This document shows positions 1-64,000 of a stretch of DNA of 64,000 bases, piece after piece. Below the pieces are notes generated by a model. It made no database searches. It was not told where the DNA came from and saw only the letters and a list, made by a program, of their open reading frames with translations. Position 1 is the stretch's first letter. Each line of letters starts with the position of its first letter. A program made the position numbers and the translations under genes. This stretch comes from Enterobacter sp. JUb54 (GTDB lineage: Bacteria; Pseudomonadota; Gammaproteobacteria; Enterobacterales; Enterobacteriaceae), in NCBI RefSeq assembly GCF_014298075.1, contig NZ_CP060418.1, forward strand, positions 2,666,001-2,730,000, given 5' to 3'.

Positions 1-849
1 GGCGGTGAACTCGGCGATCTCATGGATACGTTTAATCAGCAGATCGCGCACTTCCGGCTTCATCGCGCGCACGGTCAGCTCCATCACCGCGCTTTCCGGG
101 ATGACGTTGGAGGCAATACCGGCCTGGAAAGTCCCGACGGTGACAACCGCGGTTTCTCCCGGCGGCACGTTGCGGGCAACAATGCTTTGCAGCGACATCA
201 CCAGCGCCGAGCCGGCGACAATCGGGTCGATGGCACGTTCCGGGTGAGCGCCGTGACCGCCGTAGCCGTGAATGGTTATCTTCACCGTATCCGCCGAGGC
301 CATAAAGTTACCGGCATAGAAGCCCAGCTTGCCGACCGGCAGCCCCGGCATATTGTGCAGCGCGAAAACGCTATCGCAGGGGAAGCGTTCAAACAGACCG
401 TCTTTAATCATCAGATCCGCCCCGCCGATGGCCTCTTCCGCCGGCTGGAAAATCAGGTGCACGGTGCCGTTAAACTGGCAGGCTGGCGAGGCAATATACT
501 TCGCTGCCGCCAAAAGGATGGTGGTATGACCGTCATGGCCGCAGGCGTGCATTTTTCCAGGAGCGGTGCTGGCCCACGGCAGATCGGTGGTTTCAAAGAT
601 CGGCAGCGCGTCCATGTCGGCGCGCAGACCAATCGTGCGCCCCGGCTGGCCTTTTGTTAATGAGCCCACCACTCCGGTTTTACCCAATTCACGAGTGACC
701 GCGTAGCCCCATTCCGCCAGTTTTTCCGCCACCAGCTCGCTGGTATTAAACTCCTCCAGACTTAATTCCGGATGGGCATGTAAATAATGACGGATCGCAA
801 TCATTTCATCTTCAGCGGCTTTAATTTCTGGAATCACAAAATCGGTCAT
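1..849 (-). CDS. M20-family amidohydrolase (hippurate/N-acyl amino acid hydrolase type), 3' end cut by window
   Basis: Reading the reverse complement from the ATG at 849 gives an open frame of 283 codons to the window edge. It shows the M20 amidohydrolase pattern: HPELS near residue 26, the metal-binding segment MHACGHDGHTT at 100-110, QPAEE at 135-139 and the dimerisation-domain motif GGHGAHPE at 197-204. Family members are cytosolic metal-dependent enzymes that cut N-acyl amino acids such as hippurate, N-acetyl or indole-acetyl conjugates; the substrate here cannot be told. A GGAG ribosome-binding site lies about 8 bases before the start. Family length is about 380-400 residues, so roughly the last quarter is missing. 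Its downstream neighbours lie outside the window, so operon context is unknown. Confidence 0.9.
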   Translation of the reverse strand, partial: MTDFVIPEIKAAEDEMIAIRHYLHAHPELSLEEFNTSELVAEKLAEWGYAVTRELGKTGVVGSLTKGQPGRTIGLRADMDALPIFETTDLPWASTAPGKMHACGHDGHTTILLAAAKYIASPACQFNGTVHLIFQPAEEAIGGADLMIKDGLFERFPCDSVFALHNMPGLPVGKLGFYAGNFMASADTVKITIHGYGGHGAHPERAIDPIVAGSALVMSLQSIVARNVPPGETAVVTVGTFQAGIASNVIPESAVMELTVRAMKPEVRDLLIKRIHEIAEFTA

Positions 850-1384
850 GCCGGTCTCCGGGAATAAGGAATAAATGTCCTGAATAAATCAGGCTTCAGA
901 CAAACGGTTGCTGGGGAGCGAGAAAGTCGGAAGCAGTAGCGTCAACGAACAGGTTCAGACAATTAACTTATCTGGATAACTATTTAATGCAAGTAGGATT
1001 TCTGATTTCTGCAGCCGACCTCATCGCATTTACTCATGATTATTCAGCATGTTATCTTTCAGCGTCGTCAGAAATGAAGTTGCCAAAACACCGCCAGCCA
1101 TCACGGAATATCCACAACACAAATCACGCAATATTCAGTTAAACAGACCATGGTTAAGGCTAAGTTTAAATATAAACTTTTAATACTTGGATTATTAACG
1201 CGTTTTTACTCTACGATTATCGGTCTTAAATCAGCGTGTCATTAGCAGGGATGAACTCAAGCAGCGTCATGGTTGCAGGATGCACAGACGCGCTCGCCCC
1301 GTGGCGTTATGCAGGCCCCGTGAGCGAGTGAGAGATAATGACAGCGCTTTATGAATGACCTGCCGAATACAGTAGAACTTAACA
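850..1384. other. gene-free intergenic stretch
   Basis: About 535 bases between the divergent amidohydrolase and the SYLF lipoprotein gene. It is AT-rich in the middle (about 1130-1200). No tRNA, convincing small reading frame or known repeat was recognised on either strand. It must hold the promoters of both flanking genes, but no single -35/-10 pair stands out. Confidence 0.5.
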
Positions 1385-1972
1385 ATGAAATATCAGGCTC
1401 TTATCATTGCATCAGCGCTGGCGATGGCCGGCTGTAGCGCACAGGGCGACACTGCCAGTCAGCAGCGCGCCAGTATCCAGAAAATACGTAGTGAAACGCT
1501 GAGTAAACTCTATACGCTGCACCCGGAAGCGCGCAGCGATATTCAGCACTCCGACGGCTATGCGGTATTTTCCAGCAACAGCAGCAAAATTTTGGTCTTC
1601 GGATTTGGTAGCGGCTATGGCGTGGTGAAAAATACCCACACCGGCAAAGATACCTATATGAAAATGGCGCAGGGCGGCGCGGGTCTGGGCGTGGGCGTGA
1701 AGCAGCAGCGGACCGTGCTGGTATTCCATGATAAAGAGGCGCTGAATCACTTTATCACCCAGGGCTACGTCGTTGGTGCCGATGCTAACGCGGCCGCCAA
1801 ATATGACGATAAAGGCGTCGCCCCGGTCGCCGCGTCGGCCAACGGCATCGCCAAAGATACCGCTTCGCTGCCGTCGAAGGTGAATGTGTACGAAATCACC
1901 GAGAAAGGCTTGGCCGCCCAGGCGATGCTCAATGGCTATAAATACTGGCCAGATGACGAGCTAAATAAGTAA
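1385..1972 (+). CDS. SYLF/Ysc84-domain lipoprotein
   Basis: This 195-residue protein begins with a lipoprotein signal peptide whose lipobox reads LAMAGC, so Cys17 would be acylated and the protein membrane-anchored. After a short charged segment (QQRASIQKIRSETLSKLY) comes a glycine-rich region, FGFGSGYGVV followed by AQGGAGLGVGV, and then VLVFHDKEALNHFI. That order is typical of the SYLF (Ysc84-like) lipid-binding domain. In eukaryotes the domain binds phosphoinositides; the role of bacterial lipoprotein forms is not established. The start lacks a strong Shine-Dalgarno sequence, but the signal peptide fits this ATG. It is a single gene, with the next gene convergent. Confidence 0.75.
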   Translation: MKYQALIIASALAMAGCSAQGDTASQQRASIQKIRSETLSKLYTLHPEARSDIQHSDGYAVFSSNSSKILVFGFGSGYGVVKNTHTGKDTYMKMAQGGAGLGVGVKQQRTVLVFHDKEALNHFITQGYVVGADANAAAKYDDKGVAPVAASANGIAKDTASLPSKVNVYEITEKGLAAQAMLNGYKYWPDDELNK

Positions 1973-2034
1973 TCATCGGTATGGTCAGCGCAAGAGGTTG
2001 TCACGCAGCCTCTTGCGCCAGCGACCGGTATCAT

Positions 2035-2817
2035 TTAGTTCAGGAACTGCAGATTAAGTCCGGCGAAAATTTGCCAGCGAGGCTGCCCCGGGCCACGGTC
2101 GGCAACGCTACCCTGTGGCTCAATGAAGAAGTTGTATACCGTTTTTTGGTGTTTTATCACCTGGCCAATCCCCAGCCCCAGCGGCACGCTGTAGTTATCG
2201 TTGTGAAGGTTGTAAACCCAAATCGGCGCAGAGCGAAGGTAAGTCCCTCCCCCCAATTGGTAGAAAAGGAACGGTTGAAACGTAGCCAGATTAACATCGC
2301 TACGATCATCATCGCCGGCAAAGCTATGTTGCCACGACGCGAGATAACCATACTGGAAGGTTGGACTGCTGGCATCAAACAGCACGTTGACCAGACCACC
2401 GGACCATTTCCCCGATCCAACGGCATCATCGGAGGCGGTAGGCGCGGTAATTTGTGGCCCGAAACCAAAACTCACCGCCGGGTTGCCGGTATCAATGAGC
2501 CAGGACGTAAAGAGGTTAAGATCGCCAACGCCGGTCTTGTGGCCGCCGGTCGGAGGAGCAGGATAGGTGTTGACCGGCAGCGATGCACGTAGCAACCAGT
2601 CGCTCTGCCCTAAAGAAAAGGGGGTCGCGTATCGGAACCAGAACTGATTGGCGTCTTTGTTTGTGCCGCTGACATCGCCAATATAGTAGTTCTGCATGTT
2701 GAATGCGGTCATGTTGGCAAGCGGGTTGTTGGCCTGCGCCGCGCTGCCGCCGCTATCCGCCGCCCAGCTATTACCTGCCAGCAAAGCCAGTGCACTGAAA
2801 GCCACTATATTTTTCAT
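2035..2817 (-). CDS. outer-membrane beta-barrel-type protein with signal peptide
   Basis: A 260-residue protein with a signal peptide ([19 protein letters not shown], cleavage near residue 19) and a body rich in alternating aromatic and polar residues. It ends LQFLN, with a Phe close to the C-terminus as in many beta-barrel proteins. Segments such as [31 protein letters not shown] and [12 protein letters not shown] resemble the putative phenol-degradation MetA-pathway or transporter outer-membrane family. No enzyme motif is visible. Function is unassigned; a small channel or solute-binding barrel is the most likely reading. It is convergent with the SYLF lipoprotein gene, 62 bases away. Confidence 0.55.
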
Positions 2818-3067
2818 TGATATACCAGAGTCGAAGAGGTTATTTGAAGCGTAGACGATTTATGACAACGGGAAGGGCCAGGGCGGGATTTAATGTTATT
2901 TCAGTGGATTATGGTGCTGCAGACGATAAGCGATGTGTATCGTTCTGGTGCGTTCGGGGAAAATGGCAAAATACCCGCTTGCGTAAGCTCACATTGTAAA
3001 AGGGCAACCTCGTCAAATAACACAAGGCTGCCCTGGGGGATGACGTGAAATACTGGCTGACTCTCGC

Positions 3068-3571
3068 TTAGTGCGACAATAGCCCGTTCACCAGAATCGA
3101 GGTAATGATGCCGCTTGCCGCCGCAATCAGCACATAGTTGCCGTCAATATAGGACCAGTGCTGGCCCTGCGGGGGTGCAGGCAGACCGCGATCGTTCCAG
3201 TCATTCACCCGATAATCATTGCCGCGGTAATGTTCCGGTGCCGGCTGTCCTTTACGGAAATCATGGCCATTCCACGCAAAGTGGTCTTGCTCATGACGAT
3301 CCTGATGCGGCTTACTTTGCCCACGATTATCGGCATGCTGGTCGCGATCCGGGCCACGGTTATCGCCGCCCTGATAGCGGTTGTCACCATGTCCCTGCGG
3401 GCCATTATTACCCTGCCCCTGCTGGCGATTAGCATCCGGGCCACCACGATTGTCGCCCTTCTGCCACTCTTGCTGTTGGCCAGGTTTATAGTTGTCATTC
3501 GGGCCATCGGCGTAGGCCAGTGAACTGAATGCACAAGCTAACATGACGGCCAGAGAAATCATCTTTTTCAT
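3068..3571 (-). CDS. RcnB-family periplasmic protein
   Basis: A 167-residue protein with a cleavable signal peptide (about residues 1-21), then about 75 residues very rich in Gly, Asn, Gln, Asp and His (30-105), then an RcnB-type C-terminal domain. That domain is recognisable by PAPEHYRGNDYRVNDW, GLPAPPQGQHW and a hydrophobic tail near residues 146-164. RcnB in E. coli is a periplasmic protein needed for normal nickel and cobalt homeostasis with the RcnA exporter; no rcnA or rcnR is present here. The His/Asn-rich linker could bind metal, but that is inference. The start at 3571 is supported by the strong AGGAGG ribosome-binding site. Confidence 0.75.
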   Translation of the reverse strand: MKKMISLAVMLACAFSSLAYADGPNDNYKPGQQQEWQKGDNRGGPDANRQQGQGNNGPQGHGDNRYQGGDNRGPDRDQHADNRGQSKPHQDRHEQDHFAWNGHDFRKGQPAPEHYRGNDYRVNDWNDRGLPAPPQGQHWSYIDGNYVLIAAASGIITSILVNGLLSH

Positions 3572-3715
3572 AGTACACCTCCTGATATGGCTTTATTTTT
3601 ACCGCCAGAATGTGGAGGAATAGTGAGTATCAGGATATCCAGGAGGATTCCTGGCAGATTGGATTCGCGTGAAAATAGCCGCTACGGCGAGCCGGGAAAA
3701 ACGATCGCCAATAAA

Positions 3716-3737
3716 AAAGGCCGCTTTCGCGGCCTTT
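3716..3737 (-). terminator. rho-independent terminator
   Basis: Perfect 9-bp stem (AAAGGCCGC with its complement) around a tetraloop that reads GAAA on the minus strand, followed on that strand by a run of T. It lies 38 bases past the stop codon of the repeat-protein gene, so it ends that transcript. Confidence 0.85.
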
Positions 3738-3774
3738 ATCAGGGACATCTTCAGTACGGATTCAGAGACGTTGA

Positions 3775-4200
3775 TTATTCAGTGACTTTATTTTTTAAGT
3801 CTTCAGCGCCCTTTTTGGTATCGTCCCAGCCTTTAGCTGCACCGTCTTTGGTGGCATCCCACCCTTTTTCGGTGGCGGCTTTGGTTTTATTCCAGCCTTT
3901 TTCCGTGCCTTCTTTGGTTTTATCCCAGCCCTTTTCCGTCCCTTCCTTGGTCTTATTCCAGGTTTTTTGAGCGCCTTCGCTCACCTGGCTGCCGACGCTA
4001 TCGCTTTTGCCTTGCGCCGCATGTTCGGATTTCAGCTTCAGCTCATCGCCCTCGTTCTGGGCCTGATGCAGTTTTTCCTTGGCGGTATTCGCCTGTTCAT
4101 GAGCCGCCGCGACGGTATCATCAGTTGCGTGTGTTGTCGCAGCAAAAACCGGGGCTGCTACCAGAATCGCAGATAATGCAATTATTGCTTTTTTCATCAT
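3775..4200 (-). CDS. secreted protein with five tandem 11-residue amphipathic repeats
   Basis: Signal peptide MKKAIIALSAILVAAPVFA, then about 60 charged residues, then five tandem 11-residue repeats. Each has the form KGWDKTKEGTE; the variants are KTWNKTKEGTE, KGWDKTKEGTE, KGWNKTKAATE, KGWDATKDGAA and KGWDDTKKGAE. Such 11-mer Lys/Thr/Glu repeats resemble LEA- or apolipoprotein-type amphipathic helices, suggesting a periplasmic stress or membrane-surface protein. No function can be assigned. The start is placed at the ATG-ATG pair next to AGAGAGGA; an upstream in-frame ATG at 4233 has no ribosome-binding site and would spoil the signal peptide. Either ATG of the pair (4200 or 4197) is possible. 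Confidence 0.7.
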   Translation of the reverse strand: MMKKAIIALSAILVAAPVFAATTHATDDTVAAAHEQANTAKEKLHQAQNEGDELKLKSEHAAQGKSDSVGSQVSEGAQKTWNKTKEGTEKGWDKTKEGTEKGWNKTKAATEKGWDATKDGAAKGWDDTKKGAEDLKNKVTE

Positions 4201-4416
4201 GTCCTCTCTAACGTTCTTAATGTTATGAGTCACCTACAGAATGGCATAACATTCCGGTCATGACTTTAGGGATAGTTCTTAAAACTATTTCTGGCCGCAT
4301 TCACCCGTTTTCAGGCTAAACCTTTCGACATTCCGGTACGGGCGTATACCTTCCAGTAAGTTTGTAACATTCCATTAAAATCCATGGCCATATACCTGCC
4401 GTTTATTTTCATACGC

Positions 4417-4436
4417 GAATAATTATCAAAATCATT
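4417..4436 (+). promoter_or_regulatory. candidate Fur box
   Basis: AATAATTATCAAAATCATT (4418-4436) matches the 19-bp Fur consensus GATAATGATAATCATTATC at 12 positions by hand alignment. It lies 30 bases before the start of the siderophore-type importer operon, the expected place for iron repression. No binding score could be computed. Confidence 0.45.
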
Positions 4437-4465
4437 CTATTATAAATTCGCAACGGTACTCATTT

Positions 4466-5587
4466 ATGGCAATGAAATCAGTAAGATCGCTCATATTATT
4501 CAACGCACTCATCGGCACTCCTTTGCTGAGCTATGCCAGTCAGTATCCGCTTACGGTCACCGACCTCGACGGCCGAACCATTACCCTCCAGCATGAACCG
4601 CAGCGCATTATTTTGCAGGACGGACGGGATCTGATGGCGCTGGCGCTGCTGGACCGCGATAACCCGTTTAAACGGGTGGTGGCGTGGAATAATCTCGCGA
4701 AAAAACAGGATATTGCCACCTGGGAAATGCTCAAGCAGAAGTGGCCGCAGTCGGCCGCCATTCTGGATATGGGGTTCAGCGACAAAGGCAATGTCGACCT
4801 GGAAAGCGTGCTCTCCCGCCAGCCGGACCTGATGATTGCCCAGTTGCGCGCGAAGCCGGCGCTGACCGAAAGCGGCATCATCGGCAAGCTGGCGGCGCTG
4901 AATATACCGGTGCTGTTTGTCGATTATGAGATCAACCCGGCCAGGGACACCGCGCCCAGTATCGACCTGCTAGGCCAGGTCCTCAACCGCGAAAGCAACG
5001 CCAAAGCCTATACCGACTACTACCGCCAGCATCTGCAGGCCATTGTGCAGAAAACGGCGGCTATCACCCCGAAAGCGACGGTGTTTGTCGAAGCGCTGGC
5101 CGGCAATAGCGATGCCTGCTGCTTCACCCACGGGCATAGCGGCTGGGGCGGTCTGGTCGAGGCGGTGGGCGCCAACAATATTGGCTCACAGGTGCTGCCC
5201 GGCGCCTCCGGCTTTGTGTCGCTGGAAAAAATTATCAGCATGAAGCCCGACGCTTACATCATGACCGGCTCAAAACGCGGCAACAGCCAGGTGCTGCCGC
5301 TGGGTTATCAGGTCAGCCCGCAAGCGGTCAATACCCAGGCTCAGACGCTGCTGTCACGCACCGGCGTCAGCAATATCCCGGCGGTAAAAGGCCAGCACGC
5401 TTACGGGGTTTACCATCATTTCTACAACCACCCGTGGAATATCGTGGGGATGGAGTATCTGGCGAAAGATATCTATCCGCAGCCCTTTAGCACCCTCGAT
5501 TCGAATGCGACCTACCACTACATCGTGCGCCATTTCACTACGCTGCCCGATCTGCCGTTCGTCTTTTCCTGGAAACAAGGTGAGTAA
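4466..5587 (+). CDS. siderophore/iron-type ABC transporter substrate-binding protein
   Basis: A 373-residue periplasmic binding protein with a signal peptide ending near residue 25 (LSYAS). The mature part begins YPLTVTDLDGRTITL and continues EPQRIIL, the usual start of FecB/FepB/BtuF-type proteins that deliver ferric siderophores or corrinoids. Further class features are LESVLSRQPDLMIAQ and a C-terminal domain with GANNIGSQVLPGASGFVSLE. No lipobox is visible, so it should be soluble in the periplasm. It is followed at 6 bases by the permease and then the ATPase, forming a complete importer. No outer-membrane TonB receptor is adjacent, so the ligand is unknown. The start could be 4466 or the ATG two codons later; the ribosome-binding site is poor. 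Confidence 0.85.
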   Translation: MAMKSVRSLILFNALIGTPLLSYASQYPLTVTDLDGRTITLQHEPQRIILQDGRDLMALALLDRDNPFKRVVAWNNLAKKQDIATWEMLKQKWPQSAAILDMGFSDKGNVDLESVLSRQPDLMIAQLRAKPALTESGIIGKLAALNIPVLFVDYEINPARDTAPSIDLLGQVLNRESNAKAYTDYYRQHLQAIVQKTAAITPKATVFVEALAGNSDACCFTHGHSGWGGLVEAVGANNIGSQVLPGASGFVSLEKIISMKPDAYIMTGSKRGNSQVLPLGYQVSPQAVNTQAQTLLSRTGVSNIPAVKGQHAYGVYHHFYNHPWNIVGMEYLAKDIYPQPFSTLDSNATYHYIVRHFTTLPDLPFVFSWKQGE

Positions 5588-5593
5588 CCCCGC

Positions 5594-6676
5594 ATGAGTT
5601 CAACCACTGAACCCGGTATCCGCACGGCGACCATCGACGCGGATGACGTCATGGCGCACTATCGCCGCATCCTGCGCCGCCGCCTCGGCCTGATGCTGGT
5701 GCTGCTGCTGTTGATTGTCGCTTCCCTGTTGCTCGATTTTGTCCTCGGGCCGTCCGGCATATCGCTGCATACCCTGTGGCAAACCCTGACCGCTCCCGGC
5801 AGCACCGGCGCCGGAACCCAGGTGATCGTCTGGGATATCCGCCTGCCTTACGCGCTGATGGCGGTGGTGGTTGGCCTCGCGCTGGGGCTGGCGGGAGCCG
5901 AGATGCAGACCATCCTCAATAATCCCCTCGCCAGCCCTTTCACCCTCGGGGTCTCCTCGGCGGCGGCATTTGGCGCGGCGCTGGCTATCGTGCTGGGGAT
6001 CGGCATTCCCGGCATCCCCGCCCAGTGGTTTGTTTCGGCCAACGCCTTTATCTTCGCCCTGCTGGCGGCGCTGCTGCTGGACGGCATCACCCGCTGGACC
6101 CAGGTCGCGACCTCGGGGGTGATTCTGTTTGGTATCGCGCTGGTCTTTACCTTCAACGCGCTGGTGTCGATGCTGCAGTTTGTCGCCAACGAAGATACCC
6201 TTCAGGGCCTGGTGTTCTGGACCATGGGCAGCATCGATCGCGCCTCGTGGCAAAAGGTCGGGATTTTGCTGGCGGTGCTGGCGGTGGTGATGCCCCTGTC
6301 GATGCTCAACGCCTGGAAACTGACCGCGCTGCGCCTCGGTGAAGACCGGGCCGTCAGCTTTGGTATTCACGTCCGTCGCCTGCGGCTGACCACGCTGCTG
6401 CGCATCAGTATTCTGTCGGCGCTGTCGGTGGCCTTCGTCGGGCCGATTGGCTTTATCGGACTCGTGGCCCCGCATATCGCGCGCCTGATGTTTGGCGAGG
6501 ACCATCGGTTTTATCTCCCCGCCAGCGCCTGCATCGGGGCACTGGTGCTCTCGCTGGCGTCGGTGGCCTCAAAAAATCTGCTCCCCGGCGCCATTATTCC
6601 GGTCGGCATCGTGACCTCGCTGGTCGGCGTCCCCTTCTTCCTGAGCATTATTTTGCGCCATCGGGGGAACGTATGA
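5594..6676 (+). CDS. FecCD-family ABC transporter permease
   Basis: A 360-residue inner-membrane permease with an Arg-rich cytosolic N-terminus (HYRRILRRRLG) and about nine hydrophobic segments. It carries the hallmark cytosolic loop GFIGLVAPHIARLMFGEDH near residues 275-297, which docks the ATPase in BtuC/FecCD/FhuB permeases. One permease of this length forms a homodimer. It has an AAGGTGAG ribosome-binding site and its stop codon overlaps the start of the ATPase gene (ATGA), showing tight co-translation. Substrate is a ferric siderophore or haem-like chelate by family; exact identity unknown. Confidence 0.92.
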   Translation: MSSTTEPGIRTATIDADDVMAHYRRILRRRLGLMLVLLLLIVASLLLDFVLGPSGISLHTLWQTLTAPGSTGAGTQVIVWDIRLPYALMAVVVGLALGLAGAEMQTILNNPLASPFTLGVSSAAAFGAALAIVLGIGIPGIPAQWFVSANAFIFALLAALLLDGITRWTQVATSGVILFGIALVFTFNALVSMLQFVANEDTLQGLVFWTMGSIDRASWQKVGILLAVLAVVMPLSMLNAWKLTALRLGEDRAVSFGIHVRRLRLTTLLRISILSALSVAFVGPIGFIGLVAPHIARLMFGEDHRFYLPASACIGALVLSLASVASKNLLPGAIIPVGIVTSLVGVPFFLSIILRHRGNV

Positions 6677-7476
6677 GCCAGCATGCTCCAGAACCAACCG
6701 GGCTGACGATCGGCCATTTCAACGCCGGTTATCCAAAACGCCAGGTGATCCGCGACCTCACGGTTCCCCACCTGCCACGTGGCAAAATCACCGCCCTGCT
6801 CGGCCCTAACGGTAGCGGGAAATCAACCCTGATGCGGGCCATTGCGGGTCTTGGCCCCTCCACGGGAGAGCTGTCGCTGGCCGGGGAAAACCTGCTGACG
6901 CTGCCGTTCGCCCGGCGAGCGGAAAAAGTGGTCTATCTGCCGCAAACCTTGCCGGCCGGGGTACATCTGCATGTGCTGGAGTCGATTATCGTCGCCCAGC
7001 GTGCGGCGGGCGGCCTTCATCAGGCCGATAACCCGGCAGAAGTGATGTCCCTGCTGCGCCTGCTGGGCATTGAGCACCTGGCGCTCAGCTATCTCGATCA
7101 GCTTTCCGGCGGGCAGAAACAGCTCGTCGGTCTGGCACAGTCGCTGATCCGCCAGCCGGCGTTACTGCTGCTCGATGAGCCCCTGAGCGCATTAGATTTA
7201 AATTACCAGTTTCATGTGATGGACCTGGTGCGCAAGGAGACCCGCCGTCGGCATATCACCACCCTGGTGGTGGTGCACGATATTAATATTGCCCTGCGGC
7301 ATGCCGATCATATGGTGATGTTAAAAGAGGGGCGGCTGCTGGCCGACGGCCCGCCGTCGCAGGTGATTACGCCGGAGATTTTAGCGGCGGTGTACGGCGT
7401 TCGCGGCCGTGTGGAACCCTGTTCTCAGGGGATCATGCAGGTGATTATTGACGGTCTGGCAATCCCGGCGGGATAA
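6673..7476 (+). CDS. siderophore-type ABC transporter ATP-binding protein
   Basis: A 267-residue ABC ATPase. Walker A GPNGSGKST is at 44-52, the ABC signature LSGGQ at 144-148, Walker B LLLLDEP at 164-170, and the switch histidine in VVVHDIN. Sequence style and length fit the FecE/FepC/BtuD class that powers FecCD permeases. It is the last gene of the importer operon and overlaps the permease stop by four bases. A hairpin follows at 7480-7509. All motifs are intact. Confidence 0.93.
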   Translation: MSQHAPEPTGLTIGHFNAGYPKRQVIRDLTVPHLPRGKITALLGPNGSGKSTLMRAIAGLGPSTGELSLAGENLLTLPFARRAEKVVYLPQTLPAGVHLHVLESIIVAQRAAGGLHQADNPAEVMSLLRLLGIEHLALSYLDQLSGGQKQLVGLAQSLIRQPALLLLDEPLSALDLNYQFHVMDLVRKETRRRHITTLVVVHDINIALRHADHMVMLKEGRLLADGPPSQVITPEILAAVYGVRGRVEPCSQGIMQVIIDGLAIPAG

Positions 7477-7479
7477 GCA

Positions 7480-7509
7480 AACGGCCCGGGTTTTGTCGCC
7501 CGGGCCGTT
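7480..7509. terminator. hairpin between convergent genes
   Basis: Perfect 11-bp stem (AACGGCCCGGG with its complement) around an 8-base loop, located between the stop codons of the ABC importer operon and the yiaV-like gene. T-runs are weak on both sides, so it may act as a bidirectional terminator or as an mRNA end protector. Confidence 0.6.
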
Positions 7510-7522
7510 CGTCGTCTGTCAA

Positions 7523-8665
7523 TTAATGGTCGAGATAGAGATAGTTTTCCCAGCTCTTCATGCGGATCAGGATCTTTCTGATCAGCAGCAGTTCTTTCAT
7601 ATGGTCGGAGTAGACCGCCGCTTCAACCGTCGCCCCTTGCGGTAGCTTATAGTTTTTGAAGCGATCGTCGGTGACCTTCATCACCACCAGCGCACGCCCC
7701 TGGGTGTTTAGCGCCGCGGTCGTCAGCAGTTTTCCCTGTCCCTGGAACTGGCTTTCACCAATTGCCGGCAGCACAGCGGCCACTTCGCCCTGGAAGACGG
7801 TGCCCGGGATCGCCGGGAACATCAGCTCAGCCGTTTCGCCTTTTTCCAGGCGCTGCAGCGAGTTCTGACGGAAGGCGGCCACGTACAGTCGATCTGCAGG
7901 TGCCACCATCGGCACAAACGTCATCACCGGCGCCAGTCCCAGCGCGGTCGACATGGTGCCAGGACGCAGGCCAACGGTGCTGACATAGCCGTCGGAAGGT
8001 GCGCGCACCACGGTGTTGTCGAGTTTAAACTGGGCCTTGCGCAGTTGCGCCAGCAGCGAGGCGACGGTGGTATTCTCCCCCTTCACAACCGAGTTCAAAT
8101 CGTTCTTCGCCCGCACCACTTCAGCCTGGGCGGCTTTAACGCTGGCCTCATCGGCTTTCCAGGTCTGAAGACGGGTATCCACCATCTGATCGGAGAAGGC
8201 GCCTTTGTTGTGCCCTTCCTGATAACGCGCATATTCGCGCTGCGCCTGGTCACGTTCGGCCACCGCTTTATTGAGGTTGGCCTGCGCGCTGTTCAGTGCG
8301 GAATTCAGCGACAGCGCGTTCTGGCTGGCCTGTTTCACCTGCGCTTCCAGATCATCGACCTTCGACTGATACGGCGTCGGGTCGATGGTAAACAGGATGT
8401 CATCTTTATGCAGCATCTGGTTGGCTTTCACCGGCACCGTTAAGACACGACCGCGCACCTGCGAAACAATCGGGACGGTACGAAAAACCTGATTCCCCAC
8501 TTCGGTAAACGGCGCGTTATAGTTCATACCAAAAATCACGCCGCCAATCAGTATCACGCCGCCCAATACCGCGGTCGGTACTGTCCATTTATTTAATGGA
8601 ATGTGGAATATTTTAAATATCGCAATACACAGCGCGGCATAGGTCAGAAGCATTAACGTTTCCAT
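7523..8665 (-). CDS. yiaV: HlyD-family membrane fusion protein, YiaV-like
   Basis: A 380-residue membrane fusion protein. There is an N-terminal signal anchor (two hydrophobic segments near 5-20 and 30-47), a biotinyl/lipoyl-like half starting SQVRGRVLTVPVKANQ, a long alpha-hairpin (about 95-195) rich in Ala/Gln/Lys, then APSDGYVSTVGLRPGT and a beta-barrel domain. In E. coli yiaV and yiaW sit together in the same order. The family normally bridges an inner-membrane pump to an outer-membrane channel; no pump gene is adjacent. The start at 8665 overlaps the stop of the upstream yiaW-like gene. Confidence 0.8.
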   Translation of the reverse strand: METLMLLTYAALCIAIFKIFHIPLNKWTVPTAVLGGVILIGGVIFGMNYNAPFTEVGNQVFRTVPIVSQVRGRVLTVPVKANQMLHKDDILFTIDPTPYQSKVDDLEAQVKQASQNALSLNSALNSAQANLNKAVAERDQAQREYARYQEGHNKGAFSDQMVDTRLQTWKADEASVKAAQAEVVRAKNDLNSVVKGENTTVASLLAQLRKAQFKLDNTVVRAPSDGYVSTVGLRPGTMSTALGLAPVMTFVPMVAPADRLYVAAFRQNSLQRLEKGETAELMFPAIPGTVFQGEVAAVLPAIGESQFQGQGKLLTTAALNTQGRALVVMKVTDDRFKNYKLPQGATVEAAVYSDHMKELLLIRKILIRMKSWENYLYLDH

Positions 8666-9009
8666 TATTTTGCCTCCTTTTCTTTCAGCAGCGTTAATTC
8701 CTGCTGTACCCCGTCAAGGCGGGCCAGCACCGTTTCTAAGCGCTGATGCAGATCGTCCTGGTTTTCTTCGATTCTTTTCATGCCCCAGCCCCGGTCATCG
8801 CGCCACAGGGTGGCCCAAATCCACAGCAGCGGCCACAGCACGTGCAGGGTAAATAAGCTCACCCACCCGGCGTAATGAATCGCATCCTGATGCGGATGGT
8901 TTCTTTTTTTCGCAATTTCATAAGGGATATCATGAATAACAATTACCCCGTAAAACAGGATCAGGACTACCGCAACCAGGATAGCCAATGCTACATAATC
9001 CAGGGTCAT
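8665..9009 (-). CDS. yiaW: DUF3302 inner-membrane protein, YiaW-like
   Basis: A 114-residue protein with a first membrane helix (about 5-27), the conserved stretch VIHDIPYEIAKKRNHPHQDA, a second membrane helix containing GWVSLFTLHVLWPLLWIWA, and a C-terminal coiled coil (about 82-112). This matches E. coli YiaW in order and in the conserved middle. It is probably the small partner of the YiaV-like membrane fusion protein, with which it overlaps by one base. Function is unproven in any organism I can recall. Confidence 0.8.
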   Translation of the reverse strand: MTLDYVALAILVAVVLILFYGVIVIHDIPYEIAKKRNHPHQDAIHYAGWVSLFTLHVLWPLLWIWATLWRDDRGWGMKRIEENQDDLHQRLETVLARLDGVQQELTLLKEKEAK

Positions 9010-9108
9010 AGAATAACTCCAGAGAAAATTTAAAAATAAATGGAAAACTGAATTAAGGCGTAGTGATACCAGGAAATAATTAATTGTTATTTCCCGCTCA
9101 GTTATTAA

Positions 9109-9750
9109 TCAGAATTTTTCAGGGATTTTCCGGTCAATGGAAATAAGCTGCCCTTTTTTCACCGTAATATATCCCCCCGCTTTCAACGCCGCCAGCACCT
9201 GATAGACATAGCTTCTTGAAAGGTTCGTTCGTTTAATAATAAACGCGGACAAGCTTTCACGCTTTCCGGTATCAATTTCGCTGCGGTACAAATAGCGTGA
9301 CAACATCGATTTGATGGTCTGAAACCCAGACAGATTGCCCCTTTCGTTGCTGGCATCCAGGGTGAAGACGCTCATGTAAACCAGAATCTGCGCCAGCTCT
9401 TTCATATACTGCGGTGACGAGTGGAAGAAAATACGTTCAAAGTCGCTGACCGCCACTTGAGTAAACCGGCATTTTTCCAGGCACTGATAGACTAATTTGA
9501 CCGACGGACAATAGTACTCCAGTAACCCCAGCGGCATATTTTCGATAACAATCCCCAACAGGTTTTGCTCATCGTCAACGGCGAGGGTCATTTTCCCTTC
9601 CAGCACAAAGTAGATAAACCCCTCTGCGGGCTGGAAACGGTCGCCGGCGGCCAGTTCCACAGACTCACCACAGGCGATAACCTCAGGCAAGTGGGTCGTG
9701 AGTTCCAGCGTCTGGTAAAAAGAGTGGATATTGCCAAAACGACTCGTCAT
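9109..9750 (-). CDS. IprA/YaiV-family helix-turn-helix regulator
   Basis: A 213-residue Crp-like regulator. It has an N-terminal cupin-type sensor half (FIYFVLEGKMTLAVDDEQ near 45-65) and a C-terminal winged helix with RTNLSRSYVYQVLAALKAGG and KKGQLISIDRKIPE near 168-210. The C-terminal pattern closely follows E. coli YaiV (IprA), a regulator linked to peroxide resistance. The classical cAMP pocket residues are not evident. It lies 99 bases upstream of yiaWV on the same strand and divergent from scrK, so a role in controlling yiaWV is possible. The start has GGAGAG about 10 bases upstream. Confidence 0.7.
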   Translation of the reverse strand: MTSRFGNIHSFYQTLELTTHLPEVIACGESVELAAGDRFQPAEGFIYFVLEGKMTLAVDDEQNLLGIVIENMPLGLLEYYCPSVKLVYQCLEKCRFTQVAVSDFERIFFHSSPQYMKELAQILVYMSVFTLDASNERGNLSGFQTIKSMLSRYLYRSEIDTGKRESLSAFIIKRTNLSRSYVYQVLAALKAGGYITVKKGQLISIDRKIPEKF

Positions 9751-9955
9751 CTTTTCGTGCGCTCTCCTTTACCAACCGGCAGCGGGCAAATCATTGCTGT
9801 AGAAAATATACAGAAGAACCTCAGGCAGTAAAAGTCCACAGCTGGAGTTCTGCCGCTATCGTCTTGTTTTATCGCCTCCAGAGGCTCGTTTCTTGCCCTG
9901 CCTCGCACTTTATCAGCCCCGGCATTCCGATCGCTGGCGGGCTATGCTTTAATTA

Positions 9956-9970
9956 GCTAAACCGTTTTAA
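9956..9970 (+). promoter_or_regulatory. ScrR operator upstream of scrK (imperfect)
   Basis: GCTAAACCGTTTTAA differs by about one base from the core of the perfect operators before scrY (CTAAACCGGTTTAG). It lies 23 bases before the scrK start, where a LacI-family repressor would block transcription. Confidence 0.7.
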
Positions 9971-9992
9971 TTAAGTTTAGCAAGAAGGTGGA

Positions 9993-10922
9993 ATGAATAT
10001 GAAAACGAACGTATGGGTACTGGGCGACGCCGTGGTGGATCTGCTGCCGGAATCGGAAGGTCGCCTGCTGCAATGTCCCGGCGGCGCACCTGCCAACGTG
10101 GCGGTGGGGATCGCCCGCCTCGGCGGCCACAGCGGGTTTATCGGCCGCGTCGGCAACGACCCTTTTGGCCGCTTTATGCGTCAAACCCTGCAGCAGGAGC
10201 AGGTCAACGTCAGCCATATGCGGCTCGACGAGCACCACCGCACCTCCACCGTGGTGGTCGAGCTTGACCCCGGCGGCGAGCGAAGCTTCACCTTTATGGT
10301 CCGCCCCAGCGCCGACCTGTTCCTGCAGCCGGACGACCTGCCGACCTTTGCCGCCAACGAGTGGCTGCACGTCTGCTCTATCGCCCTCAGTGCCGAACCC
10401 AGCCGCAGCACCACCTTCGCGGCGATGGCGCAGATCAAACAGGCCGGCGGACGGGTCAGTTTTGACCCCAATATCCGCCCGGACCTGTGGCAGGACCCGG
10501 CGCAGCTGCACGCCTGTCTCGACCGCGCCCTGGGCCTGGCGAATGTGGTGAAGCTCTCCGAAGAGGAGCTGGAATTGATCAGCGGCAGCCCTGATTTAGC
10601 CCAGGGCGTCGCGATTCTGAGCCAGCGCTACCAACCCGATTTGCTACTGGTCACCCAGGGAAAAGCCGGCGTGCTGGCGGTGTTCCAGCAGAAGCTGGTG
10701 CACTTCAGCGCTAAGCCGGTGGTCAGCGTCGATACCACCGGAGCAGGAGATGCGTTTGTCGCCGGGCTGCTCGCCAGCCTTGCCGCCAATGGGATGCCGC
10801 AGACGCTGGAGGCGCTGGAACCCACCATCGCCCTCGCGCAGACCTGCGGGGCGCTCGCCACCACCGCCAAAGGGGCAATGACCGCCCTGCCTTATCAGCA
10901 CGATCTTCAGCGCCAGTTTTGA
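9993..10922 (+). CDS. scrK: fructokinase of the sucrose regulon
   Basis: ScrK phosphorylates the fructose released when ScrB cleaves sucrose-6-phosphate, giving fructose-6-phosphate. The 309-residue PfkB-family protein shows GGAPANVAVGIARLGG near 30-45 and the C-terminal catalytic motif DTTGAGDAF at 247-255, whose Asp is the general base. Sequence and context match Klebsiella and plasmid pUR400 ScrK very closely. The start follows AAGGTGG; the ATG two codons later is an alternative. It has its own operator and a hairpin at its end, so it is a separate transcription unit from scrYAB. Confidence 0.96.
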   Translation: MNMKTNVWVLGDAVVDLLPESEGRLLQCPGGAPANVAVGIARLGGHSGFIGRVGNDPFGRFMRQTLQQEQVNVSHMRLDEHHRTSTVVVELDPGGERSFTFMVRPSADLFLQPDDLPTFAANEWLHVCSIALSAEPSRSTTFAAMAQIKQAGGRVSFDPNIRPDLWQDPAQLHACLDRALGLANVVKLSEEELELISGSPDLAQGVAILSQRYQPDLLLVTQGKAGVLAVFQQKLVHFSAKPVVSVDTTGAGDAFVAGLLASLAANGMPQTLEALEPTIALAQTCGALATTAKGAMTALPYQHDLQRQF

Positions 10923-10929
10923 TCCCCCC

Positions 10930-10948
10930 GGGCCGCCCATCGCGGCCC
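10930..10948 (+). terminator. terminator after scrK
   Basis: 7-bp perfect stem GGGCCGC with its complement and a 5-base loop, followed by ACTTTGTT. It separates scrK from the scrY promoter region. Confidence 0.55.
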
Positions 10949-10952
10949 ACTT

Positions 10953-10968
10953 TGTTGCATCCATCACA
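10953..10968 (+). promoter_or_regulatory. candidate CRP site upstream of scrY
   Basis: TGTTG, six bases, TCACA: one half-site is perfect and the other has two mismatches to TGTGA-N6-TCACA. It lies just upstream of the first ScrR operator, which fits the known cAMP-CRP dependence of the scr regulon. Confidence 0.45.
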
Positions 10969-10973
10969 ATTAT

Positions 10974-10985
10974 TAAACCGGTTTA
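10974..10985 (+). promoter_or_regulatory. ScrR operator 1 of scrY
   Basis: Perfect 12-bp palindrome TAAACCGGTTTA, flanked downstream by GC. It is identical in core to operator 2; the two centres are 58 bases apart. Confidence 0.85.
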
Positions 10986-11030
10986 GCAAATTATATTCAC
11001 AGCGCGCAATTATCGCGTTTAACATAGCGC

Positions 11031-12606
<1,576 letters not shown>

Positions 12607-12632
12607 TAAACCACGCCTGACACCAGAGCAAG

Positions 12633-12663
12633 CCGGGGCAGCGAGCACCATGCGCCGCCCCGG
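12633..12663 (+). terminator. intercistronic hairpin between scrY and scrA
   Basis: Stem CCGGGGC with its complement around an imperfect loop, in the 126-base gap between scrY and scrA. There is no T-run, so it is more likely a partial terminator or mRNA stabiliser tuning porin against PTS levels than a full stop. Confidence 0.4.
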
Positions 12664-12732
12664 AACAATAATGACGCAGACACTGCGCCCCCGTGAATAC
12701 GGAAACAATAGCTAATACATTCAGAGGGTACT

Positions 12733-14103
12733 ATGGATTTTGAACACATTTCCCGCTCGCTGCTTCCCCTGTTGGGAGGCAAGGAAAATATCGCCAGCGC
12801 CGCGCACTGCGCCACGCGCCTGCGTCTGGTGCTGGTCGATGACTCGCTCGCCGATCAGCAGGCCATCGGTAAAATCGAAGGGGTAAAAGGCTGTTTCCGT
12901 AACGCCGGACAGATGCAGATTATTTTCGGCACCGGGGTGGTGAATAAAGTCTACGCCGCCTTTATCCAGGTGGCTGGGGTTGGCGAATCCAGCAAATCGG
13001 AAGCCGCCGACATGGCGGCGAAAAAACTGAATCCGTTCCAGCGCATCGCCCGCCTGCTGTCGAATATCTTCGTGCCGATCATTCCGGCGATCGTCGCCTC
13101 CGGCCTGCTGATGGGCCTGCTGGGGATGGTCAAAACCTACGGCTGGGTCGACCCGAGCAACGCGATCTACATTATTCTCGATATGTGCAGCTCGGCGGCG
13201 TTTATTATTCTGCCGATATTGATTGGCTTTACCGCCGCCCGCGAGTTTGGCGGTAACCCCTATCTGGGGGCGACGCTCGGCGGCATTCTGACCCACCCGG
13301 CGCTGACCAACGCCTGGGGCGTCGCGGCGGGTTTCCACAGCATGAACTTTTTTGGTCTGGAAGTGGCGATGATCGGCTACCAGGGGACGGTGTTCCCGGT
13401 GCTGCTGGCGGTGTGGTTTATGAGCATCGTCGAGAAGCAGCTGCGCCGGGTGATCCCTGACGCGCTGGATCTCATCCTCACGCCATTCCTGACGGTGATC
13501 ATTTCAGGCTTTATCGCCCTGCTGATTATCGGCCCGGCCGGACGCGCGCTGGGTGACGGCATTTCGTTTATTCTCAGCACGTTGATTACCCATGCCGGCT
13601 GGCTGGCAGGGCTGCTGTTTGGCGGTCTCTATTCGGTTATCGTTATTACCGGGATCCACCACAGCTTCCACGCCATCGAGGCCGGGCTGCTGGGCAATCC
13701 CGCCATCGGCGTGAACTTCCTGCTGCCGATTTGGGCCATGGCTAACGTCGCTCAGGGTGGCGCCTGCCTGGCGGTGTGGTTTAAAACCAAAGATGCCAAA
13801 ATCAAAGCCATTACCCTGCCGTCGGCATTTTCTGCGATGCTGGGGATCACCGAGGCGGCGATTTTCGGGATTAACCTGCGCTTTGTGAAGCCGTTTATCG
13901 CCGCGTTAATCGGCGGCGCGGCGGGCGGTGCCTGGGTGGTATCCATGCATGTCTATATGACGGCGGTGGGCCTGACGGCGATCCCCGGCATGGCGATCGT
14001 GCAGGCCAGTTCGCTGCTGAACTACATTATTGGGATGGTTATCGCCTTCGGCGTTGCCTTTACCGTCTCTCTGCTGCTGAAATACAAAACGGACGCTGAA
14101 TAA
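12733..14103 (+). CDS. scrA: sucrose-specific PTS enzyme IIBC
   Basis: ScrA imports sucrose and phosphorylates it to sucrose-6-phosphate. The 456-residue inner-membrane protein has an N-terminal EIIB domain with the phosphocysteine in AAHCATRLR (Cys26). A linker leads into the membrane EIIC domain from about residue 100 (NPFQRIARLLSNIFVPIIPA), including the conserved GIHHSFHAIEAG. No EIIA domain is present, so phosphate must come from the glucose EIIA (Crr), as known for ScrA. Its last base is shared with the scrB start codon. The ribosome-binding site is AGAGGG. Confidence 0.96.
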   Translation: MDFEHISRSLLPLLGGKENIASAAHCATRLRLVLVDDSLADQQAIGKIEGVKGCFRNAGQMQIIFGTGVVNKVYAAFIQVAGVGESSKSEAADMAAKKLNPFQRIARLLSNIFVPIIPAIVASGLLMGLLGMVKTYGWVDPSNAIYIILDMCSSAAFIILPILIGFTAAREFGGNPYLGATLGGILTHPALTNAWGVAAGFHSMNFFGLEVAMIGYQGTVFPVLLAVWFMSIVEKQLRRVIPDALDLILTPFLTVIISGFIALLIIGPAGRALGDGISFILSTLITHAGWLAGLLFGGLYSVIVITGIHHSFHAIEAGLLGNPAIGVNFLLPIWAMANVAQGGACLAVWFKTKDAKIKAITLPSAFSAMLGITEAAIFGINLRFVKPFIAALIGGAAGGAWVVSMHVYMTAVGLTAIPGMAIVQASSLLNYIIGMVIAFGVAFTVSLLLKYKTDAE

Positions 14104-15503
14104 TGTCACTTCCCTCACGGCTGCCTGCGATTTTGCAGGCCGTTATGCAAGGCCAGCCGCGTGCGCTGGCCGACGAGCACTATCCTCGCTGGCACCATGC
14201 GCCGGTGACCGGGCTGATGAACGATCCCAACGGTTTTGTGACCTTCAACGGTCGCTACCACCTGTTTTATCAGTGGAACCCCCTCGCCTGCGACCATACC
14301 TTTAAGTGCTGGGCGCACTGGAGCTCCGCCGACCTGCTGCAGTGGCAGCATGAACCGATCGCCCTGATGCCCGACGAAGAGTATGACCGTAACGGCTGCT
14401 ATTCCGGCAGCGCGGTGGATAACAACGGGACGCTGACCCTGTGCTACACCGGCAACGTTAAATTCAGCGACGGCAGCCGGACCGCCTGGCAGTGCCTGGC
14501 GACGGAAAATGCCGACGGCACCTTCAGCAAACTCGGCCCGGTGCTGCCGCTGCCGGAGGGCTACACCGGGCACGTGCGCGACCCGAAAGTGTGGCAGCAC
14601 GAGGGCCGCTGGTACATGGTGCTGGGTGCTCAGGATCGGCAAAAGCACGGCAAAGTGCTGCTGTTCAGCTCCCCCGACCTGCACCAGTGGACTCACGAAG
14701 GCGAAATCGCGGGCTACGGGATCAACCACCTCACCGACGCGGGCTATATGTGGGAATGCCCGGACCTGTTTCCCCTCGGCGACCAGCAGATCCTGATTTG
14801 CTGCCCGCAGGGCGTCACCCGCGAGGCGGAACGTTTTCTCAATAGCTACCCGGCGGTGTGGATGGCCGGCGATGTCGATTACGCCAGCGCCCGCTTCAGC
14901 CACGGTGAGCTGCACGAGCTGGATGCCGGGTTCGAGTTTTATGCCCCGCAAACCATGCAGACCCCCGATGGCCGTCGGGTGCTGGTCGGCTGGATGGGGG
15001 TGCCGGATGGCGAAGAGATGCACCAGCCAACGCTGGCTAACGGCTGGATCCATCAGATGACCTGCCTGCGCGAGCTGGAGTGGCACAACGGCACGCTGTA
15101 TCAACGCCCGCTGCGCGAGCTGACCGCCCTGCGCGGCGACGCCCACGGCTGGCAGCCGCAGCCTCTGCCGCTGGAACCGATGGAAATCGAACTGGCAACC
15201 GCCGGCGACGCGGCGTTCAGCATCGATTTCGGCGGCGCGTTAACGCTGGAGCGCGATGCCCACGGCATTCGTCTCGCGCGACGCAGCCTCGTCAGCGACG
15301 AGATGCTCTATCGCTACTGGCGCGGCGATATTCAGACGTTGCGGATTTTCATCGACCGTTCAAGCGTGGAAATCTTTATTAATGACGGTGCGGGGGTGAT
15401 GAGCAGCCGCTTCTTCCCGCGCTATCCAGGGGAAGTGGTGTTCAGCGGTGCGACGCCGGCGACATTCTGCTACTGGTCGCTGAGGTCATGCATGGTAGTA
15501 TAA
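14103..15503 (+). CDS. scrB: sucrose-6-phosphate hydrolase (invertase)
   Basis: ScrB splits sucrose-6-phosphate into glucose-6-phosphate and fructose in the cytosol. The 466-residue GH32 enzyme has the nucleophile motif MNDPNG at 39-44 (Asp41), the RDP motif at 159-161 and the acid/base motif ECPD at 218-221 (Glu218), then a C-terminal beta-sandwich (about 340-466). Sequence is nearly colinear with Klebsiella ScrB. It overlaps scrA by one base, ensuring translational coupling. Confidence 0.96.
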   Translation: MSLPSRLPAILQAVMQGQPRALADEHYPRWHHAPVTGLMNDPNGFVTFNGRYHLFYQWNPLACDHTFKCWAHWSSADLLQWQHEPIALMPDEEYDRNGCYSGSAVDNNGTLTLCYTGNVKFSDGSRTAWQCLATENADGTFSKLGPVLPLPEGYTGHVRDPKVWQHEGRWYMVLGAQDRQKHGKVLLFSSPDLHQWTHEGEIAGYGINHLTDAGYMWECPDLFPLGDQQILICCPQGVTREAERFLNSYPAVWMAGDVDYASARFSHGELHELDAGFEFYAPQTMQTPDGRRVLVGWMGVPDGEEMHQPTLANGWIHQMTCLRELEWHNGTLYQRPLRELTALRGDAHGWQPQPLPLEPMEIELATAGDAAFSIDFGGALTLERDAHGIRLARRSLVSDEMLYRYWRGDIQTLRIFIDRSSVEIFINDGAGVMSSRFFPRYPGEVVFSGATPATFCYWSLRSCMVV

Positions 15504-15533
15504 GCGTTTTACTTTCAGGCGCATGCTGTCGTG

Positions 15534-16538
15534 ATGAAAACCAAACGCGTTACTATTAAAGATATCGCCGAGCTGGCGGGTGTCTCAAAGGCGACCGCCA
15601 GCCTGGTGCTGAACGGTCGCGGTAAAGAGCTCCGCGTGGCGCAGGAAACCCGCGACCGTGTGCTGGCGATCGCCCGCGAACAACATTACCAGCCCAGTAT
15701 TCACGCCCGCTCGCTGCGGGATAACCGTAGCCATACCATCGGCCTGGTGGTCCCTGAAATCACTAACTACGGGTTTGCCGTTTTCTCCCACGAACTGGAA
15801 ATGCTGTGCCGCGAGGCCGGCGTTCAGTTGCTCATCTCCTGCACCGATGAAAATCCGGCCCAGGAGAGCATGGTGGTCAATAACATGATCGCCCGCCAGG
15901 TTGACGGGCTGATTGTCGCCTCGTGCATGCACAACGATGCCGATTACCTCAAGCTCAGCGAGCAGCTGCCGGTGGTGCTGTTTGACCGCTGCCCCAGCGA
16001 GAGCACGCTGCCGCTGGTGATGACCGACTCCGTCAGCCCGACGGCGGAACTGATTTCGCGCATTGCGCCGCAGCATCGCGACGAATTCTGGTTCCTCGGC
16101 GGGCAGCCGCGGCTGTCGCCATCGCGCGATCGTCTGGCCGGTTTTACCCAAGGGCTGGCGAACGCCGGGGTGGAGCTCCGCCCCGAGTGGGTGATTAACG
16201 GCAACTATCATCCCAGCTCCGGCTACGAGATGTTTGCCGCGCTCTGCGCGCGCCTTGGACGACCGCCAAAGGCACTGTTCACTGCGGCCTGCGGCCTGCT
16301 GGAAGGGGTGCTGCGCTATATGAGTCAGCACCATTTACTGGATTCCGGGATCCATCTGGCGAGCTTCGACGACCACTATCTGTACGATTCGCTGTCGCTG
16401 CGTATCGACACCGTGCAGCAGGATAACCGCCAGTTGGCCTGGCACTGCTACGATCTGATAAGCCAGCTGATTGAGGGCAATACGCCCGAGCCGCTACAGC
16501 GCTACCTGCCGGCGACGCTGCAAATTCGCCATCGTTGA
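15534..16538 (+). CDS. scrR: LacI-family sucrose operon repressor
   Basis: ScrR represses scrK and scrYAB and is released by fructose or fructose-1-phosphate in known systems. The 334-residue protein has the DNA-binding helix-turn-helix [20 protein letters not shown] at residues 6-25 and a periplasmic-binding-protein-like effector domain. The ATG at 15534 is chosen because it gives the [10 protein letters not shown] start known from Klebsiella ScrR; a GTG directly before it (15531) is the alternative. It follows scrB by 30 bases on the same strand, so read-through from scrYAB would give autoregulation. Convergent with hipA. Confidence 0.95.
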
Positions 16539-16605
16539 TTTACCCGCGCGATGTGAGTGATGGCATTGAAAAACGTCAGATGAGTCTTTAGCAGATAATT
16601 GACTT

Positions 16606-16628
16606 TGCCGCGTTAAACTGACGCGGCA
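16606..16628. terminator. hairpin between scrR and hipA
   Basis: Perfect 8-bp stem TGCCGCGT with its complement and a 7-base loop, in the gap between the convergent scrR and hipA genes. It probably ends one or both transcripts; flanking T-runs are short. Confidence 0.5.
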
Positions 16629-16646
16629 TCGAATGCGTCGAGTACG

Positions 16647-17930
16647 CTACTGGCGTAGTGCCATCATCACTTCCGGCGCACCTTCAAAAATGAACGGATT
16701 GAGGAACATCCTTCCCCAAAATAGTTTTCTATCTACTTCACTTAGTTCTACCTCATCGCAAATGGCTTTCCAGTTCATACGGACCGTTTCGAGATAATGC
16801 GAAATAAGCTCAGTGGCTTCACGTTCACTCAGCAAAAATCGGGAAGCTGCCGACAGGCATACGGCAAGATTACTCATCCGATTTTCACCAACGATCAGCA
16901 TCGCCTGCGTGGCTTCATTGCCTGCGCGTCCTTGAGGACAAATATCATATGCAGGCGTCAGGCTAAGCGCTTTACCATCCCAGAATGCCGCATGATTTCT
17001 GGCATGATCGTCGGTGTTGCCGCAAATAACGTTGAAGACGAGACGACCAAACAGTTCCCGTAGCGTTTCTTTAGGTGCGCTAAAACGCTGGCGTATGATA
17101 TCCGTCAGCTCCTCGTAGCTTGCATACCTTGCCATCATCTCATCAAGGCCCAAAATGGTCAGCGCAGAAACCATCAGGCGACGCTGCCATCCGGTCTGGC
17201 TTCGCAGGCGATCGAAACGCTCAATAAGCAGAACATCTTTACCGGCTGTATGACGAAAGAGAACAGGTGCAACATTTAAACCAACGCTGGCAGCCAGGCG
17301 CATGGCGATATATTCACCTTTAACAACGTTATAGGTGTCCGTCGAAGAAGAGAATTTGGCAATAAATTTACGCTCCCCGAATTCAATCATCGCTTTTGGC
17401 CGCGCGCCACCAAGTGAAGTACCATGAAATAACGCCTGTTCAAGATCAACGGTTAACGGTATACCGTTTTCCACCATCGACGCGGCCTGCATAAGTTCTT
17501 CAAGCGATGCCCCTCGCGGCGAACGTGGAACGTACTCCGTCGATGAACGCTGGAAATCAAGGCCACCAATCCGGTCAGAGCCGGACTCAAGTAAGTAGGT
17601 CATTTCATCCAGCGTGTTGGGATCGCTATTTCTCCCTTGTGCCCCCATCAGCCGGTTCAGAATCACTCTCCGCCCCCAGGCGTCAGGTGCAGCATCGCGT
17701 AACGCACTCGCCTGCAGTAAGCCTGGCGCAGGGAAAATAGCGCCTCTGACCAGCGGAAGTTCCGGCGCATAAACCGCTATCGCCTCTTTTCGCTCCAGAT
17801 AACTGCGACCGTAGTTGAAGATAAAACGATGGTTATCCCTGCTTAATACGCCTGCGACAACCGGCTCCGTGGCGCCGGGAAACCAGATCCAGACATACAC
17901 CTGTGCAATATGATTATCAGAAATCATCAT
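16647..17930 (-). CDS. hipA: HipA-type serine/threonine kinase toxin
   Basis: HipA toxins are kinases; E. coli HipA phosphorylates glutamyl-tRNA synthetase and so halts translation. This 427-residue protein shows the family order: N-terminal HipA couple region (RDAAPDAWGRRVI at 78-90), P-loop-like TSLGGARPK at 171-179, LIERFDR at 235-241, catalytic loop NTDDHARNH at 305-313 (Asp307) and metal-binding AYDICP at 327-332 (Asp329). All kinase residues appear intact. Its start lies inside the end of the upstream xre antitoxin gene (14-base overlap), the normal hipBA order. The cellular target cannot be predicted. Confidence 0.85.
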   Translation of the reverse strand: MMISDNHIAQVYVWIWFPGATEPVVAGVLSRDNHRFIFNYGRSYLERKEAIAVYAPELPLVRGAIFPAPGLLQASALRDAAPDAWGRRVILNRLMGAQGRNSDPNTLDEMTYLLESGSDRIGGLDFQRSSTEYVPRSPRGASLEELMQAASMVENGIPLTVDLEQALFHGTSLGGARPKAMIEFGERKFIAKFSSSTDTYNVVKGEYIAMRLAASVGLNVAPVLFRHTAGKDVLLIERFDRLRSQTGWQRRLMVSALTILGLDEMMARYASYEELTDIIRQRFSAPKETLRELFGRLVFNVICGNTDDHARNHAAFWDGKALSLTPAYDICPQGRAGNEATQAMLIVGENRMSNLAVCLSAASRFLLSEREATELISHYLETVRMNWKAICDEVELSEVDRKLFWGRMFLNPFIFEGAPEVMMALRQ

Positions 17931-18255
17931 TTATCTCTTTCCTTGAGTGATGGACTGCGCGTGGCATCAGCGACAGCGTTTTCTCGGCGTTTGCGAGATG
18001 CAATGACATAGCCGATCTGTCGGGTGTAAACAGCGGCACCCCCACGATGGTCGCCAGTTCAAACACGGCACCAATCGCACATCCCATATCCCCTTCTTCA
18101 GCACGATAGACGAGCCCGCGCGATACGCCGGCACGTTCCGCCAGCTCTTCAATGGTGAGTTTGGATTCGATGCGTGCGGTACGGATCATCATACCCAGCA
18201 GTCGGGCAGCATCGCGACTGTAACGGGAGTAGGTTCGAGCTGAAGGCTTTGCCAT
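17917..18255 (-). CDS. hipB: HipB-like Xre-family antitoxin
   Basis: A 112-residue DNA-binding protein with a Cro/C1-type helix-turn-helix: LLGMMIRTARIESKLTIEEL, AERAGVSRGLVYRAEEGD and a following helix (about 18-75). It is expected to bind and inactivate the HipA toxin and to repress its own operon. It overlaps hipA by 14 bases. The C-terminal 25 residues (EKTLSLMPRAVHHSRKE) are probably the flexible toxin-contact or degradation tail, by analogy with HipB. Confidence 0.82.
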   Translation of the reverse strand: MAKPSARTYSRYSRDAARLLGMMIRTARIESKLTIEELAERAGVSRGLVYRAEEGDMGCAIGAVFELATIVGVPLFTPDRSAMSLHLANAEKTLSLMPRAVHHSRKEINDDF

Positions 18256-18267
18256 GGTGAATCTCTT

Positions 18268-18401
18268 GTCTTATTAATAGCGCATATCTTGCAAGTATAT
18301 CCTGTTTATAGAACATCACAATTCAACCGACTGAAGCAGGCACAATGTAATGATGTCCTATAAATGACTCAAAAGTTAATAATACGCACTATTAATAGAA
18401 C
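18268..18401 (-). promoter_or_regulatory. possible HipB operators
   Basis: Upstream of hipB, two similar blocks in opposite orientation, TTATTAATAGCGC (about 18270-18282) and GCACTATTAATAG (about 18386-18398), are candidate operators for autorepression. Each contains the palindromic core TATTAATA. The link to HipB is inference. Confidence 0.3.
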
Positions 18402-18405
18402 AAAT

Positions 18406-22543
<4,138 letters not shown>

Positions 22544-22564
22544 AGTGTTCCCTGGTGTTGGGGC

Positions 22565-22626
22565 AAAAAAAAAGACCAAAACAGAGACGCTCCCCATATA
22601 CGGGAGAGCATTCCTATTTTGGTCTT
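22565..22626 (-). terminator. leader terminator of the bgl operon
   Basis: On the minus strand AAGACCAAAA pairs with TTTTGGTCTT across an inner GCTCTCCC/GGGGAGC-type stem, followed by nine T. It stops transcription before bglF unless the overlapping antiterminator hairpin forms. The upstream arm (22621-22626) is shared with that hairpin. Confidence 0.88.
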
Positions 22627-22649
22627 GCCTGCTTTCGCAGTAGCACGCC
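22621..22649 (-). promoter_or_regulatory. ribonucleic antiterminator (RAT) bound by BglG
   Basis: On the minus strand this 29-base element keeps the bgl RAT pattern: GG at the 5' end, TACTGC, a four-base loop, GCAGGCAA and a final ACC. Its last six bases are part of the terminator stem, so RNA bound by the antiterminator cannot form the terminator. Length and spacing are the same as in the E. coli bgl leader. Confidence 0.88.
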
Positions 22650-22755
22650 ATCATAAAAATGGGTTATTTCGGCGGATTATCTCAGCGGCCTTTACCGATT
22701 TCAATGGCGACCGAACAAAAGTGTGAACTGGATTAAGTAAATTCTTAAGTCAATA

Positions 22756-23685
22756 TCAACCCAGAGCCTGGTGGCGTAACCAGCTCTGCAAGAGTTTCGC
22801 GTTCGCCGTCATATCGCTGTCCTGGCGCACGCAAAGGTAGTAATCCCGGCCATCCTCGATGGTGGCGTCGATGATTTTCACCAGCTCGCCGCTGTTCAGA
22901 TAGGGCGCGATCAGCGGTTCGCGCATCAGGGCGCAGCCGAGGCCCGCCTGAACGCCCGCCAGGGTCAGCAGGCCATCTTCAAACAGCGGCCCCGTCGAGC
23001 GCGGCGGGCGTTTCACCCCCTGCTGAACAAACCACTGGTTCCACGTCGTGCGCTCCTCGTCATGGAGCAACGGCATCTGCAGTAGCTGTTCCGGCGTATC
23101 GATATGCCCGTGCAGGCGGATAAACGCCCGGCTGCATACCGGCACCATTCTGCCGGATATCAACTTTTCGCTCTGATATCCGGCCCACTGCCCGTCGCCA
23201 AAACGAATCGACATGTCCGATGCATCGCTCAGATAGTTACGATGGTTGGCATAGACCACGTTGATTTCGGTATGGGGGTTGGCGTGGACAAAAGACGGCA
23301 GGCGAGGAATAAACCAGCCCATCCCGAACAGCGGGATCAGGCTGATCGTCACCTGCTGAGTTTGCACCTGATCCACCAGATGCTCGGTGGCCTGGCGCAG
23401 CACATTAAACGCCGCGCGGATCGAGCGGTAATACTCCCGCCCCTGCTGGCTCAGGGTCAGCCGCCGGCCCTGCCTTTCGGTCAGCGAAATTTGCAGGTAC
23501 TCCTCCAGCACTTTCAGCTGATGGCTCACCGCCGAGGGTGAAATAGCCAGCTCCCGGGCGGCCTGCGTCACGCTGCCCAGACGGGCGATAGCCTCAAACG
23601 CGCGCACCGCCCGCAGCGGCGGATCGTTGGTCAACGTGCTTTCGGTGGTGAGTTCCGGCCCCGCCAATGATTCTGTTTTTTTCAT
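22756..23685 (-). CDS. LysR-family transcriptional regulator
   Basis: A 309-residue LysR-type regulator with an N-terminal extension of about 24 residues, a winged helix (25-84; VTQAARELAISPSAVSHQL) and a GcvA-like effector domain (FIPRLPSFVHANPHTEIN, GDGQWAGYQSE). It is divergent from the ABC/amidohydrolase operon across 171 bases, the classic arrangement in which the regulator controls the facing operon and itself. The effector is probably the imported substrate or an intermediate; that is inference. Confidence 0.88.
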   Translation of the reverse strand: MKKTESLAGPELTTESTLTNDPPLRAVRAFEAIARLGSVTQAARELAISPSAVSHQLKVLEEYLQISLTERQGRRLTLSQQGREYYRSIRAAFNVLRQATEHLVDQVQTQQVTISLIPLFGMGWFIPRLPSFVHANPHTEINVVYANHRNYLSDASDMSIRFGDGQWAGYQSEKLISGRMVPVCSRAFIRLHGHIDTPEQLLQMPLLHDEERTTWNQWFVQQGVKRPPRSTGPLFEDGLLTLAGVQAGLGCALMREPLIAPYLNSGELVKIIDATIEDGRDYYLCVRQDSDMTANAKLLQSWLRHQALG

Positions 23686-23856
23686 ATGTTGATTTTCTTA
23701 GTGCAGTCCACGTTTTTGCCGCTCATTTAATATGATTAAAAATCATAAAGATACAAATAATCACAAACTTCATAAGAAAGAATATATCCGTATTTTACAA
23801 TTTAATTCATTTATTAGATGGTAGCCGTAATTTGAGCACATTGTCGGGTTATTCAG

Positions 23857-24807
23857 TTGGACACTCTCATACAACAACTTATAAACGGGGTCATGCTCGG
23901 CAGCATCTACGCCCTAATCGCCCTCGGCTATACCATGGTGTATGGCATTCTGCGGATTATTAACTTCGCCCACGGCGATATCCTGATGGTCGGCGCGTTG
24001 ACCACGCTGTCCGGGATGAATGCGTTGAATGCCCATTTCCCCGGTCTGTCGCCGCTGGCGCAACTGGTGCTGGCGTTGATGCTGGCAATGATCATCTGCG
24101 GCCTGCTGGCCATGGCGGTGGAGCGCTTTGCCTACCGTCGCCTGCGCAACGCGCCGCGCCTGGCGCCGCTGATCTCCGGGATCGGCGTTTCGGTACTGCT
24201 GCAAACCGTGGCGATGATCGTCTGGTCCCGTAACCCGCTAATGTTCCCGCAGATCCTGCCGATGGACCCGATCGCCGTGACCCACGGCAGCGCCGGGCAC
24301 CCGCCGGCGATCGTCACCGTGACCGGCATCGTCACCGTCGCGCTGGCGCTGGCGGTGATGCTCGGCCTGTGGCTGCTGGTGGAATTTACCCGCCTGGGCC
24401 GCGGCATGCGCGCGGTGGCGGAAAACCCGCGTATCGCCACGCTGATGGGCGTTAACCCCAACGCCATTATTGCCCTGACCTTTGCCATTGGCGGCGCGTT
24501 TGCGGCCCTGGCCGGGGTGATGATGGCCAGCAACTACGGCAATGCCAGCTTCTCGATGGGCTTTCTGCCCGGCATTAAAGCGTTTACCGCCGCGGTACTC
24601 GGCGGCATCGGCAACATTCGCGGAGCCATGGTCGGCGGCCTGCTGCTGGGCCTGATCGAATCCCTGGGCGCCGGTTATCTCGGCGACCTGACCAACGGCG
24701 TCTTCGGCAGCAACTATCAGGATATCTTTGCCTTTATGGTGCTGATTCTGGTGCTGGTCTTCCGCCCTGCCGGTTTGCTCGGCGAACGCGTCGCGCACCG
24801 GGCTTAG
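23857..24807 (+). CDS. LivH-type branched-chain/amino acid ABC permease
   Basis: A 316-residue permease of the HAAT (LivH) class. It begins MDTLIQQLINGVMLGSIYAL and contains the typical LGRGMRAVAENPRIATLMGV loop near 180-200. The frame opens with TTG at 23857, which fits the family N-terminus exactly; no ATG lies near, and the ribosome-binding site is weak, suggesting low initiation. It is the first of seven co-directional genes with very small gaps. By family it moves amino acids or amides; here the enzymes downstream suggest a cyclic or carbamoylated amino acid derivative. Confidence 0.9.
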   Translation: MDTLIQQLINGVMLGSIYALIALGYTMVYGILRIINFAHGDILMVGALTTLSGMNALNAHFPGLSPLAQLVLALMLAMIICGLLAMAVERFAYRRLRNAPRLAPLISGIGVSVLLQTVAMIVWSRNPLMFPQILPMDPIAVTHGSAGHPPAIVTVTGIVTVALALAVMLGLWLLVEFTRLGRGMRAVAENPRIATLMGVNPNAIIALTFAIGGAFAALAGVMMASNYGNASFSMGFLPGIKAFTAAVLGGIGNIRGAMVGGLLLGLIESLGAGYLGDLTNGVFGSNYQDIFAFMVLILVLVFRPAGLLGERVAHRA

Positions 24808-24816
24808 GAGAGAACA

Positions 24817-25923
24817 ATGACAACAGCACAACTCGATACCCCTCTCGTCTCCCGCCGCTTCTGGTCCGGCATGACCCTGTTCATCTGCGCGCTGCTGGTC
24901 GCCCCCATCGTCGCCAGCCAGCTCGGCGGTAACTATTGGGTGCGGGTCATCGACTTCGCCCTGCTGTACATCATGCTGGCGCTGGGGCTGAACATCGTGG
25001 TCGGCTACACCGGCCTGCTGGATATGGGCTTTATCGCCTTTTACGCCGTCGGCGCCTATCTGGCAGCACTGCTGGCCTCGCCGCATCTGCTGGAAGTATT
25101 CCCGGTCTTAAATCAGTGGTTCCCGGATGGCCTGCACACCTCGTGGCTGGTGATTATTCCGCTCGCCGCGCTGGTGGCGGCGGGCTGCGGTATCGTGCTC
25201 GGCGCGCCAACGCTGAAGCTGCGCGGCGACTACCTGGCGATCGTCACCCTCGGGTTCGGCGAAATTATCCGCATTCTGATGCGCAACCTCGACCGCCCGG
25301 TCAACATCACCAACGGCGCCAAAGGTATTTCCGGGGTCGATACGCTGAATCTGTTCGGCCTGAAGTTTAGCGGCGTCTATCACTGGTTCGGCGTTAAAGT
25401 CCCGGCGCTGTGGCTGTGGTACTACCTGCTGATGCTGGTCATCGTGGCGATTATTTTCGTCTGTCTGCGCCTGCAGCACTCACGTATCGGCCGTGCCTGG
25501 CACGCCATTCGTGAAGATGAAGACGTTGCCCGCGCGATGGGCATTAATCTGCGCAACTACAAGCTGCTGGCCTTCGCCATCGGCGCCTCCTTCGGCGGCG
25601 TCGCCGGGGCGTTGTTCGGCGCATTTCAGGGCTTCGTTTCGCCGGAATCCTTCACCCTGCAGGAATCGATTGCGGTGCTGGCGATGGTGGTGCTGGGCGG
25701 GATGGGCCACATTCCGGGGGTGATCCTCGGCGCGGTGCTGCTCACTGCGCTACCGGAGCTGCTGCGTAGCCAGGCCGCCCCGCTACAGCAGGCGCTGTTT
25801 GGCGAGGTGCTGATCGACCCGGAAATTCTGCGCCAGCTATTTTATGGCCTGGCGCTGGTGCTGGTGATGCTGTTACGCCCGCAGGGCATCTGGCCCGCGC
25901 GCCATCAAGGAGCCAAAGCATGA
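24817..25923 (+). CDS. LivM-type ABC permease
   Basis: A 368-residue second permease of the HAAT importer. It contains VRVIDFALLYIMLALGLNIV, GYTGLLDMGFIAFYAVGAYL and the ATPase-contact loop SRIGRAWHAIREDEDVARAM near 220-240, all LivM hallmarks. AGGAGAG precedes the ATG. Its stop overlaps the start of the livG-type gene by four bases. It forms the heterodimeric channel with the preceding permease. Confidence 0.92.
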   Translation: MTTAQLDTPLVSRRFWSGMTLFICALLVAPIVASQLGGNYWVRVIDFALLYIMLALGLNIVVGYTGLLDMGFIAFYAVGAYLAALLASPHLLEVFPVLNQWFPDGLHTSWLVIIPLAALVAAGCGIVLGAPTLKLRGDYLAIVTLGFGEIIRILMRNLDRPVNITNGAKGISGVDTLNLFGLKFSGVYHWFGVKVPALWLWYYLLMLVIVAIIFVCLRLQHSRIGRAWHAIREDEDVARAMGINLRNYKLLAFAIGASFGGVAGALFGAFQGFVSPESFTLQESIAVLAMVVLGGMGHIPGVILGAVLLTALPELLRSQAAPLQQALFGEVLIDPEILRQLFYGLALVLVMLLRPQGIWPARHQGAKA

Positions 25924-26687
25924 GCCTGTTAAGCGTGCGCCATATGTTCAAGCGCTTCGGCGGCCTGACGGCGGTCGATAACGTGTCGCTGACGATCGAT
26001 GACGGCGAAATCTACGGCCTGATTGGCCCCAACGGCGCAGGCAAAACCACCTGCTTCAACCTGATTACCGGGCTGTACCCGGCGGACAGCGGCGAGTTTG
26101 CCATCGCCGGAGAGCCCTATTCGCCGAAAAATATCGAGAAGGTCACCGCCGCCGGGATCGCCCGTACCTTTCAGAATGTGCGGCTGTTCAACGAGATGTC
26201 GGTGCTGGAAAACGTGATGGTGGGCCGCCACGTGCGTACCCGCAATGGTCTGTGGGCCGCCCTCTCCCGCCATAAACGCGCCCGTGCCGAAGAGGCGCAG
26301 ACCCGCGAGCTGGCGTGGCACTGGCTGGAGTATACCGGCATCGCACAGTTCGCCCACTACCGCGCCTGCGACCTTGCCTATGGCCACCAGCGGCGGCTGG
26401 AAATTGCCCGTGCGCTGGCTACCGAACCGCGCCTGCTGGCGCTGGATGAACCCGCCGCCGGCATGAACGCCGCCGAGAAGATGGCGCTTGGCGAACTGCT
26501 GCTGCGGATTCGCAACGACGGTAAAACGCTGCTGATGATTGAGCATGACGTCAAGCTGGTGATGGGGATCTGCGATCGCCTGATGGTGCTGGATTACGGC
26601 AAAACCTTAACCAGCGGCACGCCGGATACCGTCCGCCGCGATCCGGCGGTTATCGCCGCCTGGCTGGGAGGCAATGCCCATGTCTGA
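25920..26687 (+). CDS. LivG-type ABC ATP-binding protein
   Basis: A 255-residue ABC ATPase. Walker [10 protein letters not shown] is near 36-44, the family-specific RTFQNVRLF is present, Walker B is LLALDEP followed by the LivG-type AAGMN, and the switch is MIEHDVKLV. The signature region reads [10 protein letters not shown], the usual LivG form in place of a canonical LSGGQ. It powers the importer together with the next gene. Confidence 0.93.
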
Positions 26688-27399
26688 TTTATTAACCGTT
26701 AACCAACTTGCCGTCCATTACGGCGGTATCCAGGCGGTACGCGACGTCTCCTTTAGCGTTAAAGAAGGCGAGCAAACCACGCTTATTGGCGCCAACGGCG
26801 CGGGCAAAAGCTCAACCGTTCGCGCCATTACCGGGCTGGAACCCTTTAGCGGCGACATCCTGTTTAATGGCAAGCCGATACGCCAGCGCCGGGCCGACGC
26901 CCTGCTGCGCGAAGGGCTGGTGATGGTGCCGGAAGGTCGCGGCATCTTTGCCCGTATGACGGTGCTGGAAAACCTGCAAATGGGCGCCTGGCTACGTCGC
27001 GATAGCGCGGCGGTCCGCCAGGAAATGAGCGATATTTTCGCCGCTTTTCCACGCCTTGCCGAACGTCAGCATCAGCTGGCCGGACTGCTTTCCGGCGGTG
27101 AACAACAGCTGCTGGCGCTCAACCGCGCCCTGCTCAGCCAGCCGCGTCTGCTGATCCTCGACGAACCGTCGATGGGTCTGGCGCCGTTGATGGTAGAGAA
27201 CATTTTCCGGGTGATTGCCACCCTGCGCCAGCGTGGCGTGGCCCTGCTGCTGATTGAGCAGAACGCCCGTCTGGCGCTGGAGGCAACCGACAGCGCCTGG
27301 GTTATGGACAGCGGCAGCATCGTCGAGCGCGGTCCGTCGCAGACGCTGCTGGCCGATGACCGGATTGCACAGATTTATTTGGGCGAAATGCCCGCTTAA
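26680..27399 (+). CDS. LivF-type ABC ATP-binding protein
   Basis: A 239-residue ABC ATPase of the LivF class. Walker A is GANGAGKSS, and VMVPEGRGIFARMTV, signature LSGGEQQ, Walker B LLILDEPSMGLAP and switch LIEQN are all present. The start at 26680 is preferred because GGGAGG lies 8 bases upstream; the ATG two codons earlier is only 2 bases from it. The gene overlaps the end of the livG-type gene by 8 bases. Confidence 0.93.
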   Translation: MSDLLTVNQLAVHYGGIQAVRDVSFSVKEGEQTTLIGANGAGKSSTVRAITGLEPFSGDILFNGKPIRQRRADALLREGLVMVPEGRGIFARMTVLENLQMGAWLRRDSAAVRQEMSDIFAAFPRLAERQHQLAGLLSGGEQQLLALNRALLSQPRLLILDEPSMGLAPLMVENIFRVIATLRQRGVALLLIEQNARLALEATDSAWVMDSGSIVERGPSQTLLADDRIAQIYLGEMPA

Positions 27400-27426
27400 C
27401 ACACCAACCAGCCTCAGGGAAAAACA

Positions 27427-28584
27427 ATGAAAACAGCAACAATCAGTGCGCTCAGCGCCGCTATTCTGCTCAGTGGTTTTGCCTCATCCGCCGTATGGGC
27501 GCAGGCGCAAGAAACCGTGATTATAGGCCTGGCAGGCCCGCTGACCGGCCCTTCCGCGCGTATCGGCAAGGACCTGGAAAACGGCGCGCAGCTCGCCATT
27601 GACGATATCAACAAACAGCACCCGACCATCGGCGGCAAGGCGGTAACCTTCAAGCTGCAATCGGAAGACGATCAGTCCGACCCGCGTACCGCCGTTGCCG
27701 TCGCCCAGCGCCTGGTCGACAGCGGCGTCGCCGGCGTGGTCGGTCACTGGAACACCGGCACCAGTATTCCCGCCGCGCGCGTCTATCATGATGCCGGGAT
27801 TGCCCAGGTGGCGCCGGTTGCGACCGGGCACGCCTATACCAAACAGGGCTTCGACACCAGCTTCCGCGTAATGGGCCACGACGATGACGGCGGCCAGTTT
27901 GCCGGACAGTACGCGGTACAAACCCTGAAGGCCAAGCGCATTGCGGTTATCGATGACCGTACCGCCTTCGGTCAGGGGCTGGCGGATGAGTTTATTAAGT
28001 CGCTGGAAGCGCAGGGTATCAACATCGTTGACCGTCAGTATGTCGATGACAAAACCATCGACTTCAGCGCCGTCCTGACCGCGATCCGCAGCAAGAACGC
28101 CGATCTGATTTTCTTCGGCGGCGTCGATAGCCAGGCCGCTCCGCTGGCGCGCCGCATCAAACAACTGGGCATGAACGCCACCCTGATGGGCGCGGGCGGT
28201 TTCGTCAGCCAGACCTTCCTCCAGCTGGCGCAGAAAGAAGGCGACGGCGTGGTCGCGCTGGAGCCGGGATTGCCGGTCGATCAGATGCCCGGCGGCAAAG
28301 CCTTTGAGCAGGCTTACCAGTCGCGCTATCACACCCATATCGAGCTGCACGCGCCGTTTGCCTACGACGCCACCCGCGTGCTGGTCGCCGCCATGGAAAA
28401 AGCCGACTCCGTCGACCCGGCCGACTACCTGCCGGCGCTGCGTGCCATTAGCTATTCCGGCGTCACCGGACAAATCGCCTTTGATAAAGAGGGCAACCTG
28501 AAAGCGCCAAGCTTTACCGTTTACAAAGTCGTCGACGGTAAATGGCAGCCGCAAACCGTACTCGGTGGCGCAAAAACGCAGTAA
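27427..28584 (+). CDS. LivJ/K-type periplasmic substrate-binding protein
   Basis: A 385-residue binding protein with a signal peptide ending near residue 25 (SAVWAQA). The mature part has VIIGLAGPLTGPSARIGKDL, GAQLAIDDIN, VVGHWNTGTSIPAA and VAPVATGHAY, the usual type I fold of Leu/Ile/Val or amide-binding proteins. It would deliver the operon's substrate to the preceding permease pair. Its ligand is probably an amino-acid-like heterocycle or carbamoyl amino acid, judged from the two hydrolases that follow. The ribosome-binding site is AGGGA. Confidence 0.92.
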   Translation: MKTATISALSAAILLSGFASSAVWAQAQETVIIGLAGPLTGPSARIGKDLENGAQLAIDDINKQHPTIGGKAVTFKLQSEDDQSDPRTAVAVAQRLVDSGVAGVVGHWNTGTSIPAARVYHDAGIAQVAPVATGHAYTKQGFDTSFRVMGHDDDGGQFAGQYAVQTLKAKRIAVIDDRTAFGQGLADEFIKSLEAQGINIVDRQYVDDKTIDFSAVLTAIRSKNADLIFFGGVDSQAAPLARRIKQLGMNATLMGAGGFVSQTFLQLAQKEGDGVVALEPGLPVDQMPGGKAFEQAYQSRYHTHIELHAPFAYDATRVLVAAMEKADSVDPADYLPALRAISYSGVTGQIAFDKEGNLKAPSFTVYKVVDGKWQPQTVLGGAKTQ

Positions 28585-28601
28585 CGCAGTGAGGCAATGT
28601 G

Positions 28602-29084
28602 ATGAGTGATAATAATGAGCTGGGCATTCTCGCCCGCCGCAAAATTGAAGCTGAAATAATCAAGCCGATTTACGACATCCTGGTGCGCGAGATAGGTAAA
28701 GCGCGCGCCCAGGCGGTCATCGGTGAAGCCATTGAAAACGCCGCCATTGAGGCGGGAAAAACCTTTGCCAGCCAGGAGCCTGACGGCGCGAATATCCAGA
28801 GCTTTGTCGCCCTGCAATATCTGTGGGAGAAAGACAACGCCCTGGAGGTCAAGGTACTGGACGCCGACGACCAGCAGTATAACTACAACGTTAACCGCTG
28901 CCGTTACGCCGAGATGTATCACGAGATGGGGCTGGGAGAGATTGGTCACCTGCTCTCCTGCGCCCGCGATGACAAATTTATCGTCGGCTACGCGCCGGAG
29001 GTGGAGCTGACCCGCACCACCACCATTATGCAGGGCGGAAAGTGCTGCGACTTCCGCTATCGCGTGAAAAAGGACAAACCATGA
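28602..29084 (+). CDS. L-2-amino-thiazoline-4-carboxylic acid hydrolase family protein
   Basis: A 160-residue protein recognised by overall similarity to the ATC hydrolase family: LARRKIEAEIIKPIYDILVR at the start, NRCRYAEMYHEMGLGEIGHL near 102-121 and GGKCCDFRYRV at the end. In Pseudomonas the family member opens L-2-amino-2-thiazoline-4-carboxylate to N-carbamoyl-L-cysteine. The ATG at 28602, with GAGG 9 bases upstream, is preferred over the GTG just before it. It overlaps the start of the N-carbamoyl hydrolase gene (ATGA), which supports a two-step pathway. Family members can differ in substrate, so the reaction is a strong inference, not proof. Confidence 0.8.
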   Translation: MSDNNELGILARRKIEAEIIKPIYDILVREIGKARAQAVIGEAIENAAIEAGKTFASQEPDGANIQSFVALQYLWEKDNALEVKVLDADDQQYNYNVNRCRYAEMYHEMGLGEIGHLLSCARDDKFIVGYAPEVELTRTTTIMQGGKCCDFRYRVKKDKP

Positions 29085-30301
29085 TAACCGTCAACGGCGA
29101 GCGCCTGTGGTCAACGCTGAACGAGATGGCGAGGATTGGCGCCACCCCGGCCGGCGGCGTGACCCGGCTGACCCTCAGCGACGAGGATCGCCAGGCGCGC
29201 GACCTGCTGCGCGAGTGGGCGCGGGAGGCCGGTTTTCCCTGCGAAGTCGATAGCATGGGCAATATGTTTATCCGCCGCGCCGGTAAAAATCCGCAGCTGG
29301 CCCCGGTATTGACCGGTTCGCATGTCGATTCCCAACCGCTCGGCGGCCGCTATGACGGCATTTACGGCGTGCTGGCCGGGCTGGAGGCGCTGCGCACGCT
29401 CAACGAGCGCGGCGTTGAAACCGAACGCGATATCCTGCTGGTCAACTGGACCAACGAGGAAGGGGCGCGCTTTGCACCGGCGATGCTCGCCTCCGGGGTC
29501 TGGGCCGGGCAGTTCAGCGAAGCTTACGCGCTGGCCCGTGAAGACCGCGACGGCATCAGCGTCGGCGCGGCGCTGGAGGCTATCGGCTATCGCGGCGAAC
29601 GTCCTACCGCCGCCTTCCCGCTGCACGCCTGCTACGAAGTGCATATCGAACAGGGGCCGATCCTGGAACAGGAAGGCATTGATATCGGCCTCGTCCACGC
29701 GGCGATGGGTCAACGCTGGTTCAACGTCTCGCTGGACGGCTTTTCCGCCCACGCCGGAACCACGCCGATGGGCAGCCGCCGCGATGCCCTGACCGCCTTC
29801 GCCGAACTGGCGCTGGCGGTTGAGCAAATCGGCATCGCCCACAACCCCGACGGGCGGGCGACTATCGGCATGGCGCAGGTGATACCGGGATCGCGCAACG
29901 TGGTGCCGGGGCGCGTGGAATGCAGCGTCGAGTTTCGCCATCCGCAAACCCCGGCGCTGGAAGCCATGGAGCGGGAGCTGCATCGTGCCGCTGAAGCGCT
30001 GGCAGCGCGTGGCGTGACGGCAAACGTCGAGCGGATTTTCGATTATGCCCCTATTGCCTTTGATGCCGGGTGTCTCGCCCGTAGCGAACAGGCGGTCGCG
30101 GCACTCGGCTACAGCGCCAGACCGATGGTCTCCGGCGCCGGTCACGATACCTGCTATATCAGCAAGGTCGCGCCCGCCAGCATGATTTTTATCCCCTGCG
30201 AGAAGGGAGTGAGTCATAACGAAGCGGAGAACATTCAGCCCGGCTGGGCAGAGAAAGGGGCCAACGTGCTGCTGCACAGCCTGCTGCTCGCCGCGTCATA
30301 A
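29081..30301 (+). CDS. N-carbamoyl-L-amino acid hydrolase (Zn M20-type amidase)
   Basis: A 406-residue metal-dependent amidase. The five family metal ligands are all visible: His in GSHVDSQP, Asp in GGRYDGIYG, Glu in TNEEGARF, His in YEVHIEQGP and His in SHNEAENI. The dimer-domain motif DGFSAHAGTTPMGSR is also present. These enzymes remove the carbamoyl group from N-carbamoyl-L-amino acids, giving the amino acid, CO2 and ammonia; coupled with the preceding gene the product would be L-cysteine. The start at 29081 has AAGGAC and the ATGA overlap; the longer frame from 29042 lacks both. Last gene of the operon. Confidence 0.88.
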   Translation: MITVNGERLWSTLNEMARIGATPAGGVTRLTLSDEDRQARDLLREWAREAGFPCEVDSMGNMFIRRAGKNPQLAPVLTGSHVDSQPLGGRYDGIYGVLAGLEALRTLNERGVETERDILLVNWTNEEGARFAPAMLASGVWAGQFSEAYALAREDRDGISVGAALEAIGYRGERPTAAFPLHACYEVHIEQGPILEQEGIDIGLVHAAMGQRWFNVSLDGFSAHAGTTPMGSRRDALTAFAELALAVEQIGIAHNPDGRATIGMAQVIPGSRNVVPGRVECSVEFRHPQTPALEAMERELHRAAEALAARGVTANVERIFDYAPIAFDAGCLARSEQAVAALGYSARPMVSGAGHDTCYISKVAPASMIFIPCEKGVSHNEAENIQPGWAEKGANVLLHSLLLAAS

Positions 30302-30607
30302 AAGTCACCATCCAGTCTCTTTATCGTCATGGCGCCACGCGGTGCCATGACGTCACTCCGTTGCACCACGACGCTCGGCCCTGCGCTAAAGGATCGGCAA
30401 CATCAAGCATAACCAAATCAAAACAATAAGTTATATTGTTTAACCCGATGACCTAAAACACATTTATTTCTGTATTTTCTGCTAAGATCAGGCAATAGAT
30501 AACATATAGTAGAGTCACTGAGCGCTCATAGCGCCATCGCTCGCCGTGGTGATTTCGTGTAACCGCGCTCAATTTGTTCTTTTTTACTGCTGACGCTTCG
30601 GGTTCGT
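30302..30607. other. intergenic stretch with one hairpin
   Basis: 306 bases between the N-carbamoyl hydrolase and diguanylate cyclase genes. Its first part holds a strong hairpin (30325-30352). The AT-rich middle (about 30410-30500) probably carries the diguanylate cyclase promoter. No reading frame or repeat was recognised. Confidence 0.5.
30325..30352 (+). terminator. hairpin after the amidase operon
   Basis: Perfect 9-bp stem CGTCATGGC with its complement and a 10-base loop, 23 bases past the stop codon. It lacks a T-run, so termination efficiency is uncertain. Confidence 0.45.
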
Positions 30608-32305
30608 GTGAAAACAAAAAAGAAATCCACAACGTCGTCCAATGTCCTGCGCTATATCTGGGGCTCCGCGCTGGCGACCATTTTTTTAACCACCATAACG
30701 TCCTTCTGGCTACTTTCCGGCTCCTGGTCGATGTGGAAAAGCGCCCATAACAACGTCATTCAGTTTGACGTTTTTTACCGCGTGCTGCAGGTCTCCAACG
30801 ACCTCGCCGGCGAGCGTGCCTTTGTCAACGAGCTGGTGCTTAGCCCGGCGGCAGAAAAAGAACAACGCTGGCAGGCGCTTATCGAACACCGAAAAATCAC
30901 CGACCGCGACCTGCAGACGATCCCAAAAGACCTGCTGTCACCGGCCCTGATGGCCGATATGGTGCAGCAACTGGAACATTCCCGTCGTCTTGCCAGTACT
31001 TTCCGTACCCAGGTACTGAGCGACCCGGATACCGCCAACCACACCATTCTCGACATGGTGGTGGCCACCGACTTCTACCATAAAGCGTTGTTTGAGCGGA
31101 CCTCTGAATTTCTGCTGCTGGAACCCAGCGCCCTCGGCCCGATCCTGCGCGCCCAGGCGCTCGGGGAATTGCGGGACGCCACCGGCCGGCTCGGTTCACA
31201 GGTGCTGATCCCGCTCGCCACGGACACCCCAATCCCCCAGACCAACCGGGAAGCGCTGATCCGTGGCATCGAGAGAATCAATACCGCCTGGTGGATCCTG
31301 CAAACCCAGGGCGATGAATCCACCTATCTGCCGCATTTCCAGAGTAAGCTGGATAGCACGCGCCGCGCCTTCGAAAAAGAGGGTATTGCCTTAATTAATC
31401 AGCTAAAAACTGAGAGTGATAATGGTATGCCCTACAGCGTGGATGCCGAAGGTTTTGCCACCCGCTACCACGCCAGCCTCAGCGCCTTCGATAATTTGCT
31501 CGATACCTATATGACCGGCGTGAAAGATCACTACACCGCTACCGAGCACCAGGCATTGCGGAGTTTCCTGTTACGACTGGTGGTGCTTGGGTTGATCTAT
31601 GCCCTGACCATCGCGATGATTTTCTACATTCGCTCCCGGGTGTTACGACCGATTCTGCGCTTAAACGATATCGCCGCGGCGCTGATTGCGGGTAAACAGC
31701 TGCATGTGCAGATCGATGACGACACCGCCGAAGAGGTGCAGGAACTGTTTTCCTCGCTGGGCACTTTAGGGGAGAAACTGCATGAAGATGCCCTGCTCAG
31801 CCGTAAATATCAGCGCGAGTCGGAAGAAGACCCGCTGACCCACCTGTATAATCGCCGGGCCTTTACCAACCAGGCCAATGCCCGCATCAGCCAGTCCAGC
31901 AAGGCGCTTCCGGCGTGGTTAATCATGCTGGATGTCGACCGCTTTAAGTCGATTAACGATAACTGGGGGCACCCGATGGGTGATGAAGTGCTGGTGGCTC
32001 TCGCCAATACCTTGCAGAAGTGCAGCCGCCCGGAGGACGTGGTGGGCCGTCTTGGGGGAGAAGAGTTTGCGGTGCTGCTGTTAGCCAAAACCGCGGATGA
32101 GGTTGCCCGCTACGCCAGCACTATTCAGCAGGAAATCCGCAAGCTGACGTTCCATACCACCGGGAATCACACCTTTAAAGTCACCGCCAGTTTCGGGGTC
32201 TCCCGGGGCTGGCAGTGCCCGCTGACCGAGCTGCTGTCGCAGGCCGACAGCGAGTTGTATAAAGCCAAAAACAGCGGCCGCGACCGGATTTGCGGCCTCC
32301 CCTGA
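30608..32305 (+). CDS. membrane-bound diguanylate cyclase (GGDEF)
   Basis: A 565-residue protein that would make cyclic di-GMP. A transmembrane helix at about 20-40, a periplasmic sensor region of about 280 residues, a second helix at about 320-342, a HAMP-like linker (343-395) and a C-terminal GGDEF domain are visible. The active-site loop reads GGEEF at 483-487, compatible with activity, and an RxxD inhibitory site (RPED, 474-477) lies five residues before it, so product feedback is expected. The metal-binding LDVDRFKSIND is intact. It starts with GTG at 30608. The ligand of the periplasmic domain is unknown. Confidence 0.92.
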   Translation: MKTKKKSTTSSNVLRYIWGSALATIFLTTITSFWLLSGSWSMWKSAHNNVIQFDVFYRVLQVSNDLAGERAFVNELVLSPAAEKEQRWQALIEHRKITDRDLQTIPKDLLSPALMADMVQQLEHSRRLASTFRTQVLSDPDTANHTILDMVVATDFYHKALFERTSEFLLLEPSALGPILRAQALGELRDATGRLGSQVLIPLATDTPIPQTNREALIRGIERINTAWWILQTQGDESTYLPHFQSKLDSTRRAFEKEGIALINQLKTESDNGMPYSVDAEGFATRYHASLSAFDNLLDTYMTGVKDHYTATEHQALRSFLLRLVVLGLIYALTIAMIFYIRSRVLRPILRLNDIAAALIAGKQLHVQIDDDTAEEVQELFSSLGTLGEKLHEDALLSRKYQRESEEDPLTHLYNRRAFTNQANARISQSSKALPAWLIMLDVDRFKSINDNWGHPMGDEVLVALANTLQKCSRPEDVVGRLGGEEFAVLLLAKTADEVARYASTIQQEIRKLTFHTTGNHTFKVTASFGVSRGWQCPLTELLSQADSELYKAKNSGRDRICGLP

Positions 32306-32317
32306 GTACCGCCTGAA

Positions 32318-32350
32318 CCGCAGAACCCGGCATCACGCCAGGTTCTGCGG
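32318..32350. terminator. bidirectional hairpin between convergent genes
   Basis: Perfect 10-bp stem CCGCAGAACC with its complement and a 13-base loop, centred in the 54-base gap between the diguanylate cyclase and the sugar ABC permease genes. Confidence 0.6.
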
Positions 32351-32359
32351 CCCGGTCGA

Positions 32360-33391
32360 TCAATGCTTCTTGCGGTTACGGCGCATATCGATCGTCACCG
32401 CGGCGACGATAATAATCCCTTTGATAATATCCTGAACGTAAGCATCCACGCCGACAAAGGTGAAGCCGCTTTTGATTAAGCCGAGGATCATCGCGCCAAT
32501 CAGGGTGCCGGTAATTCGCCCGACTCCGCCCATCAGGCTACTGCCGCCGATCACCGCCGCGGCAATGGCGTCCAGCTCATAGGACATGCCCATGCTCGAC
32601 TGGCCGCTGCTGACGCGCGCCGCCAGCACCACCCCGGCAAGGCCGGACAGCGCCCCGGCGATGGTATAGACGATCACCAGATACTTATTCACGTTGATGC
32701 CGGACACTTTTGCCGAGGTCATGTTGCCGCCGATGGCGTACACATATTTACCGTAGCGGGTGTGCTTCAGCGCGATGTGAAACAGGGCGGCAATCACGAA
32801 GAAGATAATCACCGGCATCGCGCCCTGACCAATCGAGGTAAAGCTGTCAGACAGGAAGCTAATCGGGTTTCCCTGGGTGTAGTACTGCGCCAGACCACGT
32901 GCAGAAACCATCATCCCGAGGGTGGCAATAAACGGCGGAATACCGGTGCGGGTGACCAGAAAACCGTTGGTTAACCCGCACAGCAGCCCGACGCCAATCC
33001 CGGCGCAAATCGGGATCACCGCCGGCAGATTCACCAGCGCGGGAAACATCGGCGACAGGCTATCCGAAGTCTGCGCCAGGCTGGCCGCCACCACGGCCGC
33101 AAGGGCAATCACCGACCCGGAGGAAAGGTCTATCCCGGTGGTAATGATGACCTGCGTCACCCCGACGGCGATAATCCCGATAATCGCCACCTGCAGAACA
33201 ATCAGAATCAGTCGGTTGGTGTTCATCAGGAAGGACTGGTCCCGGACAAACCAGCCGGCGATTTCAAAGGTCAGGGCAATCGCCACCATGACGATAAATA
33301 TTCCGGTATCTTTCGGCAGTTTATGGCGCAAATTCCCCAGAAAAGAGGGACGCTCAGTTGCCGGTGCTGCGGTCAATTTCATATTGCTCAT
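32360..33391 (-). CDS. RbsC-type sugar ABC transporter permease
   Basis: A 343-residue inner-membrane permease of the CUT2 (ribose/inositol) class. It has a long hydrophilic N-terminus, then about ten membrane segments. Family motifs include GVTQVIITTGIDLSSGSVIA near 95-115, the ATPase-contact region YAIGGNMTSAKVSGINV near 215-232, and GGSSLMGGVGRITGTLIGA near 278-296. It is third in the operon after the binding protein and ATPase, 10 bases from the latter. Sequence resembles myo-inositol and ribose permeases; the sugar is not certain. Confidence 0.9.
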   Translation of the reverse strand: MSNMKLTAAPATERPSFLGNLRHKLPKDTGIFIVMVAIALTFEIAGWFVRDQSFLMNTNRLILIVLQVAIIGIIAVGVTQVIITTGIDLSSGSVIALAAVVAASLAQTSDSLSPMFPALVNLPAVIPICAGIGVGLLCGLTNGFLVTRTGIPPFIATLGMMVSARGLAQYYTQGNPISFLSDSFTSIGQGAMPVIIFFVIAALFHIALKHTRYGKYVYAIGGNMTSAKVSGINVNKYLVIVYTIAGALSGLAGVVLAARVSSGQSSMGMSYELDAIAAAVIGGSSLMGGVGRITGTLIGAMILGLIKSGFTFVGVDAYVQDIIKGIIIVAAVTIDMRRNRKKH

Positions 33392-33401
33392 TCTCTACGC
33401 C

Positions 33402-34886
33402 TCAATGGGATGCCAACGACAAAATGGTTTCCTGATCGGCCTCGTCTTTATTGAGGATGCCGGTGATCCGCCCTTCGTGCATGACCATCACGCGGTCACT
33501 CATGCCAAGAATTTCCGGGAGTTCTGAAGAGACCATAATGACGGCGACACCGCGGTTCGCCAGCTCGCTAATCAGATGATAAATTTCAGCTTTCGCCCCC
33601 ACGTCAATGCCGCGGGTCGGTTCATCGAGTATTAATATTTTCGGCTGCGCTAACAGCCAGCGGGCAATCAGGACCTTCTGCTGGTTGCCGCCGCTGAGGT
33701 TATTAATAATCTGATCCATAGTCGGGGTTTTAATATTCAGACGGCGGATCTGTTCCATGCAGTCTTCCGCCATCTTCATATGTTTGACGAACCCGCTCTT
33801 GCCAACATATTCCGGCATATTGACGATGCTCATGTTCTCCATCACCGAGAGCACCAGGAACAGCCCGGATTTTTTGCGGTCTTCGGTCAGCAGCGCCATC
33901 CCTTTTTCAATCGCCACGGAAGGCGAGCTAATCGTGACCGGCAGGCCATCAATCAGCACGTCGCCGCTGTCAAAGTGGGTCATGCCAAACAGGCTTTCCA
34001 TCACCTCGCTGCGCCCGGCACCGACCAGCCCCGCCACGCCGAGGATCTCCCCCCGCCGGACGCTGAAGTTAATGTCATCAAAATACCCTTTGCGCGACAG
34101 ATGCCGAACCGTCAGGACATCCTCGCCAATGGTGTTGTTGAATTTCGGGAACAGCTGGGTTAATTCGCGGCCCACCATCTGGGTAATTAACGACTGGCGG
34201 GTAAATTCCGCCGTCTGTTTGCTGCTGACCCAGGCGCCGTCGCGAAAGACGCTAATTTCATCGGTGATGGTGAAAATCTCGTCCATCTTATGGCTGATGT
34301 AGATAATGGCTTTGCCCTGCTCGCGTAAATCACGAATGATCGTGAACAGGTGGGCCACTTCCCCTTCGGTAAGCGCCGACGTCGGTTCATCCATAATCAC
34401 GATATCGGCATTCCACGACACCGCTTTGGCAATCTCCACCATCTGCTGGGCGGCAATGCTCAGGTCGCCCACCAGCGCATCGGCGGAGAGGCGGATATTC
34501 AGTTTGTTGAGCAGCGCCTGGGTCTGGCGGGTCAGCTGGCGATGGTCGACAAAGCCGTATTTCATCGGCTCCCGGCCCAGCCAGATATTTTCCGCCACCG
34601 TCATATGCGGCACCAGATTCAGCTCCTGGTGGATCATCGAGATCCCCGAGCGCAGCGCATCCATCGTATCCTGGAACTGCACCGGCTCGCCTTTCACCCG
34701 AATCGCGCCTTTATCGGGACGGTAGATCCCGATCAGGCACTTCATCAACGTGGATTTTCCAGCGCCATTCTCCCCCATCAGCGCGTGCACCGTTCCCGGG
34801 CGCACGCGTAATGAGACATTGTCGAGCGCCTTCACGCCGGGAAAGAACTTGCTGATACCTTCGGCTTCAAGTGCAAAAGCGTTCAT
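33402..34886 (-). CDS. RbsA-type sugar ABC ATP-binding protein (two ABC domains)
   Basis: A 494-residue fused ATPase with two ABC domains, as usual in CUT2 importers. The first has Walker A GENGAGKST near 37-45 and Walker B IVIMDEPTSAL. The second has a degenerate P-loop GLVGAGRSE near 285, signature LSGGNQQK and ILILDEPTRGIDVGAK. The degenerate second P-loop is normal for RbsA. It energises uptake of the sugar bound by the preceding gene's product. Confidence 0.93.
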   Translation of the reverse strand: MNAFALEAEGISKFFPGVKALDNVSLRVRPGTVHALMGENGAGKSTLMKCLIGIYRPDKGAIRVKGEPVQFQDTMDALRSGISMIHQELNLVPHMTVAENIWLGREPMKYGFVDHRQLTRQTQALLNKLNIRLSADALVGDLSIAAQQMVEIAKAVSWNADIVIMDEPTSALTEGEVAHLFTIIRDLREQGKAIIYISHKMDEIFTITDEISVFRDGAWVSSKQTAEFTRQSLITQMVGRELTQLFPKFNNTIGEDVLTVRHLSRKGYFDDINFSVRRGEILGVAGLVGAGRSEVMESLFGMTHFDSGDVLIDGLPVTISSPSVAIEKGMALLTEDRKKSGLFLVLSVMENMSIVNMPEYVGKSGFVKHMKMAEDCMEQIRRLNIKTPTMDQIINNLSGGNQQKVLIARWLLAQPKILILDEPTRGIDVGAKAEIYHLISELANRGVAVIMVSSELPEILGMSDRVMVMHEGRITGILNKDEADQETILSLASH

Positions 34887-34919
34887 ACTTCACCCTCCGT
34901 ACCGCCGTTCCCGGCCCGA

Positions 34920-35843
34920 TTATTTTTGGTTACGGCTGACGAAGTCAGACATATTCTCTTTGGTAATCAGCTGGTAAGGCACATCGATGATTTTTTCGAC
35001 TTTCTCGCCGTTGGCCAGTTTCACCGCCGCATCCACCGCGCCTTCGCCCTGCCCTTTCGCGTCCTGGAAAATAGTGGCGATCATCTTGCCGTTTTTCAGC
35101 ATCTGTAATGCGTCTGGGGTGCCGTCGACGCCGGCAATCAGGATGTGGTTCGGGTTACTGCCCAGCGCCTGCAGGGCACCGATCGCCATCTCATCGTTGT
35201 TGGAGGCGATGGCCTGAATATCTTCCCCGCTGGTCATCCAGTTACTCACCACGTCCACGGCATCGTTGCGCATAAACTTGGCGGTCTGTTTCTGGACGAT
35301 TTTAATATCCGGGTATTTCGCGACCACCTCTTCCACCCCTTTGGTGCGGTCGCGGGTAGATTCGTTAGCCAGGTCTCCCAGCAGAATCGCCACGTTGCCT
35401 TTACCGTTCATCGCTTTCGCCAGCGCTTCCATCTGCAGACGACCGGCCAGCACTGAATCGGAGCCGACGTAGGCCATTTTGTCGGTCAGCGGCACCTGTG
35501 GACGACGGTTAACGAACACCAGCGGAATACCGGCTTTAGTGGCCTGGTCGATAATCGGTTTCACCGCGTTGGTATCGACCGGGTTGACGATGATCGCGTC
35601 AACGCCCTGGCCAATGAAGTTCTGCACCTGCTGAAGCTGCTGCGCGACATCGCCCTTGGCATCTTCAACCTGCGATTTCACGCCCTCTTTTTGCATCTCT
35701 TTCTGCATCGCGGTACGCAGAATAGTCAGGAAGTTATCATCGAAAAGCGCCATCGAGACGCCCACGGAAAGGTCTTTGGCCATCACGGCGGCGGGCAACA
35801 TACAGATTAACAAAGAGGCAACAATCGTTTTCTTGATGTTCAT
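34920..35843 (-). CDS. sugar ABC transporter periplasmic binding protein (ribose/inositol type)
   Basis: A 307-residue binding protein with signal peptide MNIKKTIVASLLICMLPAAV ending AKD. The mature part has VGVSMALFDDNFLTILRTAM, GQGVDAIIVNPVDTNAV, GIPLVFVNRRP and ASNNDEMAIGALQAL, the layout of RbsB- and inositol-binding proteins. The start at 35843 follows AAGGAT; the longer frame adds 12 residues before the signal peptide without a ribosome-binding site. First gene of a three-gene importer; no catabolic genes are adjacent, so the sugar must be processed elsewhere. Confidence 0.9.
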   Translation of the reverse strand: MNIKKTIVASLLICMLPAAVMAKDLSVGVSMALFDDNFLTILRTAMQKEMQKEGVKSQVEDAKGDVAQQLQQVQNFIGQGVDAIIVNPVDTNAVKPIIDQATKAGIPLVFVNRRPQVPLTDKMAYVGSDSVLAGRLQMEALAKAMNGKGNVAILLGDLANESTRDRTKGVEEVVAKYPDIKIVQKQTAKFMRNDAVDVVSNWMTSGEDIQAIASNNDEMAIGALQALGSNPNHILIAGVDGTPDALQMLKNGKMIATIFQDAKGQGEGAVDAAVKLANGEKVEKIIDVPYQLITKENMSDFVSRNQK

Positions 35844-36393
35844 AGTTGATCCTTGGGGTTCGGTGATATGCCGGTGCATTGAGATAAAATGAAAAATTCA
35901 TTTCGTCATGTTGCTTTCTGATGCCGATCGACGCCAGGAACAGAGGGACGACCTCTGAGAGCCCTGTTTTTGTTCATGTTTATGATTACTGCTAAATTCA
36001 GTTGATTTTTAATGAATTATTAAAACAGCAGTTCATTAACCATGCGATTTGTCGACAGCCTCAATTCAGTTGTTTTGTTTCATTAACATCAAATATGAAA
36101 CTTTTATAATTAAATAACTGAAATGAAAATTTTAAAACCGCCTGGTAACAGAACTTTGACAGATATCTAACATTGCTGCATAAACGAGCAAAAAATGAGA
36201 GGCAGGTTACAGATTGCGCATAAGTCAGCGCCCGGAAGGTGGCATTTGAGCAAACAAGATTTCTCACATTAACTACAGGGTTAATTGAAACGTCAGGCAC
36301 TATTTTCACCCCGCCGTGACGGTGAGATTCCCAAAGCTGGCGCAGAGGCATAGACTGCTCGCTTCCGTCATTATTTCGTGCAGGCAACCTGCC
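35844..36393. other. gene-free AT-rich intergenic stretch
   Basis: About 550 bases between the divergent sugar importer and nuclease genes, notably AT-rich from about 35960 to 36160. No RNA gene, repeat or convincing reading frame was recognised. It must hold both promoters. The AT content would suit a nucleoid-protein (H-NS) bound region, which is inference. Confidence 0.5.
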
Positions 36394-36924
36394 ATGTCCC
36401 GTCGATTTTCGCTTAAGCTCGCCCTCCTGACCGTGGCGCTCGCCCTGCCCGCGCTGGCGCAGGCCGCGCCAGATATTGAAGTGGGTTTTTCACCAGAAGG
36501 CTCGGCCCGGGCGCTGGTGCTGCAAACCATCAATCAGTCCCACACCTCGATCCAGATGATCGCCTACGCGTTTCAGGCGCCGGATATTGCCCGCGCGCTG
36601 GTGGCCGCCGAGGCCCGCGGGGTGAAAGTGCAGATCGTGGTCGATAAAAAACGCAATCGCGTGAAGGCCAGCCAGGCCATGATGCAATATGTTGTTGAGG
36701 GCGGCGTGGCGCTGCGGGTAGACGGCCACTATCACATTCAGCATGACAAGATGATGATTGCCGATGGCGACACCGTGGAAAGCGGATCGTTTAACTATGC
36801 CCCGTCCGCCGAAACGGAGAACAGCGAAAACGTCGTGGTTATCCATCATCAGCAGGCGCTGACCCGGCAGTTTATCGCCCACTGGCAATCCCGCTGGGAT
36901 CAGGGAGTGGCCTACGCCGGTTAA
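36394..36924 (+). CDS. secreted phospholipase D-family endonuclease (Nuc-like)
   Basis: A 176-residue protein with a signal peptide (MSRRFSLKLALLTVALALPA, cleavage near AQA) and a single phospholipase D catalytic motif: His117, Lys119 and Asp124 in HDKMMIADGD, followed by SGSFNYAPSAETENSEN. One-motif proteins of this size, such as plasmid pKM101 Nuc, dimerise to form the active site and cut DNA non-specifically in the periplasm. The start at 36394 begins the signal peptide; the longer frame from 36316 would bury it. No conjugation genes are near. It could also be a phosphodiesterase of other substrate. Confidence 0.8.
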   Translation: MSRRFSLKLALLTVALALPALAQAAPDIEVGFSPEGSARALVLQTINQSHTSIQMIAYAFQAPDIARALVAAEARGVKVQIVVDKKRNRVKASQAMMQYVVEGGVALRVDGHYHIQHDKMMIADGDTVESGSFNYAPSAETENSENVVVIHHQQALTRQFIAHWQSRWDQGVAYAG

Positions 36925-36967
36925 CTTTGCGCAGGATGGCAGGATTATGCGTGGGGGATGTTCAGAA

Positions 36968-36998
36968 ACGCCCCTCGCCATGCGTGCGCAAGGGGCGT
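36968..36998 (-). terminator. terminator of lysU
   Basis: 8-bp perfect stem (ACGCCCCT with its complement) and a large loop, followed on the minus strand by TTTCTG, 17 bases past the lysU stop. Confidence 0.65.
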
Positions 36999-37014
36999 GA
37001 TCTTTCAGAGCAGT

Positions 37015-38532
37015 TTATTTCTGCGGACGCATCGCCGGGAACAGGATCACGTCGCGGATGGTGTGGCTGTTGGTAAACAGCATCACCATACGGTCGATAC
37101 CAATCCCCAGACCCGCGGTCGGCGGCAGACCATACTCCAGCGCCGTCACGTAGTCTTCGTCGTAGAACATCGCTTCGTCGTCACCGGCCGCTTTCGCGTT
37201 AACCTGGTCCTGGAAACGTTGCGCCTGGTCTTCCGCATCGTTCAGCTCGCTAAAGCCGTTACCGATTTCACGTCCGCCAATGAAGAATTCAAAGCGGTCG
37301 GTGATTTCCGGATTAACGTCATTACGACGCGCCAGCGGAGAAACTTCTGCCGGGTATTCGGTAATAAAGGTCGGTTGAATCAGGTGCGCTTCTGCCACTT
37401 CGTCAAAGATCTCGGTGACGATACGGCCCAGGCCCCAGCTCTTCTCAACATTAATACCGATGGATTTGGCGATGGCTTTCGCCGCGTCGAAGTTATCCAG
37501 ATCCGCCATTTCGGTTTCCGGGCGGTATTTCTTGATAGCTTCACGCATGGTCAGTTTTTCAAACGGCTTGCCGAAATCGAAGGTCTGATCGCCATAAGGC
37601 ACCTGCGTTTTACCCAACACGGTTTGTGCCAGCGTACGGAACAGCGATTCGGTCAGTTCGATCAGATCTTTGTAATCCGCATACGCCATGTACAGTTCCA
37701 TCATGGTGAATTCTGGATTATGGCGAACGGAGATCCCTTCGTTACGGAAGTTACGGTTGATTTCGAACACCCGCTCAAAGCCACCAACCACCAGGCGTTT
37801 CAGGTACAGTTCCGGCGCGATACGCAGGTACATGTCCATATCCAGGGCGTTGTGATGGGTGATGAACGGACGAGCAGACGCCCCGCCGGGGATCACCTGC
37901 ATCATCGGGGTTTCGACTTCCATAAAGCCGCGGGCGACCATGAACTGGCGCATCGTCGCGAGAATTTGCGAACGGACTTTAAAGGTGTGACGCGATTCGT
38001 CGTTAGCGATCAGATCCAGGTAGCGCTGGCGATAGCGAACTTCCTGATCCTGCAGGCCGTGGAATTTATCCGGCAGCGGGCGCAGGGCTTTGGTCAGCAG
38101 GCGCAGTTCGGTGCAGTGAATGGAGAGTTCGCCGGTCTGGGTTTTAAACAGCTTACCGCGGGCGGCGATGATGTCGCCAAGGTCCCACTTTTTAAACTGG
38201 TCGTTGTAGATGCCTTCCGGCAGATCGTCGCGCGCCACGTACAGCTGGATGCGGCCACCGACGTCCTGCAAGGTAACAAAGGAGGCTTTCCCCATGATGC
38301 GGCGCGTCATCATACGACCCGCTACCGAGACTTCAATATCTAACGAGGTGAGCGCGTCGTTATCCTTGCCATCGAATTCAGCGTGCAGTTGGTCAGACGT
38401 ATGGTCACGACGAAAATCGTTCGGGAACGGGATACCCTGCTCACGCAGCGCAGCCAGCTTTTCACGGCGGGTTTTCAGTTCATTATTAAGGTCAATTGCC
38501 TCATCGGCACTTTGTGCTTGTTGTTCAGACAT
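37015..38532 (-). CDS. lysU: lysyl-tRNA synthetase (LysU-like)
   Basis: Class II lysyl-tRNA synthetase of 505 residues, charging tRNA-Lys in the cytosol. An N-terminal anticodon-binding OB fold (about 65-150, [20 protein letters not shown]) is followed by the catalytic domain with motif 2 [14 protein letters not shown] and motif 3 GLGIGIDRM near the end. E. coli has two forms; the neighbourhood next to dtpC and cadA and residues such as [16 protein letters not shown] and the MRPQK end favour the inducible LysU form over LysS. The start has GAGGAA upstream. The 300 bases upstream hold its promoter, then a long repeat array. Confidence 0.93.
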
Positions 38533-38831
38533 GTTGGTTCCTCATAACCCTGCTTTCAATCTTGCTTCGATAAATTGAACCAGGCCACTATCCGGCGCAG
38601 CCTGGTGCGTGCGGGTCTCTGCACCAGTACGCCGCCGATCTCTGACGTCACCGCCAAAGAGCGAACGATAGAATATTTACGATCCTGGCTTTACTTAAGG
38701 CTGATATCACTCAGCAATTACAGAATTAAAGCTTTTTCATTCACTGGCTCGCCATCTCGCCAGAATATCCTCCTCCTAACAGATGAATGATGCAAGACGC
38801 AGATCGGCCAGCGCCTCGCCGGGCACTATTG
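38533..38831. other. lysU upstream region
   Basis: About 300 bases between lysU and the repeat array, moderately AT-rich at 38670-38740. It is expected to contain the lysU promoter and possibly Lrp sites, as lysU is Lrp-controlled in E. coli. No individual site could be assigned with confidence. Confidence 0.4.
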
Positions 38832-39888
38832 GTAGCCCGGACAAGGCGCAACGCGCCGCCTCCGGGACAACGGCCTGTTTGCCCCCTGGATTCCCCCGGT
38901 GGCGCTACGCTGACCGGGCTACGGGCTTGCGCTATTGGTAGCCCGGACAAGGCGCTACGCGCCGCCTCCGGGACAACCGCCGGTTTGCCTCCTGGCTTCC
39001 CCGGTGGCGCTACGCTGACCGGGCTACAGGCTTGCACTATTGGTAGCCCGGACAAGGCGCTACGCGCCGCCTCCGGGACAACGGCCTGTTTGCCCCCTGG
39101 ATTCCCCCGGTGGCGCTACGCTGACCGGGCTACGGGCTTGCGCTATTGGTAGCCCGGACAAGGCGCTACGCGCCGCCTCCGGGACAACGGCCTGTTTGCC
39201 CCCTGGATTCCCCCGGTGGCGCTACGCTGACCGGGCTACGGGCTTGCACTATTGGTAGCCCGGACAAGGCGCTACGCGCCGCCTCCGGGACAACGGCCTG
39301 TTTGCCCCCTGGATTCCCCCGGTGGCGCTACGCTGACCGGGCTACGGGCTTGCGCTATTGGTAGCCCGGACAAGGCGCTACGCGCCGCCTCCGGGACAGC
39401 GGCAAGTTTGCCCCCAGGATTCCCCGGTGGCGCTACGCTGACCGGGCTACGGGCTTGCGCTATTGGTAGCCCGGACAAGGCGCTACGCGCCGCCTCCGGG
39501 ACAACGGCCTGTTTGCCCCCTGGATTCCCCCGGTGGCGCTACGCTGACCGGGCTACGGGCTTGCGCTATTGGTAGCCCGGACAAGGCGCAACGCGCCGCC
39601 TCCGGGACAACAGCCAGTTTGCCCCCAAGATTCTCCCGGTGGCGCTACGCTGACCGGGCTACGGGCTTGCGCTATTGGTAGCCCGGACAAGGCGCTACGC
39701 GCCGCCTCCGGGACAGCGGCAAGTTTGCCCCCAGGATTCCCCGGTGACGCTACACTGACCGGGCTACGGGCTTGCGCTATTGGTAGCCCGGACAAGGCGC
39801 TACGCGCCGCCTCCGGGACAACCGCCGGTTTGCTCCCAGGGTTCCCCGGTGGCGCTACGCTGACCGGTCTACAGGCTTGCGCCGTCGG
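38832..39888. repeat. tandem BIME/REP array, ten units of 105-106 bp
   Basis: Ten near-identical units start at 38832, 38938, 39043, 39149, 39255, 39361, 39466, 39572, 39678 and 39783. Each unit holds two facing REP-type palindromes: one begins GTAGCCCGGACAAGGCG and folds on CCCGG...CCGGG; the other, on the opposite strand, begins GTAGCCCGGTCAGCG. Unit length alternates between 105 and 106 by loss of one C in a C-run. The last unit is the most diverged and runs into the end of dtpC, providing its TAG stop. Known roles of such elements include DNA gyrase/IHF binding and 3' mRNA protection. Open frames across the array are by-products of the repeat. Confidence 0.92.
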
Positions 39889-41332
39889 TGACCCGGCGTT
39901 TACCCACGCTGCACACCGCGCCGAAGGCCAGGATGACAATCACCGCCACACACCCCAGCGTCCACTCCCCGATTTGCGAGAAGAAATGCTGCCAGGCGGT
40001 AATCGCCGTCTCGCTGAGCTGGGATTCGGTGGTCTGTTGCGCCACGATCCCCGCCAGCCAGTTGGCCACCGCTCCGGTCGCCAGCATATAAATCCCGGTC
40101 AACACGCCGGTCACCCCCGGCATGTTCAGACGGGTGATCTGCGCCATCGCCACCGGGTCGATAAACAGCTCGGCAAAGCCCATCAGCGCCAACCCGGTGA
40201 CCATCAGCCCCATTGAGGCCTGCCCATCGGCGGCACCGTGGCGGGCGTTGAGGGCCAGCACCATAAATCCGCAGCCCATCAGCACCAGACCAAAAGCAAA
40301 CTTCAGCCAGACGCGAAACGCCGAGCGGGTGCTGCCTTCCGGGCGCATCAGCCATGCCAGCACCACCCCTGCGGCCATCACCGCCACCGCATTCACCGAC
40401 TGGAACAACGCCGTCGGCACTTCAATATTCAACAGATGACGATCGACAAAACGATCGATAAACAGGCTGATCGAACTACCGCCCTGCTGCGCCAGAACCC
40501 AGAACAGGGTGCCGGTCAGCATCAGCAGTACGATTTGCCACAGCGCCCGGCGGTGTTCCGGGGAGGAGATCATGATCCGCGCCACCATCTGGGCGGCAAA
40601 CACGCAGACGATAGCCAGCAGATAGCCAGACCAGTTGTTTTCCAGCAGCAACGTGAAGAAAACCGGCGCGACGCACAGCATCACCACCAGCCAGCCCCAG
40701 GTGGGCAGCACAAATTTCACCGCGCACAGCGCCTGTTTATCGACGCCGCGGGTGTGGCTGAAATGCCGATGGCCGCTCAGGAAAATCAGCAGCCCGATAA
40801 ACATGCCGATCCCCGCCAGCGCAAAGCCGATGTGCCAGCCGTACCATTGCGCTGTCAGGCCGCAGGCAATCGGCGCCGCGATGGAGCCGACGTTCCCCGC
40901 CGCGTACAGCAGTGAAAAACCACCGTCGCGTCGACGATCGTCGGTGGCGTACATCTCGCCAAGCAGGCAACTGATGTTGGATTTGAACAGACCATAGCCG
41001 CAGATAATGATCGCCAGCGCGAGGTACAGGCTCCAGGTGGCATCGGATTCGACGCCCAGCACCACATGGCCGAGCGTCATCAAAAGCGCACCGGCAATAA
41101 CTGCCGTGCGATTACCGAGCAGGCGGTCGGCAAGCCAGCCGCCGAGAATGGGGGTCACGTAAACCAGAGAAGCGTAAGCACTGAACAGACTGATGGCGTG
41201 GCTGTCATCAAAGCCAAGTTGATGGGTGAGATAGAGGATGAGTAAGGCACGCATGCCGTAAAAGCTGAAGTATTCCCAGATTTGGATCGCTACGATGTAA
41301 TAGATCGCGCGCGGTTGTGAGGGTGTTTTCAT
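39869..41332 (-). CDS. dtpC: dipeptide/tripeptide:proton symporter DtpC
   Basis: A 487-residue POT-family inner-membrane transporter with 12 or more membrane segments, nearly identical to E. coli DtpC (YjdL) through [37 protein letters not shown] and [12 protein letters not shown]. It imports di- and tripeptides, preferring those with lysine, and is linked to the cad system. The start at 41332 ([14 protein letters not shown]) has AGGAGA upstream; a longer frame to 41368 is not used. Oddity: the last ten residues ([10 protein letters not shown]) and the stop codon lie in the final repeat of the BIME array, so the C-terminus differs from the E. coli one. Confidence 0.95.
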
Positions 41333-41350
41333 GAGGTCTCCTGCAGCGTG

Positions 41351-41380
41351 AAAAAAGGGAAGTGGCAAGCCACTTCCCTT
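41351..41380 (-). terminator. terminator of cadBA
   Basis: 12-bp inverted repeat AAGGGAAGTGGC with its complement, two bases apart, followed on the minus strand by a run of six T. It lies 11 bases past the cadA stop and 19 bases before the dtpC start, so dtpC translation depends on a separate promoter or on read-through. Confidence 0.85.
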
Positions 41381-41390
41381 GGAGCTTCAA

Positions 41391-43538
41391 TTACTTATTG
41401 TTTTCTTCTTGCAGCACTTTAACGGTGTAACGACCATCCGCCTGACGATAGGCACCGTGGATGTCGGTTTCGAAGCCCGGGTAGTGGGCGCCGATTTCGC
41501 ACAGCATCTGCAGGAATTCCAGGACCGGACGGCTCTCTTCGGTGATCATTTCACCTGGCATCACCAGCGGAACTCCCGGAGGATACGGCAGGATCATGTT
41601 GGCATTGACACGGCCAACCATCTCTTCGAGATACACTTCTTCAGTTTTACCGTGCAGCTCTTTCTGGAACGCAGCGTACGGTGTTACCACCATGGCCGGC
41701 AGCACTTCGAATGCGCGGAACATCAGGTCCGGCAGGTTGTGGTGCGCGATCAGTTTGTGAATGTTCTGCGCCAGTTCCTGAACACGCATGTTTTCATAGA
41801 ACTCAGGATCTTCACGATACAGTGACGGCAGCATGTTTTTCACACGCAGGTTCAGGTCGAACGCACGTTTGAAGTCGGTCAGAGCACGCAGCAGGCTCAG
41901 TGCTTTGGTTTTGTCGATACCGATGCTGAACAGGAACAGCAGGTTGTACGGACCGGTTTTCTCAACCACGATGCCGTGTTCGTCGAGGTATTTCGCCACG
42001 ATGCTGGCCGGAATACCGAACTCGCCCATGGTGCCGTCTTTCTTCATCCCCGGAGTCAGCAGAGTGACTTTGATCGGGTCGAGGTACATGTGTTCGTTAT
42101 CGATGTTTTTGAAACCGTGCCATGCGCTATCGGAGCGCAGCGGCCAGCATTCCGGGCCATCGATATGTTCCGGCTGCCAGACATCGAAGAACCAGCCTTC
42201 AGACTCGCCTTTCAGACGTTTGATCTCTTTACGGAACTTGATAGAACGTTCGATAGAGCCATCAATCAGACGTTTACCGGCGTTGCCTTTCATCATTGCG
42301 GCAGCGGTTTCTGTTGACGCCACGACACCGTAATGCGGAGAAGTGGTGGTGTGCATCATATAGGCTTCGTTGAAGGTCTCTTCGTTGACATCGCCTTTTA
42401 CGTGAATCATCGAAGCCTGAGAGAAGGCCGCCAGCAGTTTGTGCGTGGACTGGGTTTCGTAAATCACTTTCCCTTCAACACGGCCACCGCTCATCCCGCA
42501 TTTCCCGGCATAGATTGGCGAGAAGTTGGTGTAAGGCACCCAGGCGGAGTCAAAGTGGATGGATTTCACATCCAGCGTTTTCTTGATGAAGTCGGTGTTG
42601 TACAGCAGACCATCATAGGTGGAGTTGGTGATAACGGCGTGTACCGGCCAGGTAGCGTTCGGCGTCTCTTTCACGCGTTTAGCGATAGTCGCGTGCTGGA
42701 ATTCGCTCTGCGGAATACCACCGAGGATGCCGTAAGCGTTACGGGTCGGACGGAAGTAAATCGGCGTAATGTCGCTCATCATCATCAGATGGGTCAGCGA
42801 TTTGTGGCAGTTACGGTCAATCAGCACGGTGCTGCCGGCTGGTGCAGAGTACATACCGACGATTTTGTTCGCGGTTGAAGTACCGTTGGTCACCATGTAG
42901 CTGCGTTCTGCGTTGAAGACACGCGCAATGTACTCTTCCGCTTCTTTGTGCGGGCCGCTGTGATCCAGCAGTGAACCCAGTTCAGAAACTGAAATCGAGA
43001 TATCGGACTTCATGGTGTTAGAACCGAAGAAGTCATAGAAGATGCTGCCTACCGGGCTTTTCTGGAAGGCGGTACCGCCCATGTGGCCAGGAGTACAGAA
43101 GGTATATTTGCCTTCACGCACATATTTGAACAGCGCTTTGGTCAGCGGCGGCAGAATAGTGTCGATGTACTCATCGGTATTCTGTTTGATTTTATCAGCG
43201 ATATCATCGGCGGCGCCCAGTGCATATTCGAAGAAGCGCACCTGCATACGCAGATCGTTAAGGCTGACGTCCAGGGTAGAGTAAGTATTGGCGAAAGCAT
43301 ACAGCGGCATATATTCGTTCAGTTTGCTGATTTCTTCGCACAGTTCGAGATTGTACTTATCCCAGTCGAAGATCACGCCGCACAGGCGGGCGTTATTTTC
43401 GATCAGCTTCAGTAAATCTTCGCGGTCGTTCGGATAGACAATACGGAAGTCCAGGCGTTCAAGGGCGCGATGCAGTTCACGGATAGGCTCTTCTTTAAAG
43501 TAGACGCCCATGTGATTCATGATTGCGATAACGTTCAT
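41391..43538 (-). CDS. cadA: inducible lysine decarboxylase
   Basis: CadA converts lysine to cadaverine and CO2, consuming a cytosolic proton, as acid defence. The 715-residue PLP enzyme has the wing domain (1-130), the core with STHKLLAAFSQ carrying the PLP-binding lysine (about 367), GHMGGTAFQKSPVGS, and the C-terminal domain. Length equals E. coli CadA, which forms decamers and is inhibited by ppGpp. The start is preceded by GGAG. It follows cadB by 82 bases in the same operon and is switched on by CadC at low pH with lysine. Confidence 0.97.
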   Translation of the reverse strand: MNVIAIMNHMGVYFKEEPIRELHRALERLDFRIVYPNDREDLLKLIENNARLCGVIFDWDKYNLELCEEISKLNEYMPLYAFANTYSTLDVSLNDLRMQVRFFEYALGAADDIADKIKQNTDEYIDTILPPLTKALFKYVREGKYTFCTPGHMGGTAFQKSPVGSIFYDFFGSNTMKSDISISVSELGSLLDHSGPHKEAEEYIARVFNAERSYMVTNGTSTANKIVGMYSAPAGSTVLIDRNCHKSLTHLMMMSDITPIYFRPTRNAYGILGGIPQSEFQHATIAKRVKETPNATWPVHAVITNSTYDGLLYNTDFIKKTLDVKSIHFDSAWVPYTNFSPIYAGKCGMSGGRVEGKVIYETQSTHKLLAAFSQASMIHVKGDVNEETFNEAYMMHTTTSPHYGVVASTETAAAMMKGNAGKRLIDGSIERSIKFRKEIKRLKGESEGWFFDVWQPEHIDGPECWPLRSDSAWHGFKNIDNEHMYLDPIKVTLLTPGMKKDGTMGEFGIPASIVAKYLDEHGIVVEKTGPYNLLFLFSIGIDKTKALSLLRALTDFKRAFDLNLRVKNMLPSLYREDPEFYENMRVQELAQNIHKLIAHHNLPDLMFRAFEVLPAMVVTPYAAFQKELHGKTEEVYLEEMVGRVNANMILPYPPGVPLVMPGEMITEESRPVLEFLQMLCEIGAHYPGFETDIHGAYRQADGRYTVKVLQEENNK

Positions 43539-43620
43539 AGTCGAATCTCCAGATATGGAGAGCCCCTCCCGTCACGAGATGACAGGTGCAGGAAGGAGCT
43601 CCAGGAAAAGGGGTTACTGA

Positions 43621-44958
43621 TTAATGTGCGCTGGCGGCAGAGCTGTCAGTGTTGTCATTTTCGTGCTGACGCTGGTGCATTTTGCGACCGTAGAACATCA
43701 GGATGATCAGGCTGACGATAAAGGTACCGGCCAGTTCGAAGGAGCTTGCACCCATCAGGGCGATGAAGCAGAACGCACAGCCCAGTACGGAACAGATCAG
43801 GCTGACAAGGTTGCGAATGTTGATGCCTTCGAAGCGAATCAGGTCAACGCAGGAGTAGAAGTAAGGCAGCATGGTCAGCAGTACGGCGATACCGGTCAGC
43901 TCACCGAACAGGTCAGAGGCTTTACCACCGCTGGAGTTCATCAGGGTGATCAGCACCATCAGCGCGGTCATTTTCACCGCGGCCAGCAGCAGGCCTTTTT
44001 TCGGGATACCGTTGTTATCAACTTCGCCATACACTTTCGGGAAGTTACCGTCGTTAGCGGCACGTACACCGGCCTGGCCCACCAGCATCATCCAGGAACC
44101 AAGAGAGGTCAGACAAGCAAAGGCGGTGAAGGCGGAAACCACTGGCGCAGCCCAGCCACCGAGAATAGTCGAAGCACTGATCGCGAACGGTGCACCGGAA
44201 GCTGCCATCTGAGCTGCAGGGTACATACCGGCGATAACCTGAGTTGCTGCGATATAAACCACACCCGCCATCGCGGTGCCGAGCATGGTTGCCAGCGGAA
44301 CGGTACGTTTCGGGTTTTTCACCATACCGGTACTAACGGCCGCGGATTCAACACCCACGAAGGCCCACAGGCAGAGCAGAATACTTTTGATAACCGCGTG
44401 GCTGTCCGGGGTGCTGGATGTGTTCCAGTTCGCCTGATAGGTAGCGGCATCAAACCAGTGCCAGCCGATAACCGCAGTCATCACTACCGGAATTAATACC
44501 AGCACCAGACCGATAGTGGTCAGACGGCTGACCCAGGTACCGCCGAGCATATTCACGAAGGTAAATATCCAGACGATCGCAATACACGCGATACCGGCTG
44601 GAATCGGGTTATTCAGAATCGGGAAGAAGGTCGAAAGATAAGAGACGGCGGTAATACCGATTGCCAGGTTACCAATCCAGTTTGCATGATAATAAAGGAC
44701 ACCGGTCTGGAAACCGAACGCGGGAGATATTTCCCCGGCATAGGCAATTGGGCCACCCTGCTGTGGGTTTTTGGTTGCCAGTCGAGCATATACATAAGCC
44801 AGCGACATTGCCCCAATAATAGAAATAACCCAACCCCAGATAGCAATACCACCGATGCTGGCAAGGTTCGCAGGTAATAGTGCAATACCGCTCCCCATCA
44901 TATTACCAGCGACCACGCCGGTACAGGCAAATAGCCCTATCTTCTTGGCAGAACTCAT
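43621..44958 (-). CDS. cadB: lysine:cadaverine antiporter
   Basis: A 445-residue APC-superfamily inner-membrane antiporter with 12 membrane segments. It opens KKIGLFACTGVVAGNMMGSG, the typical APC unwound first helix, and later has GVESAAVSTGMVKNPKRTVP. It imports lysine while exporting the cadaverine made by CadA, completing the proton-consuming cycle. First gene of cadBA; the promoter lies in the 513-base gap to cadC. Highly similar to E. coli CadB, including length. Confidence 0.96.
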   Translation of the reverse strand: MSSAKKIGLFACTGVVAGNMMGSGIALLPANLASIGGIAIWGWVISIIGAMSLAYVYARLATKNPQQGGPIAYAGEISPAFGFQTGVLYYHANWIGNLAIGITAVSYLSTFFPILNNPIPAGIACIAIVWIFTFVNMLGGTWVSRLTTIGLVLVLIPVVMTAVIGWHWFDAATYQANWNTSSTPDSHAVIKSILLCLWAFVGVESAAVSTGMVKNPKRTVPLATMLGTAMAGVVYIAATQVIAGMYPAAQMAASGAPFAISASTILGGWAAPVVSAFTAFACLTSLGSWMMLVGQAGVRAANDGNFPKVYGEVDNNGIPKKGLLLAAVKMTALMVLITLMNSSGGKASDLFGELTGIAVLLTMLPYFYSCVDLIRFEGINIRNLVSLICSVLGCAFCFIALMGASSFELAGTFIVSLIILMFYGRKMHQRQHENDNTDSSAASAH

Positions 44959-45326
44959 GTTTGCTTTTCTCCTAAGTTTATTTTGGAGGTACAGATCATG
45001 ATATAGAACCTTTAATTGACCCGACCAACTGCCAACCAGATTAAGGATTCATAGGTAAAAAGTCCTAAAGATAAAGTGAAATAACTACAAACATCAGACA
45101 AATGATATTTTGACATTTTTATGGCAACATATCAGGATGACACGTTGATATCATAAAAAGATAAACATTGATTAAAAACAGTTAGTTAGGGATGGGGTTT
45201 GATGTTGGAATTGTGTTATTGGAGGGGATTTTATTGCTCAATAGATATAACAACTCAAGCTCTCAGAAGAAACATAAATTTAACCTCATCATGTTCATAA
45301 TATTGCGCATGATGAGGGTTTACTTA
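44959..45326. promoter_or_regulatory. cadBA promoter region
   Basis: AT-rich DNA directly upstream of cadB. In E. coli this region carries two CadC-binding sites and is silenced by H-NS; the AT content (for example 45050-45180) suits that. The exact sites could not be assigned by eye. An open frame at 45192-45581 on the plus strand is not considered a gene. Confidence 0.55.
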
Positions 45327-45471
45327 GAACTTATCCCATTAGACTATTTTATTTGCCATTTTGGCCCTGGGCAGTGCTCACCATCCTCACGTACTTCGTG
45401 TACGCTCCGGTGGTTTCGCTCTGTCCGTGTCCAAACTGGCTGCAACAATATTCGCCTTATGGGATATGCTC
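45327..45471. repeat. large imperfect palindrome (MITE-like) abutting cadC
   Basis: Ends are TATCCCAT (45332-45339) and its complement ATGGGATA (45459-45466). Inside, TTGCCATTTTGGCCC mirrors a similar block on the other strand, and the centre is CACGTACTTCGTGTACG. The whole about 145-base block could fold into one long hairpin. It lies immediately past the cadC stop codon and resembles short dispersed palindromic repeats of enterobacteria; family membership is inference. Confidence 0.6.
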
Positions 45472-47034
45472 CTATTCTGCAGAGAGGAAGTTATCGAGAT
45501 ACGGCACGACGCGGGTCACTGAGGTCTGGAATACCGCATTTTCAATCCAGTACAGTGTGTTTTCACCAGGACGTAAATTAAACGCGGTCAGATAGGCATC
45601 GGCTGCTTCCCGGTTCTCTCCTTTCATTTCGTAGACTTTGCCTAACAGCACGTAATTCACCCACGACATTTCCAGATCGATCCCGGTATTAATAGCTTCA
45701 TACGCCTCGTCGACTTTACCCTGACCTAAGAGATCCACTGTTTTAATTTGATAAAATACCGCCATGTTTTTTATCCCCGGCATCTCGCCGACCCGTGAGA
45801 TTTCAGCATACAGCGCGTTGAGCTGTTCTTTATTCAACGGTTGCTGCGAATGGCGTAAAACATCAACCAGCGTTTTTTCGGCATAGGCATAACAAAACTC
45901 CGGTGAGTCTTTGGTCACATCGTCAAGCAGTGCGCTGGCCTTACCTAATGAATCAACATCGCCGTTCATTAATAGTTGATGTGACTCGTAGAACTGAGTC
46001 AGCGCCGTACTGTGCGAGGGCTGATATTGTTTCAGCATCGCCTGCATGCGATCGGACCAGGGCTGCTTAAGCGCTTCCGACAGGCTGCTCAACAGATCGT
46101 TTTGAATCGCCAGCTGGTTATCGCTGGTGATGAAATAACGCTTGTCCATCATCATCGAGCCGTCGGCGTTATCGACCATCTGCACGGACATAAAACACTG
46201 CTGCGCGCGATAGTGGCGCTGGTTCACGAACTCAATGGTCAACGATTTGCCCGAACTGCTGGGCTCGTTGATGTTGTAGTCGGTTTTGTCATGCACCATA
46301 AACGTCGAGAAGGTGTTGAGCGAGGTCGCCACCAGGCTGCCTAAGCCCACCGCATAGGCGTGCTGCGACGCCCAGTTAGTACAGGAGCCGCCTTTCAGCA
46401 GGTGAATATCGATATCACGCGGGTTCAGCAGCAGGCGGGCTTTGGTCACCGGCGGTCGCGACTCCATCGTCGACAGCGCGACCAACGCCACGCAGGTCCC
46501 GAGAGCCAGCAGGAACAGGATCCAGACGCCAAAGGTGGTGATGCGTCGGCGTTTTTCTGATTTAACCGGCGTCGGCTGACTGTGCAGCCCCTCGTCAGAG
46601 AGTACGGGCGCAGCAGGTTCACTCGCCACAGCCGTGGCGGCAGCGGCGGTGGCGGTCGGCGGAGCAGGCATCGCCGGAGAGATAACCGGCGCGGGGGCTT
46701 CCCCTTCTTCCGTACACCAGATCACCGGTACCGTGAGCTTATAGCCGCGCTTGGGTACCGTCGCAATATATTCGGGGCTACTATCATCCCCATCTTTCAG
46801 CGACTTACGGAGCTCAGAAATGCTTTGTGTTACGACGTGGCTGGTCACCACGTTACGGGTCCAGACATTATCAATGAGCTCGTCCCGGCTGAGAACTTCA
46901 TCAGGATGGCGAGCAAAAAAGACCAAAAGATCGATTAAACGCGGTTCAAGAGTAAGCTGACGCCCCTTCCGGCTAATTTGGTTATCGGAGGGGGTAACCA
47001 GCCATTCTCCCACGCGAACAACAGGTTGTTGCAT
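45472..47034 (-). CDS. cadC: membrane-integrated transcriptional activator CadC
   Basis: CadC senses low pH and cadaverine in the periplasm and activates cadBA. The 520-residue protein has an OmpR-type winged helix (1-104; EPRLIDLLVFFARHPDEVLS, VPKRGYKL), a Pro/Ala-rich linker (108-160), one membrane helix (167-188) and a periplasmic sensor with the two cysteines of the redox/pH disulfide (Cys218 and Cys280). The linker is longer and more alanine-rich than in E. coli CadC (512 residues). The start at 47034 gives the known MQQPVVRVGEWLVTPS N-terminus; the longer frame to 47109 is rejected. Lysine permease LysP, its partner, is not in the window. Confidence 0.95.
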   Translation of the reverse strand: MQQPVVRVGEWLVTPSDNQISRKGRQLTLEPRLIDLLVFFARHPDEVLSRDELIDNVWTRNVVTSHVVTQSISELRKSLKDGDDSSPEYIATVPKRGYKLTVPVIWCTEEGEAPAPVISPAMPAPPTATAAAATAVASEPAAPVLSDEGLHSQPTPVKSEKRRRITTFGVWILFLLALGTCVALVALSTMESRPPVTKARLLLNPRDIDIHLLKGGSCTNWASQHAYAVGLGSLVATSLNTFSTFMVHDKTDYNINEPSSSGKSLTIEFVNQRHYRAQQCFMSVQMVDNADGSMMMDKRYFITSDNQLAIQNDLLSSLSEALKQPWSDRMQAMLKQYQPSHSTALTQFYESHQLLMNGDVDSLGKASALLDDVTKDSPEFCYAYAEKTLVDVLRHSQQPLNKEQLNALYAEISRVGEMPGIKNMAVFYQIKTVDLLGQGKVDEAYEAINTGIDLEMSWVNYVLLGKVYEMKGENREAADAYLTAFNLRPGENTLYWIENAVFQTSVTRVVPYLDNFLSAE

Positions 47035-47276
47035 AAAAAAGCGCCCAAAACGAAGAGGGAAAGGCGCGATGATAGCACATTTCCCATACCTAATAATGAT
47101 AGGGGTCATTACCTTGAACGCGTTATATCAATCTACAATTATTTAACTTATCCAGTTTTTATACCCAGACATCGCAATCAACAACCGATTAACTCCTGTT
47201 TATTTTATCAAGAAACCGTTCAGAATTACCGATCGATACCGCCGCGGAAGTGCCGTTATAGCACCAGAAGGTGCGG

Positions 47277-47903
47277 TTATCGATACTGTGCCACCGCGCG
47301 TTCCAGCGCGCCAATGTCCGGGCTGGATAACAGCGGTTGAAGCTGCAGTAACGTCTCTTCGGGTAATTCATAGAGTCGGAGCTTCAACAGTCGCGCGATA
47401 TCCGCTTCAGGAAAACGCCGCTTAATCTCGCAGGCCGGGTTGCCCCCCACCACCGTATAAGGCGGGACATCTTTAGTCACCACCGCCCCCGCGGCCACCA
47501 CCGCCCCTTCGCCAATCGTGATGCCCGGCATAATCATCGCCCGCATGCCAATCCAGCAGCCATCTTTCAGCACGGTATCGCCGCGAGGCTGATAGGCCTC
47601 TTTGACGGAAGCCGTAAACGGATAGAAGCTGATCCAGTCGAGCCGGTGGGTACTGTTGCCGCCCATCAGGATGACCACTTCCGCGGCGATGCAGACAAAA
47701 TTGCCGATAATGAGCTTATCGACGTGGCCTAGCGGCCCCCACTCCTCGCTGGCACTATCGTCATGCAGATGACGCACGACGCAACGTTCAAAGCCCCGAT
47801 CCCAAAAATCGCTGTAGTAGCTATGGGTCCCATGAATAATTATATTCGGGTTCTTGACCGTCTTGTGCAGGCGTTCGGTTATCGCCCAGTGTTTGTCTGC
47901 CAT
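47277..47903 (-). CDS. CatB/Vat-type xenobiotic O-acetyltransferase
   Basis: A 208-residue left-handed beta-helix acetyltransferase with hexapeptide repeats ([18 protein letters not shown] near 65-82; [20 protein letters not shown] and [20 protein letters not shown]). The catalytic histidine is His86 in [14 protein letters not shown]. The class includes CatB chloramphenicol and Vat streptogramin acetyltransferases, but many chromosomal members act on sugars or unknown alcohols. It lies 85 bases downstream of the lpxL-type gene on the same strand. Substrate unknown; antibiotic resistance should not be assumed. Confidence 0.82.
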
Positions 47904-47988
47904 CGTGGCATTCCTTCTTGCTTTTTATATGATGACTGCATGCAGGTGAATCATCATAAGCTAAAAGATTCGACGCCGGAACAACCAC

Positions 47989-48909
47989 TTAATAGCGTGA
48001 AGGGACACCATCAGGGCAGGTTTTAAAACGCCGATGAAGCCACATATATTGCTCTGGCGCCATCAGGATGCACTGCTCAATAATTTTATTCATCCAGCTG
48101 GCCGTGCTTTCTGCGCTCTCAAGCGGCGGGGTAGATTCTGGCGTCAACGAGATCAATTCATAACCACCACCATTAGGTTTGCGGCGCGGAACAAAAGGGA
48201 CGATCGCCGCTTTAGACATTTTAGCCAGAATCCAGGTGCCGGTCGTGGTGGCCGCCTGCTCGACGCCAAAAAATGGCGCGAACACGCTGCTTTCCGGGCC
48301 ATAGTCATGGTCCGGCGCGTACCACAGGATCTCCCCCTCTTTCAGAACCCGCACCATCCCTTTCAGGTTTTTGCGATCCAGCATGGTCTTATTTGAGCGT
48401 AACCGCCCGCGGGTCTGTAACCAGTCAAGCACCGGGTTATCGTTGGGACGGTATACGCCAACGCCCGGCGTATGCATGCCGAACATCCGCGCCCCCAGCT
48501 CGAGGGTCAAGAAATGCACGCCGATCAGCAACACCCCCTGCTTTTGTTGCTGCAGGTTAATCACTTCTTCGACGCCGCTGGTCTCGGTCCAGCGGGCAAT
48601 GCGGCTGGCAGGCCAGAACCACGCCATGCCCGTTTCCATCAGCCCCATCCCCAGGGATTCAAAATTTTGCCGCACCATCTCATGGCGCTGAGCGGCGCTC
48701 ATCTCAGGAAAGCACAGCTCGAAATTGCGCTCGGCAATATTGACGCGACGCTTCATAAAGCGCATCGCCAGGCGCCCCATCGCCGTGCCCAGGCGGTAGA
48801 TGAGCGGATAAGGCAGCTGCACCGCCAGCCATAGCAGACCCGCCCCCAGCCATATCAGCCAGTATTTCGGGCGAAAAAAAGAGAGTGAAAATTGCGGTAA
48901 AGGCGACAT
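47989..48909 (-). CDS. lpxL: lipid A late acyltransferase (LpxL family)
   Basis: A 306-residue inner-membrane acyltransferase that adds a secondary acyl chain to Kdo2-lipid IVA. An N-terminal membrane helix (about 15-35), the catalytic H-x4-E motif at His132-Glu137 (HFLTLE), [28 protein letters not shown] and the end [12 protein letters not shown] match E. coli LpxL in length and order, rather than LpxP. Klebsiella carries more than one LpxL homologue, so this could be LpxL1 or LpxL2; which one, and its chain preference, cannot be read here. Confidence 0.88.
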
Positions 48910-49215
48910 GGCATTCCTGCTTATTCAATATAAGGAAGACGACAACATGGCATGGCGCACGCGGGGTATCCCACAGCGGAGGCGGTTTTATTTAATCGAT
49001 GGCAATATTGTCGTCGCGAATAATAATAAAATTATATCGCTGAACCGGGCGCAGGATACTCTGTTGTGTGTAACAAATTTATTATTAATTAAATTATTCA
49101 GTCATTCGTGAAATAGCATATCGCCAGCCACATAAAAATATCTTAATTATTTTCTGTGGCTGTCATTCAACAACGTGAACATCCGCTCGCCCCCTCACGG
49201 AGGCGAACGGCGAAT
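48910..49215. other. gene-free intergenic stretch
   Basis: 306 bases upstream of lpxL and downstream of the permease gene, AT-rich from 49010 to 49160. A 67-codon open frame (48908-49111) has no family resemblance and was not called. No hairpin terminator or repeat was recognised. Confidence 0.45.
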
Positions 49216-50625
49216 TTACTGCACCCGATCCGCATCGGCCGTGGGCAGGCTCGTCAGAACCGTCCGCGAACGGTGGCTATAGTAATAGATCCCGATCAGC
49301 AGCACGGTAAACGGAATGCCGAACCACAGCGTCATGCGGAAGAAATCGGTGAACGCCGTGGAGATCAGCAGCGCCAGCATCAGACTGGCTCCCAGCAGCG
49401 GAGTCCAGGGATAGCCCCACAGCCGAAACTTCAACGCCGTTTGCCGGTGCTGACGACGGAAGAACAGATGGGTAATAAAGATCATCAGCCAGGTGAAACA
49501 GGCGCCATAGACCGAAATGGACATCATGGCGGCAAACGCCTGCTGCGGGTAGAGCACGCTCAGCACGATGGAGATCATGATCCCGACGCACGAGATAGCC
49601 AGCGCGTTCACCGGGATCCCACGCGCGCTGATCCGCCCAAATCCGGCCGGTGCCTGGCGGGCCCGCGACAATGAGAACATCATGCGGGTGGTGATATACA
49701 GCTGGCTGTTCATCGCCGAGAGCGCCGCAATCAGGACAATAAAGTTAAAAATACCGCCGGCATACGGCAGATGAATCACGTTCATCGCCACCAGGAAGGG
49801 GCTTTCGCTGGTGCCGGACTGACGCCACGGCACAATCGCCAGCATCAGCGCGATCGACAGCATATAGAAGATAAACAGGCGCAGGATGGTCCCTTTAAAC
49901 GCCGACTTCACCGCCACTACCGGGTTTTTCGCCTCGCCAGCCGCCACGGCGATCATTTCGATGCTGAGATAGCTGAAGATAGCGACAATGGTCGCAAACC
50001 ACATGCCGCTCACCCCGAACGGCATAAACCCGCCGCTGGCGGTAAAATTGTGCAGGCCGTAGGTCGGGTTAGCCGAGAAAGCGAGGATCCCCAGGCCAAT
50101 CAGGATAAACGCCACGATCGCCAGCACCTTAACCGTCGAGAGCGCATACTCCACCTGACCGAAACATTTCACACCGATGACATTAATTACGATAACCACG
50201 GCAGAGAACAACAGCACCCACGGCCAGACCGGCGTATCCGGGAACCAGAACTGCATATACATCCCGATCGCGGTAACTTCGGTCCCCACCGCCAGCACCA
50301 CGCAAGACCAGTAGGAGTAACGCACCAGAAATCCGCACAGCGGGCTCAGGTAAAACTCGGCATAGTCGCCGAAGGAGCCTGGGGTCGGATGCTCTGAGGT
50401 CATTTCCGCCAGACAGCCCATCAGCAGCAGCGCAATCACGCCGCCAATCAGGTAGCTCAACAACACCGACGGCCCGGCCATTTGAATCGCATAGGCGCTG
50501 CCGAGGAACAGCCCGGTACCAATCGCGCCGCCAATCGCCAGCATCGACATCTGCCCGGCGGTCAGCTGCTTCTGCAGCCCGTCCTGGCGCTGCGCAATCT
50601 CATCAAAACGCTTACGATCTTTCAT
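49216..50625 (-). CDS. amino acid permease (APC superfamily, AAT class)
   Basis: A 469-residue permease with 12 membrane segments. It has LTAGQMSMLAIGGAIGTGLF in the first helix, EMTSEHPTPGSFGDYAEFYL and FSYLSIEMIAVAAGEAKNP, all signatures of the AroP/PheP/GabP-type amino acid transporters. It is the last gene of a four-gene unit with an alpha/beta hydrolase, RidA and an aromatic aminotransferase, 11 bases from the aminotransferase stop. Context suggests an aromatic amino acid or kynurenine-like substrate; that is inference. Confidence 0.9.
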   Translation of the reverse strand: MKDRKRFDEIAQRQDGLQKQLTAGQMSMLAIGGAIGTGLFLGSAYAIQMAGPSVLLSYLIGGVIALLLMGCLAEMTSEHPTPGSFGDYAEFYLSPLCGFLVRYSYWSCVVLAVGTEVTAIGMYMQFWFPDTPVWPWVLLFSAVVIVINVIGVKCFGQVEYALSTVKVLAIVAFILIGLGILAFSANPTYGLHNFTASGGFMPFGVSGMWFATIVAIFSYLSIEMIAVAAGEAKNPVVAVKSAFKGTILRLFIFYMLSIALMLAIVPWRQSGTSESPFLVAMNVIHLPYAGGIFNFIVLIAALSAMNSQLYITTRMMFSLSRARQAPAGFGRISARGIPVNALAISCVGIMISIVLSVLYPQQAFAAMMSISVYGACFTWLMIFITHLFFRRQHRQTALKFRLWGYPWTPLLGASLMLALLISTAFTDFFRMTLWFGIPFTVLLIGIYYYSHRSRTVLTSLPTADADRVQ

Positions 50626-50636
50626 CGGTTCCTGCC

Positions 50637-51830
50637 TTAGCGACGGGCGGTGGTGACATCGAGGATCGCGGCGGTGACGTAATCAATATTGTCACCATTA
50701 AGGCCGGGCAGACACATCCGCCCTGGGGCCACCAGATAAATGGAATAGCGTTCACGCAGTTCGCTGACCTGGCGTTCGTTGAGGCCGGTATAGCTGAACA
50801 TGCCACGCTGATCGCGGATGCGCCGGTAGTCCAGCGCAGAGGCACCCTGCTCCAGCCCGGCGGACAGACGCTGGCGCATCTGCTGGATCCGCTCGCGCAT
50901 GGTGGTGAGCTCCGCCTGCCACTGCTGACACAGTTGCGTATCGGCTAATATCGTTTCAACAATGCGGCTACCGTGGGTCGGTGGGCAGGAGTAGCTCCGG
51001 CGGATCAGGGTTTTGAGCGCCCCCTGCACATTTGCAGCTTCGCTGGCGCTGGCGCAGCGAACCGTCAGTCCCCCGACTCGCTGGCCGTACAGGGCAATGT
51101 TTTTCGAAAACGAGTTGGCGACGATAAAATCCAGGTCGCTCTCCAGCGCCAGCCTCAGCGCATAGCAGTCCTCCTCCAGCCCGGCGCCAAAGCCCTGATA
51201 GGCGATATCGAAGAATGGCAACAGCCGCTGCGTCTGCATCATAGTCAGCAGGGTCTGCCACTGGCCGGGGTTCAGGTCGGTGCCGGTCGGGTTATGGCAG
51301 CACGGATGTAACAGCACCGCCGTCCCGGCGGGCAACGCCTGCAAGGCCGCCAGCATCTCGGCAAAGCGCAATTCGCCGCTCTGGTTGTCGAAATAGGGGT
51401 AATGGTTGACCTGAAGCCCCGCGCCGGAAAAAATGGCCTGATGGTTGGCCCAGGTCGGGTCGGAAACCCAAATCTCTTTCCGTTGTAAAAAATGCACGAG
51501 CAGGTCTGCCGCCAGCTTCAATGCCCCCGAACCGCCCACGGTTTGTACCGTCGCCAGCGCGTGCTGCGCAGCGCCTGGCCCCAACAACAACGTCTGGATC
51601 TGGCTGGCAAAGCGCGCACTGCCTTCAATCGGCGGGTAACCGTGTGGCTGCTGCAAAGCAAGCAGTCGCTGCTCTGCCTGCTTAACGGCCCCCATCAGCG
51701 GAATCGCCCCGCGCTCGTCGTAATATAAGCCAATGCCTAAATTCACTTTTCGCGGATGGCGGTCCTGCAAATACGCTTCCATCAGCGACATAATAGGATC
51801 GGGAGTCGATGGTTTAATTTCTGAGAACAT
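50637..51830 (-). CDS. aromatic amino acid aminotransferase (class I, TyrB/AspC type)
   Basis: A 397-residue PLP aminotransferase. It starts MFSEIKPSTPDPIMSLMEAY as in AspC/TyrB and contains HPCCHNPTGTDLNPGQW, the PLP-lysine motif ANSFSKNIALYGQRVGGL near 240 and a C-terminal arginine in RMCLPGLN. It transfers amino groups between aromatic or acidic amino acids and 2-oxoglutarate. It is distinct from a housekeeping tyrB context because it sits between ridA and a permease. Many such enzymes also accept kynurenine, which is relevant to the hydrolase upstream. Confidence 0.9.
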   Translation of the reverse strand: MFSEIKPSTPDPIMSLMEAYLQDRHPRKVNLGIGLYYDERGAIPLMGAVKQAEQRLLALQQPHGYPPIEGSARFASQIQTLLLGPGAAQHALATVQTVGGSGALKLAADLLVHFLQRKEIWVSDPTWANHQAIFSGAGLQVNHYPYFDNQSGELRFAEMLAALQALPAGTAVLLHPCCHNPTGTDLNPGQWQTLLTMMQTQRLLPFFDIAYQGFGAGLEEDCYALRLALESDLDFIVANSFSKNIALYGQRVGGLTVRCASASEAANVQGALKTLIRRSYSCPPTHGSRIVETILADTQLCQQWQAELTTMRERIQQMRQRLSAGLEQGASALDYRRIRDQRGMFSYTGLNERQVSELRERYSIYLVAPGRMCLPGLNGDNIDYVTAAILDVTTARR

Positions 51831-51885
51831 AGGTATCCTTAGCCATAATTAATTATGGCCAGCAGGTGAATATTTATTGTTGTTT

Positions 51886-52257
51886 TCAGGCCGTCGCGCT
51901 GACGGTGATCTCTATTTTCATGCCGGGCACCACTAATTTATCCACAATAACCGTAGAACGGTTCGGATAAGGTGCATTGAAATAACGCCGGTAAATATCA
52001 TCCAGCATTGCCACATCATTAACATCGGTAAGATAAATAATGACCTGTAATACATTATCGCTATGACTCCCGGCCGCCTGAAGCGTGCGGGCGAGATTAT
52101 CAAAGGTCAATGTGATCTGCTTTTCCGCCGCGCCGGTTTCGATGGTGCCATCGGTGCGGACCGGGCCGTGTGCAGTAAAAAGCATCCCGCCACCGCGCGT
52201 CGCCCAGGAAAAGGGCTGGCCGATATCCGGCAGGTCGGTCTGAATTACGTCTCGCAT
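51886..52257 (-). CDS. RidA-family enamine/imine deaminase
   Basis: A 123-residue YjgF/YER057c/UK114-family protein. The C-terminal half has IYLTDVNDVAMLDDIYRRYF and PNRSTVIVDKLVVPGMKIEI, with the catalytic-site arginine in NRST. RidA proteins hydrolyse reactive enamine and imine intermediates made by PLP enzymes and so protect them. The start at 52257 has AGGAAG upstream; the longer frame adds 7 residues. It overlaps the end of the hydrolase gene by 13 bases and precedes the aminotransferase by 55, a classic partnership. Confidence 0.88.
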   Translation of the reverse strand: MRDVIQTDLPDIGQPFSWATRGGGMLFTAHGPVRTDGTIETGAAEKQITLTFDNLARTLQAAGSHSDNVLQVIIYLTDVNDVAMLDDIYRRYFNAPYPNRSTVIVDKLVVPGMKIEITVSATA

Positions 52258-53048
52258 AAAGGCTTCCTGTAATTGCAAAGTACGCTAAAAAGTGCGCCAT
52301 CAGTGGCAAACAGCGCATCAAGGATGGAGTAGTGATTGGCATTCTCTATTGCCATTTTCCCGATCGACCTTCCCTGCTGGCACAGCTGTTGGGCATAGTA
52401 TTCACTCTGTGCTATCAGCTCTGGTCGCTCGCGACTCCCGTAAAACAGCGTCAGCGGCGCGGCCTGTGCCGGCACATGGCGCAGAGGGCTAAGCTCGCGC
52501 ACTTCCTGCGCCGTCAGCTGTAATTGGTGATTCACCGCGGTGGTCAGCAGCGGTTCGAGTTCAAAAATTCCGCTGATCGCCAGCACCGCCTCCACGCCCG
52601 GATGTGCCTGCCAGCAGGCTGCCAGATGCCCACCGGCAGAGTGACCGCTGAGATACACCGGGCCAGCCACGCCCGGCTGGCGAGCAATGGCATCCAGCGC
52701 CGCGCCAATTTGATGGTGGATCATCGTCAACGTGGCCTGCGGCGCTAACGAATATTCCACCAGCATCACATCGAAACCCAGCGCCAGCGGGCCGGTGGTA
52801 ATAAAGGCAAAATCCTCTTTATTACAGGATTGCCAGTAGCCACCGTGGATAAATACAATGGTTCCCGCTTTCTCTTTCGGAGAAATAAACCAGTCAATAC
52901 GCTCCCGCGCCTTTTCACCATAAGAAAAAGTCATGATATTTTCGCAACGTTGATAAGCCAACTGACTCCGCCGCTGAAAGTCAGCCAGTATTTCCGCTTC
53001 ATTATCTACGGTGGTGCTGTTGTCATAACTTCCGACGCTGAGTTTCAT
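52245..53048 (-). CDS. alpha/beta hydrolase, arylformamidase-like
   Basis: A 267-residue alpha/beta hydrolase. The oxyanion-hole motif HGGYW is at 68-72, the nucleophile elbow GHSAGGH at 135-141 (Ser137), a candidate acid Glu lies in the GSRERPE region (about 204-210) and the catalytic His is in NANHYS (His239). HGGYW and the spacing are typical of kynurenine formamidases and related carbamate or formamide hydrolases. It is the first gene of the operon with ridA, aminotransferase and permease. Kynurenine formamidase is the leading guess, but other small esters or amides are possible. Confidence 0.78.
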   Translation of the reverse strand: MKLSVGSYDNSTTVDNEAEILADFQRRSQLAYQRCENIMTFSYGEKARERIDWFISPKEKAGTIVFIHGGYWQSCNKEDFAFITTGPLALGFDVMLVEYSLAPQATLTMIHHQIGAALDAIARQPGVAGPVYLSGHSAGGHLAACWQAHPGVEAVLAISGIFELEPLLTTAVNHQLQLTAQEVRELSPLRHVPAQAAPLTLFYGSRERPELIAQSEYYAQQLCQQGRSIGKMAIENANHYSILDALFATDGALFSVLCNYRKPLCET

Positions 53049-53447
53049 ATATTAAACTTTGTTTATTATTTAAGATGTGGCTTAACTATTAGCAATGAGA
53101 AAATTTATTGTCAAGCGTGGTTAAAGTGGAATGCGTGAAGGTTAATAGAATTTAATTTTTCGCCTGAATAAGTTTTACCAGTGAAACTTTTCCCGGGTGA
53201 TTAGGCCATTGAGAGGGGACTGATGAGGTGTCACCATTCACTTTTCGCCACCGACATCTTGCTGTTGACCTCCTCCACGCCATCGTACTGTGACCGAGTC
53301 AACGTCCTGAGACACCGCTAAGGGTGTCCCGATTGTGCAAACACCGGGAAACGTCCATACTCAACAGCTTAAATGAGCCATTATTTTGATATTAATTTGG
53401 CCGTAGCAATGTCGGGTCTTAAAATATATAGAATGGGATGCAGACCA
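53049..53447. other. intergenic stretch between divergent genes
   Basis: About 400 bases between the hydrolase operon and the GNAT gene. It is AT-rich near 53050-53170. A small hairpin GACACC...GGTGTC lies at 53311-53328. No gene or known repeat was recognised; it must hold both promoters. Confidence 0.45.
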
Positions 53448-54317
53448 ATGAAATATAAATTAGTTAAGCAGCTTGTCCATGATGATGTCTTAAGAAACAG
53501 CTTCATTAACTTAGCCATTAAGACCTTTGATCTCTCTTTTAAGGCATGGTACAAGCAAGGCTACTGGACTGAATCCTATATTCCTTATGCTTTCGTCGAC
53601 AATAATAATAAAGTCATTGCCAATGCCTCCGCCAATATCATTGACCTGCAGTGGCAAGGCCAGCCCAGGCGCTATATTCAGATTGGCACCGTCATGACCG
53701 CCATCGACCATCGGGAAAAAGGATTAGCCAGCCAGTTAATAAACCAGATTCTGGCGGACTGGCAGGACCGCGTCGACGGGATTTTTCTGTTTGCCAACTC
53801 CACCACCGTTGATTTTTATCCAAGATTTGGGTTTGAGCGCACGGATGAATACCAGTACACCCTGCCGGTTATGCCGACCGCCGGGGATTTTCACAAGCTC
53901 GATATGGATAACGCGGGCGATGTTGAACTTCTTAAATCTTACTACCAGAAATCCAATCCGTTTTCTCAACTCACCGCGCACAATAACTTCGGGTTGTTGA
54001 TGTTTTATTGTTCAGCGTTTATGAAACACTGCATCTATTACTCGGAGAAAAATAAAGCCGTGGCGATAGCGATGCAGAGCGAACATGCGCTGCTGTGCTT
54101 TGATATTTTCTGTGACAGTACGAGTTCGATGTCCACCATCGTGAATGAACTGGCCTCGGATCAGACCCGGCAGGTTATTTTAGGTTTTACCCCGAAGGAA
54201 GACCGGGCGGGTGAATATGACAAGATAGAGATCGATGATTTTCTGTTCATCTATTCAGCAAAAGAGAATATTTTCAAAGACCGTAAACTGATGTTCCCCA
54301 CCCTCGCGCACGCCTGA
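53448..54317 (+). CDS. GNAT-family N-acetyltransferase
   Basis: A 289-residue protein with an N-terminal GNAT domain: IQIGTVMTAIDHREKGLASQLI near 75-96 carries the acetyl-CoA pyrophosphate motif (REKGLA), followed by FANSTTVDFYPRFGFE. The C-terminal about 130 residues look like a second, catalytically silent GNAT-like half (LLCFDIFCDS). The start at 53448 is chosen over 53373 because the latter adds a poorly conserved stretch; an ATG at 53433 is also possible. Base composition is lower in GC than neighbours, a hint of acquisition. Substrate unknown. Confidence 0.75.
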   Translation: MKYKLVKQLVHDDVLRNSFINLAIKTFDLSFKAWYKQGYWTESYIPYAFVDNNNKVIANASANIIDLQWQGQPRRYIQIGTVMTAIDHREKGLASQLINQILADWQDRVDGIFLFANSTTVDFYPRFGFERTDEYQYTLPVMPTAGDFHKLDMDNAGDVELLKSYYQKSNPFSQLTAHNNFGLLMFYCSAFMKHCIYYSEKNKAVAIAMQSEHALLCFDIFCDSTSSMSTIVNELASDQTRQVILGFTPKEDRAGEYDKIEIDDFLFIYSAKENIFKDRKLMFPTLAHA

Positions 54318-54339
54318 GCGCCATTCAGCCATTCATGCT

Positions 54340-54364
54340 GCCCGGGCGGCGTGAACGGCCGGGC
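54340..54364. terminator. hairpin between convergent GNAT and zinc-ribbon genes
   Basis: GCCCGG pairs with CCGGGC across a GC-rich loop, in the 56-base gap between two convergent genes. It may serve both as transcription end; T-runs are absent. Confidence 0.35.
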
Positions 54365-54373
54365 GTCAATCCG

Positions 54374-54538
54374 TCAGGGCGTGACCACGAATAACGATTT
54401 ACAACGTGGGCACATCAGGGCGGCACCGTTTTTAACCTTGCTGAGCGGATGCCGTGATTTATGTCGGCATTCCGGACATCTTACCGTCGTCCCTGCAGAG
54501 GAACGAAAACGCTTCACTGCGTTATCAAAGAATGACAT
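54374..54538 (-). CDS. 54-residue zinc-ribbon protein
   Basis: Reading the minus strand from the ATG at 54538 gives MSFFDNAVKRFRSS and then two cysteine pairs, CPEC (21-24) and CPRC (43-46), 18 residues apart, with a basic HKSRHPLSK stretch between, ending LFVVTP. This is a zinc ribbon of the kind found in small enterobacterial proteins such as the YnfU group; that comparison is from memory. TAAGGT lies 3 bases before the start. Function unknown; small zinc ribbons often bind nucleic acid. The plus-strand open frame here is its shadow. Confidence 0.8.
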   Translation of the reverse strand: MSFFDNAVKRFRSSAGTTVRCPECRHKSRHPLSKVKNGAALMCPRCKSLFVVTP

Positions 54539-54766
54539 AGACCTTACCCGCTGATTGAGTGTGGTTTATCATAGCACTGGCTGATTAAAAAACACACAAC
54601 CCATACTGCCGATGGCGCAGCGAAACAGGGAGAAAAAATCAGGAGATGGTGAGGATGGCGGAAACAAGACGCGTACCATCTCCGATCGAAAGGCGTTTTT
54701 GCGCGGTCATGCCATACGCCGGTCGCACAACGGCGACCGTTATCTTTTCAATATCAATGTATTATA

Positions 54767-54979
54767 TCAGTGCCTATACAAGGTGCCGTCACTGTGTCCA
54801 GATCCAATCCGGCCTGCTTCAATTAAAATTTCATCGATAACGTCTTCAAGGCATGCTGAACCATGGTTCTCACAAATCCGATGAACCTGGGTCAATATTT
54901 CCTCCTGGGACATCTCTCCGCGCAGCGCCGACATCAGCATCACCGATGCCCAGCGCCGAACTTCCGGGTGCGTAATCAT
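54767..54979 (-). CDS. hypothetical 70-residue acidic protein
   Basis: The minus-strand frame from 54979 encodes MITHPEVRRWASVMLMSALR followed by an acidic helical region (GEMSQEEILTQVHRICENHG and CLEDVIDEILIEAG). GGAGGTAAATCGC gives it a good ribosome-binding site, so the shorter start is preferred over 55009. There is no signal peptide, and three His/Cys residues (HRICENHGSAC) could bind metal. No family was recognised. An overlapping plus-strand frame (from 54655) is less likely. Confidence 0.55.
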   Translation of the reverse strand: MITHPEVRRWASVMLMSALRGEMSQEEILTQVHRICENHGSACLEDVIDEILIEAGRIGSGHSDGTLYRH

Positions 54980-55120
54980 GCGATTTACCTCCAACCGACC
55001 ATCTACCACTATAAATTATAGGCGCTATGATGCCGTTCATCACCGCGATACACGATAATTCCCTTGCGGCCCTGGCGCCTGCCTCACCGGCGCCAGGACT
55101 GTGGCAAACGCGTACCGACG

Positions 55121-56407
55121 CTATTTTTGCGCGCGGCGCGAGACGTAGTCCCGGGGGGCTTCCCCGGTGTAAATCTGCCGCGGACGGTAGATATTCAACG
55201 GCGCTTCGTGCATTTCGTTCCAGTGCGCAACCCAGCCCAGAGTGCGCCCGACGGCGGTAATGACCACAAACATCGAAGAAGGCAGCCCCATCGCTTTCAG
55301 GATCACCGCGGTGTAGAAATCGACGCTCGGCGACAGGCCGTTCTCAATAAAGTACGGATCGGTCAGCGCCACCTCTTCAAGGGCCATCGCCACCTGCAGC
55401 AGCTGATCGGACATTCCCAGCTCCGCCAGCACCCGATGGCAGGTTTCACGCAGGATCGCGGCCCGCGGATCGAGATGTTTGTAACGTGAATTACCAAAGC
55501 CCAGGCGACGGAAGGCCTGCGGGTCCCGTTTCGCTTTGCTCATGAACGCCGGCACCTGGTCCACGCTCTCGATAGCGTCCAGCATCTGCATGCTCGCCTC
55601 GTTGGCGCCGCCATGCATCGGCCCCCACATGGAGGCCAGACCGGCCGCCACGCAGGCAAACAGGTTAGCTCCGGAGGAGCCCGCCGCCCGTACCGTGGTG
55701 GTGGAAGCACACTGCCCGTGATCGGCATGGAGGACCAGGATCTGGTTCATCGCCTGCTCAATCACCGGATTCACAACGTATTTTTCCGCCGGGATCGCAA
55801 ACAGCATATGCAGGAAATTCCCGGCGTACGCCAGGTCGTTCCTCGGGTAGACCGCCGGCTGTTCGATAGAAAACTTATAGCTCATTGCCGCGATGGTCGG
55901 CATTTTGGACAGCAGGCGGGTGGCAGCCAGTGCGCGATGGTCCGGATTTTCGACGTCCAGCACATCATGGTAGAACGCCGCCAGCGCCCCCACCATGGCG
56001 CACATCAGCGCCATCGGATGGGCATCGCGGCGAAATCCACTGCACATTTTCGACATCTGCTCATGGACCAGCGTATGACGGGTAATTTTCTCCCGGAAGG
56101 CTTGATAGTTCGCCTCATCCGGCGCCTCCCCTTGCAGCATAATACAGGCGACCTCAATGAAGTCGCACTGCCGGGCCAGCTGATCGACCGGATAACCCCG
56201 GTGCAGCAGGATGCTGTTTTCGGTATCAATATAGGAAATGGCCGACTCACACCCGGCGGTATTGCTAAAGCCGGGGTCGAAGCTGCACATTCCTGACGAT
56301 GCAAGCGCCCGGGCATCGAGACCTACCTGCCCCAGCGTTCCGGACACTGTATTCAGGGGGATGGACTGCTGCCCATCCAAAGAAAGTGTTACTGGCGTAG
56401 TCCCCAT
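55121..56407 (-). CDS. citrate synthase paralogue (type II) with altered active site
   Basis: A 428-residue hexameric-type citrate synthase, colinear with E. coli GltA. The first catalytic histidine is present in WGPMHGGANEA (His265) and the catalytic Asp in SVDFY (Asp363). However, the second histidine, expected in GFGHRVYK, reads GFGNSRYK, so the position is Asn306; the codon is AAT on the minus strand. NADH-site residues RHT near 110-112 are kept. The gene is not in a gltA-sdh setting, so it is a second copy. The start at 56407 follows GGGGGAA. Activity with oxaloacetate may be reduced or changed; an alternative substrate is possible. Confidence 0.88.
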   Translation of the reverse strand: MGTTPVTLSLDGQQSIPLNTVSGTLGQVGLDARALASSGMCSFDPGFSNTAGCESAISYIDTENSILLHRGYPVDQLARQCDFIEVACIMLQGEAPDEANYQAFREKITRHTLVHEQMSKMCSGFRRDAHPMALMCAMVGALAAFYHDVLDVENPDHRALAATRLLSKMPTIAAMSYKFSIEQPAVYPRNDLAYAGNFLHMLFAIPAEKYVVNPVIEQAMNQILVLHADHGQCASTTTVRAAGSSGANLFACVAAGLASMWGPMHGGANEASMQMLDAIESVDQVPAFMSKAKRDPQAFRRLGFGNSRYKHLDPRAAILRETCHRVLAELGMSDQLLQVAMALEEVALTDPYFIENGLSPSVDFYTAVILKAMGLPSSMFVVITAVGRTLGWVAHWNEMHEAPLNIYRPRQIYTGEAPRDYVSRRAQK

Positions 56408-56577
56408 CTTTTCAATTCCCCCTCTGCAGCATATCGTGAGCACCCTGAAGCCATTCTTCAGGCCGAATTTCCAACATAGCCAGAGTGCTGCGGCTATTCT
56501 TTGATATAAACGGTTAAAAGCGTGATAAAAAGCGGGTTTTAGCCAATCAATATGATCATCACTGAGTAAGGATCGCC

Positions 56578-56928
56578 GTGTTAGCCGATACGCTTATTTT
56601 TATCGTCGCCGCCATTCATATCTACATCCTGATTCTCGAGATGTTTTTATGGCAGAGCAAAACCGGCCGCAAGGCCTTTAACCTCAGCGCCGACTTTGCC
56701 CGCGATACCCGGGTGATGGCCGCCAATCAGGGGCTGTACAACGGTTTTTTAGCCGCCGGATTGTTGTGGGGATTGTGGGGCGCAGAGCAGGGTCTGGAGT
56801 TTAAGGTTTTCTTTCTGATCTGCGTGATTGTCGCCGGGATCTTCGGTGCCGCGACCGCCAGTCGGAAAATACTGTATGTGCAGGCGCTGCCTGCGGTGGC
56901 AGCGCTGATTGCGCTGTGCGTTCGCTAG
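56578..56928 (+). CDS. DUF1304 membrane protein
   Basis: A 116-residue protein with four predicted membrane helices (about 2-22, 50-65, 73-92, 98-114). It carries the family pattern HIYILILEMFLW and FARDTRVMAANQGLYNGFLA near 43-62. DUF1304 proteins are small inner-membrane proteins of unknown role. Translation begins with GTG at 56578 behind AAGGAT. It is divergent from the citrate synthase paralogue. Confidence 0.85.
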   Translation: MLADTLIFIVAAIHIYILILEMFLWQSKTGRKAFNLSADFARDTRVMAANQGLYNGFLAAGLLWGLWGAEQGLEFKVFFLICVIVAGIFGAATASRKILYVQALPAVAALIALCVR

Positions 56929-56948
56929 CCTGGTGCAAGATCGGCGTG

Positions 56949-57023
56949 CTAAAGAATGCCTAATTCAATCAATGCCGCGAAAGCAAGCAGGATGAACAGA
57001 ATAACGGAAAGAGGTGTGTTCAT
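56949..57023 (-). CDS. 24-residue single-helix membrane peptide
   Basis: From the ATG at 57023 the minus strand encodes MNTPLSVILFILLAFAALIE followed by LGIL and TAG. The whole peptide after residue 4 is one hydrophobic helix. The ribosome-binding site GGGAGG is 6 bases before the ATG, about as good as possible. Size and layout match known enterobacterial small membrane proteins that modulate larger complexes, but no specific homologue was recognised. It has no overlapping gene. Confidence 0.6.
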   Translation of the reverse strand: MNTPLSVILFILLAFAALIELGIL

Positions 57024-57218
57024 ATGTTGCCTCCCTGGCACGACCATTCTTATTTTTATCATGAGCATGATCTTTCCGTAATTCGTTGAGATAGTTCACA
57101 AAAAATTTGATTTAAGCTTATCATCTTACGGAAAACAGCGGTCAGGCGGGCAACAGCTAACACAAGGAGAGTAAACAATACGATTTATGGATGATAACTG
57201 CCGCGAACAGCCAGAGAA

Positions 57219-57238
57219 AAACCGCCCGCAGGCGGTTT
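57219..57238 (-). terminator. rho-independent terminator
   Basis: 8-bp perfect stem AAACCGCC with its complement and a 4-base loop, followed on the minus strand by TTTTTCTC, 19 bases past the stop of the lipoprotein gene. Confidence 0.85.
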
Positions 57239-57256
57239 AATAACCAGAAGGTGAGC

Positions 57257-57682
57257 CTATTTTGCGTAGCCTAAAAACTGCCCCTCTTTCATCACCGCCA
57301 CTTTGCCGGTCGTATAGGCAATGATGGTGTACAGCCCCTGGGAATAGGTCGTCGCTTTTGCATTCACCTCATCCTGCGCGGCAGGCTTGCCGTCCACCGT
57401 CAGGATGCCCGTCGCGTCACGCTTAATCGTCATTCCGTCATAGTGTTTTGTAAACGCGACAGATTTTTTGGCTGCCTGCGCTTTCTGTGGATACATGGCC
57501 TGGGCATTTTCTAAGGCCTGTTTTTCCGCCGCGTTCATGATCGCGGCCTGGCGATTCTGTTCTGCGATATAGCACGCATCCCGGCTAACCCCCTTCGCCT
57601 CACAATTTGCCATCCGGGAGGCTTCACTTGAGCAACCGGCCAGCGCCGACACCATTGATGCAATAACGATTAACTTTTTCAT
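57257..57682 (-). CDS. hypothetical lipoprotein
   Basis: A 141-residue lipoprotein: signal peptide MKKLIVIASMVSALAGC with lipobox LAGC, so Cys17 is acylated. The mature part has a CEAKGVSRDACYIAEQNRQA segment, probably disulfide-bonded, an Ala/Gln-rich helix (about 45-75), then a beta-rich end (DGMTIKRDATGILTVDGKPA). No family function is known to me. It has its own terminator and stands alone between small genes and the argU tRNA. Confidence 0.7.
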   Translation of the reverse strand: MKKLIVIASMVSALAGCSSEASRMANCEAKGVSRDACYIAEQNRQAAIMNAAEKQALENAQAMYPQKAQAAKKSVAFTKHYDGMTIKRDATGILTVDGKPAAQDEVNAKATTYSQGLYTIIAYTTGKVAVMKEGQFLGYAK

Positions 57683-57896
57683 GCAACCCTCATTAACGTG
57701 TTTTCAGTTGTGGACGTCGGCTCTGATGGCCTGTTAATCCGCGAGCGAATATCCGCGATCTGAAAAAGGCAGACGTTGATGTAAGTCATGCCACAGAGGG
57801 GGTTTCATTAAGATTTTTCTGCAACATCGATGGTTGTTATCAGGGTTGGTTGTAGAGGATGCAGGCCGGAGAAATTGCGGTGATGTTTGATGTTAA

Positions 57897-57925
57897 CGAC
57901 ACACATACGACACACATACGACACA
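57897..57925. repeat. short tandem repeat, 11-bp unit
   Basis: CGACACACATA repeated twice plus a partial third copy, 49 bases from the 3' end of the argU tRNA. It may be a replication-slippage product or a trace of past insertion; nothing shows a function. Confidence 0.7.
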
Positions 57926-57973
57926 AGGAGAAAAGCTCGGTGGGGAAATATTAGCAATAACATTGAGATTAAA

Positions 57974-58050
57974 TGGTACGCCCTACAGGGTTCGAACCTG
58001 TGACCTACGGCTTAGAAGGCCGTTGCTCTATCCAGCTGAGCTAAGGGCGC
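57974..58050 (-). tRNA. argU: tRNA-Arg(UCU)
   Basis: 77 bases on the minus strand, beginning GCGCCCTTAGCTCAG and ending with GGTTCGAACCC, AGGGCGT and an encoded CCA. The cloverleaf is complete, with the anticodon TCT in CCTTCTAAG reading AGA codons. Its position next to folD matches E. coli argU, a well-known prophage attachment site (DLP12); no integrase gene is present here. Confidence 0.97.
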
Positions 58051-58406
58051 ATTAAAATGCGGGAGTTTCGTGGAGTGAAACCGCCTGGAATTATACGGTC
58101 AACGCTCGGTGAGTCAATGCCTTTTGCCATCATACTGCCGCGATAACGCTAACTTGCCTGGATATACTGCAAAGGTTGGTCAAAGTTCAGCCAACGCCGA
58201 TTTTCAGCACTTCTTCGCCATTTTCGACAATAAACCGTCAAAACAGGCCATTTATCGGCCAAATACCCCTGATAAAAAGAGTGTCTTTAGCCTTCTGTTC
58301 TGTCAAAGAGGGATAAAATCTTAAACGAGGACTGACAGCGGGGCTGGCTTCTGACAAAATATCCGCATCCCCCTTTCGTTACGATACAGATGGAATCCTC
58401 TCTCTG
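58051..58406. other. intergenic stretch between argU and folD
   Basis: 356 bases holding the divergent argU and folD promoters. A 71-codon frame at 58109-58324 has no recognisable content. No repeat was found. Confidence 0.5.
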
Positions 58407-59273
58407 ATGGCAGCAAAAATTATTGACGGTAAAACGATTGCGCAGCAGGTACGCTCTGAGGTTGCGGAAAAAGTGAAGGCTCGCACCGCGGCCGGAAAAC
58501 GCGCCCCAGGGTTAGCCGTCGTGCTGGTCGGCAGCAACCCGGCATCGCAGATTTATGTCGGTAGCAAGCGCAAAGCGTGTGAAGAAGTGGGTTTTATCTC
58601 CCGCTCATACGATCTCCCGGAAACCACCAGCGAGGCGGAATTACTGGAGCTTATTGATACCCTGAATGCCGACAACACCATCGACGGTATTCTGGTCCAG
58701 CTGCCGCTGCCTGCGGGCATCGACAACGTCAAAGTGCTGGAGCGCATTGCCCCGGACAAAGACGTCGACGGTTTCCACCCTTACAACGTCGGTCGTCTGT
58801 GCCAGCGCGCCCCGCGTCTGCGCCCGTGCACGCCGCGCGGCATCGTCACCCTGCTTGAGCGTTACAACATCGACACCTACGGCCTGAACGCCGTGGTTAT
58901 CGGGGCGTCAAACATCGTGGGTCGTCCGATGAGCATGGAGCTGCTGCTGGCGGGCTGCACCACCACCGTCACCCACCGTTTTACCAAAAACCTGCGCCAG
59001 CACGTCGAAAATGCCGACCTGCTGATCGTCGCCGTTGGTAAACCAGGCTTTATTCCGGGTGAGTGGATCAAAGAAGGCGCTATCGTTGTTGACGTCGGTA
59101 TCAACCGTCTGGAAAGCGGCAAAGTGGTCGGGGACGTGGTCTTCGAAGACGCCGCAGAGCGCGCCTCTTACATTACCCCAGTGCCTGGCGGCGTCGGCCC
59201 GATGACCGTTGCAACACTCATTCAGAACACGCTGCAGGCGTGCGAAGAATATCACGACATACAGGAGGCCTGA
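58407..59273 (+). CDS. folD: methylene-THF dehydrogenase/cyclohydrolase
   Basis: FolD is bifunctional: it oxidises 5,10-methylene-THF with NADP and hydrolyses the product to 10-formyl-THF, feeding purine and fMet-tRNA synthesis. The 288-residue protein has the catalytic lysine region [13 protein letters not shown] near 51-63, [10 protein letters not shown], the nucleotide-binding [15 protein letters not shown] near 166-180 and the end [16 protein letters not shown]. Length equals the E. coli enzyme. It is followed one base later by ybcJ. Confidence 0.97.
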
Positions 59274-59274
59274 G

Positions 59275-59487
59275 ATGGCAAACTTTTCTCTGGGCAAGCA
59301 CCCACACGTTGAACTGTGCGATTTACTGAAGCTGGAAGGCTGGAGTGAAAGCGGCGCGCAGGCAAAAATTTCCATTGCCGAAGGTCTGGTGAAAGTAGAT
59401 GGTGCGGTAGAAACCCGCAAACGCTGCAAAATCGTCGCCGGCCAGACGGTGAGTTTTGAAGGCCAGAGCGTGACCGTAACCGCCTGA
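59275..59487 (+). CDS. ybcJ: S4-domain RNA-binding protein YbcJ
   Basis: A 70-residue S4-type RNA-binding protein: MANFSLGKHPHVELCDLLKL, SGAQAKISIAEG and VKVDGAVETRKRCKI are the S4 core. It is nearly identical to E. coli YbcJ and in the same place after folD. A role in RNA or ribosome binding is likely but not specified. The start at 59275 lies one base after the folD stop codon (TGAG ATG context). A terminator follows. Confidence 0.93.
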   Translation: MANFSLGKHPHVELCDLLKLEGWSESGAQAKISIAEGLVKVDGAVETRKRCKIVAGQTVSFEGQSVTVTA

Positions 59488-59500
59488 ACCTGAAAAATAA

Positions 59501-59528
59501 AAATGCCCGGCTTGCCGGGCATTTTTTT
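59501..59528. terminator. bidirectional terminator between ybcJ and cysS
   Basis: 11-bp stem AAATGCCCGGC with its complement, a 2-base gap as loop, and T-runs on both strands, between convergent ybcJ and cysS. Confidence 0.9.
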
Positions 59529-59533
59529 AGCGC

Positions 59534-60919
59534 TTACTTACGGCGCCAGGTGGTACCCTGTGGGCCATCTTCCAGCACGATCCCCATCTCGTTCAGACGA
59601 TCGCGCGCCGCATCCGCCGCCGCCCAGTCTTTCGCTTTACGCGCATCCAGACGCTGCTGGATCAGCTGTTCGATTTCCGCCACTTCACCGTCGTCAGCCT
59701 GAGCGCCGCTTTGCAGGAACAGATCTGGCTCCTGCTCCAGCAGCCCCAGCACGCCGGAGAGCTTGCGCATATGCGCGGCCAGGGCGTTCGCCGCCGCGGC
59801 ATCTTCCGTCTTCAGGCGGTTCACTTCACGGGCCATATCAAACAACACGGAGTAGGCTTCCGGGGTGTTGAAATCGTCATCCATCGCCTCGATAAAGCGC
59901 GCTTCAAAGGCTTCGCCGCCGCTGGCTGCGACCGACGGGTCGGTTCCACGCAGCGCGGTGTACAGACGCTCCAGCGCCGAACGTGCCTGCTTGAGGTTCT
60001 CTTCGCTGTAGTTCAGCTGGCTACGATAGTGGCCGGACATCAGGAAGTAGCGAATGGTCTCGGCGTCGTAATACTTCAGCACATCACGCACGGTGAAGAA
60101 GTTACCCAGCGATTTCGACATCTTCTCGCGGTCAACCATCACCATCCCGGAGTGCATCCAGTAGTTAACGTACTCGCCGTCATGCGCGCAGGTCGACTGG
60201 GCGATTTCGTTCTCGTGGTGCGGGAACATCAGATCCGAACCGCCGCCGTGGATATCAAAATGGTTACCCAACTGCTTGCAGTTCATCGCTGAACATTCGA
60301 TGTGCCAGCCCGGACGACCGTTGCCCCACGGGGAAGGCCAGCTCGGCTCGCCCTCTTTCGACATTTTCCACAGAACGAAGTCCATCGGGTTGCGCTTCAC
60401 GTCAACCACATCAACGCGGGCACCGGCCTGCAGCTGGTCGAGGTCCTGGCGTGACAGCTGGCCGTAGTTCGGATCGGTCGGGACCGAGAACATCACGTCG
60501 CCGTTGTCCGCCACATAGGCATGGTCACGGGCAATCAGTTGCTCGGTGATCTCAATGATCTCGGGGATATGATGGGTGGCGCGCGGTTCAAGATCCGGAC
60601 GCAGAATATTGAGCGCATCGAAATCCTTGTGCATTTCAGCAATCATGCGATCGACCAGCGCCACAAAGCTTTCGCCATTCTCATTAGCGCGCTTAATGAT
60701 TTTGTCGTCGATATCGGTAATGTTGCGCACGTACTTCAGCTGATAGCCAAGAAAACGCAAATAACGCGCCACGACGTCAAAAGAGACGAAAGTACGGCCA
60801 TGACCAATATGACAGAGATCGTAAACGGTAATTCCACACACGTACATGCCCACTTCCCCGGCATGGATAGGTTTAAACTCTTCTTTTTGGCGCGTCAGTG
60901 TATTAAAAATTTTTAACAT
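59534..60919 (-). CDS. cysS: cysteinyl-tRNA synthetase
   Basis: A 461-residue class I tRNA synthetase that charges tRNA-Cys. The zinc-ligand Cys28, the HIGH motif HIGHGRT at 37-43, the second zinc cluster region ([20 protein letters not shown]) and KMSKSLGNF near 266-274 are all intact. The C-terminal domain ends with GTTWRRK. Same size as in E. coli. Divergent from ppiB across 173 bases. Confidence 0.97.
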
Positions 60920-61092
60920 CGAAGATTCCGTGTAGACGTGTGTGGATATAAGTCGCGTATTCTAACCTTAATTCAACCCCGAAGCAGCACACAATGCAAG
61001 GTGATCGAACCCTGCGGTTATGCTATAACAGCCCCCTATGTCATGCCCAATTACGGGCTTAAGCACCACAATCACCGGAACAGGATGCAAAA

Positions 61093-61587
61093 ATGGTTAC
61101 TTTCCACACTAATCATGGCGATATCGTAATCAAGACCTTTGACGACAAAGCGCCGGAAACAGTTAAAAACTTCCTGGACTACTGCCGCGAAGGTTTCTAC
61201 AACAACACCATTTTCCACCGTGTTATCAACGGGTTCATGATCCAGGGCGGCGGCTTTGAGCCGGGCATGGAGCAGAAAAACACCAAGTCCCCGATCCAGA
61301 ACGAAGCCAACAACGGTCTGAAAAACACCCGTGGTACTCTGGCAATGGCCCGTACTCAGGCGCCGCACTCCGCTACCGCACAGTTCTTTATCAACGTGGC
61401 TGATAACGACTTCCTGAACTTCTCTGGTGAAAACCTGCAGGGTTGGGGCTACTGCGTATTTGCCGAAGTGGTTGAAGGCATGGACGTAGTCGACAAAATC
61501 AAAGCAGTTGCAACCGGTCGCAGCGGCATGCATCAGGATGTGCCGAAAGAAGATGTTGTGATCAAAAGCGTCACCGTTAGCGAATAA
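61093..61587 (+). CDS. ppiB: cytosolic peptidyl-prolyl cis-trans isomerase B
   Basis: A 164-residue cyclophilin that speeds proline isomerisation during folding. Active-site segments are [13 protein letters not shown] near 38-50 (Arg), ALARTQ-type [20 protein letters not shown] near 78-97 and [14 protein letters not shown] near 125-138. No signal peptide, so it acts in the cytosol. lpxH begins 3 bases after its stop, suggesting co-transcription. Confidence 0.97.
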
Positions 61588-61590
61588 TTC

Positions 61591-62313
61591 GTGGCGACAC
61601 TTTTTATTGCGGATTTGCATCTGCAAACAGAAGAACCGGCGATCACCGCCGGTTTTCTACGCTTTTTAGCCGGTGAAGCCCGCAAGGCGGATGCGCTGTA
61701 TATTCTTGGCGATCTGTTTGAAGCCTGGATCGGCGATGACGACCCCAACCCGCTGCATCAGGAGATCGCTGAAGCGATCAATGCCTTAACCCAGTCCGGG
61801 GTGCCCTGCTACTTTATTCACGGCAATCGCGATTTTCTCGTCGGCCAGCGCTTCGCGCGCGCCTGCGGCATGACGCTGCTGGATGAAGAAGAGGTGCTTG
61901 ACCTCTACGGTCGTCAGGTCCTGATTATGCATGGCGACACACTGTGCACCGACGATGCCGGCTACCTGGCGTTCCGTGCCAAAGTGCATACGCCGTGGAT
62001 CCAGCGACTGTTTCTGGCCCTGCCGCTGTTTATTCGTCGTCGCATCGCCGCCAGAATGCGCGCCGACAGCAAAGCCGCCAACAGCAGCAAATCGCTGGAG
62101 ATAATGGACGTTAACCCGCAGGCCGTGGTCGATACCCTGCAGCGCCATCGGGTACAGTGGCTGATTCACGGGCATACGCACCGCCCGGCGATCCATACGT
62201 TAGATGCCAACGACCAGCCGGCGTTTCGCGTTGTCCTCGGCGCCTGGCACAGCGAAGGCTCGATGGTCAAAGTCACTAAAGACGACGTCGAACTGATCCC
62301 GTTCCCGTTTTAA
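61591..62313 (+). CDS. lpxH: UDP-2,3-diacylglucosamine diphosphatase
   Basis: LpxH hydrolyses UDP-2,3-diacylglucosamine to lipid X and UMP, an essential lipid A step at the membrane surface. The 240-residue calcineurin-like metallophosphatase shows IADLHL at 6-11, [12 protein letters not shown] near 40, HGNRD near 78, MHGDTLC near 113 and HGHTHRP near 193, the complete two-metal set. It starts with GTG, 3 bases after ppiB. Confidence 0.96.
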
Positions 62314-62344
62314 TTTCCGCCGCATTTTCACCGCTTCTCAGGTG

Positions 62345-62360
62345 ACGCAACCGTTTTCCT
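62345..62360 (+). promoter_or_regulatory. PurR operator of purEK
   Basis: ACGCAACCGTTTTCCT matches the PurR consensus ACGCAAACGTTTNCGT at nearly every position. It lies 73 bases before purE, overlapping the likely promoter, as in E. coli. Confidence 0.9.
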
Positions 62361-62432
62361 TACCGAAAGATCATGTTATTCTCTGTGGCCTCTAAAGCAG
62401 TGTGAAGCACACCCACAGGAGTTTTAAGACGC

Positions 62433-62942
62433 ATGTCTTCCCGCAATAATTCGGCGCGTATCGCCATCGTGATGGGGTCCAAAAGCGACTGGGCTACCAT
62501 GCAGTTTACCGCAGAAATCCTTGATGCCCTGAACGTTCCGTACCATGTTGAAGTGGTCTCCGCACACCGGACGCCCGATAAACTGTTCAGCTTCGCCGAA
62601 GGCGCGGAAAGCAACGGCTATCAGGTGATTATTGCCGGAGCGGGCGGCGCGGCGCATCTGCCGGGCATGATTGCGGCGAAAACCCTGGTGCCGGTATTAG
62701 GCGTCCCGGTACAGAGCGCGGCGTTAAGCGGCGTCGACAGCCTCTACTCTATTGTTCAGATGCCGCGCGGGATCCCGGTTGGTACGCTTGCCATCGGCAA
62801 AGCCGGTGCTGCCAATGCCGCCCTGCTGGCCGCGCAGATTCTGGCACAGCACGACGCGGAGCTGCATCAGCGCCTGAGCGCCTGGCGCCAGGCCCAGACC
62901 GATGAAGTCCTCGAAAACCCGGACCCGCGGGGTGCGGCATGA
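62433..62942 (+). CDS. purE: N5-carboxyaminoimidazole ribonucleotide mutase
   Basis: PurE moves the carboxyl group of N5-CAIR to give CAIR in purine synthesis. The 169-residue class I enzyme has [11 protein letters not shown] near 13-23, [10 protein letters not shown] near 44-53 with the catalytic His, and [16 protein letters not shown] near 72-87. The ribosome-binding site is ACAGGAG. Its stop overlaps the purK start (ATGA). Confidence 0.97.
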
Positions 62943-64000
62943 AGCAGGTTTGCATCCTCGGCAACGGTCAGTTAGGGCGCATGCTGCGCCAGGCCGGTGA
63001 GCCGCTGGGTATCGCCGTCTGGCCGGTCGGCCTCGAAGCCGACCCTGAAGCGGTGCCGTTTCAGCAGAGCGTGATCACCGCTGAAATCGAACGCTGGCCG
63101 GAAACGGCGCTGACCCGCGAGCTGGCACGCCACCCGGCGTTTGTTAACCGCGACGTCTTCCCGATCATCGCCGACCGTCTGACGCAAAAACAGCTGTTTG
63201 ATAAGCTGGGGCTGGCCACTGCGCCGTGGCAACTGCTGGCGGATAAAAATGAATGGCCGGCGGTATTTGCGCGTCTTGGCGAACTGGCAATTGTGAAACG
63301 TCGCGTCGGCGGTTACGACGGACGTGGGCAATGGCGCCTGCGTGCAGACGACATCGCGCAGCTGCCGGACGAAAACTACGGTGAATGCATCGTTGAACAG
63401 GGCATCAACTTTTCTGGCGAAGTGTCGCTGGTGGGCGCCCGCGCTCACGATGGCAGCACGGTGTTCTACCCGCTGACCCGCAACCTGCATCAGGATGGCA
63501 TTCTGCGTACCAGCGTGGCCTTCCCGCAGGCGAATGCCCGCCAGCAGGACCAGGCGGAAAGTATGCTCACCGCCATCATGAACGAACTGAACTACGTGGG
63601 CGTGATGGCGATGGAGTGCTTTGTCACCGCCGAAGGCCTGCTGATTAACGAGCTGGCGCCGCGCGTGCACAACAGCGGCCACTGGACGCAGAACGGCGCG
63701 TCTATCAGCCAGTTCGAGCTGCATCTGCGGGCTATTACCGACCTGCCGCTGCCGCCGCCGGTGGTGAACAGCCCTTCAGTGATGATCAACCTGATCGGGA
63801 CCGATCTGAACTACGACTGGCTGAAGCTGCCGCTGGTACATCTGCACTGGTACGACAAAGAAGTGCGTCCGGGCCGCAAAGTCGGGCACCTGAACCTGAC
63901 CGACAGCGACACCGATCGCCTGAGCGCCACCCTGGAAGCCCTGAAACCGATCCTGCCGCCGGAGTATGCAAGCGGCATCTTCTGGGCGCAGTCTCAGCTC
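62939..64000 (+). CDS. purK: N5-carboxyaminoimidazole ribonucleotide synthase (3' end cut by window)
   Basis: PurK is the ATP-grasp enzyme that carboxylates AIR to N5-CAIR, the substrate of PurE. The visible 354 codons start [20 protein letters not shown] and include [29 protein letters not shown] and [10 protein letters not shown]. The E. coli protein has 355 residues, so only about one codon and the stop are missing. Translationally coupled to purE through the ATGA overlap and repressed with it by PurR. Confidence 0.96.

Follow-up and report, generated by a model that had tools for sequence, protein, structure and literature searches.

What does an importer built like those for branched-chain amino acids (Liv) carry when its genes run directly into those of two hydrolases? 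This question is raised by an eight-gene cluster in the 64-kb window that we analysed, the window being the whole 64,000-nucleotide stretch of DNA from Enterobacter sp. JUb54. The two enzymes are of the kinds called AtcB and AtcC, which we take to be L-ATC hydrolase and N-carbamoyl-L-cysteine amidohydrolase, with names and original gene order presumably going back to Pseudomonas strains BS, ON-4a and TS1138. ATC, 2-amino-2-thiazoline-4-carboxylate, is a ring compound formed when cyanide reacts with cystine. With a probability of roughly 60%, we read the cluster as a scavenging operon that imports L-2-amino-2-thiazoline-4-carboxylate and converts it to L-cysteine.

From linkage and the binding pocket, the periplasmic binding protein would capture ATC and the LivFGHM-like ABC importer would bring it in. 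Judged by its family, the PF14196 enzyme would then open the ring at the C–S bond to give N-carbamoyl-L-cysteine, the C–S cleavage reported for the Pseudomonas ATC hydrolase serving as model for this step, and the M20 amidohydrolase would strip the carbamoyl group to leave L-cysteine, CO2 and ammonia. An ATC-to-L-cysteine pathway of Pseudomonas is reported in the excerpts of PMC10821248 and PMC5847659, the former drawing the route via S-carbamoyl-cysteine in its figure and giving two routes, of which the N-carbamoyl route is one. ATC figures in excerpts of the literature as a marker of cyanide exposure and a starting material for cysteine (PMC9291117, PMC11269370, PMC10821248). The excerpts among the ATC literature matches state no reason why bacteria break ATC down, and no ATC transporter is named among the matches listed. 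The two enzyme families are those of the Pseudomonas pathway, where they are likewise neighbours in this order, and close relatives occur in Pseudomonas genomes; unlike in the characterised pathway, the pair in the window shares its operon with an importer of Liv type and a GcvA-like LysR gene, and no racemase is among them. The enzymes are of a known kind; the dedicated importer and regulator look undescribed, neither the importer nor its linkage to the enzymes appearing among the literature matches listed.

Cluster layout and the divergent LysR gene

Reading of open reading frames and Pfam searches gave eight genes with the coordinates and families of the preliminary description:

22756..23685, minus strand: LysR-type regulator, GcvA-like, 309 aa (Pfam HTH_1 66.2 bits, LysR_substrate 88.7 bits; best NCBIfam GcvA)
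23686..23856, no strand: divergent promoter/operator region (conserved blocks in relatives)
23857..24807, plus strand: LivH-type permease, TTG start (PF02653; LivH equivalog 222.5 bits, cut-off 379)
24817..25923, plus strand: LivM-type permease (PF02653; LivM 270.8 bits, cut-off 366)
25920..26687, plus strand: LivG-type ATPase (ABC_tran PF00005 and BCA_ABC_TP_C PF12399; LivG 278.9 bits, cut-off 362)
26674..27399, plus strand: LivF-type ATPase (ABC_tran PF00005; LivF 231.1 bits, cut-off 441)
27427..28584, plus strand: periplasmic binding protein, 385 aa, pocket unlike LivJ/LivK (Peripla_BP_6 PF13458, 205.3 bits; alignments to LIVBP and 3IP5)
28602..29084, plus strand: AtcB-type PF14196 protein, putative L-ATC hydrolase, 160 aa (ATC_hydrolase 147.2 bits, cut-off 28.1)
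29081..30301, plus strand: AtcC-type M20 N-carbamoyl-L-amino acid amidohydrolase, 406 aa (Peptidase_M20 90.7 bits; NCBIfam; solved relatives)

The order is therefore a divergent LysR gene followed by LivH-LivM-LivG-LivF-binding protein-AtcB-AtcC. The genes had been called mostly overlapping, which holds for three of the six junctions (LivM/LivG 4 nt, LivG/LivF 14 nt, AtcB/AtcC 4 nt), the other three being gaps of 9, 27 and 17 nt; likewise, the LysR gene does lie beside the operon, but head to head with it rather than facing it. The spacing is operon-like. LivH starts at the TTG at 23857, and aligned relatives start with TTG, GTG or ATG. From the sequence, the more likely starts are ATG 28602 for AtcB, whose open reading frame opens at GTG 28599, and ATG 29081 for AtcC, within a frame listed from 29042. 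Rfam and tRNA scans of the 64-kb window returned a single tRNA-Arg, distant from the cluster, and nothing else.

The LysR protein scores best against GcvA in NCBIfam (NF008352, 251.9 bits), under the cut-off of 288. It has a match of at least 45% identity in 79 of the 84 related loci described below, and the intergenic region carries a block, ATAAGaAA..At.t.T..GTATTT.ACAA, that is kept in 54 enterobacterial sequences. In 21 Pseudomonas sequences the block is TTGATAAAaA.AGAAT, which is also present 5′ of AtcB at loci that lack the importer. Gene and upstream region are thus conserved together with the operon, in agreement with the tie between them proposed earlier, and because the divergent arrangement is conserved, the LysR protein would be expected to control the operon by way of the intergenic region between them. 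Inverted repeats there are 7 nt long; a promoter scan found no sigma-70-like site in 23686..23856, and over 22600-30700 sigma-70-like matches were not in excess over shuffled sequences.

Linkage of the enzyme pair and the importer across genomes

We collected 84 loci: close-match patterns gave 95 relatives, of which the best 80 were taken, and 4 of 84 plasmid records were added. AtcB is directly followed by AtcC in all 84, which bears out the pairing of the two enzyme types; a complete Liv-type importer lies 5′ of the pair in 70, and 11 are without any Liv-type ortholog. Since the order recurs in many genera, it is not a product of chance. blastn of the AtcB-AtcC DNA against 5,426 E. coli genomes did not find the pair.

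Among more distant relatives, sampled by family in 398 genomes, 29 new loci were recovered, two further matches yielding none, and AtcC adjoins the PF14196 gene in 5 of the 29; as most of these loci span about 3.4 kb, a lack of AtcC holds only to a distance of about 1.5 kb. At 28-49% identity, seven AtcB homologs scanned over about 14 kb gave no AtcC match. Because PF14196 relatives under about 50% identity do not adjoin AtcC, the family as a whole is mixed.

The linkage was also observed in the reverse direction. Across 249 Pseudomonas genomes, AtcC follows the PF14196 gene in 21 of 24 PF14196 loci, with 19 of these 21 PF14196-carbamoylase pairs belonging to the clade of the window and 2 to its 52-54% sister. 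An ortholog of the binding protein occurs in 18 of the 249 genomes, namely in 18 of the 21 with AtcB-AtcC and in none of the other 228 (Fisher p = 1.2e-24). Orthology of AtcB and AtcC to the characterised Pseudomonas proteins is suggested by elimination within Pseudomonas. In two Neisseriaceae bins and in Apibacter, an importer of another family, a fused SBP_bac_3-permease-ATPase protein, ends 25-36 nt 5′ of the AtcB open reading frame. Reverse co-occurrence, this swap and the divergence of the pocket described next all agree with the dedicated importer that had been proposed.

Binding pocket, enzymes and competing substrates

The importer has the architecture of HAAT-type ABC systems, with two BPD_transp_2 permeases (162.4 and 171.1 bits), two ATPases and a Peripla_BP_6 protein, the same architecture and families as LivJ/LivK-LivHMGF. 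All components being Liv-type by Pfam, it could be a standard importer of branched-chain amino acids whose place beside the two enzymes is due to chance, which we consider highly improbable. All five parts score under their NCBIfam Liv cut-offs (the binding protein with 224.3 bits against 477), co-occurrence with AtcB-AtcC in Pseudomonas is strict, and LivJ/LivK-like proteins are encoded elsewhere in the same genome. Furthermore, the pocket differs from that of LivJ/LivK at LIVBP positions 77-79 and 226, and the changes are fixed in orthologs. Specifically, alignment to LIVBP and 3IP5 gives pocket residues W108, N109, T110, T133 and G257, and the position of LIVBP Glu226, which we take to be the α-ammonium ligand, is occupied by Gly in all 76 orthologs. 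Control proteins were obtained from 26 of 30 loci, 3 of them of the same cluster type (one being the window's own), and of the other 23 (L197 and L210 being the same open reading frame) 8 align well enough for reading, all 8 with Asp or Glu at this position. Gly here fits a ligand without a free α-ammonium group, and its replacement of the acid, together with the missed Liv cut-offs, argues against an ordinary branched-chain importer. For LivJ itself, the excerpt of PMC6983066 places Ser79 and Thr102 in the site by docking and does not give Glu226.

The binding protein is also sulfur-poor, with a mean Cys+Met content of 1.2% against 2.0-3.8% in the 8 controls. We considered a purely sulfur-limited role (sulfur starvation), which is at most suggested because AtcB (4.4%) and the permeases (5.7 and 3.3%), unlike the binding protein, are not sulfur-poor.

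AtcC overlaps AtcB by 4 nt and is an M20 L-carbamoylase with a complete metal site: H81, D92, E126, E127, H188 and H379, presumably the metal ligands, do not vary across the 84 sequences compared, which come from the window and 83 loci (L043, in which AtcC and LivM are each split between frames, was excluded). A list of AtcC-specific residues drawn from a comparison with three paralogs was discarded, the L145 row being an antisense frame and the L147 row an over-long open reading frame; the counts over the 84 sequences are independent of it. It exceeds the NCBIfam cut-offs for Zn-dependent hydrolase (485 against 461), for hydantoinase/carbamoylase amidase (401.6 against 204) and for two broad subfamilies named 'allantoate amidohydrolase' (NF006769, 584.4 against 452; NF006771, 404.4 against 399). 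These names, and solved relatives that include an N-carbamoyl-β-alanine amidohydrolase, would suit the scavenging of ureide nitrogen from allantoate or ureidopropionate by a general amidase. We regard this as very improbable, given that AtcC lies far under the AllC equivalog cut-off (TIGR03176, 237.6 against 597.75), that another gene elsewhere in the genome encodes an allantoate amidohydrolase equivalog (782 against 584) and that the fixed PF14196 partner would be left unexplained. PDB 4WJB, a putative amidohydrolase/peptidase whose name gives no substrate, scores 475.5 bits against AtcC of the window and is nearly identical to the AtcC that adjoins AtcB in a Burkholderia locus (L105; 904 bits, 411 residues).

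In AtcB, the columns invariant among 34 aligned sequences include C100, E104, C120, D123, R138, T141, G145 and C149. A PDB sequence search found no relative, with one match at E 0.74. The predicted model (pLDDT 90.8) is confident and matches the V4R/H-NOX/TRAPP fold; V4R/MopR sensor, Bet3/TRAPP and H-NOX proteins act in sensing or trafficking rather than as hydrolases, and the shared fold shows no function for AtcB.

The main competitor to ATC keeps the same logic with a different ligand: a cyclic amidine acid different from ATC (the carboxylate of 2-amino-oxazoline or 2-amino-imidazoline, or a homologous thiazine), a hydantoin-like ring or imported N-carbamoyl amino acids. A ring analogue would be opened by AtcB to some N-carbamoyl amino acid that is not carbamoyl-cysteine. 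The mixed nature of PF14196, the broad members of the carbamoylase superfamily and the lack of any sulfur-related function within the window cluster itself would all accommodate this. Nevertheless, we hold it to be rather unlikely: Pfam identified no hydantoinase among nine proteins scanned, the binding protein is poor in sulfur, and a homolog of a Cds1-type cysteine desulfhydrase adjoins a divergent pair (see below). Plant thiazolidine acids, for example raphanusamic acid (2-thioxo) and 2-oxothiazolidine-4-carboxylate, would match the many hosts that, judged by genus name, are plant- or soil-associated, yet seem very unlikely ligands; on chemical grounds their ring opening should yield no N-carbamoyl product, and the carbamoylase found in 84 of 84 loci would then have no role. 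Natural substrates may nonetheless differ from ATC, since the ATC work reviewed in the excerpt of PMC10821248 used the DL racemate as process substrate.

The link to cysteine and the racemase question

For the preferred reading, conversion of ATC to L-cysteine, a link to cysteine comes from a divergent Pseudomonas AtcB-AtcC pair, which is followed by a homolog of the L-cysteine desulfhydrase Cds1 (555.6 bits, E 5e-167, cut-off 600), in line with the product proposed before. This neighbour is found with the divergent pair only, and the LysR gene and transporter of that pair differ. A racemase-family gene also lies near it.

We know of no cloned ATC racemase gene. For PF01177, the earlier statement that the cluster holds no racemase is correct: the family has four places in the genome, one of them below cut-off, at 2.09, 3.09, 3.85 and 5.00 Mb, and the cluster is at 2.69 Mb. 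In L230, L231 and L059, homologs of an Amdase-like gene adjoin AtcB-AtcC, those of L230 and L059 sharing 39% identity, and L070 has a homolog on the opposite strand at a distance of about 6 kb. A racemase function for this gene is only suggestive, because both in L059 and in L070 the gene comes first in a NitT/TauT-type transporter operon of its own (in L059, binding protein and ATPase were assigned by Pfam and the rest by open reading frame starts and BLAST). The Asp/Glu racemase-family gene of L172 was considered and is not a close relative.

More tentatively, the loci might together represent an exchangeable, widespread salvage of the cyanide-cystine adduct, with a dedicated ATC importer and AtcB-AtcC in enterobacteria, pseudomonads and others, importers of other families elsewhere, and as racemase an EutA/arylmalonate-decarboxylase-like two-cysteine protein that some Pseudomonas and Pantoea genomes encode next to AtcB-AtcC. 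A conserved import-and-hydrolysis operon, if confirmed, would suggest that ATC-like compounds are real nutrients and would give the ATC pathway a named transporter and regulator. The binding protein could then serve in sensing ATC, and annotations of the kind 'branched-chain amino acid ABC transporter' would be corrected.

Operon layout and conservation

All eight genes proposed in the preliminary description were found in the window, which spans 2666001–2730000 of a single-contig genome of 5.30 Mb: a LysR gene (22756..23685, minus strand) divergent from LivH, LivM, LivG, LivF, a binding protein, the PF14196 (ATC_hydrolase-family) protein AtcB and the M20 N-carbamoyl-L-amino acid amidohydrolase AtcC (23857..30301, plus strand). 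The seven operon genes are spaced, in order, by 9, −4, −14, 27, 17 and −4 nt, and the 4-nt overlap between AtcB and AtcC suggests that the two are translationally coupled. Raoultella ornithinolytica has an AtcB-type protein 99% identical to the window's, and the remaining operon proteins are 91–97% identical to those of the same strain. One further gene lies just downstream:

window 30608-32305, GGDEF diguanylate cyclase gene

It occupies the same place in three further Raoultella loci (L024, L026, L032; L-numbers denote loci fetched from other genomes or plasmids for comparison) and is absent there in the other relatives' loci compared, and is therefore a lineage-specific gene outside the unit.

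The operon itself is a real and widely conserved unit, and its original recognition as a gene cluster was right. Conservation was read over 84 loci, of which 80 (the best of 95 relatives) belong to named genomes and 4 were taken from 84 plasmid records. AtcC directly follows AtcB in 84/84, with the full LivH-M-G-F-binding protein set (at least 50% identity) upstream in 70/84; three of the 84, from Burkholderiales, carry the binding protein without the rest of the importer, and no Liv-type ortholog was found in 11/84. The cluster is also borne by a conjugative plasmid of Kosakonia cowanii, on which the importer is annotated as a branched-chain amino acid transporter.

Counting the window genome, AtcB occurs in 14 of 20 genomes of its genus, and PF14196 is matched in 30 of 398 genomes of a phylum sample. 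Among 29 new PF14196 loci fetched from that sample, AtcC adjoins five, all 66–89% identical to the window AtcB, and adjoins neither the proteins at 28–49% identity (n = 7) nor the weak matches (n = 17). Because AtcC adjoins only close relatives, PF14196 is a family of mixed function in which the AtcC-linked proteins make up a separate clade. Of the 20 same-genus genomes, nine have a second PF14196 protein that is only distantly related. In the one of these viewed over a wide span (L180, G015:C1:1588500-1602500, 1021-7977), this protein has 179 aa; its neighbors are an ABC importer of the polar amino acid type, a P5C-reductase-like protein and an enzyme of the D-serine-dehydratase/alanine-racemase fold, and the set may be a further route for salvaging a cyclic amino acid. 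At L172 (6088-8265), a member with 49% identity and no AtcC is flanked by an Asp/Glu racemase-family gene on one side and an alpha/beta hydrolase on the other.

Importer and enzymes in Pseudomonas

In 249 genomes taken as Pseudomonas, the genus being inferred from loci identical to named Pseudomonas loci, PF14196 is found in 24, with AtcC adjoining in 21. When the binding protein alone was used as query (E 1e-120 or better), orthologs with 76–80% identity were recovered in 18 genomes, all among the 21 with AtcB-AtcC, and in 0/228 genomes lacking the pair (Fisher p = 1.2e-24, shared ancestry ignored). Two of the 18 have AtcB and the binding protein on separate contigs, AtcB being close to a contig end. 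The three AtcB-AtcC genomes lacking an ortholog comprise two with a divergent pair (L160, L164) and a third, L166, where the importer has dwindled to remnants of LivH and the binding protein. L232 (5946-9282; also L166) is a Pseudomonas locus of this kind, in which LysR and AtcB-AtcC are kept beside these importer remnants.

The LysR–LivH intergenic region (23686..23856) contains conserved blocks in 54 enterobacterial sequences, and 21 Pseudomonas sequences likewise share conserved blocks. As the Pseudomonas block is kept upstream of AtcB even where the importer is missing (L079, L084, L093, L094), this conservation suits a single putative LysR operator serving both importer and enzymes.

Binding pocket, enzymes and ligand

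Residues Leu77-Cys78-Ser79, Thr102 and Glu226 of the branched-chain amino acid binding protein LIVBP align with W108-N109-T110, T133 and G257 of the window binding protein (27427..28584, 385 aa), and all five window residues are invariant in 76/76 sequences (window plus 75 loci). As controls we used 26 PF13458 proteins read from 30 loci, 3 of this cluster type and 23 others; Asp or Glu occupies the LIVBP 226 position in 8/8 of the readable controls, the remaining 15 of the 23 being too distant to judge. We take Glu226 of LIVBP to hold the ligand's alpha-ammonium group. Neither L-2-amino-2-thiazoline-4-carboxylate (ATC) nor N-carbamoyl-cysteine has a free alpha-ammonium, so the loss of the acid fits a ligand of this kind and speaks against plain amino acids. 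Cys and Met are scarce in the binding protein (together 1.2% on average, versus 2.0–3.8% in the eight controls), and LivJ/LivK-like proteins are encoded at 4.37 Mb of the window genome. In LivJ, docking places Thr102 and Ser79 in contact with the ligand (PMC6983066).

The AlphaFold2 model of AtcB (pLDDT 90.8) matches V4R-type sensors (MopR/PoxR/DmpR), Bet3/TRAPP and H-NOX, in agreement with a remark on the family and its conserved cysteines in PMC5847659. Residues C100, E104, C120, D123, R138, T141, G145 and C149 are among those invariant in 34 aligned proteins, distant ones included; AtcB probably has a metal or thiol site. In AtcC, H81, D92, E126/E127, H188 and H379, presumably the metal ligands of the amidase superfamily, are invariant in 84/84 sequences (window plus 83 loci). 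Among its relatives with solved structures are L-carbamoylases, a beta-ureidopropionase and, at a greater distance, allantoate amidohydrolase, and a Burkholderia AtcC adjoining AtcB is nearly identical to solved structure 4WJB. Three further amidases of this superfamily are encoded in the window genome, one an allantoate amidohydrolase equivalog.

The chemistry of AtcB-AtcC is known in kind; among the literature matches listed, the importer with its binding pocket and the LysR regulator look undescribed. We put the probability that ATC is the true ligand at roughly 0.6, the main rival being a close analogue of the ring. For the cyanide link, the chemistry is taken from the literature, and nothing in the window locus supports it. 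At L107 (615-10947, Aminobacter sp. MSH1 plasmid pAM01), a cytochrome bd oxidase, accompanied by a DUF2474 protein and presumably of the cyanide-insensitive type, lies ~6 kb from AtcB-AtcC, a nearness that may be chance.

Divergent pair and alternative importers

The divergent Pseudomonas pair, which shares 52–54% (AtcB) and 45% (AtcC) identity with its window counterparts, was viewed in wider context in two loci, each with a candidate complete cluster for DL-ATC degradation made up of AtcB, AtcC, Cds1-like cysteine desulfhydrase, MFS transporter, LysR and EutA/arylmalonate-decarboxylase-like protein:

L230 3570-10351, candidate DL-ATC cluster
L231 3400-10047, candidate DL-ATC cluster

Downstream of AtcC lie a pyridoxal-phosphate enzyme and the MFS transporter. 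The L230 enzyme matches L-cysteine desulfhydrase Cds1 at 555.6 bits, just below the cut-off of 600, and the L231 copy is 90% identical to it. A possible racemase, with arylmalonate decarboxylase and Asp/Glu racemases as its relatives, is encoded past a divergent LysR gene; EutA is its nearest NCBIfam model but scores below cut-off (177.2 versus 318). To take DL-ATC all the way to pyruvate, sulfide and ammonia, a pathway would need such a set of genes; the cysteine link comes from this relative's cluster, not the window locus. In Pantoea coffeiphila (L059, 10895-14220), an operon of an Amdase-like protein, NMT1-type binding protein, permease and ATPase adjoins AtcBC, and apparently the same operon lies ~6 kb from AtcBC in an Enterobacterales bin (L070, 14235-17649).

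Two Neisseriaceae bins and Apibacter mensalis, which we take to belong to another phylum, carry a fused SBP_bac_3-permease-ATPase gene that ends 25–36 nt upstream of the AtcB ORF; relative to the first Neisseriaceae copy, the second is 89.6% and that of Apibacter 61.3% identical. A fourth locus (L090), cut by a contig end, shows the end of the same fused gene. In one Neisseriaceae bin (L086, 10963-13508), an importer that has, like methionine importers, an ATPase with a NIL domain and a lipoprotein of the NlpA type follows ~240 nt after AtcC. That the same enzyme pair is accompanied by importers of different families suggests that uptake of the AtcB-AtcC substrate is what counts.
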